Below are positions 1 through 64,000 of a stretch of DNA of 64,000 nucleotides, piece by piece (position 1 is the first letter of the stretch; each line of letters starts with the position of its first letter). The position numbers and the translations under genes are program-made. The stretch is from contig BPJP01000002.1 of NCBI GenBank assembly GCA_026004675.1, positions 310,001 to 374,000 of the forward strand, in the 5' to 3' direction. The notes under the pieces are model-generated. The model worked only from the letters and a program-made list of their open reading frames with translations. It was not told the DNA's origin and did no database searches. Origin of the DNA: Gemmatales bacterium (lineage in GTDB: Bacteria > Planctomycetota > Planctomycetia > Gemmatales > Gemmataceae).

Positions 1-3000
1 TGCCATCAGGAGCGACGCCGCAGGCAACGGGGCCGAGGAAGCCGGTCTTCCCTTTCGGCGTATTGTAGCTGAAGGGATAGACCGCTCCCTGATAGGTATT
101 GCCGACTTTTTGCAAACTCATGCGGACCAATCGGCGGGTGTCATATTCACAACCGACAATGTGATTTTCGAACGGGCCGAACAAAGGACCGCCTCGTTTC
201 CTGGCAACAGCGGTCGGTGTTTCCAGAAAACAGATGCCGTTGACGCTTCTCGTCCAGGGATGCGGAATCGCGATCGCTGGCGGCGTATCGTCCGGTTGGA
301 ACCCTCGTTTGCGTTCGATCGCGTTGATGAAGCCGTAGCGGGCACCTGGGATAACATGATTAAGCTCGTTGTAAGGATTCCAATTGCCCTGGTTGTCGGT
401 GGCGAAAAGTGCACCGCTCTTGTTCCGCGCCAGCCCCATCGGGAACCGATGGCCTCCCGAAACCAGTTCGATGTGAAAGAGACGTGGATCGTCGGCGGTG
501 GGCTGGCGTGGATCGAGCTTGATGACTTTGCCTCGAAGATGCGCTGCTGCTGGCGAGCGGTTGTCTTGCTGACAAGCCAACGCGATGTAGTAGGAGCCTT
601 TGTCGTCGCGGGGCAAACCAATGGCCCAATCGTGGTAATCATCGGTGTGCCCCCAGCCGGATGCGAGCGTGATCACTCGATCCGCTCTCCCATCCCCGTC
701 GTCGTCAAAGAGCCTCAAAAGGGCATATTTATTCACGACGTCCACATAATGATCGTAGGCGGCAGCGCCATAGGGGGCGGCCAATTCGTCGCTGTAAAGC
801 TGCAACTGGTCTTCCAGCCCGTCGCCGTCGGTATCGCGAGCCAGCCAGACACGCCCTTTGAGGGAAGTGATGACCAGCGTGCCGTCCGGCTTCCAGGCGA
901 ATCCGGTAGGCATCAAATGGTTTGGCAAAGGCAGGCGGGTTGCTTCGTAGCCGGGAACAACGTCCAACGCCACGGGCATTGGCGGCATCTCATCCGCCGC
1001 CTTTTCGACAATGCGGTCGACAGGTAAATCCGTTTCGTATGCCAACTCGAAGGAAGCCGATCCGTCTCGGGTGAAAACCACCATTCTTCCCTTGTCGATA
1101 TCGGCGAGACGCCCCGTTAGTATTCTGCCATGAAGCTCGACATGTTTGCCGAGAGGTGAGGCGAATGTCTTCTCCGAGGTCTCGGCGCGGCTGGTGGGGA
1201 CGCCGATTCTCCAGGCGAATGGCAATTTGTCGGACATGCCGGTGACAGTGATGCGCCGAACGAAGCCGGACTGGTTTTTCTTCGACGGTTTCGTAGTCAA
1301 CGTTTCTTTGACATGGACGACGATTTTGCCGGGAAACACGAGTCGGCGTTCAAATTCAAGGCCGCCGCGGACATGCCGGTAGCGGTCGATTTCGGTGGGA
1401 AATTGTCCGACGAGTTCAGGCAGGATGAGGTTGTTTTTGCCGACGAGGGCCAATTCGGAAATCGCGGCGCCAGCCGGCAACAGGTTCACGCCAGCCGCTT
1501 CCCAGAACCAGGTTTTTCCCTCGGTGTGTTGTCGCGCTGTGTCGCCGATCCACCATGCCGCCAGACGATTGGTTTCCAGATCGATCAAGATGTTGTGACG
1601 GTTCGGCAGTCCGATCAGCCAGGGCTTGATGAAGACGTTGCCGCCGTAGCGAAGAACGTCGGTCAAGACAAAAGCACGTTCATCCGGGGCGTTTCCTGAA
1701 TGGCGAACGATGCGGACGGGATTGGGTCTGGGAGGGATGAAGTCGGGCCGGTTCAGGACGGACCACACGGCGGCGAGCTGCCGATCGATGTCCCCATCGA
1801 GTACGCCTTGCACGGGCAATTGCACGGAAGGCATCTCCATGTTGGGGACGATACGTGCTGGGTTGCGAACGAAACGGTCGAACCAAGAGCGACGAATCCG
1901 CTGGCCGAGTTGCAATAATTGGGGGCCGCGAGTTCCTAACGGTCCTTTGGCCGGTGCGACCTTGCCGATCGGATGGCAGCTTAAACAGCCGAATCCATCG
2001 GCAGTCACGAGCCGACCGGCCTGAATGACCATCTCGTCGCCGACTTCGATGATTCGCCTTTGATCGATATCTGGTATGCGGTCCTTGGTGACGAAATAGT
2101 CGACCAGCGCTTTCGCCTCTTGCTCGGACAGGGGGAACCTGGGCATGCGAATTTTCAGCCAGGGTCGGCGATCCGGCGTCGTTCGACGAATGGCAGCCAG
2201 GAGCGCATCGGCATGCAGTTTGTCGCCGACGCTGTTGAGCGAAGGCGGGGTAAGAGCCGGCAAAAGTGTCGCCAGTGATGTTTCCGCGCTCACTGTTTGG
2301 GGCAGCTGGTCGGCGATTCCCCCTGCTGCACCGCGAGCATGGCACGCCAAACAATTGCGTTCAGCAAGAACGAGATCGCCAGTCGCAAGCGACTGTCGCC
2401 CTTTGGTTCGTGGCAGTTGGCTGATGAATGCTTTCAAGGCGGCCTGGTCCGCCGACGCCAGAGAATATCCAGGGCGATGGTGCTGGGCGTCCGGCTGGCT
2501 CAAGCAACTTTTTTCCCAATTCGAAGAGGAGTGAAGCGGAATCAGCGGAAGTCGGCGAAACGACTCAGAATTGGGCAAACGATGGCAGCTGCCGCACCGG
2601 CTCGTCTCGATGATTTCCTTTCCTTTGGCTGCCAATTCACGACTAAATGCAAGATCGGCTACCGGTTTTCGTTCCTTCTTCAGCGAGGCCAGATAGGCAG
2701 CTAAGTTGACACGATCTTTCTCCTCGATTTCGAAAACCGGCATGCGGTGATCGCGATTGATGGCAGCAGGGTCTTTGAGCCAGCGGAGAAAGAAGGACGC
2801 TGGGCGTTTATCGGCGACCTCGCTGAGATCGCCGCCGCCGAACAGTCCACTTTTGCCGAGGTCTCCCTCTGTATGGCACGCCAGGCATCCGAGTGAACGA
2901 AACAGAAGCCGACCCGCCTTGACGTCTTGCTTTCGTTTGCGCGAAGAATCTTGCTTGGGTGGCTTGTCCGAAGCCTGCCAGAGAAATGCAGTCACCGCCT

Positions 3001-3742
3001 TTGCATCCTCTTCCGAGAGGTCGAAGTAGGGCATGCGACGCGAGAAGCTGTTGCCCTGGTTGTTGCCCGACCTGGTGCGCAAATGCCGCACCAACCAGGC
3101 AGGTTCCATGTTGCCGGCAAGTCGATCCAGGGCTGGTGCGGGCGGGAACGAACCAGCCAGTGGGATATCATGACACGCCCCGCAACGCAAAGCGTGATTG
3201 AGAAGGCGACCGCGCTCGAAAGTTGATGGCGGCGCTTCGCTCGGAGCGTGAAACAGCCAATGCGATTCGATCGGCTCCAAGCCGAACTGCGGCCCCGACC
3301 AGTACAGTGCGATCTTCGGTGTATCGGCGGTCGCTTCGAAATCGACGACAATGGGTAGCAAGCCGAAATCCAAGGAGACGATTTGACCCGTCACCCACGT
3401 CGGCTTGTTTGTTTTTTCCCTCAGAAGCACCTTACCATCGATACGCAGCGTGATCGAACCGGAAACGTGAGCTTTGAACTGGTACTTCCCTTCGGTCTTG
3501 ACGAAAAGTCGGCCTTTCCACTGGGCAGAAAACTTACCGGCCTCAAGCCTGGGGTCGACCGGGATTTTCGACCAATCGTAGGAAATCGTTTCGTCGATCC
3601 GTTGAAAGCGAACGCCTTTTTCTCCAGTAAACTGAACAACAAGCCCAGGCCGCCAGTCGATCTCGTCGTCATGCGCTGCGGCACGGAGGGGGGAGACAAA
3701 AGCCGTTAGCAAAATCGTCGTTGCGATAGTGAATTTACCCAT
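1..3742 (-). CDS. PVC-type multihaem PA14/dehydrogenase protein, C-terminus cut off by window edge
   Basis: Secreted planctomycete-type redox protein; at least 1247 codons are present and no stop is reached. The ATG at 3742 follows AAGAAGGAAC and opens a signal peptide (MGKFTIATTILLTAF). A PA14-like carbohydrate-binding region comes next (about residues 30-130). Five CxxCH haem sites are in one frame, with first Cys near residues 187, 286, 383, 464 and 586 (CGACH, CLACH, CGSCH, CLACH, CLSCH). The C-terminal part is a membrane-bound-dehydrogenase/sorbosone-dehydrogenase-like beta-propeller with calcium-loop-like repeats (DTDGDGLEDQL, DDDGDGRADRV). I checked the frame at several points and saw no shift. 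Its neighbours downstream on the same map side are a pentahaem cytochrome and a metallohydrolase, so a secreted oxidation of a sugar-like substrate is inferred. The substrate is unknown. Confidence 0.85.
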   Translation of the reverse strand, partial: MGKFTIATTILLTAFVSPLRAAAHDDEIDWRPGLVVQFTGEKGVRFQRIDETISYDWSKIPVDPRLEAGKFSAQWKGRLFVKTEGKYQFKAHVSGSITLRIDGKVLLREKTNKPTWVTGQIVSLDFGLLPIVVDFEATADTPKIALYWSGPQFGLEPIESHWLFHAPSEAPPSTFERGRLLNHALRCGACHDIPLAGSFPPAPALDRLAGNMEPAWLVRHLRTRSGNNQGNSFSRRMPYFDLSEEDAKAVTAFLWQASDKPPKQDSSRKRKQDVKAGRLLFRSLGCLACHTEGDLGKSGLFGGGDLSEVADKRPASFFLRWLKDPAAINRDHRMPVFEIEEKDRVNLAAYLASLKKERKPVADLAFSRELAAKGKEIIETSRCGSCHRLPNSESFRRLPLIPLHSSSNWEKSCLSQPDAQHHRPGYSLASADQAALKAFISQLPRTKGRQSLATGDLVLAERNCLACHARGAAGGIADQLPQTVSAETSLATLLPALTPPSLNSVGDKLHADALLAAIRRTTPDRRPWLKIRMPRFPLSEQEAKALVDYFVTKDRIPDIDQRRIIEVGDEMVIQAGRLVTADGFGCLSCHPIGKVAPAKGPLGTRGPQLLQLGQRIRRSWFDRFVRNPARIVPNMEMPSVQLPVQGVLDGDIDRQLAAVWSVLNRPDFIPPRPNPVRIVRHSGNAPDERAFVLTDVLRYGGNVFIKPWLIGLPNRHNILIDLETNRLAAWWIGDTARQHTEGKTWFWEAAGVNLLPAGAAISELALVGKNNLILPELVGQFPTEIDRYRHVRGGLEFERRLVFPGKIVVHVKETLTTKPSKKNQSGFVRRITVTGMSDKLPFAWRIGVPTSRAETSEKTFASPLGKHVELHGRILTGRLADIDKGRMVVFTRDGSASFELAYETDLPVDRIVEKAADEMPPMPVALDVVPGYEATRLPLPNHLMPTGFAWKPDGTLVITSLKGRVWLARDTDGDGLEDQLQLYSDELAAPYGAAAYDHYVDVVNKYALLRLFDDDGDGRADRVITLASGWGHTDDYHDWAIGLPRDDKGSYYIALACQQDNRSPAAAHLRGKVIKLDPRQPTADDPRLFHIELVSGGHRFPMGLARNKSGALFATDNQGNWNPYNELNHVIPGARYGFINAIERKRGFQPDDTPPAIAIPHPWTRSVNGICFLETPTAVARKRGGPLFGPFENHIVGCEYDTRRLVRMSLQKVGNTYQGAVYPFSYNTPKGKTGFLGPVACGVAPDG

Positions 3743-3816
3743 GTTCCTTCTTGGGAATAAGCAACTTGGAAACTCGCTCACGCAAAACTGGGGACACGAG
3801 CGAGCGAAAGTTATCA

Positions 3817-5325
3817 TTATGGCGCGGTCTTGGGGCGACAGCTAAGCCATTTTTCGGCGATTACGAATTCATTTTCTGGCCAGGATTTTTGTCTGGCGAC
3901 GCGGTCCCAAAAACGGCGGTAGATCAAACGAATGCGGACTTTGTCCGTATCGGGCGAAAACACATAACTCGAGGTATGCTGTTCGTCGGGTTTGAGCCGA
4001 CTGTCGATCACTTCGGGCCGGGCGAGCCAGAACGGAACGGGTTTGTTGCCGTCGAAATCCTGAAGCAGTTTAGCGAACAACAACCCGGGTTTTCCTTGCA
4101 GGTTGGCAGCCTCCTCGCCCAGAACGGGACCATCCTGCAGCGGTTGGGGAGTGCCGTCCGTCGCAAATGCCTCTACCACCAGGAGCAGATGCCGATCAAC
4201 AAAGCCGGTTGGAACCCGATGGCCGACATCGTGAACGCTGATAGCAACATTGCATTCCGTCCCGCGGTCTGATCGGATGAGATCGGCTGACAAGTCGATG
4301 CAGCCGCGCAACATCGCTGGCTGGCTTCCCGGGAAGGTGTGCGACGCCAGCGTCCAGGCGTTGCGATCGATTCCTCCGTGTGCCGGGGCCAGGTTTCGCA
4401 GTCTGCCTGTCGGGGTCATATGGCACGCCTGGCATTCTTTTCCCTCTCGGCGGGCTGGACTCTCCAGCCACTCGGAATAGGTGCTGTAGACGTGGATGCC
4501 GAAGACGATCCCTTCGTGGCATGAAGCGCAATATCGGCTTTCACGATAAACCGGCGAAAAGGTGTCTTGCCCGCGATCGACATCATCGAGCGGTCCGAAA
4601 GTGACTTGCCCTTCTCTTGGGCGCAGCAACTTCAAGCCAAATCGGCCGTGAGTCAATCCGATCCGCCGCTCATCGACATCGGCGACTTTGTGGCAAAAGT
4701 CGCAATGAACACCTCGGCGGTCAACACCTTTCGCTTTGCGCAAATCGTAGATGTCATCGCCGCGCGCGGTCGGAGCATGACAGGAGCTACAGACGGCTGA
4801 ACCATCGGCATATTCGTCAAGAAGGCTCCACGAAGGATCGCGGTGGCCATGCCAGTCGCGCCCCTCATAAAGATTCATGAAACGTTTGTTTGCCAGCGTA
4901 TCCGAGTGGCTGCTGTTTTGCCATTCGCGGTAGATTTCAGCATGGCAGTTGGCACAATTGTCAGGCGACTGAGGGTCTGGACCAGGCTCGATCCAGCGGT
5001 AGTCTTCGAAATCCTCTGCTGGCAGCGGCCGCAGCGCGAGAGTGACAGGAGACAGGCCAGGCTGCTGCCCGACGATATAATATCCGGCTTTCCACGCGGT
5101 GACCCGACGACGCGGCTCGCTGGCAGGCAACTCGAAGCGTCCGAAACGATCCGTTTGAACATACCACTCGCATCCTTGGTATCGGACAATGGCTCGGGAA
5201 ACAGGGCCGTTCTGGTCGCGCACCAATCCGGAAACGGTCAGCCGGAGACCGCCGGTATCAAGCCCCCCCAACAGAGCAGAGACGACCAACAACCATCCCA
5301 AAGCCAGTCGTTGCCGGGTTATCAT
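3817..5325 (-). CDS. Pentahaem cytochrome c (cytochrome c554-like) with N-terminal carboxypeptidase-regulatory-like domain
   Basis: Exported electron carrier of about 502 residues. A reading frame with a TTG start reaches 5343, but the ATG at 5325 is preferred: GAGGT lies just upstream and it opens the signal peptide MITRQRLALGWLLVVSALLGG. After the signal comes a small beta-sandwich resembling carboxypeptidase regulatory domains (VSGLVRDQNGPVSRAIV). Five CxxCH sites follow (CANCH, CSSCH, CDFCH, CASCH, CQACH, roughly residues 124, 179, 208, 266 and 298). The C-terminus is haem-free. The 26-bp spacing from the upstream metallohydrolase stop suggests co-transcription. It probably passes electrons in the periplasm, perhaps from the adjacent multihaem dehydrogenase-like protein. 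Nitrite- or hydroxylamine-type catalysis cannot be assigned. Confidence 0.85.
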   Translation of the reverse strand: MITRQRLALGWLLVVSALLGGLDTGGLRLTVSGLVRDQNGPVSRAIVRYQGCEWYVQTDRFGRFELPASEPRRRVTAWKAGYYIVGQQPGLSPVTLALRPLPAEDFEDYRWIEPGPDPQSPDNCANCHAEIYREWQNSSHSDTLANKRFMNLYEGRDWHGHRDPSWSLLDEYADGSAVCSSCHAPTARGDDIYDLRKAKGVDRRGVHCDFCHKVADVDERRIGLTHGRFGLKLLRPREGQVTFGPLDDVDRGQDTFSPVYRESRYCASCHEGIVFGIHVYSTYSEWLESPARREGKECQACHMTPTGRLRNLAPAHGGIDRNAWTLASHTFPGSQPAMLRGCIDLSADLIRSDRGTECNVAISVHDVGHRVPTGFVDRHLLLVVEAFATDGTPQPLQDGPVLGEEAANLQGKPGLLFAKLLQDFDGNKPVPFWLARPEVIDSRLKPDEQHTSSYVFSPDTDKVRIRLIYRRFWDRVARQKSWPENEFVIAEKWLSCRPKTAP

Positions 5326-5351
5326 TGCGATTCTACCTCGCAATCGTTCGA

Positions 5352-6917
5352 TTATTTGCCGCGATCGTTCATTCGTTTTTGCAGGTCGACGATGGCATCG
5401 CGATAAATGGCCAACACTTTCTCACGTGCCTCGGGCGAACGGAAACGCCCCCTAGCGCGAACATCGGCCAGGGCCTGTTCCACCAGCTTCAATAGTGTTT
5501 GGGCGGATTCGAGCAGAAAAACACGCTTGCCGCCAACGTCGACGTAAACCGGCGAAGTGTGGGCGAAAAGAACCTGTTCCAATTCGTTTCGGCTTTTACC
5601 GTTTGCAATTCGAGCGGCGAACCAGCACGGCTCATCGACGCGAATGGTCTCGGCGATGTGTCCACGAAACGCTTTTCCGTCTTTTGCGGATTTGGCCGAT
5701 GCCACTACTTTTCCGTTTTGCACCAATTGCAATTCCCCAAACTCGTGCCGGCCCAGGGCGGACGCTTTCACGTGAACCTTGGTGGCTTTCTCCAGTTTCA
5801 GTACCGAACCGATCGGCTGATCGTTGACAGTCAAGGTAAGCAGAGGTCCATTGGTAACGAGATTCTTCCCAGCCTTGACTGCGTCGAGCCAGTTGGCGAT
5901 GGTTACTGGACCGTCGACTCGAGCGTAAACGCGGGCGAAGTCGTACAAAAACCAGTCGGTTCCCGTGCTAATAGGCATACGCATGCCGATGTTGAGGTAG
6001 TGGTAGTAGGTATCTTCGTATTGGTCGCGTCGACTGCCATCGAAGACATTGATGGCGTTCAGCCGACTGGCAAGAGCATTGGGCACGTCTTCGTAGCCGA
6101 ACGTGTTGTGGCACCAGATGATGGTCGCCCCTTGTTTGCGGGCAGCATCGATTCCGGGTCGCAAGGGCGTGTCGTCGAAACCTTGCTTGGTGATTCCCGG
6201 CCCCAGGCTCGCCGGTTTGATGTGCTTTTTCAGGTTCAAAAACATGACGTGCCCGTATCCCTGGCCAAAACCCGTAAAGTTGTGCCGATATTCTTCGCCG
6301 TTGTTGACAAGAACGCCAGTGTTGTCGAACTGTTTCAAGTCGCCAGGCGGGTACTCGTTGGTGATGTAGGTCCGGTCGTCTTGAAACCGTTCGAGATAAG
6401 AGATGAAGAGAATTTTCAAACGGTCAGCGGCTGGAATGAGTCGGAGGTATTCATCGCTCTTTTTTCTTGTCATGTTGCGAAGATGGAGATGGGTATTGCC
6501 CGCAACGAGGCGTCGTTCTTCCGGGCGAAAGAGAAAGGGGAGTCGAATTTGGATTTCGGTTGGAGCATTTTCTCGCAAGTCGAACAGTCTTTCGACGCGT
6601 TCGGTTTCCAAGCCGGCCAAGGCCGTGATGTGGATTTTGGCGGGAGGCAAAGTTATGACGTTACCGGCAGCCGATACGACATACCAACCTTTGGCGTTTT
6701 GGCCGCGCAACCCCAAAAGCCTGTCGAAAAGGCCGGCCAGTTCGAGAGGTTTGTCGGCCCCATCCATCGTTACCCGAATCACACCCGACAAGGGTTCTCC
6801 CCTGTCGTCGACCAGCTTCAGGGAAACCTTGACGAAATCGGGTTTCGGCTGAGCACCGAGGAAGGCACACACGCTTATGAGCGTGGCCGACAAGGTGCCA
6901 AGAGCAAGAGAACGCAT
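5352..6917 (-). CDS. CehA/McbA-family (PHP-like) secreted metallohydrolase
   Basis: About 521 residues from the ATG at 6917, chosen because it begins a clear signal peptide (MRSLALGTLSATLISVCAFLG). The frame extends upstream to 7013 without a better start. The C-terminal half has PHP/CehA-type metal motifs: NTHLHL, WCHNTFGY and STGTDWF. An N-terminal beta domain (about 100-150 residues) precedes it. CehA/McbA proteins hydrolyse phosphoester or carbamate bonds with a metal centre; the substrate here is unknown. It is the first gene of a probable three-gene minus-strand unit with the pentahaem cytochrome and the large PA14/cytochrome protein. Family assignment is fairly firm; function is inferred. 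Confidence 0.75.
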   Translation of the reverse strand: MRSLALGTLSATLISVCAFLGAQPKPDFVKVSLKLVDDRGEPLSGVIRVTMDGADKPLELAGLFDRLLGLRGQNAKGWYVVSAAGNVITLPPAKIHITALAGLETERVERLFDLRENAPTEIQIRLPFLFRPEERRLVAGNTHLHLRNMTRKKSDEYLRLIPAADRLKILFISYLERFQDDRTYITNEYPPGDLKQFDNTGVLVNNGEEYRHNFTGFGQGYGHVMFLNLKKHIKPASLGPGITKQGFDDTPLRPGIDAARKQGATIIWCHNTFGYEDVPNALASRLNAINVFDGSRRDQYEDTYYHYLNIGMRMPISTGTDWFLYDFARVYARVDGPVTIANWLDAVKAGKNLVTNGPLLTLTVNDQPIGSVLKLEKATKVHVKASALGRHEFGELQLVQNGKVVASAKSAKDGKAFRGHIAETIRVDEPCWFAARIANGKSRNELEQVLFAHTSPVYVDVGGKRVFLLESAQTLLKLVEQALADVRARGRFRSPEAREKVLAIYRDAIVDLQKRMNDRGK

Positions 6918-7069
6918 GACCGTCTCGTCAAACCAAAGTAATGGCGATAGCAGGTTCATCCATTCTAGCGGAGCGAATGGCCGGGATGAAAAAAGATTTT
7001 GATTCCTGCGCACGCCAAGAGGTCAAGCAAACGGCGTTTGCAATCGGCTGCTGGCGGACGAGAGAGAGG

Positions 7070-9337
7070 TCAATTCGAGTCGTCTGTTTTTTTTCGTTTC
7101 GGATAGAGGCGGAAGACAGCTGTGCTGCCGTCGCCTTTTCCGATGGCCACATAGCGACCGTCGTGAGTGATGGCGGCACTATTGACCAGCATGCCAAGAT
7201 TCCACTCTCTCATTTTTTCAGTGGTTTCCAGGTCCCAGAGGATAATCTGGCCGCGATTGCCTACCGAGAGGAGGCGATTTCCTTCGGGTGGAAAGAGAAG
7301 TTTCTGGACGACGTCGGAATGGCCTGTCAACAGAGCGGATTGTTGGTTAGGCAAGTCCCAAATGCGAACCGTTTCGTCGACACTGCTGGAGGCGAGGAAA
7401 CGACGATCACCGGACATGCAAAGCGAACAGATTTCGCCGCTTTGACCTTGCAAGATGGTGCTCTTGGCTCCCCAAAGCCGGCCAAGATTCCACGTGCGAA
7501 TCGTGCCATCGCGTCCGCCGGAAAGGACCGTGCGGAAATCCTCGCCGAAAGTCAAGGCCAGCACAGCATCGGTATGGCCTTTCAACACGTATGTCGCCTT
7601 GATCTTTGCGTTGAACTCCTGGGGGGAGAGATCCCAGACACGGATGGTTTTGTCACTGCTGCCCGACGCCAAGTACTGGCCGGTGGGATCGAAGGCCAGG
7701 CACTCGACAGAGGCCATGTGCCCTTCAAGGCAAGCCAGCTGCCGAGGATAGTCGCCCTCCAAATTCCAAAGCAGAATCTTGCCATCGATGGTGCCTGAGG
7801 CGGAGGCGAGCAGTTTGCTATCGGGCGAAAAACAGACAGCATGGACTTCGCCATCATGAGCGAGAGGCAGGCGTTGTTCACTGGGCAAGCGACTGCTGAA
7901 ACCCCACAAGCAGATCGTGCCGTCGATGCCGGCCGAAGCCAGTCGATTGCGATCGGGGGAGAAAGCCAGGGCAAGAACCCATCCTCGGTGTCCGTGGAGT
8001 TCGGCGATGCGTTTCGGCTTCTCGGCCGATTCGACGTGCATGCCCGCTACCGGAACCAGCGCCTCTTCTGCTTTTTCCTGCTTGACTGCTTGTGCGTTCG
8101 TAGGATCCGCGGGCAAAGGCGTCACCTCGACCACAGCGGTGTTTTCCATATCCGCGTTGGGAGGTGGAGCTCCGTTTTCACAAGCAGCTGCCGGCGAATC
8201 GGTAACGGCACTCGTGGCTGTTGCTTTGAGGGTATCCGCAACCGCCGCCAACGCGTCGACTAGATGGCGAGGCTCCTGAAAACGGTCTTCCGGACGCTTC
8301 GACATCAATTTGTGAATGATGGCAGCCACCGCCTCCGGGACTTCCGGCCGCAATTTGGTTACAGGCTCTGGTTCATCCAGCTGATGCATCAGCAGCTTCT
8401 CGACGACCGAACCTTCCGTAAAGGGAGGCTGGCCTGTCAGAAGGAAATAGAACGTACACCCCACGCTGTACAGATCGGCTCGAATATCAACCTTGCTCGA
8501 GTTGCGTGCCTGTTCGGGAGCGATGAAATCGGGCGTGCCAATGATCGTGCCGACTTGCGTCAAGAACGAAGCGGCCTGCCCGTCCATTCCTTGAACGAGC
8601 CGTGCCAATCCCATGTCAAGGATTTTGACAATACCCCATCTGTTCGCTCCGTAATCCGGAATCGATTCCGTCGCTTTCGGCAACCGCGACACTAACAAGT
8701 TGGAAGGTTTGATGTCGCGGTGGACTAGCTGCTGCTCGAAGGCATGTTGCAGCCCCAGCGCCGTTTGCCGAATGTAATCGCATGCCTGCTCGATCGGCAG
8801 CGGACCGCGGTCGAAAACCAGCCTGGCCAGGTCGATGCCGTCGACGTACTCCATGGCAATGAAATGCGTGCCATCGATCTGGTCGGCGTCATAGATAATG
8901 ACAACGTTGGGATGGAAGAGCTGGGCAGCAGCCTGGGCTTCCCGTTGAAAACGATGAATGATTTCCGGGTCTTGCGACAACCGCTCGCGGCGGATGACTT
9001 TGAGAGCGACGATACGCTGCAGCCGCCGGTGCTTCGCCTTGTAGACTTGCCCCATTCCTCCTTCTCCGAGCAACTCGAGAAGGCGATAAGGCCCCAGCAC
9101 CAACTCGCCACCGCGCCCTTTGAGAAGATGGTCAACCTGAAACTGGGTCAATAGATTCCGGTCCAAGAGTCGATTGACCAACTCCTGCGGATCGTCCGAT
9201 ACGAGTTCAGCGCTGATCTCGTCCAACTGCGCTGGATCGAGAAGATCGCTGCTGCGAAGACAATCGATTAAGTCCGCTGCCGTCGGCATTCGGTCTGCCT
9301 CATTGGCCCGATTATCGCTCGTAGTGCATTGCCTCAT
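7070..9337 (-). CDS. Serine/threonine protein kinase with C-terminal WD40 propeller
   Basis: About 755 residues. Two ATGs compete: 9361, with little ribosome-binding sequence, and 9337, preceded by AAGGAAGAG, which I prefer. The kinase domain spans roughly residues 85-360, with glycine loop GEGGMGQVYKAK, VAIK-type lysine in ALKVI, catalytic HRDIKPSN, and DMG in place of DFG. Its N-terminus carries a short helical region often seen in planctomycete kinases (LLTQFQVDHLL). A charged, Pro/Ala-rich linker of about 70 residues contains no membrane helix. About seven WD40 repeats follow (LAFSPD, GTICLW, KTIRVWDL, ETVRIWDL). The protein is therefore probably cytoplasmic, with the propeller as a docking platform. 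It is transcribed divergently from adk. Confidence 0.9.
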   Translation of the reverse strand: MRQCTTSDNRANEADRMPTAADLIDCLRSSDLLDPAQLDEISAELVSDDPQELVNRLLDRNLLTQFQVDHLLKGRGGELVLGPYRLLELLGEGGMGQVYKAKHRRLQRIVALKVIRRERLSQDPEIIHRFQREAQAAAQLFHPNVVIIYDADQIDGTHFIAMEYVDGIDLARLVFDRGPLPIEQACDYIRQTALGLQHAFEQQLVHRDIKPSNLLVSRLPKATESIPDYGANRWGIVKILDMGLARLVQGMDGQAASFLTQVGTIIGTPDFIAPEQARNSSKVDIRADLYSVGCTFYFLLTGQPPFTEGSVVEKLLMHQLDEPEPVTKLRPEVPEAVAAIIHKLMSKRPEDRFQEPRHLVDALAAVADTLKATATSAVTDSPAAACENGAPPPNADMENTAVVEVTPLPADPTNAQAVKQEKAEEALVPVAGMHVESAEKPKRIAELHGHRGWVLALAFSPDRNRLASAGIDGTICLWGFSSRLPSEQRLPLAHDGEVHAVCFSPDSKLLASASGTIDGKILLWNLEGDYPRQLACLEGHMASVECLAFDPTGQYLASGSSDKTIRVWDLSPQEFNAKIKATYVLKGHTDAVLALTFGEDFRTVLSGGRDGTIRTWNLGRLWGAKSTILQGQSGEICSLCMSGDRRFLASSSVDETVRIWDLPNQQSALLTGHSDVVQKLLFPPEGNRLLSVGNRGQIILWDLETTEKMREWNLGMLVNSAAITHDGRYVAIGKGDGSTAVFRLYPKRKKTDDSN

Positions 9338-9361
9338 AAGCTCTTCCTTGAGCCGAACCAT

Positions 9362-9757
9362 CCCTTATACGAAACCGGCCACCCGCCTTGGCATTTCGTT
9401 TCTTTTTCCTATTATCGAACGGGCCAGACTGCTCGTGCTATGAATCCTGGCACATGGAATCATATGCACCTAGTCGCTAACCTCCCGTTTGCGCATCACT
9501 TTCTATCTTAAGAATAAGCGGCTCAAGTGTATCGAAAGGGAGCAGCCGACGCAAGGTGTCAGAAAAATTCGTATTCTCAAAGTTCCGCTGTCGAATTCCA
9601 ATTGCCGACGACGACCGCGAAAACGGGCTGCACGTGGAAGCAGGCGCGAAGCGATCGAGCTTTTGAGGGCGAGATGGAATCCGCTTTCTAGTCGGCGGCA
9701 AATTCGTAAAATCAAGGTGCCGTCATTGTCGAACGTAGTGCCACGGGCAGGTTTACC
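9362..9757. other. Intergenic region between divergent kinase and adk genes
   Basis: About 400 bases with no supportable gene. Small open frames here run in several phases without homology-like motifs or good ribosome-binding sites. The region must contain the promoters for the kinase (minus) and adk (plus), but I did not find a convincing -35/-10 pair. Confidence 0.5.
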
Positions 9758-10387
9758 ATGCGTATCATTCTTTTTGGCCCTCCCGGCAGTGGCAAAGGGA
9801 CACAAGCGAAATTGTTGTGCCAGCGTTTGAATCTCGCGCACATCAGCACAGGCGATATCCTGCGTGAAGCGATCCAACGGCAAACACCGGCCGGACTGGA
9901 AGCCAAACCGTATGTCGTAAGCGGTCAACTGGTCCCCGACGAACTGGTCAACCGGCTGGTGGCGGATCGTTTTCGGCGCAGCGACCGACCGGAACGGTTT
10001 ATTCTCGATGGCTACCCTCGGACGCGGGCGCAGGCAGTCGCACTGAATGAAGTATTGGGCGAACAAGCACTGGACCTCGATGCCACCGTGCTGCTAAAAG
10101 TAAGTGATGACGAGATTGTGCGCCGGCTAGGTCGCCGCTGGATTTGTCCCGTCTGCCAGACGCCTTACACGGCCCCAGGGCAATGTACGCAGGGACATGG
10201 CGCCTTGACTCAGCGCGACGACGACCAGGAAGAAACCGTTCGCCGCCGTCTGGCCATCTACCATCAAAACATGGTGGAGCTGGACGCCTATTATCGTGAC
10301 AAGGGCTTGATGAAAGACGTTGACGGCGTCGGAGACATCGAGACCGTTTACCAGCGGATTCTCGAAGTCCTGCGGGCGAAAGCATGA
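9758..10387 (+). CDS. adk: Adenylate kinase
   Basis: Cytosolic enzyme converting ATP + AMP to 2 ADP; 209 residues, about the usual bacterial size. The P-loop GPPGSGKGT lies at residues 7-15, followed by the AMP-binding segments HISTGDILRE and LDGYPRTRAQA. The LID carries a zinc-ribbon-like cluster (CPVC, then a QC..GH pair), so a structural metal site is likely, although the second half is not the classical CxxC/D. The C-terminal QEETVRRRL segment is the normal family end. It leads a plus-strand run with map 75 bp downstream; adk-map neighbourship is common in bacteria, usually beside ribosomal protein genes, which are absent here. Confidence 0.97.
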   Translation: MRIILFGPPGSGKGTQAKLLCQRLNLAHISTGDILREAIQRQTPAGLEAKPYVVSGQLVPDELVNRLVADRFRRSDRPERFILDGYPRTRAQAVALNEVLGEQALDLDATVLLKVSDDEIVRRLGRRWICPVCQTPYTAPGQCTQGHGALTQRDDDQEETVRRRLAIYHQNMVELDAYYRDKGLMKDVDGVGDIETVYQRILEVLRAKA

Positions 10388-10462
10388 AGCATTCGTTCTG
10401 ATCCGGAAAGGGGATGCCTCGTACTGTGACAGATTCATCCGGATATTTTTGAGACCAAACCT

Positions 10463-11293
10463 GTGTTGAGGAAATATTTCAAGAGGCCGCCCGAGCTGAA
10501 ATCGCCGCGCGAGATTCGCTTGATGTGCGAAGCGGGCAAGGTCGTCGTCGAGGCTCACCGCCTTTGCCAAGAGATGGCGAAACCGGGAACGCGAACCATC
10601 GACATCGACAAAGCGGTTGAAGAACTCTATCGCAAACGGAATGCCTTGCCTTTGTTCAAGAACTATCCTGGCCCGCGCACGCCATTTCCCGCTGTCACCT
10701 GTTTGTCGGTCAACGAAGAAGTGGTGCATGGCATTCCGAGCCAGCGCACGTTGCGTGACGGCGATTTGTTCAAGATCGACACGGCGTGCAAATTGAACGG
10801 CTGGTGCGCCGACGCTGCTGTCACCATTCCCATTGGCAACGTGAGCCCCGAACGGCTGCGTCTCATCCAGGTGGCGTGGGAGGTTCTCGAGATCGCTCGG
10901 GTGGAATTGGGGCGGCGCAAGTTCTGGTCGGAAGTGGCGATCCGCATGCAGACGCATGCCGAAAAAGCAGGATTCAGCGTGGTCGAGCAATATGTCGGCC
11001 ATGGCATTGGCCGGGCGATGCATGAAAACCCTCAGGTGCCGAACTTCGTCGCTCGTGACCCGAAGGAGGCTCGGCGACAGGACTTCCGCCTCGAACCGGG
11101 ACTCGTCCTAGCTGTCGAACCGATGATCAACATGGGCAAACCCGACGTCAAGCTGTTATCGGATCATTGGACCGTTGTAACGGTCGATGGCCTTCCCAGT
11201 GCGCATGTGGAGCATACTTTCGCTTTGACTCCTGAAGGCGTGATCACGGTGACGAGCGAAGATCAGACCCCGTTCAAACCGCCGCCGGAATGA
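10463..11293 (+). CDS. map: Type I methionine aminopeptidase
   Basis: Removes the initiator methionine from new proteins; 276 residues. Start codon is GTG at 10463 (a TTG follows directly and could also serve). Metal-ligand motifs of the family are visible: the D..D pair in KIDTACKLNGWCADAA, His in GHGIGRAMHENP, Glu in LAVEPMI and Glu in HVEHTFAL. The substrate-side His is in VVHGIPS. The N-terminal extension before SPREIRLMCEAGK is short and lacks the Zn/SH3-binding cysteines seen in some forms. It overlaps the next gene by 4 bp (ATGA), so translation is probably coupled. Confidence 0.96.
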   Translation: MLRKYFKRPPELKSPREIRLMCEAGKVVVEAHRLCQEMAKPGTRTIDIDKAVEELYRKRNALPLFKNYPGPRTPFPAVTCLSVNEEVVHGIPSQRTLRDGDLFKIDTACKLNGWCADAAVTIPIGNVSPERLRLIQVAWEVLEIARVELGRRKFWSEVAIRMQTHAEKAGFSVVEQYVGHGIGRAMHENPQVPNFVARDPKEARRQDFRLEPGLVLAVEPMINMGKPDVKLLSDHWTVVTVDGLPSAHVEHTFALTPEGVITVTSEDQTPFKPPPE

Positions 11294-12018
11294 ACGCGAC
11301 GCTACGCTATTTGCATCTCACGTTGCCAACGATTGCGGAAAACCTGGCGCTTGATGAAGCGTTGCTTTGCCAGGCAGAGGAAGCCGACACAGATGGGGTT
11401 CTTCGCATCTGGCAATGGCCCGAACCGGCCGTCGTGCTGGGAGCGAGCAGCCGACTCGCCGCCGAAGTCGATGAACAATCTTGCCGCCGCGATCACGTGC
11501 CGCTGTGCCGGCGAAGCAGTGGCGGAGCGGCTGTTCTCCTCGATCACGGTTGTCTCGTCTTCGCCCTGATTCTCAACTACTGCGACCACCCGGCGTTAGC
11601 GCAGGTTCGTTCGTCTTATCAGTACATCCTCGGTCAGATGAAGGCGGCCCTCGACGACCTGGTTCCAGGTTTGGCTCTCGCGGGTGCAAGCGACCTGGTT
11701 ATCGGTGATCGAAAGTTTTCAGGAAATTCGCAGCAGCGGAAACGTCGCTGGCTGTTGCATCATGGCACGATTCTCTACGACTTTGATACGCGCAAAGTAG
11801 CCCGCTATCTCAAATCGCCTCCTCGCCAGCCCGAATACCGCCGACGACGGAACCACGAGGACTTCTTGATCAACTTGTCGGCACAAGAACAGGACATTAT
11901 CTACAGGCTTCGCCACCAATGGCAGGCCTGTCACGAAATCCGGGATTATCCCGACTCGCTTGTGCAACGTTTGGTTCAAGAAAAGTACGAAACGGACGCA
12001 TGGATTTGCCGACATTAG
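11290..12018 (+). CDS. Lipoate-protein ligase A-like (BPL/LplA/LipB catalytic fold)
   Basis: 242 residues; the start ATG overlaps the map stop. Family motifs: RRSSGGAAVLLDHG (the RRxSGGGxVxH lipoyl-AMP/biotinyl-AMP loop, with Leu-Asp-His in place of the simple H) and DRKFSGNSQ carrying the catalytic-loop lysine, followed by LLHHGTIL. Such proteins attach lipoyl or octanoyl groups to E2 and GcvH domains. No LipA or second ligase gene lies nearby, so ligase versus octanoyltransferase activity cannot be told. It lacks the C-terminal accessory domain of long LplA proteins. The ATGA overlap with map suggests one transcript. Confidence 0.82.
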   Translation: MNATLRYLHLTLPTIAENLALDEALLCQAEEADTDGVLRIWQWPEPAVVLGASSRLAAEVDEQSCRRDHVPLCRRSSGGAAVLLDHGCLVFALILNYCDHPALAQVRSSYQYILGQMKAALDDLVPGLALAGASDLVIGDRKFSGNSQQRKRRWLLHHGTILYDFDTRKVARYLKSPPRQPEYRRRRNHEDFLINLSAQEQDIIYRLRHQWQACHEIRDYPDSLVQRLVQEKYETDAWICRH

Positions 12019-12096
12019 TCTCGACCCCGACAACCAAAGACGACAGCTTGACTGGTCAGCAACTTCGTCGTGTCACGGCGAAACAGAAAGGTTCTT

Positions 12097-13077
12097 ATGC
12101 CGCACGGTGAATTCGGCATCTACCTGAGCGCGACGAGCACTCAGGAAATGCTTGTGGTTCTGGGAATGGCTTGGGCAATCGACTTGCTATTCGGCGAGCC
12201 ACCTTACTGGATGCATCCGGTGGTTTGGCTGGGAAGATCGGTCGACGCCGTTTTGGCTTGGGCACCGCGTAATGGTTGGTGGTCTCCGTTTCTCTTTGGG
12301 ATGGCTTTGACACTCGTAAGCTGTGCGGCTGTAGCATCGGCCAGTTGGCTCTTGCTTGCTTGGGCCGGGCGATGGACCGCCGTCCACTTGCTGATCTCGG
12401 TCTGGCTGTTGAAAGCAAGTTTCGCCTGTCGTGCGTTGCGTGATGCTGCAGACGATGTCGAAAACTGTTTGCAAAACGAGGACATCGAAGCGGCCCGGCA
12501 AGCATTGCGTTCCTTGTGCAGCCGGGATGCAAGTTCACTCGATGAGACCGAACTCCGCAGTGCTTCGATGCAATCGTTGGCTGAAAATTCATCCGACAGC
12601 ATCGTCGCACCGCTTTTGTATTACTCGTTTTTCGGCATCGCTGGCGCCGTTGTCTATCGTACGATCAACACGCTCGACGCCATGATCGGTTATCGCGGTC
12701 CGTACGAAGCACTGGGCAAATTCGCGGCGCGACTCGACGACGTGGCCAACTGGATTCCGGCCAGAGTGACGGCAGGGTTGATTCTCGCGGCCGCCTGGTT
12801 GTCGGGATTGGAAAGTCGCGTCGGCTGGGCCATTCTGTGCCGGGACGGAGGCAACACACCGAGTCCCAATGCAGGCAGACCCATGGCTGCACTGGCAGGA
12901 GTGCTTCGCGTCCAACTCGTCAAAAAAAACGCCTATCGTCTTGGCGATCCGGTTCGATCGATCGATTCGGACCGCTTTCGCCAATGCCGATCGTTGTGTG
13001 GGCTGGTCGCCTGGCTTTCCTTGTTGCTTGCCGCAACAGTTATCGTGCTGTCGCGTTCGTCTGTGCGCCTCGCGTAA
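12097..13077 (+). CDS. cobD: Adenosylcobinamide-phosphate synthase CobD/CbiB
   Basis: Membrane enzyme of cobalamin synthesis that attaches aminopropanol (or its phosphate) to adenosylcobyric acid; about 326 residues. The ATG at 12097 is preferred over the in-frame GTG at 12070 because AGAAAGG precedes it. Family motifs: LLFGEPPYWMHPVVWLGR near the N-terminus, NSSDSIVAPLLYYSFFGI, YRTINTLDAMIGYR and the C-terminal RDGGNTPSPNAGRPMAA. Four to five hydrophobic segments are visible. No other cobalamin genes are in the window, so the pathway is dispersed or salvage-only. Confidence 0.93.
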   Translation: MPHGEFGIYLSATSTQEMLVVLGMAWAIDLLFGEPPYWMHPVVWLGRSVDAVLAWAPRNGWWSPFLFGMALTLVSCAAVASASWLLLAWAGRWTAVHLLISVWLLKASFACRALRDAADDVENCLQNEDIEAARQALRSLCSRDASSLDETELRSASMQSLAENSSDSIVAPLLYYSFFGIAGAVVYRTINTLDAMIGYRGPYEALGKFAARLDDVANWIPARVTAGLILAAAWLSGLESRVGWAILCRDGGNTPSPNAGRPMAALAGVLRVQLVKKNAYRLGDPVRSIDSDRFRQCRSLCGLVAWLSLLLAATVIVLSRSSVRLA

Positions 13078-13145
13078 AACTTCCGGGTAGAATAGAAACA
13101 GCCCAAGACGGCAAGCCGGATGCGGCAAAGAGGAGATACCCATCG

Positions 13146-15011
13146 ATGTGGCGGACAGGTTGTTTGGTCGCGCTTTTCGTTTCACCGATACCACTATGTG
13201 CCGATTTGGCACCACAAGGCAAAATCCCCTATAACGTGCAAGTCGTTCTTCGCTTTGAATCGCACCCTGTGCTAACGAAATTGTTTCGGGACCGAGTCCG
13301 GCGGGAGTTGGCGGAACATCTCCGATTGGCATTGGGCAAATGGGGGCAGGTGGATGTCGTGGACAACCATGAGCATTGGCCGGAAATCCGCCAGCAAGGC
13401 TTGCCGAATCTCGGTTCGTGGAAAACGGTGGGCAATTTCAAGACCTATTTTCTCTTGATCGGATATGAGCGTGATCTTTATGTGATTCGATCGCGACAGT
13501 ATGACGGGTTGACAGCGTTTGCCGGTCCTTTGCGGCGTGTCGAAATTGCCGATCGTCTGCTCGTCTCCCGCAGGGCAACGCTGACGATTCAGCGTGATTT
13601 TGGGCTGGTTGGCACGGTCATGTCGCATGCCGATGGCATGGCCGATGTCGAGTTGAAAGCCGGTCAGCTGAACCGTTTTGACTCGCGTTGGTTGCAAAAG
13701 AACGACCTCTTTGCGGTCGTTCAAATTCGAAAAAGCGAAGAAAAAGAAACGGCCGAACCCGTTCCTTATTGTCTGCTTCAGGTAGAGCAGGTTTTTCCCG
13801 AGAAAGGAACTTGCCGGTGTCGGGTGTTGCAACGCTACCGTGACTCGCTGGGCGAAGCGCCCGGCCTCCTCGGGTTTCGTTGCATCAAGCTCGGCACGAT
13901 CCGCAATGCTGTCCGCCTTCGGCTCGTCGATGACCGGCTTCGTCCGCTGGCCGGTTTTCAGGTACTGTTTTTTCGCAGCAGTTTCGACGTCGAGCCGGTC
14001 GAAGAGACCACAACGGGAGCGAACGGCATGGCCTCGTCGACGAAGCGTTTCGACGGGTTGGTGCTGGTACAAGTGAAAAACGGTGGCGTGGTCTTGGCCC
14101 GTTTTCCCCTGGCGCTTGTGGATGGCGGACTGCATATTTGCCGAATTCGCGATCATCCGGAAGCAGAACAGCTTGGCCGGCTGGAACTGCAAAAAAAACA
14201 ATGGATCGCTCATCTCTATGAAAACGTGCTCGTGGTCAATGGACTTTACAAAGAACTGAGTCAACTTGTTGATGGCCAGAAGCACAAAGAGGCCTTGGCA
14301 CGGGCCGAAAGCGGCCTGGCCGAATTGAACCGCCAGATTGCCGGCAGAACCAAGGAACACGAGCGTCTTCAAGCGGCTGCCAAACAACTCGGGTTGTCAG
14401 CGCGCTTGGACTTGAGCGAAGGGTTCGATCGTCTTCGCGAACTGCAAAAACGGCGAACGGAGATCGAAGGATTTATCGCCAACCTGCGCGACGTCATCAA
14501 GCGGGAAAACGATCCGAAACGTGCGGAGTGGATCGCGTTGCTCGAAAAAGCCCGTCTGCTCGAGGCGGATGCGGAATACGACGAAGCGTTGAAGCTTTAT
14601 GAGAGGATTCAGCGGGAAGCCAGGGAGCATGCGGGCATCCTTGCCCAGGCGAAGAAGCGTTGGGCCGCCCTGGCCAATGCCTGGAACGCAAGAAACGAAG
14701 AACACCGTTCCGCCCGTCGTTTTATCTACGAGACATGGCGGACACTGAAGACCGCGGCGGAGTTGAACCAATATCTGGACCAGGCGAAGCAGATGTTCGA
14801 GATCTGTCGGCGGAACGACGACCGCTTGACCCCACGCATGCTGCTCCGCGCCAACCTGCGACACGCGGCCCGGCTGCAACAACGGCTGCAATCGCTTCGG
14901 CCACAGGACAACCAGGAGGATCGTCAGGAAGCCGAACAGATCGCTGCCGCCGCCGAAAAACTTGGCAAACTGACCTTGGCGGTGACCGAATTCTTGAAAG
15001 CCCCGAAATAG
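13146..15011 (+). CDS. Secreted coiled-coil protein of unknown function
   Basis: About 621 residues. The reading frame extends upstream into cobD, but the ATG at 13146 follows GAGGAGA and begins a signal peptide (MWRTGCLVALFVSPIPLCA), so it is taken as the start. The N-terminal half is beta-rich and includes a carboxypeptidase-regulatory-like stretch (RLVDDRLRPLAGFQVLFFR). The second half (about residues 330-620) is highly charged and heptad-like (LNRQIAGRTKEHERLQAAAKQ), consistent with a long coiled coil or TPR-like helices. No catalytic motif was recognised. It lies tail to tail with the sigma factor gene (9-bp gap). Confidence 0.75.
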   Translation: MWRTGCLVALFVSPIPLCADLAPQGKIPYNVQVVLRFESHPVLTKLFRDRVRRELAEHLRLALGKWGQVDVVDNHEHWPEIRQQGLPNLGSWKTVGNFKTYFLLIGYERDLYVIRSRQYDGLTAFAGPLRRVEIADRLLVSRRATLTIQRDFGLVGTVMSHADGMADVELKAGQLNRFDSRWLQKNDLFAVVQIRKSEEKETAEPVPYCLLQVEQVFPEKGTCRCRVLQRYRDSLGEAPGLLGFRCIKLGTIRNAVRLRLVDDRLRPLAGFQVLFFRSSFDVEPVEETTTGANGMASSTKRFDGLVLVQVKNGGVVLARFPLALVDGGLHICRIRDHPEAEQLGRLELQKKQWIAHLYENVLVVNGLYKELSQLVDGQKHKEALARAESGLAELNRQIAGRTKEHERLQAAAKQLGLSARLDLSEGFDRLRELQKRRTEIEGFIANLRDVIKRENDPKRAEWIALLEKARLLEADAEYDEALKLYERIQREAREHAGILAQAKKRWAALANAWNARNEEHRSARRFIYETWRTLKTAAELNQYLDQAKQMFEICRRNDDRLTPRMLLRANLRHAARLQQRLQSLRPQDNQEDRQEAEQIAAAAEKLGKLTLAVTEFLKAPK

Positions 15012-15020
15012 AGGCTTGGC

Positions 15021-16757
15021 TTACTGAGTCGGCATCATTCGCAATTGCTGGACAGCGATCCGCCGCACAACTGGGTCCGTGTGCCGCAGCAACCTCTCCG
15101 GCGGTCGAACCAGTTCTCCCGCTTCTTCGCCCGCAACGATTCGCTGCCAGATGCGATCGATGGCGTTTCGCAATTCGGCCGTTTCCGCTCGCGCCCGACG
15201 GTCTGCGAGATAGTCGTCGGCGTGAACGCCTATCAACAAGAGCTGTTGCTCACAAATGCGACACAGAATCGGATCGGGATCGAGCAACCGGGTCGCCTGG
15301 CAGATCGGTTTCGGCCCTCGGCGAATCTTGTTTTCGATGCGCACGGTGGCTTTGTTTCCGTCTTCTCGTGCCAGGTAGACGATCAACTCGCCGCTGTTAC
15401 CCCCTTTCGGTGTGACGACTGATTTGCCGATGGCTGTTACGTTCCCCACCAAAATGTCGCTTTCCTTTATGGTCATCGACATCCAGCCGTGTTCGGTGAA
15501 AGCTTCCTGAGCGATACGCAGACAGGCCCAAACAGCCTCTTTCTGGACAGCATCGCTGTTTACGGGAGCCATGTTCGTTTCGAAAAACTTGATCAGCTCT
15601 TTCGTATCGGCTTCGCCGTTTTGGCCGAGGCGAATCGTTTTGCCGGTTTTCTTGTTCACGGCCCAGCAAGCCGAGCCTTCGATTTCGCCAAGCGGGACGC
15701 CGTAGTTGTAACGGAAGCGCACGTCGAAAAAGAGATAGTCGGGAAACGTCCGAAGAATCCTTGGGTCGGACAACAGCGTTGCGGACTTGAAGGCTTTGAC
15801 CGCCTGGCGGATGGCGTCTTCGGCTTTTTTGACATCGGATTTCGCTGGCGGCTTGGCGACATTGGCATCGGGAACATCGCTGGGAGTCGCGTGCAATTGC
15901 TGGAACGTCAACCAGGTTGCACCTCCCAAGCTGGCGATGGCGACGATCGTAAGAACACCAATAGCAACACGTTTGATCCACATGGCGTGCAAAACTCCTC
16001 GAGCAAGAATGACTGCCGGCACCTCCAGAGCGAGGTTGCCCAGCGCTTGCGGTATAGCCAGTTCCACAGTAGGGGCAATGAGCGTCGCGGGCGGAACGGC
16101 TTGGGAAACGTTGGCCTCGATCACAGCGACCAAAGTGCCCAATGGCACCGTGATGCCGCGCCGGGTCAATCGTCGCCGCAGCCTTTCCTTGGCCCGAGAC
16201 AGGCGGGAAAGAATCGTTCCCGTCGGGCAACCGAGTTCTCGTGCCGCTTCCTCGTTGGTCTTTCCTTGCATGGTGCAAAGGATGAAAGGCAATCGATAGC
16301 GTTCCGGAAGGAGGCTGACCTCTTCATCGATGACCTGCCGGATATCGTTCCAAATGCGCTGATCGCCGCTGGCGTTCGCTGTGGAAATCGGCAACATGCT
16401 TTGCTCCACTTCGCGCCGTCGTTGTTCCCGTTTTTTCGCTTTGCGAGCGGCGTTGACAGCAACGGTGTAAAGCCAGCCAGCAAGAGTTCCGCTCCGGCGC
16501 AGCGTTGACGCTTTCCGCGCCAGCACGATAAAAACGGCCTGGAACACATCCTCGACTTGGTGGCTGTCGCCAAGGATGCGCCGACAAACACCAAGCACCA
16601 TCGGGCCATGCCGCTTCACCAGCGCCTCGAAACTCGCCTGGTTGCGATTGGCGACAAACTCTTCCAGCAACGCGCGGTCGGTGGCCTCATCACTGGCCGG
16701 ACGCCCCGCCAGCGAGCGAAGGAAACCCAACACCGAATGAAGTCGCCCGGCTGCCAA
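15021..16757 (-). CDS. ECF-type RNA polymerase sigma factor with membrane-anchored C-terminal domain
   Basis: Planctomycete-type ECF sigma-70 protein of about 578 residues. I place the start at the TTG at 16757, preceded by GGAG with 7-nt spacing; the frame is open further upstream to 16847. Region 2 is seen in EEFVANRNQASFEALV, ILGDSHQVEDVFQAVF and GTLAGWLYTVAVN; region 4 in LPERYRLPFIL and GCPTGTILSRLSRAKERL. After about residue 200 the chain continues through a hydrophobic helix (VAIGVLTIVAIASLGGATWL) into some 290 residues of unknown extracytoplasmic domain. A sigma factor fused to its own membrane sensor would not need a separate anti-sigma; none is encoded next door. That mode of control is inferred. 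Confidence 0.88.
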   Translation of the reverse strand: MAAGRLHSVLGFLRSLAGRPASDEATDRALLEEFVANRNQASFEALVKRHGPMVLGVCRRILGDSHQVEDVFQAVFIVLARKASTLRRSGTLAGWLYTVAVNAARKAKKREQRRREVEQSMLPISTANASGDQRIWNDIRQVIDEEVSLLPERYRLPFILCTMQGKTNEEAARELGCPTGTILSRLSRAKERLRRRLTRRGITVPLGTLVAVIEANVSQAVPPATLIAPTVELAIPQALGNLALEVPAVILARGVLHAMWIKRVAIGVLTIVAIASLGGATWLTFQQLHATPSDVPDANVAKPPAKSDVKKAEDAIRQAVKAFKSATLLSDPRILRTFPDYLFFDVRFRYNYGVPLGEIEGSACWAVNKKTGKTIRLGQNGEADTKELIKFFETNMAPVNSDAVQKEAVWACLRIAQEAFTEHGWMSMTIKESDILVGNVTAIGKSVVTPKGGNSGELIVYLAREDGNKATVRIENKIRRGPKPICQATRLLDPDPILCRICEQQLLLIGVHADDYLADRRARAETAELRNAIDRIWQRIVAGEEAGELVRPPERLLRHTDPVVRRIAVQQLRMMPTQ

Positions 16758-16868
16758 GTGTTTTCTCCGACAGGTGTCGTTCCATAAGAATAATCCTTCA
16801 CAGGGGCATTCCCTTCCAAGTTTTTCGGAAAATTTGCCGCCGAGCAACAGGCGGGTTTGAACGACGTT

Positions 16869-17612
16869 TTATGCCGCCCGCCGGCATTGATCGACAAAAC
16901 GCTCGTAATCTGCCGGTGTATCGATCCCCACCGAATGCGCCGCAACCAGACCGACGAGGATTTTAGCTCCCAAGGACAGCGCGCGGAGTTGTTCGAGCTT
17001 CTCTAGTTCTTCCAGACGCGACGGCGGCGTTGACGTCAAGCGCAACAAAAACTCTCGGCGATAAGCATAAAGCCCAAGATGCAAGCAAAACAGCGGGGGA
17101 TCGCAAGCAAAATCGGGGTGAGAGCACCAAGGGATCGGGCTGCGGCTGAAGTACAGGGCCTGACCGGCAGCATTGCAAACTACCTTGACGGCATGCGGAT
17201 TGTGCCACGCTGCCGGCTCGCGAATCGGCGTCGCCAGGGTGGCCATATCGGCATCAGCGCTGCGACCCAGCAGTTCAGCTAAATCGTCGAGATGCCCCGG
17301 ATCGATAAGAGGTTCGTCTCCTTGCAAGTTGATGACAAGATCAGCGTCCAAATCACGGGCTGCTTCCGCGACACGGTCGGTACCGCTGGGATGGTCGCTT
17401 CGCGTCATCCTTGCTTGTCCGCCGAAAGAAGTAACCGCATCGGCGATGCGCTGGTCATCCGTGGCGACAATGACAGCGGACGCACAGCGAGCCTGGGCGG
17501 CGCGTTCGTAGACGTGCTGAATGAGATACTTGCCGGTTTCTCGCAAAAGGGGTTTGCCGGGAAGGCGGGAAGAAGCGTAACGTGCCGGGATGATAATTGC
17601 CGTGGAACCCAT
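16869..17612 (-). CDS. kdsB: 3-deoxy-manno-octulosonate cytidylyltransferase (CMP-Kdo synthetase)
   Basis: Activates Kdo with CTP for lipopolysaccharide inner-core synthesis; 247 residues, normal length. The ATG at 17612 has a strong AAGGAGG 6 nt upstream. Diagnostic motifs: IIPARYASSRLPGKPL at the N-terminus, VATDDQRIADAV, MTRSDHPSGTDRVAEAA and INLQGDEPLI. Its presence indicates a Gram-negative type outer membrane with Kdo. It sits 34 bp from the HEAT/zinc-ribbon gene on the same strand. Other Kdo genes are not in the window. Confidence 0.96.
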   Translation of the reverse strand: MGSTAIIIPARYASSRLPGKPLLRETGKYLIQHVYERAAQARCASAVIVATDDQRIADAVTSFGGQARMTRSDHPSGTDRVAEAARDLDADLVINLQGDEPLIDPGHLDDLAELLGRSADADMATLATPIREPAAWHNPHAVKVVCNAAGQALYFSRSPIPWCSHPDFACDPPLFCLHLGLYAYRREFLLRLTSTPPSRLEELEKLEQLRALSLGAKILVGLVAAHSVGIDTPADYERFVDQCRRAA

Positions 17613-17646
17613 GTTCGACCTCCTTGTCGCAAAGAAAGGTGTCCTG

Positions 17647-18765
17647 CTATTTGGAATTTTTTTTCATTTCCTTGTTTTTGCCGTAGATTTTCCAATAAGC
17701 GTCGTAGGCCGCTTTTTTCACTAATGCGTTTTTTTCGGTGTTGAATACCTGATAAAGAGCTCCCAAGGCCGATTTGGCGACCGGCCCCATCAGGCCAAGC
17801 GATTCGGCCGCCAGTTGCCGAACCTCATCGGTGCTCGTCTTCAAGCCGTCGAGCAGAACGGGAATGACTTCTTCTCTGGTCGGATCGAGTCGAACGACCG
17901 CGCTGGCCAAATGAACCTTGACGTCGGGAGGCGACAATTTGATAGCTCGCAGAAGGTCGGGGATCGCCGTTTTGCCGGCATCGCCCAGTTCCGCCAACTC
18001 CTGGGAAGCAAGAACTCGGTTTTCTTTGATACGATGCTTCAAAAGATCGCTCAGTTCGGCCACCGATTTCATCTGTCCCAATGCACGGATCGCCAAGGCC
18101 CGCACTTCCGCATCTGGGTCGTTCGTCGCCTCTTTCAGTGCCTCGACAACCGGCGCCTGCTTGGGAGCATCGAGCACCGGACCGAGGGTGATCAACGCCT
18201 CCGCCGCGATGCGCCGCATTCGCACGGTGCGCGTGGCCGATCCTTTGTTTTTTAAGAGCTTCAGGTAGGAGGGAACCGCGCGCAAGCCGCCGAAATCCGG
18301 GTGCTTGTCCTTATCGTAAAGAATGACGGCAGCCTTGTACTGCATGTTCGGGTCATCGCTTTCCAGCCACTTCACGAAGTCCGGACCTTTGCTTTTTGGA
18401 AGCGGAATCGTGTCCTGGTCGGTGAGTTGCGGCTGTTCGGCGGCATCCGAAGCGAAAAGGTCGTTGATTGTCGGCATGATGACGAAGCGGATAAGAACGG
18501 CGAAGCCGAGGAATAATATCGAAAAGCCCAAAAAGCCATAGGCCAGTTTTCGCATCCACTTGGACCGATAAGGAGCGGCCACCACGGCGGGTTGCACTTT
18601 TCTCGCGGTCTGGACCGCAGCGGGACGGACATTAGCGGCGGGAGCTGTCAGGTTTTTTGGCACCATCAAGAGCCGATGACAACGAGGACAGTTCATCGAA
18701 GTGCCCGCCTTGTTGTCGTGGGCTTTCAGAACCGCTTTGCAGTTGTAGCAAAGGAAACGAATCAT
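17647..18765 (-). CDS. Zinc-ribbon, single-pass membrane HEAT-repeat protein
   Basis: 372 residues. The first 40 residues form a zinc ribbon (Cys6-x2-Cys9 and Cys26-x2-Cys29). A basic patch then leads into a hydrophobic helix at about residues 70-94 (GFLGFSILFLGFAVLIRFVIM). From about residue 150 on there are HEAT/PBS-lyase repeats (DPDAEVRALAIRALGQM, TDEVRQLAAESLGLMGPVA). By topology the ribbon would be cytoplasmic and the HEAT solenoid on the far side. The protein is probably a scaffold; the partner is unknown. Ends in a Lys/Asn-rich tail. Confidence 0.8.
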   Translation of the reverse strand: MIRFLCYNCKAVLKAHDNKAGTSMNCPRCHRLLMVPKNLTAPAANVRPAAVQTARKVQPAVVAAPYRSKWMRKLAYGFLGFSILFLGFAVLIRFVIMPTINDLFASDAAEQPQLTDQDTIPLPKSKGPDFVKWLESDDPNMQYKAAVILYDKDKHPDFGGLRAVPSYLKLLKNKGSATRTVRMRRIAAEALITLGPVLDAPKQAPVVEALKEATNDPDAEVRALAIRALGQMKSVAELSDLLKHRIKENRVLASQELAELGDAGKTAIPDLLRAIKLSPPDVKVHLASAVVRLDPTREEVIPVLLDGLKTSTDEVRQLAAESLGLMGPVAKSALGALYQVFNTEKNALVKKAAYDAYWKIYGKNKEMKKNSK

Positions 18766-18956
18766 TGACAGGTCTCCCCCCTCGCTTCATCCTCGGCTGC
18801 CATCATAGCATCGGGCAATAGCGAACGCAAAGGCGTTTGAATCATTCGCAACGCTTTGTCGTCTCTTACTTTTGAACACGCGGTTGCCGCCGTAGCCGTG
18901 CGCCCAAGCCGGACAGCCTTTGCTTGCCGGTCGTGGCGCCTTCTTGTGTTTCTTTC

Positions 18957-18984
18957 TTGCAGTTGGTGGCGGGCGTACTATGAT
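18957..18984 (+). promoter_or_regulatory. Predicted sigma-70 promoter of the sialate esterase gene
   Basis: TTGCAG and TATGAT separated by 16 bp, about 40 bp upstream of the ATG at 19027. The start codon has its own AAAAGGA site. Motif match only. Confidence 0.4.
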
Positions 18985-19026
18985 GAAGTTTCTGCACACC
19001 TTCGATTTCAATCAAAAGGATAGTCG

Positions 19027-20457
19027 ATGAAAAAAGCGCGGATCAGTCTTTTTGCTGGTTGTCTGGTTGCCGTCGTTGCGGTCATGAACAGCACAGCGGC
19101 GCGAGGCGATGTCCGTGTGGCTGGCGTCTTTTCCGACCACATGGTCCTGCAGTGCGATGCCAAGGTCCCCGTATGGGGCTACGCGGAGCCGGGCGAGACA
19201 GTCACCGTGGCGATTGCCGGTCAAACACATACAGCCAAGACCAACGACGATAGAACCTGGTCGGTGTCGCTTACGCCGTTGCCAGCTGGCGGTCCGTTCA
19301 CCTTGAGCATCAAAGGCAAAGAAAACGCTTTAGAAATAAAAGATGTACTCATAGGTGAAGTCTGGTTGTGTTCTGGTCAGTCGAACATGGCATGGAAGGT
19401 AGCTCGAGCAGCCAATGCCGCTGAAGAAGCGGCAGCAGCGAAGTACCCGAAAATCCGCATGTTGACCGTGCCGCGAAAATCAGCAGCAGCGCCAGCAAAC
19501 GATGTGAAAGCGAATTGGGTCGTCTGCAGCCCCGAAACCGTGGGCCAATTTTCCGCGACAGCCTACTTCTTCGGTCGAAAATTGCATCAAGAACTGGGCG
19601 TTCCGGTCGGACTGATCAATTCCTCCGTTGGCGGCACGCCGATCGAAGCCTGGACCAGCGAAGCGGCACAAAAGAAGATGGCACAGGCGCCCGAAGTGCA
19701 AAAGTATTTGCAGGAGCACAAGCTCAGCCTGCCAGCAAAAGGTGCCGGTGGTCTGTACAACGCGATGATCCACCCGCTGGCGCCATACGCCATTCGCGGT
19801 GTGATCTGGTACCAAGGAGAACGCAATTCGCGCTTTCATCCGTATCTCTATCGCTATCAGCTGCCGGCTCTGATCGCCGACTGGCGTGCCCTCTGGCGAC
19901 AGGGGGATTTCCCCTTTTTGTTCGTTCAGCTCCCCAACTATCTCAAGCCGCAAAGCTCTCCATCGGAAACAAATGGCTGGGTGCTCATTCGCGAAGCGAT
20001 GCTGAAGACCTTGGCGGTTGCCAACACCGGCATGGCCGTCACCATCGATATCGGCGAAGCGAACAACATCCATCCGAAAAACAAACAGGACGTTGGCCTG
20101 CGGCTGGCGCTGTGGGCGCTGGCCAAAACGTACGGCAAAGACATCGTGCCGTCGGGCCCGATCTACAAAGCGATGAAAAAACAAGACAACAAGATCATCG
20201 TGACCTTCGACCATGTCGGCAGCGGCCTGGCGACCCGTGACGGAAAAGAAGTGCGGGGATTCGCCGTTGCCGGCAAAGATCGGAAATTCGTCTGGGCCGA
20301 TGCCCGGATCGTCGGCGACACGATCGAAGTCTCCAGCTCGAAAGTGGCCGATCCGGTTGCTGTTCGTTACGCCTGGTCGGCCAATCCCGATGCAAACCTG
20401 ATCAACAAAGAACAACTTCCAGCATCGCCGTTTCGTACGGATAATTGGGAAGAGTAG
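19027..20457 (+). CDS. Sialate O-acetylesterase-like SGNH hydrolase
   Basis: Exported esterase of 476 residues. The signal peptide is followed by DVRVAGVFSDHMVLQ, the usual start of the sialate O-acetylesterase family. The SGNH nucleophile block is CSGQSNMAW near residue 120. Other family landmarks are LINSSVGGTPIEAWTS, YNAMIHPL, GVIWYQGERNS and, late in the chain, IHPKNKQDVGLRLA holding the catalytic Asp/His-type IHP segment. It is expected to remove acetyl groups from glycans outside the cytoplasm; the natural substrate is not shown. The next gene, 62 bp downstream, is another SGNH-containing protein, so a polysaccharide-degradation unit is plausible. Confidence 0.9.
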   Translation: MKKARISLFAGCLVAVVAVMNSTAARGDVRVAGVFSDHMVLQCDAKVPVWGYAEPGETVTVAIAGQTHTAKTNDDRTWSVSLTPLPAGGPFTLSIKGKENALEIKDVLIGEVWLCSGQSNMAWKVARAANAAEEAAAAKYPKIRMLTVPRKSAAAPANDVKANWVVCSPETVGQFSATAYFFGRKLHQELGVPVGLINSSVGGTPIEAWTSEAAQKKMAQAPEVQKYLQEHKLSLPAKGAGGLYNAMIHPLAPYAIRGVIWYQGERNSRFHPYLYRYQLPALIADWRALWRQGDFPFLFVQLPNYLKPQSSPSETNGWVLIREAMLKTLAVANTGMAVTIDIGEANNIHPKNKQDVGLRLALWALAKTYGKDIVPSGPIYKAMKKQDNKIIVTFDHVGSGLATRDGKEVRGFAVAGKDRKFVWADARIVGDTIEVSSSKVADPVAVRYAWSANPDANLINKEQLPASPFRTDNWEE

Positions 20458-20519
20458 TTGTTCGAAAGTTCCGTCTTTTCCGAGAGCCTGGGCCTGATAT
20501 CTCACCCAAGGAGCCGTTC

Positions 20520-23500
20520 ATGCGATTCTTTGTTCGTTTTCTTGCCGCCGCGTTGGCGATCTTGCTTTCGACTGATGCTATCTCCGCACAAAAGTTCGAA
20601 CTGAAAAAGGGGGATCACATTTGCATTGTCGGCAACGCCCTCGCCGAACGAATGCAGTATTTCGGCTGGTTGGAAACCCATTTGCAGACGCGTTTCCCCA
20701 ATCATCAACTGGTTGTTCGCAACTTGGGATTCTCTGGCGACGAGATCAAGACCCGCTTGCGTTCGGCAAACTTCGGCAGCCCCGATGAATATCTGAAACT
20801 GCATCGTGCCGACGTCATCTTCGCATTCTTCGGCTTCAACGAATCCTTTGCCGGCAAGAACGGCGTCGAACAGTTCAAGAAAGATCTCACCGACTATATC
20901 GACCATGTGCGCAGTCAAAAGTACAACGGTTCCAACCCGCCCCGAGTCGTGCTTTTCTCGCCCGTCGCTCACGAAAACCTGCGGACAAAAGGCGTGCCTC
21001 CCTATCGCCTGCCATTGGCCAAGGGAGAAAAAGGGGGCTGGCCTGACTTGCCCGATGGCAGGGAAAACAACGAGCGCATCCGCCTCTACAGCGAAGCCAT
21101 GGCTGAGGTCGGCCAAGAAAATGAATATCGTTTTCGTCGATCTCTTCAACGCCAGCAAACGGCTTTACGACGAGTCCGACACACCCACTGACGATCAACG
21201 GCATTCACCTCAACAGCCATGGCGACCGCCTCATCGCCCAGGCTATCGACCAGGCGCTTTTCGAAACGTCGAACGATAAGCTCTCGGAAAAGCTGCGACA
21301 GGCTGTGCTGGATAAAGACTTCTACTGGTTCCACCGCTACCGCACGACCGATGGTTACAACGTCTATGGCGGCCGATCCAAGCTGAAATACACCGATGGA
21401 ATCAGCAATCGCGAAGTGCTCCAGCGCGAAATGGAAGTCCTGGAAGTCATGGCGGCCAACCGCGACCAACGCATTTGGGCCATCGCCCAGGGCAAAGACC
21501 TGAAAGTCGATGACAGCAACACTCCCCCCCTTCATTCCGGTCAAAACCAACAAACCCGGACCCGGTCCGGGGGGCACTCATCTATTTCTCGGAGGCAAAG
21601 AAGCCATCGACAAGATGAAGGTCGCCAAAGGCTTGAAGGTCACCCTGTTCGCCTCCGAAGAAATGTTTCCAGAGTTGATCAACCCTGTGCAGATGGCCTT
21701 CGACACCAAAGGCAGGTTGTGGGTCGCCGCCTGGGAATCGTATCCCCACTGGAAACCCAAAGAAGAAATGAACGACAAGCTACTGATTCTCGAAGACACC
21801 GACGGCGACGGCCAGGCCGATAAATGTACCACCTTCGCCTCCGGTCTGCACAACCCGACTGGCTTCGAGTTCTACGGCAACGGCGTTTTCGTCGCCATGG
21901 CTCCCAACCTCCTCTATTTGCAGGATACCGACGGTGACGACAAAGCCGATGTCAAGCGAATCGTGCTGCACGGCATCGATTCCGCCGACACGCACCATAC
22001 TGCCAACAGTTTCGTCTTCGGTCCAGGTGGAGCACTCTACTTCGGCGAGGGGGGTCTTTCACCAATCGCAGATTGAAACGATCTACGGGGTGATGCGAAA
22101 CAACAATGCCTGCGTCTGGCGGTTCGAGCCGCTCACCTGGAAAGTCGAACGGTTTCGTGCCTTTCAACTTCGCCAACCCGCATGGCCATGTGTTCGATCG
22201 CTGGGGCAACAATTTCATCCATGACGGCACGGGCGCGGTTCCCTATGACGCAGCCTTGTTTTCTGGGCATCTCGAGTACCCGGCCAAGCACCCCAAGCCG
22301 CCGCAACTTTATCAGCAGAAAACTCGTCCATGCCCGGCCACGGAAATTCTTTCCAGCGGCCATTTTCCCAAGGAGTACCAGGACAACTTGCTCGTTGCCA
22401 ACGTGATCGGCTTCCTGGGCATCCTGCGCTATCGCATCCATGAAGGACGGTTGCCAGTTTTCGCGCTGACCGAAGCCGAGCCGATCCTGCAATCCTCGGA
22501 CCCGAACTTCCGCCCCGTCGATATGGAGATCGGACCGGACGGCGCCTTGTATTTCACCGACTGGCAAAACCCCATAATCGGCCATATGCAACACCACATC
22601 CGCGATCCGAATCGCGATCGCAAACATGGACGGGTCTACCGCGTCACTTGCCTGGATCGACCGCTGCTCGAGCCAGCCAGGATCGCCGGCGAACCCATCG
22701 AAAAACTCGTCCAGTTGTTGCAGCATCCCGACAACCGGGTTCGCTACCGCGCTAAGCTCGAACTCAGCGGTCGCGATCGACACAAAGTCCTCGCCGCCGT
22801 CGACAAATGGCTCGCTTCGCTCGACAAGGGCAATCCCGACTACGAGCGTCTGATGCTCGAAGGTCTGTGGATGTACCAGTTCCACAACATTGTCAATGCC
22901 GACCTGCTTGAACGCGTACTCAAATCGAAAGACCACCGCGCCCGATCGGCGGCCACGCGCGTGCTCTGTTACTGGCGCGACCGGATTCCAGAGTCGCTCC
23001 AGTTGTTGAAGAAACTCGCTGCCGATCCGCATCCACGTGTTCGGCTGGAGGCGGTCCGCGCTGCCAGTTTCTTCCGCCGACCCGAAGCGATCGAGGTTCC
23101 CATCATCAGCATGGACTTGCCAAGCGATAAATACCTCGATTACACCCGGCAAGAGACGATGAAAGCTCTGGAGCCATATTGGAAAAAAGCCCTTTCTGAA
23201 GGAATCAACATCAAATTTACCAGTGATGCCGGACGCCGCTACTTCCTCCGCAACGTCCCGACCGACCAACTCTTGAAGATGAAACGCGATCGCGGCGTGT
23301 ATTTGGAGCTGCTCTACCGCGACGGCATCCGTGAGGAATACCGTCGGGAAGCCTTGGCCGGTCTCGCCAAACTCGACAAAAAAGATGAGCTGTCGGTTCT
23401 GCTGGGTGCCATCGCCAACCTCGACGTTCGCCAACAAGGGCAAGGCTCGGTGTTCGACCTGGTTCGTCTCTTGACCGCGCATGATCCCAAGGCATTGACG

Positions 23501-25501
23501 CGGGTTCGCAATGAATTGGTCAACATGGCGACCAACGGGAAGCTGCCGGTGGTTCGACAAATCGGGTTCGTCGCCCTGATCAGCGCCGATGCCAACGTCG
23601 ACAAGGCGTGGGACCTGGCTGCCGCCTCGGCAAAGAGGTTGCATGACCTGGTCAGTGCCATGCCGCTGATTCCCGACCCAAGCATCCGTGCCCAGCTTTA
23701 TCCGAAGGTAGCCGCTCTCTTGGACGGATTGCCTGACCAATTGAAACCCAAGCCTGGCACGTCCGCGGGTACGACCGGTCGCTTTATCCGCATCGAACTG
23801 CCCGGGCGGAAAAGGGTGCTCACATTGGCCGAAGTCGAAGTCTATAGCAATGGCCGAAACATCGCCAGGCAGGGAAAGGCCACCCAAAAGAACGTCGATC
23901 ACGGCGGCGTTGCCGAACGAGCCATCGACGGCAACAAAGATGGCCGCTATGCCTCTGGCGGGCAGACGCACACCAAAGTCACTGCCAATCCGTGGTGGCA
24001 ACTCGACTTGGGGAACGAATATCCCATCGACGCTGTTGTCATCTACAACCGCACTGATGGCAGCCTGGGCAACCGTCTCGATGGGTTTACCCTCAAGATT
24101 CTCGACCGTGCCAACAAGCCCGTTTTTGTCAAGGAAAACAACCCTGCGCCAAAGCCGAGCGTGACGTTGCAGATCGGCGGCGCCGGCCCGGAAGCCATGA
24201 TCCGCAGCGCGGCCATGCTTGCCCTGACCTATGTTCGGGGCAAAGAGACGGACACCTTCAAATTGCTGGCCAGGCTCGTGGCAGAAGATAAGGACAGGTC
24301 GGCTGCCGTCAGGGCCTTGCAACGCATTCCCCGAAAGTTCTGGCCGAACGACCAGGTCAAGCCGCTGGTCGATTCCTTGTTGGCCTATATTCGCAAATTG
24401 CCGAAGGAAGAGCGCACTTCTCAGCAAGCCCGCGATGCCCTGCAGCTTGGCTATGCCCTGGCGGCAGCTCTGCCGGCGGATATCGGCAAAGACATCCGCG
24501 CTGAGTTGGGAGAACTAGGTGTCCGCATCATCCACATGGGCACCCTGCCTCACCGCATGGCCTATGACCGCGAACGCCTCGTCGTTCAGGCAGGGCGTGC
24601 GGTTGAAATCCACTTTGAAAACTCCGACTTGATGCCGCACAACCTGGTGATCGTGCAACCGGGCGCCTTGGAAGAAATCGGCCTTCTCGCCGAAAAAACC
24701 GCTCAAGACCCCGATGCCGCCAACCGGCAATACGTGCCAAAATCGAAGAAAGTCCTTGTTGCCAGCCGCTTGTTGATGCCGAGGGATTCGCAGCGAATCC
24801 TTTTCACCGCACCGAAAACACCCGGCGTCTATCCCATCGTTTGCACGTATCCTGGACATTGGCGGCGCATGTACGCGGCTTTGTACGTCGTCGACAACCT
24901 CGAAGAATATCTCGCTGATCCCGAAGGATATGTCGCCCGGAAGAAACTTCCAATCCAGGATGAAATGCTCAAATTCAACCGCCCGCGAAAAGAATGGAAA
25001 TTCGAAGAACTCGCGTCTTCCATCATCAACATGAAACACGGGCGATCGTATGCCAACGGCAAACGCATGTTCGTCGTTGCAGGCTGCGTCTCCTGCCACC
25101 GCGTCGACAATGTCGGCAACCAATTCGGTGCCGACCTGACCAAAATCGATCCGATGCTCAAACCGGTCGACATCCTCCGCGATATCCTCGAACCCTCTTC
25201 GAGGATCAATGAAAAGTATCAGTCGTACATCATCGAAACCACGGCTGGAAAAGTGATCACCGGCCTGATCATCGAAGAAACAAAGGAAGTAGTCAAGATC
25301 ATCGAAAATCCATTGGCAAGTACGAAACCGGTCGTGTTGAAGCCGTCCGAAATTGCCGAACGGCAAAAGTCGTCCGTTTCCTTGATGCCCAAGGGACTGC
25401 TCGACCGCTTGACAAGGGAAGAAATTCTCGACCTCGTCGCCTATGTCATTGCCAAAGGAGACCCGAAACATCCCTACTTCAAAGGAGGGCACGAGCATTG
25501 A
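20520..25501 (+). pseudogene. Giant GDSL/dehydrogenase/HEAT/F5-8C/cupredoxin/cytochrome c protein, five frameshifts
   Basis: One gene of about 1,660 codons split over six phase segments. The start ATG (20520) opens a signal peptide (MRFFVRFLAAALAILLS). Order: GDSL/SGNH domain (VGNALAERM, GFNESF, LNSHGDRL), beta-propeller of the PVC membrane-bound-dehydrogenase type (EDTDGDGQADK, NFANPHGHVFDRWG), HEAT repeats, F5/8-type C domain (about 23780-24170), cupredoxin (about 24500-24910, with copper ligands in MPHNLVI and CTYPGHWRRM), and C-terminal cytochrome c with CVSCH near 25085. Shifts lie near 21105, 21180, 21515, 22050 and 22155. Each is cured by removing one base, mostly from G, C or T runs. 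The long tail from 22160 is intact. Either consensus errors or a recent pseudogene; domain conservation favours the first. Confidence 0.8.
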
Positions 25502-25543
25502 GGCTTTCCCAACGAAGGGCCAAAAAATTTTTTTGACAAATCG

Positions 25544-25572
25544 TTGCATTGGGGTTTGGCAAAGGCTATCTT
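25544..25572 (+). promoter_or_regulatory. Predicted promoter, copy 1
   Basis: TTGCAT, 17-bp spacer, TATCTT. An A6T7 tract (25522-25534) lies directly upstream and could act as an UP element. A perfect TTGACA at 25533 has no -10 hexamer at proper distance. Retained unchanged in copy 2. Confidence 0.4.
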
Positions 25573-25619
25573 AGGGGTGCTGTTCAATCCGCTCACGTCT
25601 TCCGAAATTGGGAGGCGTT

Positions 25620-27206
25620 ATGCAAAAGCCAATGAGGCCGGTCGTAGTCATTGACGTCGACCAGATCGGCGCGACGGACGATTCGCGACGTATCAGCCGT
25701 GTCATTCCGGCGTGGATCATCAGCATGTGTATCAACGCAGCGGTGATCGCGTCCTTTTTCCTGGTGAATTTCACGCAAGCGGACTCGCCGGAAACGGAGG
25801 TCGCGCGGTTTGAAACGATCGTGGAAGACACGAGCAAGCCGCCGAATCTGGAGAACGATGACATTGGTTTGGATCCCGATGTGGCGACCAATTACAACGT
25901 TGACCGGATAGAGGAAATCAGTGTGCCGGGTCCGGTCAATGCGATGGAGGATGTGGGTATCCTGAACGCTGCTCCTGGAGTGCCGCAGACCTTGCCACCG
26001 CCTCCGGGTTTGAGTGGCGGGCAGGGGGGCAGCCCTGATGGTGAGAATGGTCGGGGCAGCATGACGGGATTCGCTGGTGGCATGGGTGGTTTGAAGGCGA
26101 TTCCTGGCGGTTTCGGTGGTCGAAGCGGAGCCACGCGACAAAAGATGCTGCAAGAAGGGGGTGGCAATGCGGCTTCCGAGGCAGCGGTTGCTCGAGGCCT
26201 CAAGTGGATGGCGCAGCATCAGGCGCCGGATGGTAGCTGGTCGTTGACGAAGTTCAATCAGCATGGCCGCTGCAATTGTAATGGTGCAGGCGGTACGGAC
26301 AATGACATAGCGGGTACTGCTTTTGGGCTGCTTCCACTGCTTGGAGCTGGTCAGACGCATAAAGGGGGAGCGGATCGTGGCAATCTTTACACGAAGGAAG
26401 TGGACAAAGGTCTGCGTTTTCTGGTGATGAACCAGAAGCGGGATGGCGAGTTGAATCCCAACATGTACGCTCATGGTTTGGCGTCGATTGCTCTTTGCGA
26501 GGCATATGGGTTGACGTCGGATCCGGCTCTTCGTGGACCTGCGCAGCGGGCTCTCAACTACATTGTTGCGGCACAAAGCGCGGAAGGTGGTTGGCGCTAT
26601 CGCAAGAATTCGCCTGGTTACGATGGGTCGATATGTGCCTGGCAGTTGATGGCATTGAAGAGCGGTCAGATGGCCGGGTTGACGGTGCCTGTCGAAACGT
26701 TGCAGCGGTGCACCAAGTGGCTCGATGCGGCGGCTTCACCGGATGGTGGTCGGTATGGGTACACCACGCCACATCCGGCCAATGGTTTCCAACCGGCTAC
26801 ATCGGCGGGCGGTCTTCTTGCCAGGCAATACCTTGGGTGGGGTCCCAGAAGTCCCGGTTTGCTTTCTGGTGTCAAATACTTGCGTAGCTACGGTCCCAAA
26901 GCCAACAACATGTACTATAGCTATTACGCCACGCAGGTGATGCACCATCTTGGGGGGCCGTACTGGGAAGAATGGAATCCCAAGATGCGTGATAGTCTGA
27001 TTGCTGCCCAGGACAAAGGGGACACCAATCCGCATCAAAAAGGGAGTTGGTACGATAAGTCCGACCATATTTCTAGTGGTCGTGGCGGCCGTATCATGCA
27101 GACCTGTTTGTCTCTGGTAACGCTGGAAGTCTACTACCGGCACTTGCCGCTTTATCGCCGGGATGCTTTCGGCAACAAAGAGATCAGGGAAAAGATGCAG
27201 AACTAA
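25620..27206 (+). CDS. Membrane-anchored prenyltransferase/squalene-oxidase-repeat protein, copy 1
   Basis: 528 residues from the ATG at 25620, preceded by GGGAGG. A short cytoplasmic N-terminus leads into one hydrophobic helix (VIPAWIISMCINAAVIASFFLV, about residues 25-47). Then a low-complexity Gly/Pro-rich spacer (about 115-170) and a C-terminal alpha-alpha toroid built of squalene-cyclase-type repeats (GLKWMAQHQAPDGSWS, ALNYIVAAQSAEGGWRY). The acidic DxDD cyclase motif is not evident, so terpene cyclisation is not claimed; such folds in planctomycetes are often non-catalytic binding domains. Copy 2 differs at one residue (Q here, R there, in NGF-x-PATS). Confidence 0.85.
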   Translation: MQKPMRPVVVIDVDQIGATDDSRRISRVIPAWIISMCINAAVIASFFLVNFTQADSPETEVARFETIVEDTSKPPNLENDDIGLDPDVATNYNVDRIEEISVPGPVNAMEDVGILNAAPGVPQTLPPPPGLSGGQGGSPDGENGRGSMTGFAGGMGGLKAIPGGFGGRSGATRQKMLQEGGGNAASEAAVARGLKWMAQHQAPDGSWSLTKFNQHGRCNCNGAGGTDNDIAGTAFGLLPLLGAGQTHKGGADRGNLYTKEVDKGLRFLVMNQKRDGELNPNMYAHGLASIALCEAYGLTSDPALRGPAQRALNYIVAAQSAEGGWRYRKNSPGYDGSICAWQLMALKSGQMAGLTVPVETLQRCTKWLDAAASPDGGRYGYTTPHPANGFQPATSAGGLLARQYLGWGPRSPGLLSGVKYLRSYGPKANNMYYSYYATQVMHHLGGPYWEEWNPKMRDSLIAAQDKGDTNPHQKGSWYDKSDHISSGRGGRIMQTCLSLVTLEVYYRHLPLYRRDAFGNKEIREKMQN

Positions 27207-27228
27207 TCCTTCGATCCCGTATCGGATC

Positions 27229-27256
27229 CCCGCTGGCGACCCCTGTTGCCAGCGGG
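27229..27256 (+). terminator. Hairpin terminator, copy 1
   Basis: Stem CCCGCTGGC / GCCAGCGGG (9 bp) with a 10-nt loop, followed by TTTCTGTTTG. About 20 bp after the stop codon; repeated in copy 2. Confidence 0.65.
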
Positions 27257-27368
27257 TTTCTGTTTGCGCAAAAAATTTTTTTGACAAATCGTTGCATTGG
27301 GGTTTGGCAAAGGCTATCTTAGGGGTGCTGTTCAATCCGCTCACGTCTTCCGAAATTGGGAGGCAGCT

Positions 27369-28955
27369 ATGCAAAAGCCAATGAGGCCGGTCGTAGTCAT
27401 TGACGTCGACCAGATCGGCGCGACGGACGATTCGCGACGTATCAGCCGTGTCATTCCGGCGTGGATCATCAGCATGTGTATCAACGCAGCGGTGATCGCG
27501 TCCTTTTTCCTGGTGAATTTCACGCAAGCGGACTCGCCGGAAACGGAGGTCGCGCGGTTTGAAACGATCGTGGAAGACACGAGCAAGCCGCCGAATCTGG
27601 AGAACGATGACATTGGTTTGGATCCCGATGTGGCGACCAATTACAACGTTGACCGGATAGAGGAAATCAGTGTGCCGGGTCCGGTCAATGCGATGGAGGA
27701 CGTGGGTATCCTGAACGCTGCTCCTGGAGTGCCGCAGACCTTGCCACCGCCTCCGGGTTTGAGTGGCGGGCAGGGGGGCAGCCCTGATGGTGAGAATGGT
27801 CGGGGCAGCATGACGGGATTCGCTGGTGGCATGGGTGGTTTGAAGGCGATTCCTGGCGGTTTCGGTGGTCGAAGCGGAGCCACGCGACAAAAGATGCTGC
27901 AAGAAGGGGGTGGCAATGCGGCTTCCGAGGCAGCGGTTGCTCGAGGCCTCAAGTGGATGGCGCAGCATCAGGCGCCGGATGGTAGCTGGTCGTTGACGAA
28001 GTTCAATCAGCATGGCCGCTGTAATTGCAATGGTGCAGGCGGTACGGACAATGACATAGCGGGTACTGCTTTTGGGCTGCTTCCACTGCTTGGAGCTGGT
28101 CAGACGCATAAAGGGGGAGCGGATCGTGGCAATCTTTACACGAAGGAAGTGGACAAAGGTCTGCGTTTTCTGGTGATGAACCAGAAGCGGGATGGCGAGT
28201 TGAATCCCAACATGTACGCTCATGGTTTGGCGTCGATTGCTCTTTGCGAGGCATATGGGTTGACGTCGGATCCGGCTCTTCGTGGACCTGCGCAGCGGGC
28301 TCTCAACTACATTGTTGCGGCACAAAGCGCGGAAGGTGGTTGGCGCTATCGCAAGAATTCGCCTGGTTACGATGGGTCGATATGTGCCTGGCAGTTGATG
28401 GCATTGAAGAGCGGTCAGATGGCCGGGTTGACGGTGCCTGTCGAAACGTTGCAGCGGTGCACCAAGTGGCTCGATGCGGCGGCTTCACCGGATGGTGGTC
28501 GGTATGGGTACACCACGCCACATCCGGCCAATGGTTTCCGACCGGCTACGTCGGCGGGCGGTCTTCTTGCCAGGCAATACCTTGGGTGGGGTCCCAGAAG
28601 TCCCGGTTTGCTTTCTGGTGTCAAATACTTGCGTAGCTACGGTCCCAAAGCCAACAACATGTACTATAGCTATTACGCCACGCAAGTGATGCACCATCTT
28701 GGGGGGCCGTACTGGGAAGAATGGAATCCCAAGATGCGTGATAGTCTGATTGCTGCCCAGGACAAAGGGGACACCAATCCGCATCAAAAAGGGAGTTGGT
28801 ACGATAAGTCCGACCATATTTCTAGTGGTCGTGGCGGCCGTATCATGCAGACCTGTTTGTCTCTGGTAACGCTGGAAGTCTACTACCGGCACTTGCCGCT
28901 CTATCGCCGGGATGCTTTCGGCAACAAAGAGATCAGGGAAAAGATGCAGAACTAA
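27369..28955 (+). CDS. Membrane-anchored prenyltransferase/squalene-oxidase-repeat protein, copy 2
   Basis: 528 residues, identical to copy 1 except one Gln-to-Arg change in the NGF-x-PATS segment of the toroid domain. The ATG at 27369 follows GGAGGCAGCT, one base further from the GGAGG than in copy 1. Same architecture: one membrane helix, Gly/Pro-rich spacer, alpha-alpha toroid repeats. Almost all nucleotide differences are silent, so both copies are probably expressed and under selection, or are kept alike by gene conversion. Function unknown. Confidence 0.85.
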   Translation: MQKPMRPVVVIDVDQIGATDDSRRISRVIPAWIISMCINAAVIASFFLVNFTQADSPETEVARFETIVEDTSKPPNLENDDIGLDPDVATNYNVDRIEEISVPGPVNAMEDVGILNAAPGVPQTLPPPPGLSGGQGGSPDGENGRGSMTGFAGGMGGLKAIPGGFGGRSGATRQKMLQEGGGNAASEAAVARGLKWMAQHQAPDGSWSLTKFNQHGRCNCNGAGGTDNDIAGTAFGLLPLLGAGQTHKGGADRGNLYTKEVDKGLRFLVMNQKRDGELNPNMYAHGLASIALCEAYGLTSDPALRGPAQRALNYIVAAQSAEGGWRYRKNSPGYDGSICAWQLMALKSGQMAGLTVPVETLQRCTKWLDAAASPDGGRYGYTTPHPANGFRPATSAGGLLARQYLGWGPRSPGLLSGVKYLRSYGPKANNMYYSYYATQVMHHLGGPYWEEWNPKMRDSLIAAQDKGDTNPHQKGSWYDKSDHISSGRGGRIMQTCLSLVTLEVYYRHLPLYRRDAFGNKEIREKMQN

Positions 28956-28976
28956 TCCTTCGATCCCGTATCGATC

Positions 28977-29004
28977 CCCGCTGGCGACCCCTGTTGCCAG
29001 CGGG
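28977..29004 (+). terminator. Hairpin terminator, copy 2
   Basis: Same 9-bp stem and loop as copy 1, followed by TTTCTGTTTG. Confidence 0.65.
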
Positions 29005-29091
29005 TTTCTGTTTGCGCGTCGCCATTTTTCCATTTCCGCATGTCACGAGGACAGGTAAACTCGCTTCCAATTCCCAAAGGAGGCGACGCGT

Positions 29092-30456
29092 ATGGCCTTG
29101 GCGGACAGCCGCTGGCAAAGAACCACTCTTTTCTGTGCCATGTACGTGGCTCAGGGAATTCCCTGGGGCTTCATGCTGATCACCTTGCCGTCATTTCTAT
29201 CTGCCAATTTCCATGTCGGTGACAAGGCCATCGGCACCTTGAAAGGAATCATTCTCGTGCCCTGGTCATTCAAATTGATCTGGGCTCCCTTGATGGAAAC
29301 CTTTACGGTGCCGTCGATGGGACGTCGCCGTCCCTGGATCATTGCTGCCGAGCTGATGATGGCAGTGACACTCCTCGGTCTGCTGGTTGCTACCGGTGGC
29401 GATTACGACATCACGATCTTGTGCGTGATGTATTTTGTGCACAATTGTTTCGCTTCGCTCCAGGACGTATGTACCGATGCGCTGGCCGTCGACATATTGC
29501 CTGCCGAAGAGCAGGGGCGGATGAACGGTTTGATGTGGGGTTCCAAGCTGATTGGCAAAGGAGTGGGGGCGGCGGTCTTGGCGTATATCCTCGAACGTTG
29601 GGGATTGGAAATTTGCGTGCTGGTCCAATTCTCGATTTTGATTGGCCTGATGATGTTTCCTCTATTCTTTATCGAGCGAGCTGGGGACAAATTCCTTCCC
29701 TGGAGCCCCGGCAGCACCATGACCAGTTCGACGATTTCAGTACCGACGCCAAGGGATTATCTTCGCTCGTTTTCTCGCGCTTACGGCCTGCCGACTCTTC
29801 AGGTGTTTGTGGTCTTTACCGTGTTCAAGCTCATCGCCTCGGGAATCAATGAAGTCGCAACCAATACCTTATACACGCAGCATCTTGGATGGTCCGCGGT
29901 GCAGTATTCGACTGTTGCCGGCATGTACGTTTTGCTTCCTCAAATGGCCTTCGCGGTGTTTGGCGGCTTTCTGGCGGATCGCATCGGCCGGCGCAAAGTG
30001 ATGATCATCGGCTTCGGTGGTTATGGCATTCTTGCGATGATTTTCGCGGCATTGCCTGGCCTATGGACCAATCGCATCTTTGCTTCGGCCTATGTCATCG
30101 CCTGCGAAGGCTTGCTGGCCGCTGGTTCGGTAGGGTTTTTGTCGATGGCAATGAGACTGTCATGGACTCAGGCGGCCGCGACGGTCTTTACAACCTTGAT
30201 GACGCTCTCCAACGTAGGCCATGTCGTCGGCAATTTTGTGGCCGGTTACGTCCGTGACTTTTTCAAAGTGTTGGCCGGCAGTGGTGCTTCCGAGTTGCCT
30301 TCCTACGCTTTGACATTCTGGTTTGTCGGAGTGGCTTCGTTCGTGCCTTTGGTTTTGTTGCTATGGGTCCGGCCATCCCAGGTCGACGAAGCCAAGAAGC
30401 AAGAAATGGAAACCCACAAAAGACAGGTCAATACCGCGGCACCACTTTACCCCTGA
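29092..30456 (+). CDS. MFS transporter, AmpG-like
   Basis: 454 residues; AAAGGAGG lies 6-7 nt before the ATG. About twelve hydrophobic segments. Features that recall AmpG/acetyl-CoA-transporter-like permeases: AMYVAQGIPWGFM in helix 1, FKLIWAPLMET between helices 2 and 3, and SLQDVCTDALAVDIL in helix 4. The second half has the MFS GGFLADRIGRRK loop. AmpG imports anhydromuropeptides in proteobacteria; for this protein the substrate is uncertain, since planctomycete peptidoglycan recycling is poorly known. No beta-lactamase or recycling gene is adjacent. Confidence 0.82.
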   Translation: MALADSRWQRTTLFCAMYVAQGIPWGFMLITLPSFLSANFHVGDKAIGTLKGIILVPWSFKLIWAPLMETFTVPSMGRRRPWIIAAELMMAVTLLGLLVATGGDYDITILCVMYFVHNCFASLQDVCTDALAVDILPAEEQGRMNGLMWGSKLIGKGVGAAVLAYILERWGLEICVLVQFSILIGLMMFPLFFIERAGDKFLPWSPGSTMTSSTISVPTPRDYLRSFSRAYGLPTLQVFVVFTVFKLIASGINEVATNTLYTQHLGWSAVQYSTVAGMYVLLPQMAFAVFGGFLADRIGRRKVMIIGFGGYGILAMIFAALPGLWTNRIFASAYVIACEGLLAAGSVGFLSMAMRLSWTQAAATVFTTLMTLSNVGHVVGNFVAGYVRDFFKVLAGSGASELPSYALTFWFVGVASFVPLVLLLWVRPSQVDEAKKQEMETHKRQVNTAAPLYP

Positions 30457-30490
30457 AGCTTCGAAGCCTTGCGTCGCTACAAACCAAAGG

Positions 30491-30514
30491 CCCGCGGTTG
30501 ACAACAACCGCGGG
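30491..30514. terminator. Bidirectional hairpin between convergent genes
   Basis: Perfect 10-bp stem CCCGCGGTTG / CAACCGCGGG with an ACAA tetraloop, placed between the stop of the MFS gene (30456) and the stop of the Cys-rich gene (30559). No clear T run on either side. Confidence 0.55.
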
Positions 30515-30558
30515 AACCGGATGACTATCGAATCGGATTGGGCTTTCTGGTGGTGTGA

Positions 30559-31182
30559 TTACTGCCCGAAGGGGCTGCCATAGGGATAGCCATAAGGATA
30601 TTGCATGCCCCGATAGCCGGTCGGTTGCAAACCATAATAGCCGAATGGGCCATAGGGATACTGGGCATAGGGGTTTGCTGCCGGATAGGGGGCGTAAGTC
30701 TGTTGCTGGATAGCCGGGTAGCGGTAAGGATTCATCGTCTCCATGCCGTCGGCTGGTTGCGGCAGCGGAGCTTTATAGTCACCATCTCCGCTGTTGTTTT
30801 CCTGTGGTTGCTGGATCGACCCTGGAGCAGGCAGTTGGCCCAGCGCGCAAGAGTCGCAGCCGCAGCAACTCGATGGCGCACACGAAGCGCCGCAGCAGGG
30901 ATCGCAAGACGGTGCACCGTAACCAAACAGCGCCGGCCCGCACATGGCCATTCCGCAACAAGGATTCAAAGGCAGTTGCGGACAACATCCGTTACAGCTG
31001 ATGCTCCCTGTGCAAATAGGCGTGAAGGCGTTGTATTGTTTTAAGCAAATCGTGGTGCAGCACTTGCTCCATTTTTTCTTGCACCCGCACAGGGGAAACC
31101 AGGGCCACCAGGCCGACGCCGAGCCCGCCGCGACGACCAGGGTTGCCAGGCTGAAAACACTGAGAGTTATTATCTTCTTCAT
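30559..31182 (-). CDS. Secreted Cys-rich / Tyr-Pro-rich surface protein
   Basis: 207 residues. A signal peptide (MKKIITLSVFSLATLVVAAGSASA) precedes a segment with over 20 cysteines in about 90 residues (many CC and CxxC pairs, e.g. NGCCPQLP, CDPCCGASC, SSCCGCDSC). The C-terminal 80 residues are rich in Tyr, Pro and Gly (PYAQYPYGPFGYYG). The composition suggests a disulfide-crosslinked envelope or surface protein; no family was recognised. It is compositionally different from its neighbours. Flanked by a hairpin at its 3' end. Confidence 0.75.
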   Translation of the reverse strand: MKKIITLSVFSLATLVVAAGSASAWWPWFPLCGCKKKWSKCCTTICLKQYNAFTPICTGSISCNGCCPQLPLNPCCGMAMCGPALFGYGAPSCDPCCGASCAPSSCCGCDSCALGQLPAPGSIQQPQENNSGDGDYKAPLPQPADGMETMNPYRYPAIQQQTYAPYPAANPYAQYPYGPFGYYGLQPTGYRGMQYPYGYPYGSPFGQ

Positions 31183-31558
31183 GGCGACGTTTTCTCGGTT
31201 GCCGGGGGCTAGCTGCTCGAGACACCTACTGGGTGCTCGGCGCAGGCCCGTGTTGATAAGTTGTGGTCATTTCTTTTTTCGACTGGAACACAACTCAGCG
31301 ACCGGCGAAAAAGCCGATTTCCCGTCGATCCATCCGGAGTCACCCAGTCACAAACGTCACATGCCACAAAAATCGAACCGACACCGGCGAGTTCCACCTC
31401 GGAATGCCGGTTCAAGACATGCTGGAACCCACGCTGCCTTGGACATTCGTGTCAAGGGCCAAGGTTGGCTTGCCCTGGCCGAAACAGTGGATATAATCTC
31501 TTTACCTGCCAACTTTCCGCCTAGCGGAATCCCGCCTTTTGTCATTCGAGGTCGAGTG
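31183..31558. other. Divergent intergenic region
   Basis: About 376 bases between the Cys-rich gene (minus) and the PilZ gene (plus). I see no gene; a frame open across it into the PilZ gene lacks a start signal. It holds the promoter at 31470-31497. Confidence 0.5.
31470..31497 (+). promoter_or_regulatory. Predicted sigma-70 promoter of the PilZ gene
   Basis: TTGCCC and a consensus TATAAT with a 16-bp spacer, about 60 bp upstream of the start codon at 31559. Confidence 0.45.
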
Positions 31559-31897
31559 ATGACTGACTCCTACCTGTCTTTTGAACGTCGGGCCCATCCC
31601 CGGTGCAAAGAGTTGTTACCGGTTTTGGTGGAAGATCCTGCCGACGCCCTGGAAGATCCCTACCCTGCCCAGATCGTCGATCGCTCTGAGGGCGGCGTTC
31701 GCCTGAACGTTGGGCGAATCGATATCGAAGAAGGCACCATACTCGGTTTGCGCCCGCCGCGCTACCCGGTTGATCGCTCGCTGGTCGAAGTGCGGGTCGT
31801 CAATCGTCGTTGGCTGGGCGACAAGCTCGAGCTGGGTTGCGCTTTTGTCGGCGCGTTTTCCTGGAATTGGTGGAAAGAATACAGTTGTGCCGGCTGA
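31559..31897 (+). CDS. PilZ-domain protein
   Basis: 112 residues; ATG at 31559 directly after a possible GTG. The c-di-GMP signature is present in two parts: ERRAHPRC (RxxxR-type arginines) near residue 8 and DRSEGGVRL (the D/NxSxxG motif) near residue 40. The rest is a six-stranded barrel-like sequence ending in ELGCAFVGAF. A stand-alone PilZ would act as a cytoplasmic c-di-GMP receptor; the target is unknown. The next gene starts about 100 bp on. Confidence 0.8.
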   Translation: MTDSYLSFERRAHPRCKELLPVLVEDPADALEDPYPAQIVDRSEGGVRLNVGRIDIEEGTILGLRPPRYPVDRSLVEVRVVNRRWLGDKLELGCAFVGAFSWNWWKEYSCAG

Positions 31898-31998
31898 AGC
31901 GGCATGACGCCCGGCGGTGTCTTCCAGGCAACCTTGCCGGCGGACTGTGCCACGCTTTGCAAATTCCCCCTCCGAAGCCACAACCAAGGAGAAGCAAC

Positions 31999-32541
31999 AT
32001 GAGAACCCTGCGATTTGCGTTGCCGTCGCTGGCCGGTTTGATCCTGTGTGTCGGCGCCGCCGCACCGGATGAATTCAAACTCGAAGAAGGGTTCGTCCGT
32101 CTGGACAACGGCAAGAACCTCGATGGCTGGACGGGCAACACCACCGGCTGGAGCGTCGTCGATGGCGCCATCCACCTCGACGCCAAGAAAGCAAAAGGGA
32201 ACATCTACTCGAAAGTAACGCACAGCAAGAATTGCATCATCCGCCTGCAATTCCGCGCCAGCTCGCGGGCGGATTCCGGAGTTTTCATCCATGGGAAACA
32301 GCTTCAGGTTCGCGACTATCCCACTGCCGGTCCGAAACAATATGCCAAACCCTGCAAGCCGGCTGGCCAATGGAACGAACTGGAATGGGACATCACCGAT
32401 GGCGTCGCCGTCGTCAAACTGAATGGTGAGGTCATCGAGAAACAATGGCGGATCGGCAACAACAGCAAACAGGGTATCGGTCTGCAAAAAGAACGAGGCG
32501 ACTTCGACTTCCGTTACATCCGCATCAAGGAAAAGAAATAG
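31999..32541 (+). CDS. Secreted DUF1080 (3-keto-disaccharide hydrolase-like) protein
   Basis: 180 residues; AAGGAGA lies upstream of the ATG. Signal peptide MRTLRFALPSLAGLILCVGA, then one jelly-roll domain with the family landmarks FVRLDNGKNLDGWTG near the N-terminus, LQFRASSRADSGVFIHG in the middle and QWNELEWDITDGVAVVKLNG. DUF1080 proteins are laminarin/3-keto-glucoside-type lyases or hydrolases and are very abundant in planctomycetes. A rho-independent terminator follows. Confidence 0.88.
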   Translation: MRTLRFALPSLAGLILCVGAAAPDEFKLEEGFVRLDNGKNLDGWTGNTTGWSVVDGAIHLDAKKAKGNIYSKVTHSKNCIIRLQFRASSRADSGVFIHGKQLQVRDYPTAGPKQYAKPCKPAGQWNELEWDITDGVAVVKLNGEVIEKQWRIGNNSKQGIGLQKERGDFDFRYIRIKEKK

Positions 32542-32576
32542 GTTCGACCGGCTACTGAGCAACCGGTTTCATCTTG

Positions 32577-32621
32577 ACCCTGGCCATCGAAGCGCTTGCC
32601 GAGTCGATGCTCAGGGTTTTT
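32577..32621 (+). terminator. Rho-independent terminator
   Basis: Stem ACCCTG/CAGGGT continuing, after a 2-nt bulge on each side, into CATCGA/TCGATG, followed by TTTTTC. Lies 35 bp after the DUF1080 stop. Confidence 0.65.
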
Positions 32622-32787
32622 CTGTTTGGCAGGGGATTCGGCGGAGAACGACGGTGAAAGGTGCTGGCTCTGCCGACGCCACTGGCCACGGTCTTGCATT
32701 CCTAAAATCCCCTGTTTTCACGGTCGGGTTGATAGAATGTAAAAAGGAACGAATGGGCGATTCTTTTCCAAGAAAGCATCTTTTGCC

Positions 32788-34194
32788 GTGAGCCAGAAAA
32801 CCTGGGGTGGGCGATTTCAAGGCGGTACCGACCGCCGAGTCGAGGCATTCACCGAGTCGATCAGCTTCGATCGGCGTCTTTATCGGCACGATATCCGCGC
32901 CAGCCAGGCGCATGCACGGATGTTGGCGGCAAGCGGCTTGCTTTCCGGCGACGAAGCCGAACGGATCATCGTCGCCCTCGAAGACATCAAGTTGGAGATG
33001 GAACGAGGGGAGTTTGCATTTTCTGCCGAGCTGGAAGACATCCATAGCCACGTCGAGCACGCCTTGATCGAAAGGCTGGGTGACGTTGGCCGAAAGTTGC
33101 ACACCGCGCGAAGCCGAAACGACCAGATCGTCACCGATGTGAAGTTGTGGATCGACGACGCCATCATGGAAGTGGACAGGAGGCTGCACGAGTTGCAGTC
33201 GGCGTTTTTGTCGCTGGCGGAGCGGCATAAGGAAGTCATTTTGCCTGGTTACACGCATTTGCAGCGTGCTCAACCGGTTTTAGCGGCGCATTATTTTTTG
33301 GCCTATGTGGAGAAATTCGAGCGTGATCGTGAACGGCTCAAAGATTGCCGAAAACGCGTGAAGGTTTTGCCGCTGGGTGCGGCCGCTCTCGCCGGCACCA
33401 GTTTACCCATCGATCGTGACAGCGTCCGCCGCGAGCTGGGTTTTGAGGAGTTGGCCCGCAACAGCCTCGACGTCTCCAGCGATCGCGATTTTGTCGTGGA
33501 GTTCGTATTCGCATTGGCCTTGGCTGCCGTGCACTTGAGCGGCTGGGCGGAAGAATGGATTCTGTGGGCGACGACCGAATTTCATTTTCTCGAACTCCCC
33601 GACGCATTTTGCACGGGTTCGAGCATCATGCCGCATAAGAAGAACCCGGATGTTCTGGAGCTGATTCGCGGCAAGTCGGCGCGGGTCATCGCCGATTTGC
33701 AGCAATTGTTGGTTCTGCTCAAGGGACTGCCTCTGGCATATAACCGCGACCTTCAGGAAGACAAAGTGCCCCTCTTCGACGCTTTCGACACGGTATCGTC
33801 TTGTCTGGAAATCGCGGCAGCAATAGTGCGGGAAACGCGGCTTGACGAGAAAGCCATCGCGAGCCGCCTGGAAGAAGGGCATCTGGATGCGACGACCTTG
33901 ATGGAGTTTCTGATTCTGCAAGGAATACCGATGCGGTCGGCACACGAGGCGGTCGGCAAAGTGGTGCGCTGGTGCGAAGAACACGGAGTCCGACTCGTGG
34001 ACGTGCCCGCCAGCCAATGGGAAACGATCCAAGAGGGATTGGGGGAAAAAGTTCGCGGCGTCCTCGGTGTCCGTCAGGCGATCGACTCTTTTCGCAGTAT
34101 CGGTTCAACCGCACCCTCGCAGGTGGCCCAGCAGCTGGCGTTCTGGCGAAATAGGCTAGCTTCGGAAAAGGAAAAACTGGAAACTAAAGAGTAG
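32788..34194 (+). CDS. argH: Argininosuccinate lyase
   Basis: Cleaves argininosuccinate to arginine and fumarate; 468 residues, normal size. GTG start at 32788 gives the family's usual N-terminus ([15 protein letters not shown]). Other motifs: [23 protein letters not shown] and the fumarase/aspartase signature [12 protein letters not shown]. The C-terminal domain is complete. Only about 70 bp separate it from lysA, so the two amino-acid genes may be co-transcribed. Confidence 0.97.
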
Positions 34195-34263
34195 AAACGA
34201 GAAGTGCCGCAGCGCGCTGTCGGCATGGGGCTTCTCGTTGGACCGTCGCTTTTGATTTGCATT

Positions 34264-35558
34264 ATGGATTATTTTCACTACCGCGATCGAGAACTGTATT
34301 GTGAAGATGTGCCGGTTCGGGAATTGGCGGCACGCTTCGGTACGCCGTTGTGGGTTTATAGCAAGCGAACCTTGTTGCACCACCTGGCGCAGTTGCGGCG
34401 CGCCTTTGCCGCTGTCGAACCGCTGATCTGTTACAGCATCAAGACGAATCCGAATCTGAGCATTTGCCGCTTGATGGCCGAGCACGGCGCCGGTTTCGAC
34501 GTGACCAGCGGGGGCGAGCTCTACCGTGCACTGGCGGCTGGCGGCACGGGCGAGAAGATGGTTTTTGCCGGCGTGGGCAAGACCGATGAGGAATTGCGCG
34601 ACGGGCTGGCGAACCGGGTTTTTCTGTTCAATGTCGAGAGCGAAGCGGAGTTGTTCGCGCTGGCGGACGTGGCCAGGTCGATGGGTCGACAAGCCCGGGT
34701 CGCTCTGCGGGTCAATCCGGACTTGCTGCCGAAGACCCACGTCAAGACGGATACGAGCGTCAAAGGAACGAAGTTCGGCCTGGACATCGAGCATGTGGTC
34801 GAGGTAGCCAGCAAGGTGATCGGCCATCCGCACGTGAAAGTATCGGGTTTGCACAGGCATTTGGGGTCGCCGATTTTGAATCCCCAGCCCTATCGTGACG
34901 GCGTGCAAAAAGGTTTGGCGATCATCGACAAACTGCGCAACCAGGGGACATTGAGATCGAATACTTGAACATGGGGGGCGGCTTCGGCATCCATTACCGC
35001 CGGCAGGAGGCCCCCTCCCGCCGACGATTTTGCCGAAGTGATCGTGCCGGCCGTCAAAAAGGCGGGCTTGAAACTCGTCCTCGAACCGGGCCGCTTTATT
35101 GCCGGCAACGCTCTGCTGGCATCCTCGTCAGCCGAGTCATCTACACCAAAGATTCGGGAGGCAAGAGTTTTATCATTCAAGACGCGGCCATGAATGACTT
35201 GATTCGCCCGACTTTATACGATGCCTTTCATCGCATCTGGCCGGTGGCGCCGCCGTATGGCTTTCCCACTCCTCCGGATGATTATGAAGCCGATATCCCG
35301 GGCACGGCAATCAATGATGTCGTCGGCCCGGTCTGCGAAACGGGGGACTACCTGGCACGCGACAGGCGTTTGCCTCCCGTCAAACGGGGCGATCTGCTGG
35401 CGACCTTTAGTGCCGGCGCTTACGGTATGGCCATGAGTTCCAATTACAACAGCCGACCACGCGCCGCTGAAGTCCTGGTCGATGGAAAGGACGTTCGTCT
35501 GATTCGTCGACGCGAAACCTATGAAGATCTCGTTCGACCCGAACGGGAAATCGACTAG
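34264..35558 (+). pseudogene. lysA: Diaminopimelate decarboxylase with three frameshifts
   Basis: PLP enzyme for the last step of lysine synthesis. ATG at 34264 (MDYFHYRDRELYCEDVPV). The fold-III alanine-racemase-type motifs are present: CYSIKTNPNLSI with the PLP lysine, GAGFDVTSGGEL, SGLHRHLGS, NMGGGFGIHY, LVLEPGRFIAGNA, DAAMNDLIRP, VCETGDYLARDR and FSAGAYGMAMSSNYNSRPR. Shifts occur near 34950 (one base missing in a G run), 35015 (one extra in a C run) and 35115 (one missing). Apart from these the protein is full-length, about 430 residues, with conserved active-site segments. Since lysine and meso-DAP synthesis depend on it, consensus error is more likely than loss. Confidence 0.85.
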
Positions 35559-35688
35559 TTGGCGTTCGCCCGTCGGCATCCGCGGGCGGTGAGCAACACA
35601 TTTTTCGGAACAGAAGACGGATAGCCGTGTCGGTTGGCAACCCATCGTTGTGACGACGCGGCGACACGAATTCAACGGGAGTGGCACC

Positions 35689-38153
35689 ATGTCAACGGCC
35701 TCGCGCTATTTTGGCGGCTTCGTTCTAGTCACCTTCCTCGTCGTCCAGTCGTCGGCCCAGGACCAGCCAGCCAGCCGATTCTACCGCAAGCTCGAAACAC
35801 CCAAGCAATTCTGGGGAGGCCATGAACTTCGAAATCGAGCTGGGCAAATACCGTCTCGCCTACACCTATCTCGAAGGCTTCCTCAAAAAACTCCCCGAAG
35901 GAGAAGAAGGGGACAAGGAACTCATTCAAATGGAAGAAAAACTCGGCATGTCTGCATTCTTGCGGCTTGTCACCGTGCCTGATGTCTACCGCATCACCAA
36001 CGAATCCCTCGCCCGTCTTCGTCAAGACGAGGTTCCCGAAGCGGTCTTGAAAAAACTCAATGACACCATGGTCGGCGTTTCGTTCACGTCCAAAGCACGG
36101 TTTATGTCCGAACTGGCAAAGGTCCTTTCCAAAGAAGAACTCGAAGCCCATCGAGAAAAGATCGCCGCCCACTCGGTCACCTCGATGCGCAAACTTGCGG
36201 AGCCATTGATCGAACGGGGTCTCCCAGGCTGTCAAGCGATACCGCAGCGATCCGGAACGCATCCGCAAATTCATTCGCAACCTGAGCAAGACCGAAGAAG
36301 AGCGCGCCTATGCCATCTCGGAATTGCGCCGTTCCGGGGCGATCGTGGTGCCCTATTTCATCGAGGAACTGCTGCGCACTACTGGAGACGAGGAGAACCG
36401 CATCGAGAGGCATGCCAATTTGTTGACCGCCTTGGTTCGGCTGCACCGAGACGTCGTGCCGCCGCTTCTCGCCTCGCTTGACACCCACGACAAGTTTTTG
36501 CAGGCGGAACTGATCGACGTGCTGCGGATGCGCGGCGACGAACGCGCGGTCGATTATCTTTGGTATCTGTCCGCTTCGCCCAAAAGCCCCGATTTCGTCC
36601 GCAAGCGGGCAACGGAAACGCTCGAAATGTTTCTCAACACCAGGCATCTTCCCGATGCCCGCGAAGAATTGACCAAAATCGCTGAACGGTATTATCTCAA
36701 AAAAGTCGAGTTCCCCGATCGGGAGAAAATAACGTTTTGGCGCTGGGAAGGGAAACGCCTGGTAACGCCGCCGGAAACACTCTCCGCTTCGCAAGTCGAA
36801 GAACTCCTCGGACTCCGTTTTGCCCGACAAGCGCTCGACCTCGACCCGACGTATGAACCAGCGCAACGCATTTTTTTGAGCCTGGCCCTCGACAAGGCCT
36901 ACGAGCGCGTCGGCATCGACCAGCCATTGGAAAAACTCGATGCGAATGTCCGCAATCTGTTGCGTTCGGTCAACCCGCAACTGCTGATGGATGTCCTGGA
37001 ACGGGCCATGAGCGAACACCGTTTGACGGTCGTCCTCGGAGTGGTGCGCACGCTCGGCGATCTGGCAGAGACGCGAGCCGCGATGCCGAAGTTTCGCGAA
37101 TCGTCGCCATTGATCCGTGCCTTGAGTTATCCCGATCGCCGGGTGCAGTTATCCGCCGCCGACGCGTTGTTGCGGATTCCTGGCGAAAGGCCGGCGATTG
37201 CCGCTGCACGAATCGTCCAAGTGTTGCGGCGAGCGGCCGCCGCTCCCGGTGTTCCCAAGGTACTAATCGGCGATTTCGACCACGACAGGGCGATCGCCGT
37301 CGCTGGCGTCGTGAAAAAAGCCGGCTTTGAACCGGTTATCGCCGGCACCGGACGCGAGGTCATGCAGCGGCTGGCACAAGCGGCAGACATCGACGCTCTC
37401 TTGATCGATGAGAGTATTCCCAATCCTGTGCTGCGCCATCTGCTCGCGCAAATCCGCGCTGATATGGATAACGGCTTGCTGCCGCTGTTCATCATGGCGA
37501 GGCGAACTCCCGATGGCGGCATCTCACCGAAATCGGAACTGACTTTATCCCGCCTTGCTTCTTATTATCGCTACGTCTGGGTCATCCCATCGCCTCGCAG
37601 TGCCGACGCTTTGAAAGAACACCTGCAAAAAGCCATGGCACAAACTTTCGGTAAACCACTCGCCGAACAAGAACGGCTCGACAATGCGACCCTGGCCATG
37701 GTCTGGCTTCGCCGCATGGGAACAGAGGAGGTTGCCGGATTCGATATCCGCTCTGCCGAGGCGACCATCCTGGCATCGTTCCGGTCGGAGATGCTGGGAA
37801 CGCTGGCCATGGAGGCGGCACTCGGTTTGCCGGGGCGCGACCCGCAACGCGAGTTGGCCGGTATCGTCCTTGACAAGACTCTCAAACCTGAGAAACGGAC
37901 TTTTGCCGCTTCGCAATTGAACCGCCATATCCAAAAATATGGCATCCTGTTGACGCTCGAACAAATTCGCGCGCTGCGTGCCTTGTATGACCAGGTCGAC
38001 GAACCGCGACTGAAAGCGAACGTGGCCTTGGTTCTTGGCAGCCTGCGACCGAACACCAAACGTACCGGCAATCGGTTGCTCGATTATTATCCGTCGCTCC
38101 CGGCGAAAAAAGATGCCGGGCCGAATCCCATGCCGCAACCCAAGAAACCGTAG
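35689..38153 (+). pseudogene. Secreted HEAT-repeat protein with receiver-like domain, two frameshifts
   Basis: Reconstructed length about 820 residues. Signal peptide MSTASRYFGGFVLVTFLVVQSSAQ, then helical repeats. A shift near 35815 (GGGG read as GGG restores FWEAMNFEIELGKYRLAY) and another near 36228 (in CGGGGTC) divide it; from 36230 onward (AVKRYRSDPERIRKF) the frame is intact to 38153. HEAT-like repeats cover the middle. At about 37255-37640 there is a CheY-like fold (VLIGDFDHDRAIAVAGVVKKAGFEPV, DALLIDESIP). A receiver in an exported protein would not meet a cytoplasmic kinase, so it may be a non-phosphorylated pseudo-receiver. Both shifts behave as +1. Confidence 0.7.
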
Positions 38154-38188
38154 ACGGACGGCGACAGAACCACAGAAGGGAAATCGTC

Positions 38189-38566
38189 ATGACGGAAAAC
38201 GAACGCCGGGCTCAAGGCGAACGATTGCTGAAGCAGATGCTCGGCGACCAACAAGCTGAAAACATCCAGCGAATCTGGAGCGACATTTGTCCCGATTTCG
38301 AAAAGTACGTTGTTGGTTTTCTGGCAGGCGACGTGTGGAGTCGGCCCAACCTCGATTTGCGCACGAAAAGTCTGGCCACCATTAGTGCCTTGACCGCTCT
38401 TGGCAGGCCTTTGGCGCTCGATCTGAATATCCGCATGGCGTTGAACAATGGCGCCAGCAAACAGGAGATCGTCGAAACCCTTTTGCACCTAGCACCCTAT
38501 GCGGGTTTTCCCGCGGCCTGGGAAGCGTTGTCCATTGCCAAGAAGGTTTTCGATGAGGTGGGCTGA
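38189..38566 (+). CDS. Carboxymuconolactone decarboxylase-like (AhpD superfamily) protein
   Basis: 125 residues, single CMD domain. Matches the family pattern LDLRTKSLATISALTALGRP...LNIRMALNNGASKQEIVETLLHLAPYAGFPAAWEAL. The CxxC pair of AhpD peroxidase partners is absent, so it is closer to PcaC-like gamma-carboxymuconolactone decarboxylases; the aromatic pathway is not encoded nearby. Its stop codon abuts the stop of the convergent kinase gene with no spacer. Confidence 0.85.
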   Translation: MTENERRAQGERLLKQMLGDQQAENIQRIWSDICPDFEKYVVGFLAGDVWSRPNLDLRTKSLATISALTALGRPLALDLNIRMALNNGASKQEIVETLLHLAPYAGFPAAWEALSIAKKVFDEVG

Positions 38567-39343
38567 TCAAAGATGGAATTGCAATGCCCGCATCAAATCA
38601 CGGCGAAACTCTTCGACCGCGCCGTAGCGCTCGTCGGGATCGCGTTTCAAACCGTGCTCGAGTACTCTATCAACTTCTTCTGAGAGTTCTGGATTGAAGC
38701 GCGTGCACGGCACAAAAAGGCGACCGGGCAATTTGCCGGCCAGAAGCTCGTAGGTCATCGTCGCCAAAGAAAATAAGTCGCTGCGCTGGTCGATGGGCAA
38801 GCCGTGCCGTTGTTCGGGAGAACAATAATCCAGACTGCCTTCGACGACGCCAAGCCTTGAAAGCGTCCAGGCATCGACACGGGACAAAGCCAGGCCGAAG
38901 TCCGTGATTTTGATAGTCCCCCATTCGCCGCACAACACGTTTTCCGGCTTCAAATCCAGATGCAGAATATCCCGGCTGTGGATGTAACTCAGAGCACGGG
39001 CGATCGAATTCAAAATCGGCGCCGCTTGCAGAGGCTTCCACGGTTCGCCAGGTTTCATTCGCTGTCGCAGGTTCGATCCCGGTACGTACTCCATGACCAT
39101 GTAGAATCGGCCGGCGATCTCGCCAGCGTCGTAAATCTCAATGACGTTGGGATGCGACAACGATCCTAACAGCTGGGGTTCGCGCAGAAAGCCGCCCCGT
39201 GGCACCGGCAGATCGCTGTTGGCGAAAGGATTCAGGAACTTGACGGCCACTGGCCGGTCGGTCGCAAGCTGCCGGGCACGATAAACTTCTCCGCGCCCCC
39301 CTTCGCCGATCTTCTCCAGCAGTTCATAACCGGGTATGTCCAT
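38567..39343 (-). CDS. Small serine/threonine protein kinase
   Basis: 258 residues, kinase domain only. The ATG at 39343 is preferred to an upstream TTG. Glycine loop KIGEGGRGEVYRAR, VAVKF lysine, catalytic loop ILHLDLKPENV (Leu replaces the Arg of HRD, making it a non-RD kinase), and DFGLA magnesium loop. No membrane helix or sensor domain follows, so it is likely a cytoplasmic kinase using an external regulator. It is the last gene in a minus-strand run after the ABC genes. Confidence 0.87.
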   Translation of the reverse strand: MDIPGYELLEKIGEGGRGEVYRARQLATDRPVAVKFLNPFANSDLPVPRGGFLREPQLLGSLSHPNVIEIYDAGEIAGRFYMVMEYVPGSNLRQRMKPGEPWKPLQAAPILNSIARALSYIHSRDILHLDLKPENVLCGEWGTIKITDFGLALSRVDAWTLSRLGVVEGSLDYCSPEQRHGLPIDQRSDLFSLATMTYELLAGKLPGRLFVPCTRFNPELSEEVDRVLEHGLKRDPDERYGAVEEFRRDLMRALQFHL

Positions 39344-39425
39344 CGCCAAGGCAGCCTTATTCTCTCAGATGGAATTCACGCAGCGCGCGATTGTTGTCTT
39401 GTCAGTAAATCGATGTTTTCGCTCG

Positions 39426-40400
39426 TTATTTCTTGCCCAAAACATAACCGAGTATGGCCTGGGCGGAGCCGTCGATGGTTTCCAGATGCCAGATGTCGAA
39501 ATCCTCCTCCAAAACCAGCGTGTTCAGCTTGGAGAAAAAGCGATGAGCCTGAATGGCACGAACGATGAGCGAATCATCCCTGATGAATTCGATGCCGACG
39601 ACGTTGCTCATGGACAGCAAAGCCTGGGCCAAACGGCGTGGTTGCGAAGTAGCGATGAGAATGGACAGGGGCCTGTCATCGAGCATGGCTCGGATTTTCG
39701 ACAAGGTGCCGACGGCGGCGATGCGACCATGGGTCATGACGGCGACGTGGTCAGTCAGCTTTTCCAGGGCGTCCAGTTCATGGCTGGAAACGAGCAACGT
39801 CTTGCCTTGTCTGGCGAGACTGTGCAGCAAAGCGATCATCTCCTGCCGGCCAATCGGGTCGATGCCGCTGAGGGGTTCGTCGAGGATGAAAAGTTCGGGA
39901 TCGTGAACCAATGCTTGAGCGAGTTTGATCCGTTGCCTCATTCCTTTGGAATAGCCGCCGATTCGCCTGTCGGCGCGATCAGCCATTCCCACGCGTTGGA
40001 GCACGGCTTGGGCACGCTCTTCGGCTTCGCTGCGGCGAAAGCCGCACAATCGGGCCATGGCCGTGACGAATTCCCTGCCCGACATCTCCTCGAAAAAAGC
40101 GTCGACGTCCGGGCAATAGCCGACGAATCTTCTGGAGTCGGCGCTCCAGGCGTTGATGCCGTGGACCTGCACCGAACCGATATCGGGTTTGAGCTGTCCT
40201 GTGGCCAGTTTCATCAACGTGCTTTTGCCAGCGCCGTTGGGACCGACCAGGCCCATGATACCAGGCCGAAGTTCAAGGGTGACCTGATTCAGCCCTATGA
40301 CAGGTCCATACCACTTCGAGACCTGATGAAAAAGCAAGACGGGCGTCGAGCCGATCACCGGCTGATCAGGTGCTTGCCTTTGCTGAAGTGCAGATTGCAT
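39426..40400 (-). CDS. ABC transporter ATP-binding protein
   Basis: About 324 residues from the ATG at 40400; in-frame GTG codons up to 40457 are possible and would overlap the permease gene. Walker A GPNGAGKSTLMK, Q-loop region VGYCPDVDAFFEEMSG, signature YSKGMRQRIKLAQA, Walker B LFILDEPLSGIDP, H-loop VSSHELDALE. The C-terminal 80 residues form the extra domain typical of ABC-2 type export ATPases. Third gene of an ATPase-permease-ATPase run. Confidence 0.88.
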   Translation of the reverse strand: MQSALQQRQAPDQPVIGSTPVLLFHQVSKWYGPVIGLNQVTLELRPGIMGLVGPNGAGKSTLMKLATGQLKPDIGSVQVHGINAWSADSRRFVGYCPDVDAFFEEMSGREFVTAMARLCGFRRSEAEERAQAVLQRVGMADRADRRIGGYSKGMRQRIKLAQALVHDPELFILDEPLSGIDPIGRQEMIALLHSLARQGKTLLVSSHELDALEKLTDHVAVMTHGRIAAVGTLSKIRAMLDDRPLSILIATSQPRRLAQALLSMSNVVGIEFIRDDSLIVRAIQAHRFFSKLNTLVLEEDFDIWHLETIDGSAQAILGYVLGKK

Positions 40401-40434
40401 AACCTGGCTTACTGTTCTGCCCCTAGAAAAATTG

Positions 40435-41508
40435 TCAATGGACGACCTCGACACCACGAATCCGGTGGTTCAAATACAGGAGACAAACGACACAGAGGGC
40501 GGCCAGAGTTGCCGCCGCCTCCCAGATTTCCGGCTGCGGTTGCGGTCGAATTTGGGCCGCAGGGATGCCGAGAAGTCGATTGCCAAGCAAAGACAGGCAA
40601 TTCCACAAATCGAGCAAACGCCAGCGCGGATCATAATGCAAGCCGTCGACCAGTGCCCGGGCAACCATCCGCAGAAAGAAAAACAACGTCGTCCAGGCCA
40701 TGATCAGTGGCACCGTCCGCCTCAACCAGGATGCGGTCGCGACCAAGAACAGACTGAGGCAAACCGTCAACAGGACGCCATAGCCGACGATGCCTAGACA
40801 CAGCGAATTGATTGGCAGCACCAAGCGCACAAATCCCAGCGAGATCGCCGTACCGTCGCCGACAAAATAACCCCAGTCGTCGAGAAGGCCGTATTGCACA
40901 AACAACACCAGCGCGGGAAGCGTGGTCATCAAGTTCACGAAGACGGCGACAGCCAGACACTTGCCCGCGACATAATGCCAGCGCCGTATCGGCTTGGAGA
41001 GATAGAACGGCAAACTGCGGTGCCGAAAATCGTTGCCGACGATCAAGGCTCCCGCCAGGGCCAGGACGATCATGACCATCGAACCTTGCCAGCGGAAGAA
41101 ATTGCGGTAGGTGTCGGCACTGCCGTTGAGCTTCAATGCGTCACGCAACAGGCGAATGAGTTTGCTCGGGTTGGTTCGTACCAGGCCCACATTGACGGTG
41201 GCACTGGCGGACTGGGACTCCGCCCATGCGAGGAGATATTGACCGAAAAAAAACATCAAAAAGATGATCAAGGCCAGAGCGTACAAACCCCAGAACAGCT
41301 TTCGGCGAAACATCATGCGGAGGGAAACTCGCGCGACCGGCCACACGGAATAGAACGCCGGTCGGCATTCGCCGCGCCAAGGCCGATAATGCAGCAGACG
41401 CAATGCCTGGACCTGTGCCGTCCGGGATGCCCCGTCTTCCGCGAAGAATGATTGGCTCTGCTGGTCGAAGGCGGGCCGTGGCGGCGCCGGTTTCGCAGTC
41501 TCACTCAT
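40435..41508 (-). CDS. ABC-2-type transporter permease
   Basis: About 357 residues; ATG at 41508 overlaps the stop of the upstream ATPase gene by 8 bp, so translation is probably coupled. Six or more hydrophobic segments (LFWGLYALALIIFLMFFFGQYLLAW, MVMIVLALAGALIVGNDF, LPINSLCLGIVGYGVLLTVCLSLFLV). The motif NDFRHRSLPFYLSKPIRRWHYVAGK is characteristic of NosY/ABC-2-like permeases, which export or maintain envelope components. Substrate unknown. Confidence 0.85.
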   Translation of the reverse strand: MSETAKPAPPRPAFDQQSQSFFAEDGASRTAQVQALRLLHYRPWRGECRPAFYSVWPVARVSLRMMFRRKLFWGLYALALIIFLMFFFGQYLLAWAESQSASATVNVGLVRTNPSKLIRLLRDALKLNGSADTYRNFFRWQGSMVMIVLALAGALIVGNDFRHRSLPFYLSKPIRRWHYVAGKCLAVAVFVNLMTTLPALVLFVQYGLLDDWGYFVGDGTAISLGFVRLVLPINSLCLGIVGYGVLLTVCLSLFLVATASWLRRTVPLIMAWTTLFFFLRMVARALVDGLHYDPRWRLLDLWNCLSLLGNRLLGIPAAQIRPQPQPEIWEAAATLAALCVVCLLYLNHRIRGVEVVH

Positions 41509-42478
41509 GATTCGTGTGCCTCTCGCATGGGCCGTTGCCATCCTCCATTGGCGGCGAACCTGGCGGTGCGGAAACGACGCGGTAGAACAGCTCTTCCAGG
41601 TCCTCGTCGTCGCGCTTCAGCCCACTGATGGCCGCCCCGTGGTTCTCCGCCAGAGCAAAAAAAGCACGCGTCGGCCAGTCGGCAGGCACGGCGACACGCA
41701 GCCCACCCCGTCCATTGTCATGAATGACCTTTGCTCCTTCAAGCAACAACTCTTCCACAAAGGCGGTCGGGTCGCCTTGAATCTGCAAACTGTAACGGTC
41801 ATAACGCCGAATTCGCAGTTCCGAGACCCTCCCCTGCTTCAGTACCCGTCCCTGATGCAGGATCACCACCTGTTCGCAAATCCGTTCTACGTCGCCTAAC
41901 AAATGCGTAGACAGAATCAAAGACTTGCCATGTTCGCTTCCCAAAGCGAGCAAGACCCGGAGCATGGCTTCGCGGCCTTGAGGGTCCAAGCCGCTGGTCG
42001 GCTCATCCAAGAGCAGCACCGGCGGATCGTGAACAAGCGCCTGGGCCAGCTTGATGCGCTGTTTCATGCCGGTGGAGTACTCGTCCAGCAGACGATACCG
42101 GGCCTCGTCCAATTCGAGGTAAGTAAGGACTTCGTGCGCTCGCCGTTCCGCTTGCTTTTTGGGCATACCAGCGAGTTCGCCGGCCAAAGCGACATACTCG
42201 GCGCCGCGCAACCCTGGCACGAGTGCGTCCGCTTCCGGCATATAACCGATCAAACGTCGCAACTCAGCACGATCCGTCGAGCCAAGAGGCCGACCCAAAA
42301 TGGTCCCGCCCCCTGATGTCGGCTGAATCAGCCCTAAAAGAATCTTCAATAAGGTTGATTTGCCTGCGCCATTCGGCCCAAGCAGCCCGATCCGCCCTTC
42401 CTCCAATCGCAAACAGACATCCACCAAAGCCTGCTGTTTTCCGTACCATTGACTGACATGCTGCAAATCGACAAGCAT
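41501..42478 (-). CDS. ABC transporter ATP-binding protein
   Basis: 325 residues from the ATG at 42478, with AAGGA just upstream; the frame is open to 42574 but begins with a less likely sequence. Walker A GPNGAGKSTLLK, signature YSTGMKQRIKLAQA, Walker B VLLLDEPTSGLDP and H-loop STHLLGDVE are all intact. It differs from the ATPase at 39426 in its C-terminal domain, so the two may form a heterodimer on the single permease, or serve different permeases. Confidence 0.9.
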   Translation of the reverse strand: MLVDLQHVSQWYGKQQALVDVCLRLEEGRIGLLGPNGAGKSTLLKILLGLIQPTSGGGTILGRPLGSTDRAELRRLIGYMPEADALVPGLRGAEYVALAGELAGMPKKQAERRAHEVLTYLELDEARYRLLDEYSTGMKQRIKLAQALVHDPPVLLLDEPTSGLDPQGREAMLRVLLALGSEHGKSLILSTHLLGDVERICEQVVILHQGRVLKQGRVSELRIRRYDRYSLQIQGDPTAFVEELLLEGAKVIHDNGRGGLRVAVPADWPTRAFFALAENHGAAISGLKRDDEDLEELFYRVVSAPPGSPPMEDGNGPCERHTNHE

Positions 42479-42565
42479 GTCCTTATTGTAGCAAGCGGGG
42501 TGAGGCGGCCAAATGTTGGCTTTCGATCTGCACGGTGTCGCTGATGGGCTGGCAAACGGAACAGA

Positions 42566-42592
42566 CCCCGGCAACGTTTCACGTCACCGGGG
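42566..42592 (-). terminator. Hairpin after the STN-domain gene
   Basis: CCCCGG/CCGGGG outer stem, 2-nt bulges and an ACGT/ACGT inner stem with a TTC loop, between the stop at 42629 and the next start at 42478. No strong T run. Confidence 0.5.
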
Positions 42593-42628
42593 CCTGATGG
42601 TCGCTTTTGAAGAAACGCTATGGTTCGC

Positions 42629-43933
42629 TCAACGTCCGAGGAAATTAGCGCCGATCATGGAGTGGACTTCGGCACTCTGCTTGATGACCAGCGACATGGT
42701 CGGATAATGGAAGAAAATCGAACCAGGTCCGCCTTGCGAACTCCAGCTGCCTGGGTCGATGGTGGTTTGGATCAAGTCGATGATGGCGGCGACGTTCTGC
42801 ATGCGTTGGATGGGTCCGATGCCTGGGCCGTAAATACTCGTCAGCGGATCACCGGGGCCGCCGCCAGCACCCAGCAGGTCGCCCAGATAGTAAGCACGCA
42901 CGGTCATCATGTTACGGGCTTTGGCCGCGGTCGTGACTTGAATGGCCTGGTCCTTGATGACATAGGCCAGACCGTGGTCCGCCAGTATCTTGCGGAGCAC
43001 GGTTCGCACCGTAACGTTCTTTGCTGCCAAACTGACCGGTGTATCGTAGGTGAGGCCGGCATCTTCCATGGCTTGCTTGTCGATGAGAATCGGCTGCCCC
43101 ATCCGGGTTGACAGATACTGAATCACGTCTTCGAAACGATCATTGCGAAAGCTGACCGTCGGCAACACCATTTGCAATGATTGCAGGATGCGCCGTTCCT
43201 GGGATGTCAGCTGCGGTCGGTCGACGCGGAACTTGTCACGCAGTTTCATCCGCTCTTTCCAGTCCTTGGGAAACTCGATGTCTCCCTTGGGCGGCAAGGC
43301 GGACCGTTCGATGTCGCGGATGACGCCGAGAGTGCGGTCATTTTTTTCGCGGGTCAGGTTCTTGGCCGTCACGAGTTGGTCGTAGGAGACGGCGGTCTGG
43401 TAGGCGGCGACGACCGCCGGATTGCTGGGATGCTCCTTGGCCAACTGGACCGCCAGTTGTCGCGCTTCCGCCAGCTTCCCTTTCGAGGTCAACTCTTGCA
43501 GGGTTTGCAAGTCTTTACTGAGTTTGAGGTCTTTTTCAGTCCGCTGTTTCTTCTGCTGTTCCTGAATGGCGAGTTGCAATTGCTTTTCACTAAGGGCGTT
43601 CTTGTCGGGTCCGGCTTCGATGCTGCGAATTCGACTGCGTAGCATATTCGCCATGCTGGTCCGTTGTTCTTTGCTGAGTGCCGTTTCGTTCTCAACGGCT
43701 TGGGCGGCACGTTTGAGAATGGCGACCGCCCGCTGCGGGTCCGTCAAGGCTGCGTTTTCAGCCACGCGCAGCGCATTGCGCACTTCATAAAGCACTTTCT
43801 GTGCCTGGATCGCTTGCAATCGGCGGTACTGGTCCAGATATTGCCGACCTTGCGGCGCCTGCGCATAAAGGGCAACACCCGCAGAGAAAACCGCCACGAA
43901 AAACCCTGTGTTCAAAAGCGAGCGTCCAATCAT
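42629..43933 (-). CDS. Secreted coiled-coil protein with STN (secretin/TonB short N-terminal)-like domain
   Basis: 434 residues. A signal peptide (MIGRSLLNTGFFVAVFSAGVALYA) is followed by a long charged helical region (about 30-210, e.g. LSEKQLQLAIQEQQKKQRTEK). From about residue 260 comes an STN-like fold (FRNDRFEDVIQYLSTRMGQPILIDKQAMEDAGLTYDTPVSLAAKNVTVRTVLRKIL, quoted in parts), found in secretins and TonB receptors. No secretin pore domain follows, so it is not itself a secretin. Planctomycetes carry many such proteins; role unknown. Confidence 0.75.
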   Translation of the reverse strand: MIGRSLLNTGFFVAVFSAGVALYAQAPQGRQYLDQYRRLQAIQAQKVLYEVRNALRVAENAALTDPQRAVAILKRAAQAVENETALSKEQRTSMANMLRSRIRSIEAGPDKNALSEKQLQLAIQEQQKKQRTEKDLKLSKDLQTLQELTSKGKLAEARQLAVQLAKEHPSNPAVVAAYQTAVSYDQLVTAKNLTREKNDRTLGVIRDIERSALPPKGDIEFPKDWKERMKLRDKFRVDRPQLTSQERRILQSLQMVLPTVSFRNDRFEDVIQYLSTRMGQPILIDKQAMEDAGLTYDTPVSLAAKNVTVRTVLRKILADHGLAYVIKDQAIQVTTAAKARNMMTVRAYYLGDLLGAGGGPGDPLTSIYGPGIGPIQRMQNVAAIIDLIQTTIDPGSWSSQGGPGSIFFHYPTMSLVIKQSAEVHSMIGANFLGR

Positions 43934-44236
43934 GGGGAACTCCTTGGATGTGATAACAGACCCCTGTCTCTTTCAGCCTAGCCGGGAGGCGTCGATTTTG
44001 CAAATGATTCCCGCCCGCCACCGACCGGAGCGCACCAAACAAACGGTGCTCTCGCCGATTCTTGCGCACAAACCGCAAGAGCCGACCAGCCGCTATTCTC
44101 TTAACAACTCATTCACGCCGACGTTGGCGCGGATCGGAGAATTTTTCCGATTTCTTTTTTGCGTCCTGATCCCGGCTGTGCTTCAATATCGCCTGAGGAT
44201 TCGCCGCTATCGGCTGCAGGACCAAGGAGTATATCG
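43934..44236. other. Divergent intergenic region
   Basis: About 300 bases between the STN-domain gene and the secernin-like gene. No gene seen. The plus-strand frame is open into the secernin-like gene but the AAGGAGT at 44224 points to the ATG at 44237 as start. Confidence 0.5.
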
Positions 44237-45400
44237 ATGGGACGCGATATGGTCGTCGCCTTAGGAGAGGCAACCGCAACCGGTTCCGTATTGCTCGCAC
44301 AAACGTCATCTTTCGTCTCACGTTCTCTCAGGCGCACCCCCAACAGCGAATTATCTGTCTGCGAAAAAGTACAAACCCAGTGGCTCGAATTATTCCAGCC
44401 TCGCAGACTCATCGGCGTCGTCGGCTGTCAGCCTAGAGGTCGCTGGGGATATGATGTCGCGGTCAACGAGTACGGAGTCGCTGCTTGCTATACCTTGGTC
44501 CGCCATCGCATGGCAGGCTCGTTTCCGGGACTTTGCCCAACAGACCTCGTTCGCCTCGCGACCGAGCGAAGCGAGTCGGCAGTCAAGGCGGTGGATGTCG
44601 TGACGAAACTGATCGAAGCGCACGGCGTCTATGATGATGGCGCCAGCTCAGGCAATTGTGCCTTGTTGGTTGCCGACCAGCGTGAAGCCTTTCTGATCGA
44701 GACTGCCTCCCGTCATTGGGCGGCTCGGCAAATCCAGGACCTGTATTCCTCGACAGACACTTGCACCATTCGGCAGGATTGGAACCGGATTTCATCGGGA
44801 CTAAGCACGCTGGCGATCGAACAAGGATGGTGGCCGGGAGACGGGTCCAAGCTGGATTTTGCTGTCGCCCTTGGAAGCGACCTGGCGTCGCTACCGGACC
44901 GGGCATCGCGGCAAGTTCTCGACCAGCAAAAAGGGGCGATCGACGTCGGTTTCTTGAGACAGATGATCGCTCGGCGTGCCACCGAGTCGTCCGGCGTCCG
45001 TATGCCGGCTCGCGGAGCAGCGATTATCGAGCTTGCCCGGTCGGGCCAACTGCCGATCCTCCATTACGCTTGCAGCTTGCCAAGCGCCACTTTGTACGTT
45101 CCGGTTTTCGTCGCCGGGGAGCTGCCCCAACAGTACAGCCGTTTGCCGTTCAACCCTTTCGCCGAACGGGAAAAGCCCATCGTCCACGATCGTTTGGGCC
45201 AGTTTCAAGATGACATCGACCGCCAAACGGAAGAGTTTCTCGAAGAAGCAGCCAACGCCCAGAGCACCGAGGACGCGGAAGCGGTTGCGCGCCTGGCTAC
45301 GCATTACATGCAACACTGTGCTGAGCGCACGGAAACGTTTTGGCGGCAAATGGAAAAGTTGTACGGCGTCGCCGGTTCACTAGCACCGACCGGCAACTGA
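44237..45400 (+). CDS. Secernin-like (C69 Ntn-hydrolase superfamily) protein lacking the N-terminal Cys
   Basis: 387 residues; AAGGAGT is 7 nt before the ATG. The secernin pattern is recognisable: MVVALGEATATGSVLLAQTSS at the N-terminus, WGYDVAVNEYGVAACYTLVR, GLCPTDLVRLATERSESAVKAVDVVTKLIEAHG and SGNCALLVADQREAFLIETASRHWAAR. In active C69 enzymes the residue just after the start region is the Cys nucleophile exposed by processing (M-C-D-T-style). Here the corresponding position reads MGRDMVVAL, so no nucleophilic Cys is present. Either the protein is inactive, or uses another residue. It lies tail to tail with the giant fusion gene. Confidence 0.75.
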   Translation: MGRDMVVALGEATATGSVLLAQTSSFVSRSLRRTPNSELSVCEKVQTQWLELFQPRRLIGVVGCQPRGRWGYDVAVNEYGVAACYTLVRHRMAGSFPGLCPTDLVRLATERSESAVKAVDVVTKLIEAHGVYDDGASSGNCALLVADQREAFLIETASRHWAARQIQDLYSSTDTCTIRQDWNRISSGLSTLAIEQGWWPGDGSKLDFAVALGSDLASLPDRASRQVLDQQKGAIDVGFLRQMIARRATESSGVRMPARGAAIIELARSGQLPILHYACSLPSATLYVPVFVAGELPQQYSRLPFNPFAEREKPIVHDRLGQFQDDIDRQTEEFLEEAANAQSTEDAEAVARLATHYMQHCAERTETFWRQMEKLYGVAGSLAPTGN

Positions 45401-45411
45401 CCATCGCCAAA

Positions 45412-48400
45412 TTACGCTTCGATTCGCCGTGGCTCGCCGTGTTCCGTTACCGCATCTTCCTTTTTCAACGTCGCCGTAAAAGCCGGAACCGTTTCGAACA
45501 AGTCGCCAACGACAGGAAAAACTCGCGGTCTGGCTCGCCGTTGGTTCAGCGTCATGATCGGCGCGTCGGGGTCGCGATTGAAAGCGAGAATCGTTGCCCG
45601 GTCGCCGATGTAGTTGAGGTGCTGCGGCGCGCCGCTGATCCCGATCGCCAACAAGATGCGTGGATTGACCGACACGCCCGATTGCCCGATTTGTTTGTCG
45701 GCGGGCAACAAACGGAGTTCTTCGGTGACTTTGCGCGTGCCGCCGACCATGACAGGAATACCCAATTCGGTTAGCGTGGCCAGCAGCGGTTCGACGACAG
45801 CTTCGTAACCGTCGCGGTTGCCGACGCCAAAGCCCACATCGACGATGAATTCGGCATCGGATAGCCTCGCGACGCCGGCTGCTTCTTTCACTTCTTCGAG
45901 CAACTGCACCATGTCGTCGCGGTGATAAAAGCGCTCGAGCCTAGGGGACCAGCGCTGCACTGGCTCGCCCAGGGCGCGTTCCACGCCCCAGTCGGCTTCG
46001 ACTTCGGCGTCGGCGGAAAGGCATAGCCAGTAGTGGGCTTGCTGATGCGGCGAGAGGATTTGCCGCACGCGGACCTTGGACCCGAAGCGTTCGGTTTCCA
46101 CGAAGAAATTGTCGGAAGAGGTGACTCCTTCTCGTCCCATGCGGCGAATTTTCGTGACGACTACATTGGCAGTATTGACGGATGCGGCCAGCGATGCCAG
46201 AACCGGCTCGGTCCATGCCTCCCCGATACACGCGTAAGGAGGCTCCGAGAAAAGAGAGGCCAAACATTCCTGCAAGAGCTTCTGTCGAACGGCCAGTTGC
46301 TGTTTCGCAAACGGGGACACGAGAAGAATCGTCTCCCCTTGATGCCAGTCAGCAAGCTGTCCCAAGGCTGCTTTCTGGCTGGCTTCGTCGTCGCCAGCCA
46401 AGACCAGAACGGAAAAGCGCGAGTGGCGGATGCTGGCCAAAAGCTGCGTCGCCCGAATCACGGCGCCCGCATGTTGACCAAGCCGGCCATCCACCGCAGC
46501 GACGATGGCGAGCAGATCGGTCGACAGGGTGGGACTCGCGACGTCGGCAATCTGCCCGGCAAACACCTTCTTTTCAGCAGCCGAACCCGTTTCAGCAAGC
46601 CCGAGAGCCCTCAGAAGCCGGTGCGCTGCGTCGGCAGGCGACACCGCGCCTGGCGCTTCGTCGATCTGTTTTTCATCTTGGAGGGCGACGGCAGTCAGTT
46701 GAACTTTGCGTGCGGGAATCCGCCTCGGCCAGCGTTGCAATTCGACCGCGCGTGCCAGTCCTGTCAAAAACCCGTCGATCGTAAACGGCCTAAGCGCCAG
46801 TTGCGGTTCGATGGTGACCGCTGCCGGCAGCGAACGGTAGCGACATCGGCCGTCGGCATCGAACAGATGCAGGGTGTCGTCGTCCAGGGTCGTCCGCACA
46901 CCGCTCCCCGCGTAGGGAATTTTCAGTGCTGCTGACGTCAGCAATGTCAGCGCCCCTTCTTCGTCACTGCCGGTTCCGTGCCCGCCCAGAATCAAATCGT
47001 ACGGATCGTTGGCTCGCAAGGTGGCGGACAATGCCGAGGCCGCGCTATCCATGCTGACTGTCTCATCTTCCGTAGCAACCAACCATACGCGACCGACTTC
47101 ATAGCTGAGCAGACGGCCCAAGCTGGCCGCGTAGCGTTTGGGGCCGACGGCAATGACATCGACCGAAAGTTTGTCGCCGCCCGTCTCACGCAGCGACAAG
47201 GCCGCTTGCAGCGCCGACTGGCTGGAAGGACTAAGCGTCAAGTAGGGTTCCGCCAGTCTGCCATCCACGACAGCAAGAGCGGGGATATTGGGAGGAGTCA
47301 GTTCGACGATGACGAGAACGCGAATGGGCCGCGCCAAAGGCAAACGAGCCGGCGTCGGTTCCGCAGTGGTGACCGCTTCGGATTGGTGAAACAAGAGCGA
47401 TGCCGCCCGAATCTCCGGCGCGTAAAAGCCGCGTCGAAGGTGGGTCAGTTCTTCGTCAAAGCGATGCAACCGATTGCGAACTTCCGTCAAACAGCGAACA
47501 AGGGCGTTTCGTCCGATTTCAAGTTTCTGCAAATCGACGGCTCCTTCTCCCCCGCTTTGTTCGTAGCGTTCCAGCCACGCCAGTCGGGCAAGAGTGCTAT
47601 CCGCGGCTTTGAACCAGGCCACTGCTTCCGACAGCAGGAAACAATTCGCTTGCAGGTTCGGATTCTGCCATAATCCCTGGCCGAAGACTTGCAACGCGGA
47701 CTCGATCCGTTGTCGCAATTCCTGCTTCATGTTCGCCAAAGCCAGCGCGGGCCTGCTTACGTAGGACGGCGTCGTTTCCGGGGAGTTGGACCAGCGCTTG
47801 GCGATCTCGGTTGCCAGGTCTTTGAGAATGAAGAACCGTTGGATTTCGTTCGTCCCTTCGTAAATATTCAGGACGCGAGCGTCGCGTTTCCGCTTTTCCA
47901 CGAAATGCAACTGCGTCTGCCCTTCCAAACCGTGGATGTCTTCGGCCAATTCGATGACTTCATGCAAGAGTTCACTGACCAGCATTTTGGCAATGGCCGA
48001 CTCCATGCGCACGGACCTGGTCTGCGGATGTTCGAACCGGCCTACCGTTTCGTGGGCAAGAGCCTCCGAGATGAAGCGATCCATCCGCATGCGTTCGATC
48101 CGCCAGCGAACCCATGCGGGCAGGGTATCTCCATGCTTTTTGCGCGCTATGGCAAGGCAATCGTCGATCAAGCCGCCCATTTGCGTCATGGCGGACATGG
48201 CGAGTCCGGCCCGGCCGACATTCAGCGTTTCCAAAGCATTGACCTGCCCGCGCGCTTCAAGCCCGATCATGTTCTCCCGAGGGACACGGACCGCCTGCAA
48301 GGATAATTCGTTCGTCGGTGAGCCATTCTGCCCCATCTTCTCTTCGTCCTTGCCGACAACCAGTCCCTCGGCATGGCGGTCGACGATGAACCCTGTCACT

Positions 48401-51400
48401 CCGCTGACCCAGCGATAATGTTCCGGGTCGTCGATTTTGGCATAGAGGCACATGATGCCGGCCATTCGGCCATTGGTAATCCACATTTTCGCGCCGGTCA
48501 GTTCCCAGTAGTCATAGAAAAGCTGGCCATCGCGCTGGCGAAGGAAGGCGATATCGGTGAAGTCGACTCGCCGGCTGCCATGCATGTAATAACGCATCCG
48601 CGACGGATCATCCGTTTCATAGTCGTAGTCGTCGAAGCGGATGGGAGTCGGTTCGTCGTTTTCCGACCAGCGGTAATGGGCAACATTGTCCCGAAAGACC
48701 AGCTTGCTGGCGTCGAGCAGATAGCGAGGCTCCTTGCCGCCGTGCGGAACGAAGCGCAATACGCCGTCCGGTTCCATTTCGACCGGCACGCTGCGCAGGC
48801 GTGCTCGCGTCGCCACTCGTGCCGTATCCGAACCGGCGGACGGCTCTGTCAGAGCAAAGGCGGAGATTTGCCCCGCACTGACCCAACGCAAAAAGAGATC
48901 GCACGCTTGCATCCGCAACGGTAATTCGTCCAGCAACTCCCTGGCGATGCGGCACGCCTGCTGCCAATGGTTTGACGCTTCTTGCAAGGATTCGGCCATC
49001 CTGCCGAAATCGACAGCGAGACCGGACTGGCCCGCTTCTTGCCAACTCGCCAAGAACCGTTGGCACAGAACCCGCAACACCGTCTTGTTCAGGAGATTCT
49101 CCTGCAAGACTTTTTGCAGCTTGCGATAGGCCTGCTCGATGGTCGACGCTTCGACCCTGCGCTCCAGGTACGAGCGCAATGATTCCAGGCGGGACTGAAT
49201 GTCGCGCTGGAGAGAGGAATTCGCTACGAAGGCGGACAAGTCTTTTTGCGCTTGGGGCAAATCCTTGTCGCGAGCCAGCAAAACAGGAGTGGTGCCGATG
49301 CTGGTATTGACTTGAATCGTCAAGGAAATCGCGATATCTGCCAGTCGTTGGGCGGCGGTTGTCAGGAAATAATAATCCACTTTGGGCCGACCTTCGCCAC
49401 CCAGGTCTTTGGGAATCATCAAGCGGAAATAGCCGTTCTTTCGACAGAACTCGAGATCAGCGTCGGAAGGCCGGTGGTTTTTTTCCACGAACCGTTCATA
49501 AGAGACCAAGACTCCGCTGCCCGGCAACGGTCGCGGCGTGCCGAAGTAGCCGGCGATCCGACTGCGGAACTCTTCGTGCCGCTTTCGCAACTCCTCATCC
49601 GTGTCGACGAACTCGGGAAAATAGCGGGGATGGATCAGGTCGATCGGCCTGGTCAGAAAATCGCCCGAATCGTAGGGACAGTCCGATTCGAGATACTCGG
49701 CATAAGTGATTGGCGGTGGCCCGGCGTTTGGTTCGACAATCGGCCGATCGTCACGGAGTTCATCGGGATGGAGGCACCATTGCACTTGAGCGAGGAAGGT
49801 TTCCATCGCAGAGGCGACGGCATCGAGCCAGACGCGCAAAAGGGCCGTCTCGACCTCGGCATCCCAGCCATATTCCAAGCGTGCGTGTGTTCGCAAAAGC
49901 AGGGCTTTGCTGACAAGCAAGAACGCATCCTGGCGAGCGAAATTCTCCACGACCTCGGCGATGGTGTTGCCCGTCGGAGAGAGGTCGGCAAGCTTGTTTC
50001 CCGCTTCGCGCAACCGGCCTCGCAAATTGCGAATCTCGTCCAATTCCGCTTGTAACGCCTTGCGCTGCACGAGCTGCTCGAACAAATCCGCTTCGCCGGC
50101 AATGACGGCAAGACGCTGCCCTTCTGGCCGCCATTGCTGCAGCAATTGCTGGCCATGCCGACGCAGGACATCGGCGTTATCCGAACCGAGATACCGCCAG
50201 GCGGCGGCGTCGCGGTAGAACTTCGACAGGATGTCGTCCTCTGAATACCCCGTGCCGCCGAAAACTTGCACCGCATTGTAGACCACGCTGCCCGGCGCGG
50301 TGCCCAGCGCTTCCGCTACCACCGTCTTGACCAGTTCCGCGTGCTCCAGAGTTTGGGCCGAAAAATCCATCGGCGACAGCGTGTGATCGAGCGTTTCGAT
50401 CAGGTAGCGACGGGCTGCGATCTCGGCGACCATCTTCTTGACGGCGCCGAACTTGCCGATACTGTCGCGAGCTTCCTCGTCGTGAAACAATCCGGGAAAC
50501 TGGACTCGCTGGCCGGAATGTTCCACTGCACGACGGCTCAACAATTCCGCCATGCCGTTGGCAATCGACGTCAGATCGGCCGAGCTGATGATGCGCCAGA
50601 TGCGCAGGTAACGGTCGCGATCGACGGTTTGTTGCATCGATGCCAGATCGGGGAGATGGAGTCGAAGCCTGGCTAGTCCCGCCCCGCGCAATCCCAAGGT
50701 TGGAAGCGGCTCGACTGCCACACCGTCATGACCGGGTTCGACGAGCAACAGGCGATCCCCAACCAATATCAAAAGCCGATGGGCATGCGCCGCCGGGGCG
50801 AAAATTGCTTCCGCGAACGACGGATCGTCACCAGTTACGTCAGCGACAGCAAAACATGCCCATTCCTCAGCTCGCGTCCACTGTTCGCTTTGGGCATGGA
50901 AGGCAGGGGTCAAAGTGGCAAGATCGCGAGCCCAGAGGTGCGTGGCCGCCCGATAAGCCAGCGATGGGTCCTGCTTCGCCAGCAGCGCGAGCAACAATTT
51001 GCGGATGGGAGGATGCAGAGTCGAGGCAAAATCGTCGAGGTTCAATCGGGGAATGCAGGCGAGCAAATCGCGGATCAGCGCGTCTTGCTCGTGGGACAGC
51101 GGCTCTCCTTTTTCGAGGTGACGCCAGGCGCCCAGGGGGAAAGCCTCGTCGAGTTTCTCAGCCCATTCGTTCCTCTTGGCGGCCAGGCGTTTTCCGTCCT
51201 CCTCGGCGCGTAGCCAGGGCGCCGAAAGCCGTGTCGGGAGTTCCGGCAAAAAGCCCAACCGGTCGTCTTGCTTCGACTGGAGGACGTGCATCAGTTTGCG
51301 GAGGCCGACGACGTGGTGGAAACGAATCTGCCTGCCGTCAGCAGCCGCCCACGCATACTTTCTGTCCCACGTTCGGCGAGCGCGTTCTTCGGCTTTGTTG

Positions 51401-53925
51401 AACAGACTGGTAGCCAGGTCGACAATCTGCTGTCTGGCTTCTTTTCGGGCCGGATGATCCAGCCATTCGCAATCCCGCAGCTCCTCTACGATGCGGGCAG
51501 CGATTTGCTGAGCATAGCGGGCCATCATCTCCAAATACTCTGCTCGCGCGTTGTCGATATGTCGCGGTTCTTCCGCCAGAGCCTCGTCGAAAGCGCGCAG
51601 TTTTCTTTCAAGCTGATCGAGCAGACGGTGGATGATTGCCACAAACTCGAATTCCTGGCCATTGGTGGCGTGCATCGGATCGCCTGGCAGCCGACTGGCG
51701 AAGACCCGCACGGCTGCCTCCCAACGATCGACGACAAAAGGCAGAGCGGGACGACAAGCGACGGACTCGGCTAGTTGCGCCAACAGCCGGCTCACAACCG
51801 GTGAATGCACCGGATAGATGAAGCGATGCGCCCCATCGCGTGCCCACGAAACGATGTCACTCGTCCGCCAGCAGGTTTCGCATTTAATGCAATTCTCGAA
51901 ATTAACAACGACTTGGAGTTGCTGGTTGGCATTGATGCGTGCTTCGTAAACGTGGGCCGGGCAGACGTGCCAGACGCCTTGTTTGACCACGTCATTCTTC
52001 TGAGCCAACGATAAAGGCCAGTGGAGATGAATGTGCGATTGCTTGACGGTGAAATAAGCGAGGTTGGCAAGCTGGCTTTCCCAATTCTGCCCTGCCGAAG
52101 CCAACAGCGGCGTCAAATCGGTGGTCTGACGGACGGCAGCCGCGTACCGCGGATATAAAGCACGCGAAGGGCCGCCTCGAAGCACCGACTGCCAGCGCTT
52201 GCGGCACCAATCCCATCCGATGAGCATCCCTGCCGTGGTGACGGCAGCCAGGGCGACGCAACCGCTCCACACAACGTCCAGCATGTTGACCTGTTTTGTG
52301 AACAGGCGAAACGCACTGGGTATTTTCTCGGGCAAAGGCTTCTGGTCGTTGGCATACATGCGGCGCATGGCAGCGCTGAGGATGGGCTGAAAGCGACGGA
52401 ACCAGCGCAAGAGCGCACGTGGCGGTCTCCCCATGATTTCCGCGCCGGCGACATAATAGTGCAACTGCGCGTTGCCCGCCTTGGGGACATTGGCTCTGGG
52501 TCGGCCAAACAGGTCCCGCAGAGCGTTGACCGTCCCATCCAGGAGCAACCGACCAAGCGACGGGCGGTCGGCTACATCGCGCAGCCTCAGCGCCCGCACC
52601 AAATGACGCACGTCACGCTGCATCTCCGACCACTGGCCGGGGCTGGCTGCGTCCAGAATCAATCGCAGCCAATTGATCCACTTCGTCGTCAACCAGCGAT
52701 TCGGGCTCGTCCAGACGTAGGCCGAGCCGAGAACCAGATCGAGATTCTTGCCAAAGAAAAAGGACGTACGCTTGACATAGTTCGGCCAGCTGCGAAGAAA
52801 ATCGACATCCTGCCAATAGTGGCTTTTTTGCAGTGGCCGCAGGTAATGTTCCTGCAATTCTTCTTTGGAATAGCGGCCGTTCCGGCCCCGTATCGTCCGG
52901 GCAGCCTGGCTGATGAGCCAACCCATGTAGGTTGCCGGCCCCGTAAAGTTCGGATAGGGAAAATCAGTACCAATCGCGCTGGCCCCGCCGCCGATCGCCA
53001 AACCATCATCGATAAGGTAGGGAACGTCGCGAATCCCTCCGCCGCGGATGATCTTGGCGCCGAAGACTCCACGCCTGGCCCCCTTCAACCAGGGCTGAAG
53101 CGCTGGCAAACTTAAAAACCACTCCATCAGCAAATGCGGATCGCCTCGGAAATGTTCGTGCAAGTTGTCCGCCGGCACAACCAGGCCAAGGGACAGGCTT
53201 TGGCGGTTGGTGTAAAGGAATCCCCCCATATTCAACTGTATCTGCCGACCGCGAAGCGTCGCATTGCGAACCAGCAATTCGTAGGCAATCCCCTCTTCCG
53301 CGCCGACGCCAAAGATTTCCTCGATAGCGCCGTCGGGCATATGCATCACTTGCTTGATGCCCTGAAGAAACTTCGGTGCGTCGCGCTGATCCGTATAGCG
53401 CTCGTACCCCTCGCGCGTCACCAGATGGGATGCGTCGCCTTCCGCCAGAAAGACGAGGTCGGCGTACAACGGGCCGCGATTGGTGCACACACCGACGACC
53501 CGGCCGTCTTCCCGGATCAGGCTTTCCACAGTCGTATCGCTAAGCACAGCGGCGCCATACCTGGCGGCAAGATGCATGAGGTGTTGATCGTAGATCGGCC
53601 GCAATACCGTGTAGCAATGGCGAAAGGCTGGCGCATCGCGGTAGGTCATTCCCAACAGTCCGTGACCGTCCGTCCCGAAAAAGCCCCGCTCGACCAGTCT
53701 CCTTTCCCAGGCCAGCGCCTCGACTCCTTCTGGACCAAGGATTTCCGGCCTGGCCAGGTTTTCGGTGAAGTAGACGCATCCGGACCAGTTCTCCGCGCCT
53801 GCAAACGGTGCCGCTTCCACTACGACCGTGGCGAAACCCGCCCGAGCCAAACCGATCGCTGCCGTCGCCCCAGCAGCACCCCCGCCGACGATGATGACGT
53901 CGAATTGCGTATTGGATGGACTCAT
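45412..53925 (-). CDS. Giant fusion: ETF-QO/FixC - ferredoxin - two acyl-CoA dehydrogenase units - ETF-beta - ETF-alpha
   Basis: One frame of 2,837 codons. AAGGAG 6 nt before the ATG at 53925 sets the start; an in-frame ATG at 53940 exists. N to C: FAD-binding ETF-quinone oxidoreductase/FixC (VIIVGGGAAGATAAIGLARAG; about 1-550), hydrophobic helix (about 550-572), FixX-type 4Fe-4S ferredoxin (Cys about 655, 679, 682, 685; ENCIKCETCW), a helical region, acyl-CoA dehydrogenase-like unit 1 (about 865-1255; FGGTGYSEDDILSKFYRDAAAWRY but no catalytic YEGT), a helical region, acyl-CoA dehydrogenase 2 (about 1425-2045; FALTEPSAGSD, WELTGAKMWITNG, NIYEGTNEIQRF, Glu near 2023), ETF-beta (about 2198-2420; LILGGHGTGSDEEG), ETF-alpha (about 2460-2830; KQIGQSGVSVNP, AIGISGAPQHL, NRDPDAPI). 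All cofactor motifs seem intact except unit 1. Inferred path: acyl-CoA to dehydrogenase to ETF to quinone in one chain. Possible operon with genes to its right. Confidence 0.9.
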   Translation of the reverse strand: MSPSNTQFDVIIVGGGAAGATAAIGLARAGFATVVVEAAPFAGAENWSGCVYFTENLARPEILGPEGVEALAWERRLVERGFFGTDGHGLLGMTYRDAPAFRHCYTVLRPIYDQHLMHLAARYGAAVLSDTTVESLIREDGRVVGVCTNRGPLYADLVFLAEGDASHLVTREGYERYTDQRDAPKFLQGIKQVMHMPDGAIEEIFGVGAEEGIAYELLVRNATLRGRQIQLNMGGFLYTNRQSLSLGLVVPADNLHEHFRGDPHLLMEWFLSLPALQPWLKGARRGVFGAKIIRGGGIRDVPYLIDDGLAIGGGASAIGTDFPYPNFTGPATYMGWLISQAARTIRGRNGRYSKEELQEHYLRPLQKSHYWQDVDFLRSWPNYVKRTSFFFGKNLDLVLGSAYVWTSPNRWLTTKWINWLRLILDAASPGQWSEMQRDVRHLVRALRLRDVADRPSLGRLLLDGTVNALRDLFGRPRANVPKAGNAQLHYYVAGAEIMGRPPRALLRWFRRFQPILSAAMRRMYANDQKPLPEKIPSAFRLFTKQVNMLDVVWSGCVALAAVTTAGMLIGWDWCRKRWQSVLRGGPSRALYPRYAAAVRQTTDLTPLLASAGQNWESQLANLAYFTVKQSHIHLHWPLSLAQKNDVVKQGVWHVCPAHVYEARINANQQLQVVVNFENCIKCETCWRTSDIVSWARDGAHRFIYPVHSPVVSRLLAQLAESVACRPALPFVVDRWEAAVRVFASRLPGDPMHATNGQEFEFVAIIHRLLDQLERKLRAFDEALAEEPRHIDNARAEYLEMMARYAQQIAARIVEELRDCEWLDHPARKEARQQIVDLATSLFNKAEERARRTWDRKYAWAAADGRQIRFHHVVGLRKLMHVLQSKQDDRLGFLPELPTRLSAPWLRAEEDGKRLAAKRNEWAEKLDEAFPLGAWRHLEKGEPLSHEQDALIRDLLACIPRLNLDDFASTLHPPIRKLLLALLAKQDPSLAYRAATHLWARDLATLTPAFHAQSEQWTRAEEWACFAVADVTGDDPSFAEAIFAPAAHAHRLLILVGDRLLLVEPGHDGVAVEPLPTLGLRGAGLARLRLHLPDLASMQQTVDRDRYLRIWRIISSADLTSIANGMAELLSRRAVEHSGQRVQFPGLFHDEEARDSIGKFGAVKKMVAEIAARRYLIETLDHTLSPMDFSAQTLEHAELVKTVVAEALGTAPGSVVYNAVQVFGGTGYSEDDILSKFYRDAAAWRYLGSDNADVLRRHGQQLLQQWRPEGQRLAVIAGEADLFEQLVQRKALQAELDEIRNLRGRLREAGNKLADLSPTGNTIAEVVENFARQDAFLLVSKALLLRTHARLEYGWDAEVETALLRVWLDAVASAMETFLAQVQWCLHPDELRDDRPIVEPNAGPPPITYAEYLESDCPYDSGDFLTRPIDLIHPRYFPEFVDTDEELRKRHEEFRSRIAGYFGTPRPLPGSGVLVSYERFVEKNHRPSDADLEFCRKNGYFRLMIPKDLGGEGRPKVDYYFLTTAAQRLADIAISLTIQVNTSIGTTPVLLARDKDLPQAQKDLSAFVANSSLQRDIQSRLESLRSYLERRVEASTIEQAYRKLQKVLQENLLNKTVLRVLCQRFLASWQEAGQSGLAVDFGRMAESLQEASNHWQQACRIARELLDELPLRMQACDLFLRWVSAGQISAFALTEPSAGSDTARVATRARLRSVPVEMEPDGVLRFVPHGGKEPRYLLDASKLVFRDNVAHYRWSENDEPTPIRFDDYDYETDDPSRMRYYMHGSRRVDFTDIAFLRQRDGQLFYDYWELTGAKMWITNGRMAGIMCLYAKIDDPEHYRWVSGVTGFIVDRHAEGLVVGKDEEKMGQNGSPTNELSLQAVRVPRENMIGLEARGQVNALETLNVGRAGLAMSAMTQMGGLIDDCLAIARKKHGDTLPAWVRWRIERMRMDRFISEALAHETVGRFEHPQTRSVRMESAIAKMLVSELLHEVIELAEDIHGLEGQTQLHFVEKRKRDARVLNIYEGTNEIQRFFILKDLATEIAKRWSNSPETTPSYVSRPALALANMKQELRQRIESALQVFGQGLWQNPNLQANCFLLSEAVAWFKAADSTLARLAWLERYEQSGGEGAVDLQKLEIGRNALVRCLTEVRNRLHRFDEELTHLRRGFYAPEIRAASLLFHQSEAVTTAEPTPARLPLARPIRVLVIVELTPPNIPALAVVDGRLAEPYLTLSPSSQSALQAALSLRETGGDKLSVDVIAVGPKRYAASLGRLLSYEVGRVWLVATEDETVSMDSAASALSATLRANDPYDLILGGHGTGSDEEGALTLLTSAALKIPYAGSGVRTTLDDDTLHLFDADGRCRYRSLPAAVTIEPQLALRPFTIDGFLTGLARAVELQRWPRRIPARKVQLTAVALQDEKQIDEAPGAVSPADAAHRLLRALGLAETGSAAEKKVFAGQIADVASPTLSTDLLAIVAAVDGRLGQHAGAVIRATQLLASIRHSRFSVLVLAGDDEASQKAALGQLADWHQGETILLVSPFAKQQLAVRQKLLQECLASLFSEPPYACIGEAWTEPVLASLAASVNTANVVVTKIRRMGREGVTSSDNFFVETERFGSKVRVRQILSPHQQAHYWLCLSADAEVEADWGVERALGEPVQRWSPRLERFYHRDDMVQLLEEVKEAAGVARLSDAEFIVDVGFGVGNRDGYEAVVEPLLATLTELGIPVMVGGTRKVTEELRLLPADKQIGQSGVSVNPRILLAIGISGAPQHLNYIGDRATILAFNRDPDAPIMTLNQRRARPRVFPVVGDLFETVPAFTATLKKEDAVTEHGEPRRIEA

Positions 53926-54063
53926 CCGTTCTCCTTGCATGAAGCCAACAGCCCGGCACCATTATAACGATGTGCCGTTTCGCCGCGAGGCAGATGTGAC
54001 TGCCTGCTTTTGAAATGCGCTTTTGTCTCTTCCACCGTTCCGTATGCCGATTCGCGGAAGCCG

Positions 54064-54798
54064 CTATTTGCCTTTGACGAACATGCCCAATGCATCACGG
54101 AAGGCGACGCGCTTTTGCTGCTGGGCAAGCTGCGCCAAGACATGGCGAATCAGATGTTTCTGATCGTCCGAAAGTTGCTGGCGAATGCGCGACAAGCATG
54201 CTCCGAGCGACCGGAATTTCGGCTGTGTTGAGCCGGAAGAGCTTGTATCAGGCGGCATTCGGGAGCCGCCGCCAATCGTACAAATCACATAATAGTAGAA
54301 AAGAAGTTCCGTAAAACGGTACGGTCGTGCCGCGAGGGATACCCCTTCTGGTCGTTGCCAGTCGTCGGCGCGGAAACGGTGATCGAGAGCCACTGCCGCC
54401 GGCCAATAGCGGTCGACATGAGTCACGTCGTCTCGGCTAAGATAGACGATCGACCAGAGATAAAGTTCGTTGTAGGCGTTTTCGTCAAGCTCGAGAAACT
54501 GATCGAGGATGACCAGCAGCGTTTCGGTGAGTCGCTGGTAGCCGATGCGTTGAAGTGCTTCGACGAGATAAAAGAAGTGTCCGACATCGGAAAGCCGGGC
54601 TTCGCTGCCGGTCATGGTCCGCCCGTCAGCAATCGGCCGCGCCAACTGAAAAAAGCGATCGACCAGAACTGGTTCGACTTCGCGAGCATAATGTGGCAGA
54701 TGACGCCAGAACCATGACGCATGAGGATTGAATTGCGGTCGCAAGTCTCCCTTCTCGGCTTGATACAAAACCCGCCGAAGCTCCTCGCTCGAACCCAC
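54064..54798 (-). CDS. Hypothetical protein
   Basis: About 244 residues. The GTG at 54798 is taken as start because GGAGG sits 4 nt before it; a TTG at 54813 would place the ribosome site inside the gene. Mostly helical and acidic/aromatic (FWRHLPHYAREVEPVLVDRFFQLARPIADG, quoted in parts; ENAYNELYLWSIVYLSRDDVTHVDRYWPAAV). No signal peptide or membrane helix. A C-terminal Gln/Lys/Arg-rich helix ends the chain. I do not recognise the family. It lies 138 bp upstream of the giant fusion gene on the same strand. Confidence 0.6.
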   Translation of the reverse strand: MGSSEELRRVLYQAEKGDLRPQFNPHASWFWRHLPHYAREVEPVLVDRFFQLARPIADGRTMTGSEARLSDVGHFFYLVEALQRIGYQRLTETLLVILDQFLELDENAYNELYLWSIVYLSRDDVTHVDRYWPAAVALDHRFRADDWQRPEGVSLAARPYRFTELLFYYYVICTIGGGSRMPPDTSSSGSTQPKFRSLGACLSRIRQQLSDDQKHLIRHVLAQLAQQQKRVAFRDALGMFVKGK

Positions 54799-54853
54799 AG
54801 AACCTCCTTTCAAAGGATCGACGGCCAGGCCACGGTTGCCGACTGGATATCAT

Positions 54854-55162
54854 TTATGGGCTTCGGGCGTGGGCCTTGAGCAAACGATGAAACAGAACCG
54901 GGTTGATTCGCCCGCGAAAGCGAACCTTGCCGTTGACGGCGACAACGGGAACTTGTTCTCCAAAACGGCGGCGCAAGTCTTCATCTTTTTCAATGTCGAT
55001 CTCGTCGAGTTGGAAACCATAGCGGTCTTTTTGTTCCAGCAGGAATTGCCAGGCGTCGTCGCACAGGCAACAGCCTGGACGGGTGAAAAGCTGAACATGG
55101 ACTGGACCCGCTGCTGGTCGCCGCAGCCAACGAACGATCGCGTCAAGCCACCACAAGCACAT
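54854..55162 (-). CDS. Glutaredoxin-like thiol protein
   Basis: 102 residues, one thioredoxin-fold domain of the short glutaredoxin/DUF836 type. The active site reads TRPGCCLCDDAW (C-x2-C in GCCLC), followed by EIDIEKDEDLRRRFGEQVPVVAVNG with the conserved cis-Pro of the VPVV turn. The N-terminal MCLWWLDAIVRWLRR adds a short hydrophobic helix that may associate with the membrane. Same strand as scpB (79 bp away) and the hypothetical gene downstream (56 bp). Confidence 0.8.
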   Translation of the reverse strand: MCLWWLDAIVRWLRRPAAGPVHVQLFTRPGCCLCDDAWQFLLEQKDRYGFQLDEIDIEKDEDLRRRFGEQVPVVAVNGKVRFRGRINPVLFHRLLKAHARSP

Positions 55163-55240
55163 CCCACGAATATCTTATACGGCATGCAGACAGGATGGAA
55201 CCACGTCCCCCGCGCTCCCAAGAATGGCTGCCGACTCTCG

Positions 55241-55882
55241 CTAAAGCCGCTCTAGACTTTGTATCTGAGGCAGGTCTTCGAGGCTGGACAGACCGAATAG
55301 TTGCAGAAATCTTTGGGTGGTGCAGTAGGCAGTTTCCTTGCGCTGACCATCTCGCGGCACGACGGCAATCAAATTTCGCCGGACGAGTTGCTTGAGAATC
55401 GCTCCCGATTCGTAGCCACGAATCGTTTCGATTTCTTGTTTATCGATCGGTTGCTGGTAAGCGACGAGGGCGAGGACATCGATGGCGGCTTGCGACAGTC
55501 GGGCTTCACGGACGCCGCCGTACAAGCGCTCGCGAACGAACTTGAACGTCGGCCGAAGCGTCATGATGTAACCCCGGCCCAGCGGCATGATGGTATAGGG
55601 CCTCCCTTGCCGGCGGTATTCCGTATTGAGTTCCTCCACGATGGCCAGAAATTGTTCTTCACTCAGCCCGCGGATGGTTTCCACAGCCTTGGCCGGACTG
55701 AGCGGAGCACCGCCAACGAACAACATCGCCTCGACCAGCCGCTTCGCGGTCGGCGTTTCCACCATTTTCGCGATGGCGCTCAACGATTCGGCGTCTTCGC
55801 TCGAACCGTCCTCACTGGCCTGCGACAAGGAAGCCGGTTGGGGTTCTTCGTCGGCAATTTCCGTTTCGGAATAGTCATCCAT
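55241..55882 (-). CDS. scpB: Segregation and condensation protein B
   Basis: Winged-helix subunit of the SMC-ScpA-ScpB condensin; 213 residues. After an acidic N-terminal tail the family core is clear: RLVEAMLFVGGAPLSPAKAVETI, RGYIMTLRPTFKFVRERLYGG, LSQAAIDVLALVAYQQPIDKQEIETIRG and RNLIAVVPRDGQRKETAYCTTQRFLQLFGLSSLEDLP. scpA and smc are not in the window. The ATG overlaps the end of the reconstructed site-2 protease by 8 bp, which suggests co-translation. Confidence 0.93.
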   Translation of the reverse strand: MDDYSETEIADEEPQPASLSQASEDGSSEDAESLSAIAKMVETPTAKRLVEAMLFVGGAPLSPAKAVETIRGLSEEQFLAIVEELNTEYRRQGRPYTIMPLGRGYIMTLRPTFKFVRERLYGGVREARLSQAAIDVLALVAYQQPIDKQEIETIRGYESGAILKQLVRRNLIAVVPRDGQRKETAYCTTQRFLQLFGLSSLEDLPQIQSLERL

Positions 55883-56762
55883 GGCTTATTCGATCGAGAT
55901 GATTTGCACGGGTTGTCCATTTCGCCATTCGATCCAATGGCGTGCCTGTCCGTCCCCATGTGAAACCGGTAAAAGGCTGAGGTACGTGACTGGACGCGAC
56001 ATCAATAACGTCGTGATCGTCAGCGGCGTAATAGACAGGCGTCGGTTGGCGGATCGCTTCGCGCTGTCGCACCATGGCCAACTCGATTTGTCCCAGGAAG
56101 AAGACGACCGGCGCCAGGATAACCAGGCCCCCATAATTGGTTCAAAACGGCGAAGAAGAACAGACAAAGGGTCAAGCCGGTGCCGACGGCAGCCGCGACC
56201 CTCGGTTGCTGTCAATTGCCCCATCCTGGTCGCGAGCAAGGCGCGGAAAACCCGACCACCATCCATGGGAAAAGCGGGGATCAAATTGAATACCGCCAAC
56301 ATCACGTTGGCGACCAGCAGATGGACCAAGAATCCAGACGGGGTGATGCTTTGCAGTTTCAGAGCGGACAGAAAATCGGCACGCAAAAAACAAGACCGTC
56401 GGCAACAAGAACATCACGATGGCCACGTTCACCGCCGGTCCGGCCAGGGCAATGAAGAATTCATGCCAAGGCTGCTCAATCATACGTTCTAATCGAGCCA
56501 CGCCGCCGATAGGATAGAGGGTGATGTCGCGGGTGCGGATGCCGTAGCGCCTGGCCATCAAGGCATGCCCAAATTCATGCAGCACGATGCAGCCGAAAAT
56601 GGCGATGACGAAGACCGTCCAGTAAACTGCCAGCTGCCAGCCAGAGTGCAGGTTGCTTAAAAACACCCAAACGGGCAAAAAAAGCATCGACCAATGCAAA
56701 TAGACGCCGATTCCGAATGCTTTGCCGATTGCCAGCGATCGCCACATGAGCTTTCCGTGCAT
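55875..56762 (-). pseudogene. Site-2 protease (M50) with three frameshifts
   Basis: Intramembrane zinc protease, about 295 residues when repaired. Frame 1 from the ATG at 56762 gives IGVYLHWSMLFLPVWVF, the catalytic VLHEFGHALMARRYG and the LYPIGGVARLERM loop. The next phase holds [19 protein letters not shown] with the third zinc ligand (NxxPxxPxDGG). A third phase gives the last helices ([24 protein letters not shown]), and the fourth phase gives [30 protein letters not shown] to the stop at 55875 (quoted in parts). Shifts lie near 56385 (A6 run), 56212 and 56132 (CCCCC run), all behaving as +1. It ends inside the start of scpB, which supports the reconstruction. Catalytic motifs intact. Confidence 0.82.
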
Positions 56763-57000
56763 GAATGGTTGATGTTGATGAGAAACGCCGAATTCCGATG
56801 TCTACTGTCCTGAGAGCGAAAATCGCCGAAAACAACTCCGCCCCTATATGCATTATTCTATCGCAGATGTCAAAATCGGGGAAATGCTCTCCCCGAGCCG
56901 ACCTTGTCGCCGCCGGATTTTATCCTGTACATCTGCTGTTTGACCGATTCTTCCTGTTTCCCCCCAGGTCTCGTTCGTCAGGCAGTCGCGCCGTCATGGG
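56763..57000. other. Intergenic region
   Basis: About 240 bases between the TPR gene stop and the site-2 protease start. No gene or structured element recognised. Confidence 0.4.
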
Positions 57001-57795
57001 CTACGCGTTGGAATGCCTCTTTTTATACTTGATTTCCCATACTGCCTGGTCGATTTTTTGTTTTTTGTCCGGCCGCAAACGAAGAAACTGGTTGATGTCC
57101 ATTTGGCTTTCGAATTCCCGATCCAGCTGCAACAGAACCAGACCGCGATTGGCGTAGACATCCGGGAGGCGTGGATTGAGTTTGAGCACTGCGGTGAAAT
57201 CCTCAACGGCTCCTTCCAAGTCGCCCACATCGCGACGCGCCAGACCGCGATTGTACAGTGCTTCGATGAAGTCGGGTTTGATCTTCAGCGCTGTGTTGAA
57301 GTCGTCGAGGGCTTCGGCAGCTTGTCCGCGATCGCGACGCATGACGCCGCGATAGTTGTATGCTTCGGCGTAGTCTTTCTTGAACTTGATGGCCGCTTCA
57401 AAGTCCTCATAGGCGGCTTGTTCGTCGTTCTGCCGACGCCGGATGCTTCCGCGATGCAAATAGGCTTCGGCAAACTGCGGGTTCAATTGGATGGCCCGGC
57501 TGAAATCACTCAACGCGGAAGGATAGTCTTTGTTCTTTTTTCGCGCCAAGCCCCGGTAATAATAGGCGTCCGCCAACTTCGGATTGATGCGAATGGCCTT
57601 GTCGAAGTCGGCCAGTGCCGCACTCATCTCGTCCTTTGCCTGGTAGGCAACACCACGATGAACGTAAGGCAAAGCGAAAAACGGGTCCATCTTGATCGCA
57701 GCATTGAAGTCGGCAATCGCACCATCGATATCGCCTTCGCTCAGTCGGGCGATCCCGCCAACCGTATACGCCATCGCGTCGTTTGCCGTCTTCAT
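57001..57795 (-). CDS. TPR-repeat protein
   Basis: 264 residues; ATG at 57795 with GAGGAG 6 nt upstream. Almost entirely tetratricopeptide repeats, about seven in a row (GDIDGAIADFNAAIKMDP, DEMSAALADFDKAIRINP, KDYPSALSDFSRAIQLNP, GDLEGAVEDFTAVLKLNP). There is no signal peptide or membrane helix, so it is a cytoplasmic scaffold. C-terminal tail is basic (DKKQKIDQAVWEIKYKKRH). No partner can be named. Confidence 0.85.
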   Translation of the reverse strand: MKTANDAMAYTVGGIARLSEGDIDGAIADFNAAIKMDPFFALPYVHRGVAYQAKDEMSAALADFDKAIRINPKLADAYYYRGLARKKNKDYPSALSDFSRAIQLNPQFAEAYLHRGSIRRRQNDEQAAYEDFEAAIKFKKDYAEAYNYRGVMRRDRGQAAEALDDFNTALKIKPDFIEALYNRGLARRDVGDLEGAVEDFTAVLKLNPRLPDVYANRGLVLLQLDREFESQMDINQFLRLRPDKKQKIDQAVWEIKYKKRHSNA

Positions 57796-57945
57796 AGCCA
57801 CTCCTCGCTTGCCGCGGGCAAAAACATTGGAACGCATTTCCTTTCCAAACGCAAGTTGACACTCGCCGACCAAAGTGATTTATTGTGCCCGTCGCTCAGC
57901 GGGGCCCGGAACAAGACGCCGTAACAAATCGGCAAGGAGGCTACA

Positions 57946-58361
57946 ATGTCAGCTGCTCGGCAATATTCGCCGGAGAACCAAGATGTCATCTGGGACGAAC
58001 GCCGCCGCCACGTCCGCTTCCAGTCGGGGCAAAAAAGCCGCTGTAAACCCGTCGAACACCCCGAAACGTCGGCTCCCCTGGCCCGCTACCGTTTGCGATA
58101 TTTCCCGTTCTGGCGTTCGCTTGCTTCTCGCCCGCCGTTTCGAACGTGGCACCCTTTTGACCACCGAAATCAACGATAACCAGGGAGATCGCCGCTTCTT
58201 CCTCGCCCGTGTCGTCCGCATTGAACAATTGGCCAAAGGAAGGTGGATGCTCGGATGCGCATTCGAAACCCCCGCTGACCACCGACGAACTGGAAGCGAT
58301 CGTCGAAGCGCCTTTCACCATTTGGCTGCAGGAAACCCGAATCCTTTCCCAAGCTGCCTGA
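57946..58361 (+). pseudogene. PilZ-domain protein with two frameshifts
   Basis: Start ATG at 57946 has AAGGAGG upstream. First phase: DERRRHVRFQSGQKSRCKPVEH, with the RxxxR part of the c-di-GMP motif. Second phase from about 58085: TVCDISRSGVRLLLARRFERGTLL (the D/NxSxxG part) and ARVVRIEQLAKGRWMLGCAFET. Third phase from about 58270: LTTDELEAIVEAPFTIWLQE to the TGA ending at 58361 (quoted in parts). Removing one C from a CCCC run near 58078 and one from CCCCC near 58270 restores about 138 residues. It is one of two PilZ proteins in the window. Confidence 0.72.
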
Positions 58362-58483
58362 GATGCGCCGTTTTCCTCGTTCCCTCGTTCCATGCTGTTT
58401 TTTTCGATAGCCAACCACCTCGATCATTTGATAAAATAAACGCAACGTCGCCCAGTGAACGCCCCGCCCCGTTCGGATTTTGC

Positions 58484-58511
58484 TTGACACTTTATTTGGA
58501 CCATTTAATCT
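58484..58511 (+). promoter_or_regulatory. Predicted sigma-70 promoter of the OGFr-like gene
   Basis: Consensus TTGACA, 16-bp spacer, TAATCT; 31 bp before the start codon at 58543. Confidence 0.55.
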
Positions 58512-58542
58512 AGCCAGAGACGACGACTAACGGGATCGTTTA

Positions 58543-59289
58543 ATGTCCACTCCCTTTCCATCCAAGGCGTTCGCCATGGACTTCGTGGGGTTTTATCTGG
58601 GCAGGGCGCCAGATCACAAGGGCAGAATGCTCACGGATATTTGGCGCTGGAGCGACGAAAAACTCGAAACCGGACACGATTTTATCCACGTCCTGTTTCC
58701 GCTCACCGAGTACAGTCATATTTTCACAGCGCCGGTTCTTGATGACGCCGCTTTGGCGGAATTTCGCGCCAACAAGACGATCCGCCAAAACCTGCTCAAG
58801 TCCTTTATGCGGATGCTTCGCTTTTTTGGTTTCCGCCTGGACGGACAGAAGGTCGTCCCAGCTGATGATTTCAGCGAAAAATCGAAAAACTGGCTGGTCA
58901 TCGGCGACCACAACCACTGGCGTATCACCCGCATTCTGAAATGCTTGAGGGCTTGCAACCTGGAGGACTACGCCTGTGCGTTTTATGACGCTTTGCTCGA
59001 CGTCGCCACGCCGGAAAACGTCTCCAAAGAGACACTGGAATACTGGAAAGCTGCGGTCGAAGAAGACGCCGACAAACAGCGCATCCGCCATCTGATTCTC
59101 GAGGCAGAGGAGATGGCGAAATTGATGAGTCAGGCCAAAACTGCGGAAGAGAAAAACCGCTATTATGCCGCTTTATCCAGCTGCGTCCAGGAGGCATTCG
59201 CCCTGGCCAAGTTCACCGGCAACGAGTCCGCCGTCATGCGGCTGGGCAACATCATTTTCCACTGCGAGCAGTTGAAAGCAACCACCTGA
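58543..59289 (+). CDS. OGFr-like (opioid growth factor receptor-related) domain protein
   Basis: 248 residues. The N-terminal 120 residues resemble the conserved domain of the opioid growth factor receptor family: DFVGFYLGRAPDHKGRMLTDIWRWSDEKLETGHDFIHVLFPLTEYS (quoted in parts). In that family the pattern is Y-x-x-W/L..LE..HxxIQWLFPL. The remaining residues are helical and charged (EEMAKLMSQAKTAEEKNRYYAALSS). No signal peptide. Bacterial members are uncharacterised; a role in nucleic-acid or protein binding cannot be inferred. Confidence 0.7.
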   Translation: MSTPFPSKAFAMDFVGFYLGRAPDHKGRMLTDIWRWSDEKLETGHDFIHVLFPLTEYSHIFTAPVLDDAALAEFRANKTIRQNLLKSFMRMLRFFGFRLDGQKVVPADDFSEKSKNWLVIGDHNHWRITRILKCLRACNLEDYACAFYDALLDVATPENVSKETLEYWKAAVEEDADKQRIRHLILEAEEMAKLMSQAKTAEEKNRYYAALSSCVQEAFALAKFTGNESAVMRLGNIIFHCEQLKATT

Positions 59290-59315
59290 TCTGACCGTCT
59301 CGCTTTCTGCCTTTG

Positions 59316-60057
59316 TCAACGTGGTGGTTTTCTGAGCCACAAGTCCTTCAACAAGTCGCTGTAATCGTCATAGGGAGTGCAATCGGGGCGGTCCGTCGGC
59401 ATGAAGGTACAGGCTCCGCGCCAAGTCTTTCTTGAGAGCGACGATCGAACTGCAAACGGTGCCTCGCTCAGCATCTCGCCAGCAAATCGGCGGCTGGCAT
59501 TCGGTTTCGCCGCACAATGCCTGCAAAGTGCGGATGTAGTCCTTGAGGCTGGTGCCCTTGGATGGTGAGAGCCGGCCCAGGGCATAAGCGATTCGGCCGT
59601 CGCTGGCGTCGTTGACGTCGTTACTGGAGATGGCGTGAATGCCGGGTGGCAGAGTGCGGACGCGCAGCCAATCGCCGGCATGGATCACCGTCGCCTGGTC
59701 GAAGTCGGCACAAATGATATTGCAACCGTCGTAGCGATTGGCGTCGAGTTCGGCGATCGCGTGTTTCGCCGCCAAGGAGGAGGATTGGTGTTGCAATAGA
59801 TCGAGGACAAGCAAGCCCCGGCTGCGCGGCTTGGACGGTAGGCTCGACTTGGGGCGATTGGTCACCGCAGCCATGACTCCGAAGGCATTGACGCCAAACC
59901 ACGTTCCCCCGCCGCGCGGATCGTAGCCTCCGACCGCCCGAACGCCTGGCAGCAAACGGGGCGGTTCACCCCCTCGGGCGAAATACTCTTCCCGGTTGGC
60001 GGCCACGATCAGCGGCGCATCGTCACAAACGCGGTAACAAAGAACAAACAAACACAT
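59316..60057 (-). pseudogene. NRDE (TANGO2-like) family protein with one late frameshift
   Basis: Begins MCLFVLCYRVCDDAPLIVAANREEYFARGGEPPRLLPGV (quoted in part), the NRDE-family start with NREE in place of NRDE. RGGGTWFGVNAFGVMAAVTNR is the second conserved block. The first phase stops at 59368 after HADGPPRLHSL. In the next phase, from the CCCC run near 59390, DCTPYDDYSDLLKDLWL extends to the TGA at 59316, as expected for the family end; the insertion is one base. Function of the family is unknown (eukaryotic TANGO2 relates to haem/lipid trafficking). It overlaps the radical SAM gene by 35 bp. Confidence 0.75.
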
Positions 60058-61087
60058 GAAAGTTGGTTCGATGATCGTCCATTATTCGGAAATCGGCAGC
60101 GGAATGCGTGCCCCACGAAGGGAAGAACTTATTGAACGCCGGTCGATTCGGCACCGTTGGCCCCTGCCGGCTATCCCGGCGAACCAGTTCATGGCGAATG
60201 GCTTCGAGCAATGCCTGCTTGTTCAGACACCACTCGGGAGCGACCAGATACTTGGGCGGAGCATCACCGCTCAGCCTCTGGATCACCATCGATGCTGGCA
60301 ACCTCTCGAGAAAATCGCACACCACTTGCACGTACTCTTCGAACGTGAACATCCTGACCTGGCCGTCGGCATACATCTTTTCCAACGGCGTATCGCGGAC
60401 CACGTGCAGGTTGTGAATCTTGACGGCATCCACCGGCAATGAAGCGAGTGCGTCAGCCGTCGCCATCATGTCCGCGTGGCTTTCACCTGGCAGTCCCAGA
60501 ATCACATGGGCACATACATCCAGATCCCGCCCCCGACAGCGTCCCACCGCGTCGACGAACGAGGCGAACGTGTCTCCCCGGTTCATCCATTCGAGCGACC
60601 GGTCGTGGATCGTCTGCAAACCAAGTTCGAGGCAGACGTAATAGCGGCGGGCATAATCTTCGATCAGGTCGAGCACGGGATCGGGGACGCAATCCGGACG
60701 CGTGCCGATCGCCAGTCCGACGATGTTCGGATGATCGAGGGCTTCGTCGTAAAGGCGTTTGAGTTTGTCGACGGGTGCGTAGGTGTTGGTAGCTGCCTGG
60801 AAATAGGCGATGAATTTGTCGGCGCGATAGCGCTTTTGCAGAAGGGCAATGCCGCGTGCCACCTGGTCCCGGATCGTTTGGCGCGGCAAACGGCGATTGG
60901 GGCTGAAACTGCGGTTGTCGCAATAGACGCAGCCGCCGACAGCAACGGTGCCATCCACATTGGGACAGGTGAAACCGGCATCGATCGTGACGCGATAAAC
61001 ACGGGTGCCGAAGCGCTGGCGCAGAAATCGGCCGAAGGAAAAATAGCGGCTGTCAGCAGATTCGGATTGGGTGCGGTCGGCTGCCAT
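60023..61087 (-). CDS. TIGR01212/YhcC-type radical SAM protein
   Basis: 354 residues. N-terminal YFSFGRFLRQRFGTRVYRVTIDAGFTCPN (quoted in part), then a cluster Cys of the form CPNVDGTVAVGGCVYCDNRSFSP: Cys-x10-Cys-x2-Cys for the 4Fe-4S, as in this subfamily. Others: YFQAATNTYAP, IGTRPDCVPD, ELGLQTIHDRSLEWMNRGD, HVILGLPGESHADM, KIHNLHVVRDTPLEKMY. The family is widespread but no reaction is known. The stop overlaps the start of the NRDE gene. Confidence 0.9.
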   Translation of the reverse strand: MAADRTQSESADSRYFSFGRFLRQRFGTRVYRVTIDAGFTCPNVDGTVAVGGCVYCDNRSFSPNRRLPRQTIRDQVARGIALLQKRYRADKFIAYFQAATNTYAPVDKLKRLYDEALDHPNIVGLAIGTRPDCVPDPVLDLIEDYARRYYVCLELGLQTIHDRSLEWMNRGDTFASFVDAVGRCRGRDLDVCAHVILGLPGESHADMMATADALASLPVDAVKIHNLHVVRDTPLEKMYADGQVRMFTFEEYVQVVCDFLERLPASMVIQRLSGDAPPKYLVAPEWCLNKQALLEAIRHELVRRDSRQGPTVPNRPAFNKFFPSWGTHSAADFRIMDDHRTNFHVFVCSLLPRL

Positions 61088-61213
61088 GGTTTTTTGGTTT
61101 TAGAGACTTTTTTGGCTATATGAATAGCATAAGATATTGTCATCCTGCACGAATATGGCGAAGGTTTGGGCCGCTTTCGCTTCAGAAGCTTACGGTATTT
61201 TAGGGAAAGTTGC

Positions 61214-61642
61214 ATGGGCAAAAAACCTGGTTCCGCCACGGGTCGGCCTCGAAAGCCAAAGTACCAAGTATTCGTCAGCCATGCGACAAGCGACAAATGG
61301 ATAGCTGTTGTCTTCTGCGAAAAGATTGAAGCTGTCGGCGCTTCGACATTTCGCGACGATCGTGACCTCAACGGCGGCGACGACATTCCCGAACAGATTC
61401 GGTTACAGATCAAGCAATCGCAAGAGTTGGTGGTCTTGTTGACGCCCGATTCCGTCGATCGGCCATGGGTTTTGTTGGAAGTGGGCGCAGCGTGGGGATC
61501 GCGGAAAGACTTCCGAATCGTCCCGGTCCTTTACCATGTCACTGTCGATGCGATCCCTGATATAATCAAAGGCAAGAAAGCATATCTCTTGAACGATTTC
61601 GATGAGTACCTAAGGGAACTCGAGAAGCGAGTGAACAAATGA
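61214..61642 (+). CDS. TIR-domain protein 1
   Basis: 142 residues, essentially one TIR domain. AGGGAAAG precedes the ATG at 61214. Strand A is YQVFVSHATSDKW; the AVVFCEKIEAVG helix, DDRDLNGGDDIPEQI (BB-loop region) and VVLLTPDSVDRPWVLLEVGAAWG follow, with a candidate catalytic Glu at residue 89 in the SxWxxxE context. Bacterial TIR domains of defence systems hydrolyse or cyclise NAD+. No membrane helix. It overlaps the second TIR gene by ATGA, so they form a two-gene operon. Confidence 0.85.
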   Translation: MGKKPGSATGRPRKPKYQVFVSHATSDKWIAVVFCEKIEAVGASTFRDDRDLNGGDDIPEQIRLQIKQSQELVVLLTPDSVDRPWVLLEVGAAWGSRKDFRIVPVLYHVTVDAIPDIIKGKKAYLLNDFDEYLRELEKRVNK

Positions 61643-62244
61643 CAACCGCCGACAGTAAGTCTTGTGACGTGTTCATCTCCCATCGGGCCGCGGACACACA
61701 AGTCGCGACCGAGGTCGCGGAAATCCTAGAGACCGTTGGGCTGAAAACGTTTCGATCGGGTGCGGTCGAACCAGGCGAGGACATTTCCGATGCGATCTGG
61801 CAGGCGCTCGCCGAGAGTCGCGCTTTTATCGCCATTGTCACGCCGCACGCACCTCCTCAGACAATGGGGTTGGTCGAAGTCGGCGCGGCGACAGCATGGA
61901 ACAAGCCGATTTTTGTCGTGATCAACGGGCCGTCGTCAACGAAAGTTCCGGCACCGTTTTCCGGTTACCCGGCCTACACCCTTGGCCGGCTTGACGACGT
62001 CGTTCAAGCCATTCAACGCGGCATCGAACCGTTGACCGAGGATGAGCGCCGGACCCTGATCGAGGTCTACGAACAACTGAACATTCCCACGGATCAACTG
62101 ACCCATTCGTACGCTGATTTGCGAAATCTGGCGATGAAGTTTAACCGGCGTGCCAGACAGCATTTTTCGGGCGAACGCCTTTTATCCGAGTTGTTTCGGC
62201 TCCGCAAACAGGGAAAACTTCCGCGTCTGAAAAGCCCAGCCTGA
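61639..62244 (+). CDS. TIR-domain protein 2 with helical C-terminus
   Basis: 201 residues. TIR core: CDVFISHRAADTQVATEVAEILETVGLKTFRSGAVEPGEDISDAIWQAL (quoted in parts), then FIAIVTPHAPPQTMGLVEVGAATAW with the candidate Glu at residue 80. From about residue 135 a basic helical extension (NRRARQHFSGERLLSELFRLRKQGKL) follows. It resembles TIR1 in order of motifs but is a distant paralogue. It ends with zero spacing to the stop of a convergent phage-like gene. Sensor or effector roles are not determined; no adjacent cyclase, STING, SAVED or NLR gene was seen. Confidence 0.85.
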   Translation: MTTADSKSCDVFISHRAADTQVATEVAEILETVGLKTFRSGAVEPGEDISDAIWQALAESRAFIAIVTPHAPPQTMGLVEVGAATAWNKPIFVVINGPSSTKVPAPFSGYPAYTLGRLDDVVQAIQRGIEPLTEDERRTLIEVYEQLNIPTDQLTHSYADLRNLAMKFNRRARQHFSGERLLSELFRLRKQGKLPRLKSPA

Positions 62245-62649
62245 TCACAGCGCCCCAGTCGGCCAGCTTTCCGGCTGGAAGCGGTCGAGGTAGACCCGCA
62301 AGTGATCGACTCCCGAACCACGCAACGCCAACTCGACAAACACCACGTAAAAGGCCGTCCGCTTCGAACGATCCGCCGGGTCGGCAACGATCACCGTGTC
62401 CGCAATGGTATCGTCGCGCGCGGGATCGAGTTGGCTGTTATAGGCATCGCGAATATCCACGTTCGGATTGAGATAAAGCACGTGCGTCCAGCGAAGCCAT
62501 GACGCCGATCCCTGCCGACCGGTGGCGACCCGAGGCTTCAAATAACCTGGCACCCCCTGAGGACCGGCTGGACCGAGATGGTAAGGATCGGCCGGGTTGG
62601 CCGTCCGATAGATATCGACACGCACGTTGGCAGGCATGGGCAAGGCCAT
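62245..62649 (-). CDS. Phage-module protein of the WTHVL/LDRxQP type, short form
   Basis: 134 residues from the ATG at 62649, with AAAGGGAAG upstream. Central block: NVRVDIYRTANPADPY, GYLKPRVATGRQ, WLRWTHVLYLNPNVDIRDAYNSQLDP, DTVIVADPADRSKRTAFYVVFVELALRGSG and YLDRFQPESW (quoted in parts). The same blocks, in the same order, occur in the first 130 residues of the next upstream gene, so the two are paralogues. Family unknown to me; location beside a head-tail connector-like gene suggests a virion or GTA structural role. Confidence 0.65.
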   Translation of the reverse strand: MALPMPANVRVDIYRTANPADPYHLGPAGPQGVPGYLKPRVATGRQGSASWLRWTHVLYLNPNVDIRDAYNSQLDPARDDTIADTVIVADPADRSKRTAFYVVFVELALRGSGVDHLRVYLDRFQPESWPTGAL

Positions 62650-62701
62650 GATTTGCTTCCCTTTCTCGGTTGGTACGAATGAGTTGGCGAACGGCGACCG
62701 G

Positions 62702-63493
62702 TCACTCGCTGCGTTCGATAGTGACCGGCGAAGAGGAACTGCACGTTCCCGGCCACCAGGTCGGATTGACGAAGGTGTTTGGCCCGGCACAAATGAAATC
62801 CGCAGCGGCGATCGGATCGAACGCGACGACTTCGACAAGGGGACTGTCGAGCGAGAGTTTCCAGCCGATGCCGAATTCGAAGCGCAAATGCCAGCGGACG
62901 TTGCCAGCGGGCAACCCGGTCGAACAAACCGGTGGGAATGTCGCACTACGCCAATGGCAGCCGCCGTCGTGAAGGAGGGTCCACGTTCCACCGTTCAGAG
63001 AAGAACAGTTGGAGCAGCCGTTGTCGATAAAGTCGCCGGCGGTTTTGAGGCGCCAATTGGCGGGCAGGATGGTGCAATTGCCGCATGCTTCCTGGACGCC
63101 AGGGACAAAACAGCCAGTCCGCCGGGGTTGCAAGCGATCGAGGTAAGCCCGCCGCTGATCGCCTTCGATTTCGACCATGACGACGACGAATGCTGTACAT
63201 TGGCCGGGCAAAGGGTAATCCCGGATAAGCACCGTGTCGGCGTTGGCATTGGCGATCGGGTTTGCCGGCCAGGCCTGGTAAGCGCTGCGGATGTCGATGG
63301 TTTTGTCGAGGACCAGGACATGGGTCCATTTCAAGCTGCCAGAAGCGAAGCCGAATCGGCCGTTCTGAAGGTGGTGTTTCAGGAGAGCCCGGACGCCAGC
63401 GACGGCGGCCGGCGTCCCTTCGAGCGGATAGGGAGCCGAGGCGGCAAAGCCGCGATAAATGTCACAGGTGACGTTGCAAGCGAATCGAGCCAT
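62702..63493 (-). CDS. Phage-module protein of the WTHVL/LDRxQP type, with Cys-rich C-terminus
   Basis: 263 residues from the ATG at 63493, preceded by GAAGGGAAAA, the same kind of site as its paralogue. Residues 1-135 repeat the paralogue's order of blocks (CDIYRGFAASAPY, LKWTHVLVLDKTIDIRSAYQAW, ADTVLIRDYPLPGQCTAFVVVMVEIEG, YLDRLQPRRTG). The second half adds about 130 residues with many cysteines (GCFVPGVQEACGNCTI, NGCSNCSSLNGG, GGCHW) and Trp-rich stretches (WHLRFEFGIGWK). Tail or receptor-binding function is plausible but not shown. Confidence 0.65.
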   Translation of the reverse strand: MARFACNVTCDIYRGFAASAPYPLEGTPAAVAGVRALLKHHLQNGRFGFASGSLKWTHVLVLDKTIDIRSAYQAWPANPIANANADTVLIRDYPLPGQCTAFVVVMVEIEGDQRRAYLDRLQPRRTGCFVPGVQEACGNCTILPANWRLKTAGDFIDNGCSNCSSLNGGTWTLLHDGGCHWRSATFPPVCSTGLPAGNVRWHLRFEFGIGWKLSLDSPLVEVVAFDPIAAADFICAGPNTFVNPTWWPGTCSSSSPVTIERSE

Positions 63494-63545
63494 GGTTTTC
63501 CCTTCTCGAAGCGAAGCGAGGGGGCGCCTTGCGGGAGACGTGCAG

Positions 63546-63578
63546 ATTACGCATAATGCGTTACGCAAGTTGCGTAAT
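63546..63578. promoter_or_regulatory. Nested inverted repeats, candidate operator
   Basis: ACGCAT-A-ATGCGT (63549-63561) directly followed by TTACGCAA-G-TTGCGTAA (63561-63577), inside an outer ATTACGCA...TGCGTAAT pair. All are built from a GCGTAA unit. Lies between two minus-strand phage-module genes, 50-80 bp upstream of the ATG at 63493. Confidence 0.5.
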
Positions 63579-63593
63579 TTGAATCGGCCAGCC

Positions 63594-64000
63594 CTACACC
63601 CGATGATTCCGATAAGGCAGCAGCAGGACGCGGATCGAACGGGGGAGGGTTCGGCTGTTGTCGCGAACGGCGTTGTAGCTGTGCGTGCTGACGACGCTTT
63701 CCGTCTGCAAGTTCTGGTTTCGTCCAAGTTCCTTGAAGAAAGTCGCCACCAACTGCGCCGTCGCTTCCTGGACGTCTTCGGGCACGGTCGTGAAACCCGC
63801 CGTGTATTCGATGCGATAACGCCCGACACCGATCGGCCAGATCGTTACATGCTCGGCACTGGCGAACGGCCCATCGACTCGGCGAAAGAGGACGCCATGC
63901 TCATGGTCGGTCGAGTAGTTCGTCAACTCGGCCGTGTGCATTCTGATATCGGCAAAGCGCCCGGCGGCATCGAACGCACCCTGCGGTCGCAAGTCGGCCG
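63594..64000 (-). CDS. Phage gp6-like head-tail connector protein, cut off by window edge
   Basis: At least 133 codons; the frame is open past the right edge. The typical connector block is YRIEYTAGFTTVPEDVQEATAQLVATFFKELGRN (quoted in parts), as in YTAG-x-x-x-P-x-D-V/I-x-A found in gp6-like proteins of HK97-type phages. The N-terminal portion resembles the beta part that contacts the portal (VDGPFASAEHVTIWPIGVGRY). Presence implies a prophage, phage remnant or gene-transfer agent continuing to the right of the window. Confidence 0.75.
   Translation of the reverse strand, partial: ADLRPQGAFDAAGRFADIRMHTAELTNYSTDHEHGVLFRRVDGPFASAEHVTIWPIGVGRYRIEYTAGFTTVPEDVQEATAQLVATFFKELGRNQNLQTESVVSTHSYNAVRDNSRTLPRSIRVLLLPYRNHRV

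What the first reader, a model, noticed from the sequence alone, without database searches (positions are those of the whole stretch)
45412..53925. Single-chain acyl-CoA-to-quinone electron transfer machine
One open frame of about 2,837 codons encodes, in order, FixC/ETF-QO, a membrane-helix-like segment, a FixX ferredoxin, two acyl-CoA-dehydrogenase units, ETF-beta and ETF-alpha. These are normally five or more separate proteins (acyl-CoA dehydrogenase, EtfAB, ETF-QO, or the FixABCX complex). Cofactor motifs for the FAD, 4Fe-4S cluster, acyl-CoA dehydrogenase FAD and ETF FAD/AMP sites are recognisable. I know of no experimentally described protein with this full set. Channelling electrons without diffusing ETF, or FixABCX-type bifurcation driven by acyl-CoA, are inferences.
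Basis: partly seen in the sequence, partly recalled or inferred. Interest (0 to 1): 0.95.

Follow-up and report, generated by a model that had tools for sequence, protein, structure and literature searches.

The report
Single-chain fatty-acid-to-quinone electron machine
One bacterial gene encodes a single 2,842-residue protein that fuses parts which cells usually keep as five or more separate proteins for the first oxidation of fatty acids, and this chain is predicted to pass the electrons along itself from the fatty acid to the membrane quinone; the same fusion recurs in genomes labelled as six bacterial phyla.

Summary
One intact frame, on the MINUS strand (45412-53940, 2842 aa), carries in order a FixC-like flavoprotein, a hydrophobic segment, a one-cluster 4Fe-4S domain, two acyl-CoA-dehydrogenase (ACAD) units, ETF-beta and ETF-alpha. 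It is not a join artefact: 119 other homologues of 2,587-2,967 aa were listed (51-59% identity), and 30 of 52 related loci carry it as one closed frame, in genome records labelled as six phyla. Unit 2 keeps the catalytic glutamate but has lost the motifs that hold the ADP end of the partner's FAD; unit 1 keeps those motifs and has lost the glutamate. They look like halves of one pseudo-heterodimer with one active site per chain. FadA and FadB lie in the same locus in 17 of 30 full-length loci, and in 13 of 16 genomes tested the fusion holds the only ETF-alpha domain found. Bifurcation is unlikely: two published FixABCX motifs occur in 0 of 158 sequences (154 reach the ETF region) and only one cluster motif is present. 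Best reading: a self-contained acyl-CoA:quinone oxidoreductase of beta-oxidation. Activity is untested.

The parts
45412..53940 (-). whole fusion gene, 2842 aa (alternative start five codons downstream, 2837 aa)
   Evidence: length of database copy P0002
52756..53907 (-). FixC/ETF-QO-like FAD domain, residues 12-395
   Evidence: Pfam; NCBIfam PRK10015 and PRK10157 FixC, below cut-off; closest solved chain of this part 7koe_C (T. maritima FixC); G19, G21, G24 in all and E42 in 33 of 34 distinct rows with letters there
52216..52284 (-). hydrophobic segment, residues 553-575, possible membrane anchor
   Evidence: best 19-residue hydropathy 0.42-2.75 in the rows that cover it and -0.44 in one partial row (L061); not shown to be in the membrane
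51841..52023 (-). 4Fe-4S domain, residues 640-700, one four-Cys motif C660, C684, C687, C690
   Evidence: Pfam; aligns to ETF-QO 2gmh (E 0.14) and to 7koe_D (E 2.5), both weak by themselves; Cys conserved 38/38, 37/38, 38/38, 37/37 distinct rows
51016..51840 (-). helical linker, residues 701-975, no Pfam family
49681..51015 (-). ACAD unit 1, residues 976-1420, non-catalytic partner half
   Evidence: 50191-50556; profile match to solved ACADs; two-unit model pLDDT 90.3
50497..50508 (-). unit 1 motif R1145-x-Q1147-F1148, read as FAD-ADP donor
   Evidence: 38/38 distinct rows; aligned to RVQF of 1buc and 4n5f
50254..50268 (-). unit 1 motif Q1225-x-F-G-G1229, read as FAD-ADP donor
   Evidence: 38/38 distinct rows; aligned to QIFGG of 1buc
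47371..49680 (-). ACAD unit 2, residues 1421-2190, VLCAD/FadE-like, catalytic, with a ~110-residue insert after residue 1560
   Evidence: Pfam
47857..47859 (-). catalytic glutamate E2028 in YEGTNE
   Evidence: 38/38 distinct rows
46666..47328 (-). ETF-beta domain, residues 2205-2425
45871..46665 (-). ETF-alpha domain I, residues 2426-2690, poorly conserved
   Evidence: fold
45415..45870 (-). ETF-alpha domain II, FAD-binding, residues 2691-2842
   Evidence: Pfam ETF_alpha; R2736, QIGQSG, SGAPQH, N2788, D2790 conserved

Best explanation
This 2,842-residue chain is predicted to be a self-contained acyl-CoA:quinone oxidoreductase, in which one acyl-CoA dehydrogenase site, a built-in electron-transfer flavoprotein and a FixC/iron-sulfur quinone reductase would pass electrons along one polypeptide. 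Likely route (inferred): acyl-CoA is oxidised at the FAD of ACAD unit 2 with E2028 as base; ACAD unit 1 does no chemistry and supplies the residues that hold the ADP end of that FAD, so the two units form a pseudo-heterodimer inside the chain with one active site; the ETF-alpha FAD domain takes the electrons one at a time and swings to the 4Fe-4S cluster; the cluster reduces the FixC FAD, which reduces membrane quinone. The enoyl-CoA product would go to FadB and FadA, encoded nearby in many relatives. Shown: the frame, domains, motifs, their conservation, gene neighbours and the scarcity of other ETFs in the genomes tested. Inferred: activity, cofactor occupancy, electron path, membrane contact, the geometry between modules.
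For: Domains over Pfam cut-offs. Same full chain in 30 of 52 related loci; 16 more are cut by contig ends, 4 are interrupted or split, 2 are not true relatives. Catalytic E2028 38/38; donor motifs R1145, Q1147, Q1225, G1228, G1229 38/38; cluster Cys 38/38, 37/38, 38/38, 37/37; ETF-alpha FAD residues 34-36 of 34-37 distinct rows. In the printed alignment of unit 2 to VLCAD, RTQF is faced by unrelated letters, the next ten residues by a gap, and QIMGG by EILGP; unit 1 keeps both motifs. This is the split described for the alpha and beta subunits of alpha2beta2 ACADs (PMC11153573, passages). Two-unit model pLDDT 90.3, pTM 0.91; unit 2 matches VLCAD and bacillar FadE chains over 502-524 residues. 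FadA and FadB in the same locus in 17 of 30 full-length loci, FadD too in 16. Strong 3HCDH_N match in 16 of 16 genomes that carry the fusion, 7 of 14 controls. Only ETF_alpha found in 13 of 16 genomes. A natural variant in G017 keeps FixC, cluster and linkers but lacks both ACAD cores and the ETF; a Desantisbacteria contig encodes FixC, FixX and unit 1 as three adjacent genes in the same order.
Against: No activity or cofactor data. Among ten ORFs next to it in the window none is FadA, FadB or FadD; FadB and thiolases lie elsewhere in the genome. Co-location is 15 of 15 in Pseudomonadota but only 2 of 6 in Planctomycetota and 0 of 9 in the other full-length loci. ETF-beta and ETF-alpha domain I are poorly conserved and the residues at the place of the beta AMP loop are not kept, so ETF behaviour may be altered. 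Hydropathy of the putative anchor varies widely. Three of 16 genomes also have a free ETF-alpha. The model cannot show electron flow between modules; no model longer than 1200 residues could be made. hhalign between units 1 and 2 was weak (probability 5%).
Confidence: 0.77

Rival explanations
1. The ETF unit also, or mainly, serves as electron acceptor for other, free acyl-CoA dehydrogenases of the cell, so the giant chain is a docking hub and not a closed channel.
For: It holds the only ETF match in the own genome, which has four other loci with ACAD C-terminal domains.
Against: The ETF is fused to its own ACAD. Many relatives show ACAD-like matches although 49 of 59 have no ETF_alpha match, so such ACADs may not need an ETF. 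The recalled recognition loop of ETF-beta does not look conserved (judged by eye).
Confidence: 0.13
2. A FixABCX-type electron-bifurcating enzyme driven by acyl-CoA or NADH, reducing ferredoxin and quinone.
For: FixC domain closest to T. maritima FixC; the domain set resembles EtfABCX.
Against: RPXFGG and GXXSPTXV, group-2 motifs quoted in PMC10734219, occur in 0 of 158 sequences, of which 154 reach the ETF region; one cluster motif against two in EtfX; ETF-beta loop not conserved. The third motif, RXGV, is too short to tell: it occurs somewhere in 126 of 158 chains.
Confidence: 0.04
3. The long frame is translated but cut into separate proteins, so in the cell it works as an ordinary set of subunits.
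For: One relative encodes three of the parts as separate genes.
Against: Closed frame kept in 30 full-length loci; linkers are partly conserved.
Confidence: 0.05

Closest known systems
Mitochondrial/aerobic chain VLCAD - ETF - ETF-QO
   Same: Same kinds of parts: VLCAD-like catalytic unit, ETF with alpha FAD domain, FAD plus one 4Fe-4S quinone reductase
   Different: All in one chain; FAD domain closer to FixC than to ETF-QO; dehydrogenase pair turned into unequal halves
FixABCX / EtfABCX (T. maritima, PDB 7KOE)
   Same: FixC is the closest solved relative of the N-terminal domain; ETF plus FixC plus iron-sulfur part
   Different: Two bifurcation motifs absent, one cluster instead of two; carries its own dehydrogenase; single chain
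alpha2beta2 acyl-CoA dehydrogenases ChsE4-ChsE5 (FadE26-FadE27), ChsE1-ChsE2
   Same: One unit carries the catalytic glutamate, the other the FAD-ADP contacts (PMC11153573 passages; here)
   Different: Both units in one chain, catalytic base at the YEG position, VLCAD-like rather than steroid type; oligomer unknown
Bcd-EtfAB and CarCDE complexes
   Same: ACAD working with EtfAB in one assembly (PDB titles 5ol2, 6fah)
   Different: Separate subunits, NADH-driven and bifurcating (passages of PMC5861303); no FixC or quinone part

Membership tests
Electron transfer flavoprotein (EtfAB) | ETF-alpha FAD-binding domain with conserved FAD contacts | tested here: met
   PF00766 56.5 bits, cut-off 27; R2736 35/35, G2752 36/36, H2774 36/36, N2788 35/35
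Electron transfer flavoprotein (EtfAB) | beta and alpha folds both present | tested here: met
Electron transfer flavoprotein (EtfAB) | separate alpha/beta heterodimer | tested here: not met
   one frame
Electron transfer flavoprotein (EtfAB) | AMP bound in ETF-beta | tested here: inconclusive
   residues 2321-2330, the place recalled as the AMP loop, are not conserved; binding not testable
Acyl-CoA dehydrogenase | unit 2: FAD domain and catalytic Glu | tested here: met
   PF02770, PF00441; E2028 38/38
Acyl-CoA dehydrogenase | unit 1: catalytic Glu at YEG | tested here: not met
   no YEG in the unit 1 stretch of any of 39 distinct rows, 38 with letters there; a base at another position was not tested
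alpha2beta2 heteromeric ACAD | catalytic base on one unit, FAD-ADP contacts on the other | tested here: met
   motif partition by sequence; the contact itself was not measured
alpha2beta2 heteromeric ACAD | two genes, heterotetramer | tested here: not met
   one gene; oligomer not testable
ETF-QO | FAD domain plus one four-Cys 4Fe-4S domain | tested here: met
ETF-QO | quinone reduction | not testable with these tools
   needs enzyme
FixABCX bifurcating group 2 ETF | motifs RPXFGG and GXXSPTXV | tested here: not met
   0 of 158, 154 of them reach the ETF region; motifs from PMC10734219 passages
FixABCX bifurcating group 2 ETF | two 4Fe-4S clusters in FixX/EtfX | tested here: not met
   one four-Cys motif; two stated in PMC6085437 and PMC10734219 (passages)

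The most novel reading that the evidence does not exclude
A new class of respiratory enzyme: a whole acyl-CoA-to-quinone electron chain in one polypeptide, with a dehydrogenase dimer collapsed into a one-site pseudo-heterodimer and an ETF that never leaves its partners; it carries beta-oxidation electrons in members of at least six phyla, mostly in genomes without any other ETF, so that one gene would give a lineage ETF-dependent fat oxidation.
Probability: 0.6. Interest if true: 0.86.

Novelty: new variant of a known kind. Interest (0 to 1): 0.78.

Why it matters
ETF is the classic mobile shuttle: it has to find many dehydrogenases and one quinone reductase by diffusion. A chain in which donor, shuttle and acceptor are tied together at 1:1:1 would make recognition and domain swinging directly testable in one molecule by structure and single-turnover kinetics. 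It also suggests how an operon of interacting parts became one gene, with an unfused relative and a natural deletion form for comparison, and how several poorly known soil and groundwater lineages could run beta-oxidation without separate ETF genes.

Tried and rejected
Join artefact: rejected, same chain in many separate genome records. Bifurcation: made unlikely by motifs. Two active ACADs: rejected. Plasmid and phage collections: no record covers 80% of the query, only scattered domain matches, so no sign of mobile carriage there. hhalign of unit 1 against unit 2 gave only probability 5%; the identity of unit 1 as an ACAD rests. A search with the unfused Desantisbacteria FixX found only itself (1 protein, 54 candidates), so the unfused form looks rare. 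Model coordinates are not in the Python box, so the distance from the unit 1 motifs to the unit 2 FAD site could not be measured. Families not listed are not thereby excluded.

Literature: ten searches, of which I saw the listings only (titles and starts of abstracts; some searches listed 12 of 33, 10 of 32 and 12 of 203 papers); no listing named a fusion of this kind. Passages (not whole texts) were read in PMC9973337, PMC6085437, PMC11153573, PMC6678751, PMC10734219, PMC2702500, PMC5861303 and PMC4324140; the fusions they mention are others (Nfn, Hdr, CarE). Only open-licence papers are held, so this is not proof of absence.

The 158 sequences are 120 proteins plus 38 loci; three are duplicates (L038=P0089, L039=P0028, L043=P0116) and four loci (L040, L042, L047, L078) do not span the ETF region. 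Two listed proteins, P0051 and P0117, show no GxGxxG-type motif near the N-terminus. L052 contains a masked stretch. Alignment A4 used 28 of 34 listed slices; A5 and A6 20 of 26. The tree used 35 rows; partial rows were left out; L057 and L046 have long branches.

Full report
What is there. The frame runs on the minus strand, 45412-53940, 2842 aa. The plus strand is not open. NCBIfam's best models for the N-terminus are PRK10015 and PRK10157 (FixC) and for the dehydrogenase FadE and acryloyl-CoA reductase, all far below their cut-offs. The solved chains closest by sequence are T. maritima FixC 7koe_C for the N-terminus and CarC, VLCAD and butyryl-CoA dehydrogenase for the second dehydrogenase.

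It is not an artefact. A database search scored 427 proteins at E <= 0.001; of the 120 listed, one is the window's own and 119 are others of 2,587-2,967 aa at 51-59% identity; for three of them (P0107, P0111, P0120) the best single local alignment covers only 55-56%, for the rest 90% or more. A scan of species genomes gave 52 loci: 30 have one closed frame of 2,271-2,902 aa (stop to stop) over nearly the whole query, 16 are cut by contig ends, 4 are interrupted or split (L056, L061, L062, L063) and 2 are not real relatives (L087, L089). By record title the 30 full-length ones are Planctomycetota, Armatimonadota, Verrucomicrobiota, Lentisphaerota, Nitrospirota and Pseudomonadota; they are metagenome-assembled or uncultured genomes, so labels may err. 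A tree of 35 rows groups Pseudomonadota, Nitrospirota and the PVC-plus-Armatimonadota rows apart (quick method, midpoint root), which fits a fusion kept within groups rather than recent spread. It is patchy: among 59 near relatives, own genome included, 8 have it (G012 and G042 on broken contigs) and one, G017, has a shortened form; in an even draw of 392 genomes of the phylum 8 have it, own included.

The two dehydrogenase units are complementary halves. In unit 2, YEGTNE with E2028, TEPSAGSD and KMWITNG are kept (E2028 38/38, S1704 39/39, W1820 39/39). In its printed alignment to human VLCAD 3b96, RTQF is faced by unrelated letters, the ten residues after it by a gap, and QIMGG by a consensus EILGP. 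In unit 1 the reverse holds: R1145, Q1147, F1148, Q1225, G1228 and G1229 are 38/38 and align with RVQF and QIFGG of butyryl-CoA dehydrogenase 1buc, but no row has YEG there, and in the Pseudomonadota the beta-domain of unit 1 is largely gone (read by eye). The passages read in PMC11153573 say that ACAD FAD sits at the dimer interface and that in alpha2beta2 ACADs one subunit holds the isoalloxazine and the catalytic glutamate while the other contacts the ADP-ribose. The division here is the same by motif, inside one chain. The two-unit model has pLDDT 90.3 and pTM 0.91 over 1,196 residues, and unit 2 matches VLCAD, ACAD9 and bacillar FadE chains over 502-524 residues, their C-terminal part included. 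I could not measure the contact in the model.

The quinone side has one cluster motif. C660, C684, C687 and C690 are conserved 38/38, 37/38, 38/38 and 37/37, and align with ETF-QO 2gmh (weak alone). EtfX has two clusters according to PMC10734219 (passages). Two motifs that paper gives for bifurcating group-2 ETFs, RPXFGG and GXXSPTXV, occur in 0 of 158 sequences, 154 of which reach the ETF region. A hydrophobic stretch before the cluster domain could anchor the chain, but it is variable.

Neighbourhood and genome context point to beta-oxidation. In 17 of 30 full-length loci thiolase (FadA) and the hydratase/3-hydroxyacyl-CoA dehydrogenase (FadB) lie in the fetched locus (flanks up to 10 kb), with an acyl-CoA synthetase (FadD) in 16 of these: 15 of 15 Pseudomonadota, 2 of 6 Planctomycetota and 0 of 9 others; L038 has no flank and L052 and L041 little on one side; in L043 two other frames lie between; the truncated Nitrospirota locus L053 also has FadA and FadB. 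The hits rest on BLAST with L039 and L070 queries at 100 bits or more, so diverged copies could be missed. Pfam checks of ten neighbours in L054, L064, L046 and L057 gave nothing of the pathway. In the window the neighbours include ScpB, an M50 peptidase and an ABC transporter, but the genome has a 768-aa FadB-like frame and three thiolases elsewhere. All 16 fusion-bearing genomes tested have a 3HCDH_N match at E <= 1e-20, against 7 of 14 control genomes (in G444 the frame is only 330 aa, so not a full FadB). ETF_alpha is found only inside the fusion in 13 of the 16 (own genome; 12 of 15 others; G446, G450 and G453 have a free one as well); these genomes may be incomplete. Among 59 relatives 10 have any ETF_alpha match and 7 of those are the fusion. 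The Fer4_ETF_QO profile finds the fusion's domain in 12 of 16 genomes; in G453 it finds only a free 95-aa protein and in G449, G452 and G454 nothing at E <= 0.01.

Evolution. On a Desantisbacteria contig FixC (529 aa), FixX (220 aa) and unit 1 (cut by the contig end) are three adjacent genes in the same order, the last two overlapping; unit 2 and the ETF are beyond the contig. In relative G017 a 1,329-aa form beside FadB keeps FixC, the cluster cysteines and linkers but lacks the dehydrogenase cores and the ETF, and that genome has no ETF match.

Verdict. Domains, order, conservation and context are shown. That the chain moves electrons from acyl-CoA through its own ETF to quinone is inferred from families and context; I put it at 0.77. 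No paper in the listings of the ten searches describes it.

Noticed in passing
relatives G001-G058: Most near relatives have a thiolase match (54 of 59) and many have FadB-like and ACAD-like matches, but 49 of 59 have no ETF_alpha match. What accepts electrons from their ACADs is unclear.
   Followed up: partly
L094 (G017:C7:17000-29000), 3916-7902: A 1,329-aa shortened form of the fusion with FixC, cluster cysteines and linkers but no ACAD cores or ETF, next to FadB.
   Followed up: partly
L062 11081-11083, L056 ~12414-12847, L061 ~12502-13528: Three Nitrospirota copies have an interrupted frame (in-frame stop or frame change); error, decay or real split not decided.
   Followed up: no
window 22106-25501 +: 1,131-aa protein with DUF7133, HEAT, F5/8 type C, copper-binding and cytochrome c matches.
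   Followed up: no
window 7070-9361 -: Protein kinase domain fused to WD40 repeats.
   Followed up: no
window 3817-5343 -: Multihaem cytochrome-like protein (Cytochrome_C554/C7 matches).
   Followed up: no
G238:C74 and G238:C45: One planctomycete genome seems to carry two copies of the fusion, the second cut by the contig end.
   Followed up: partly
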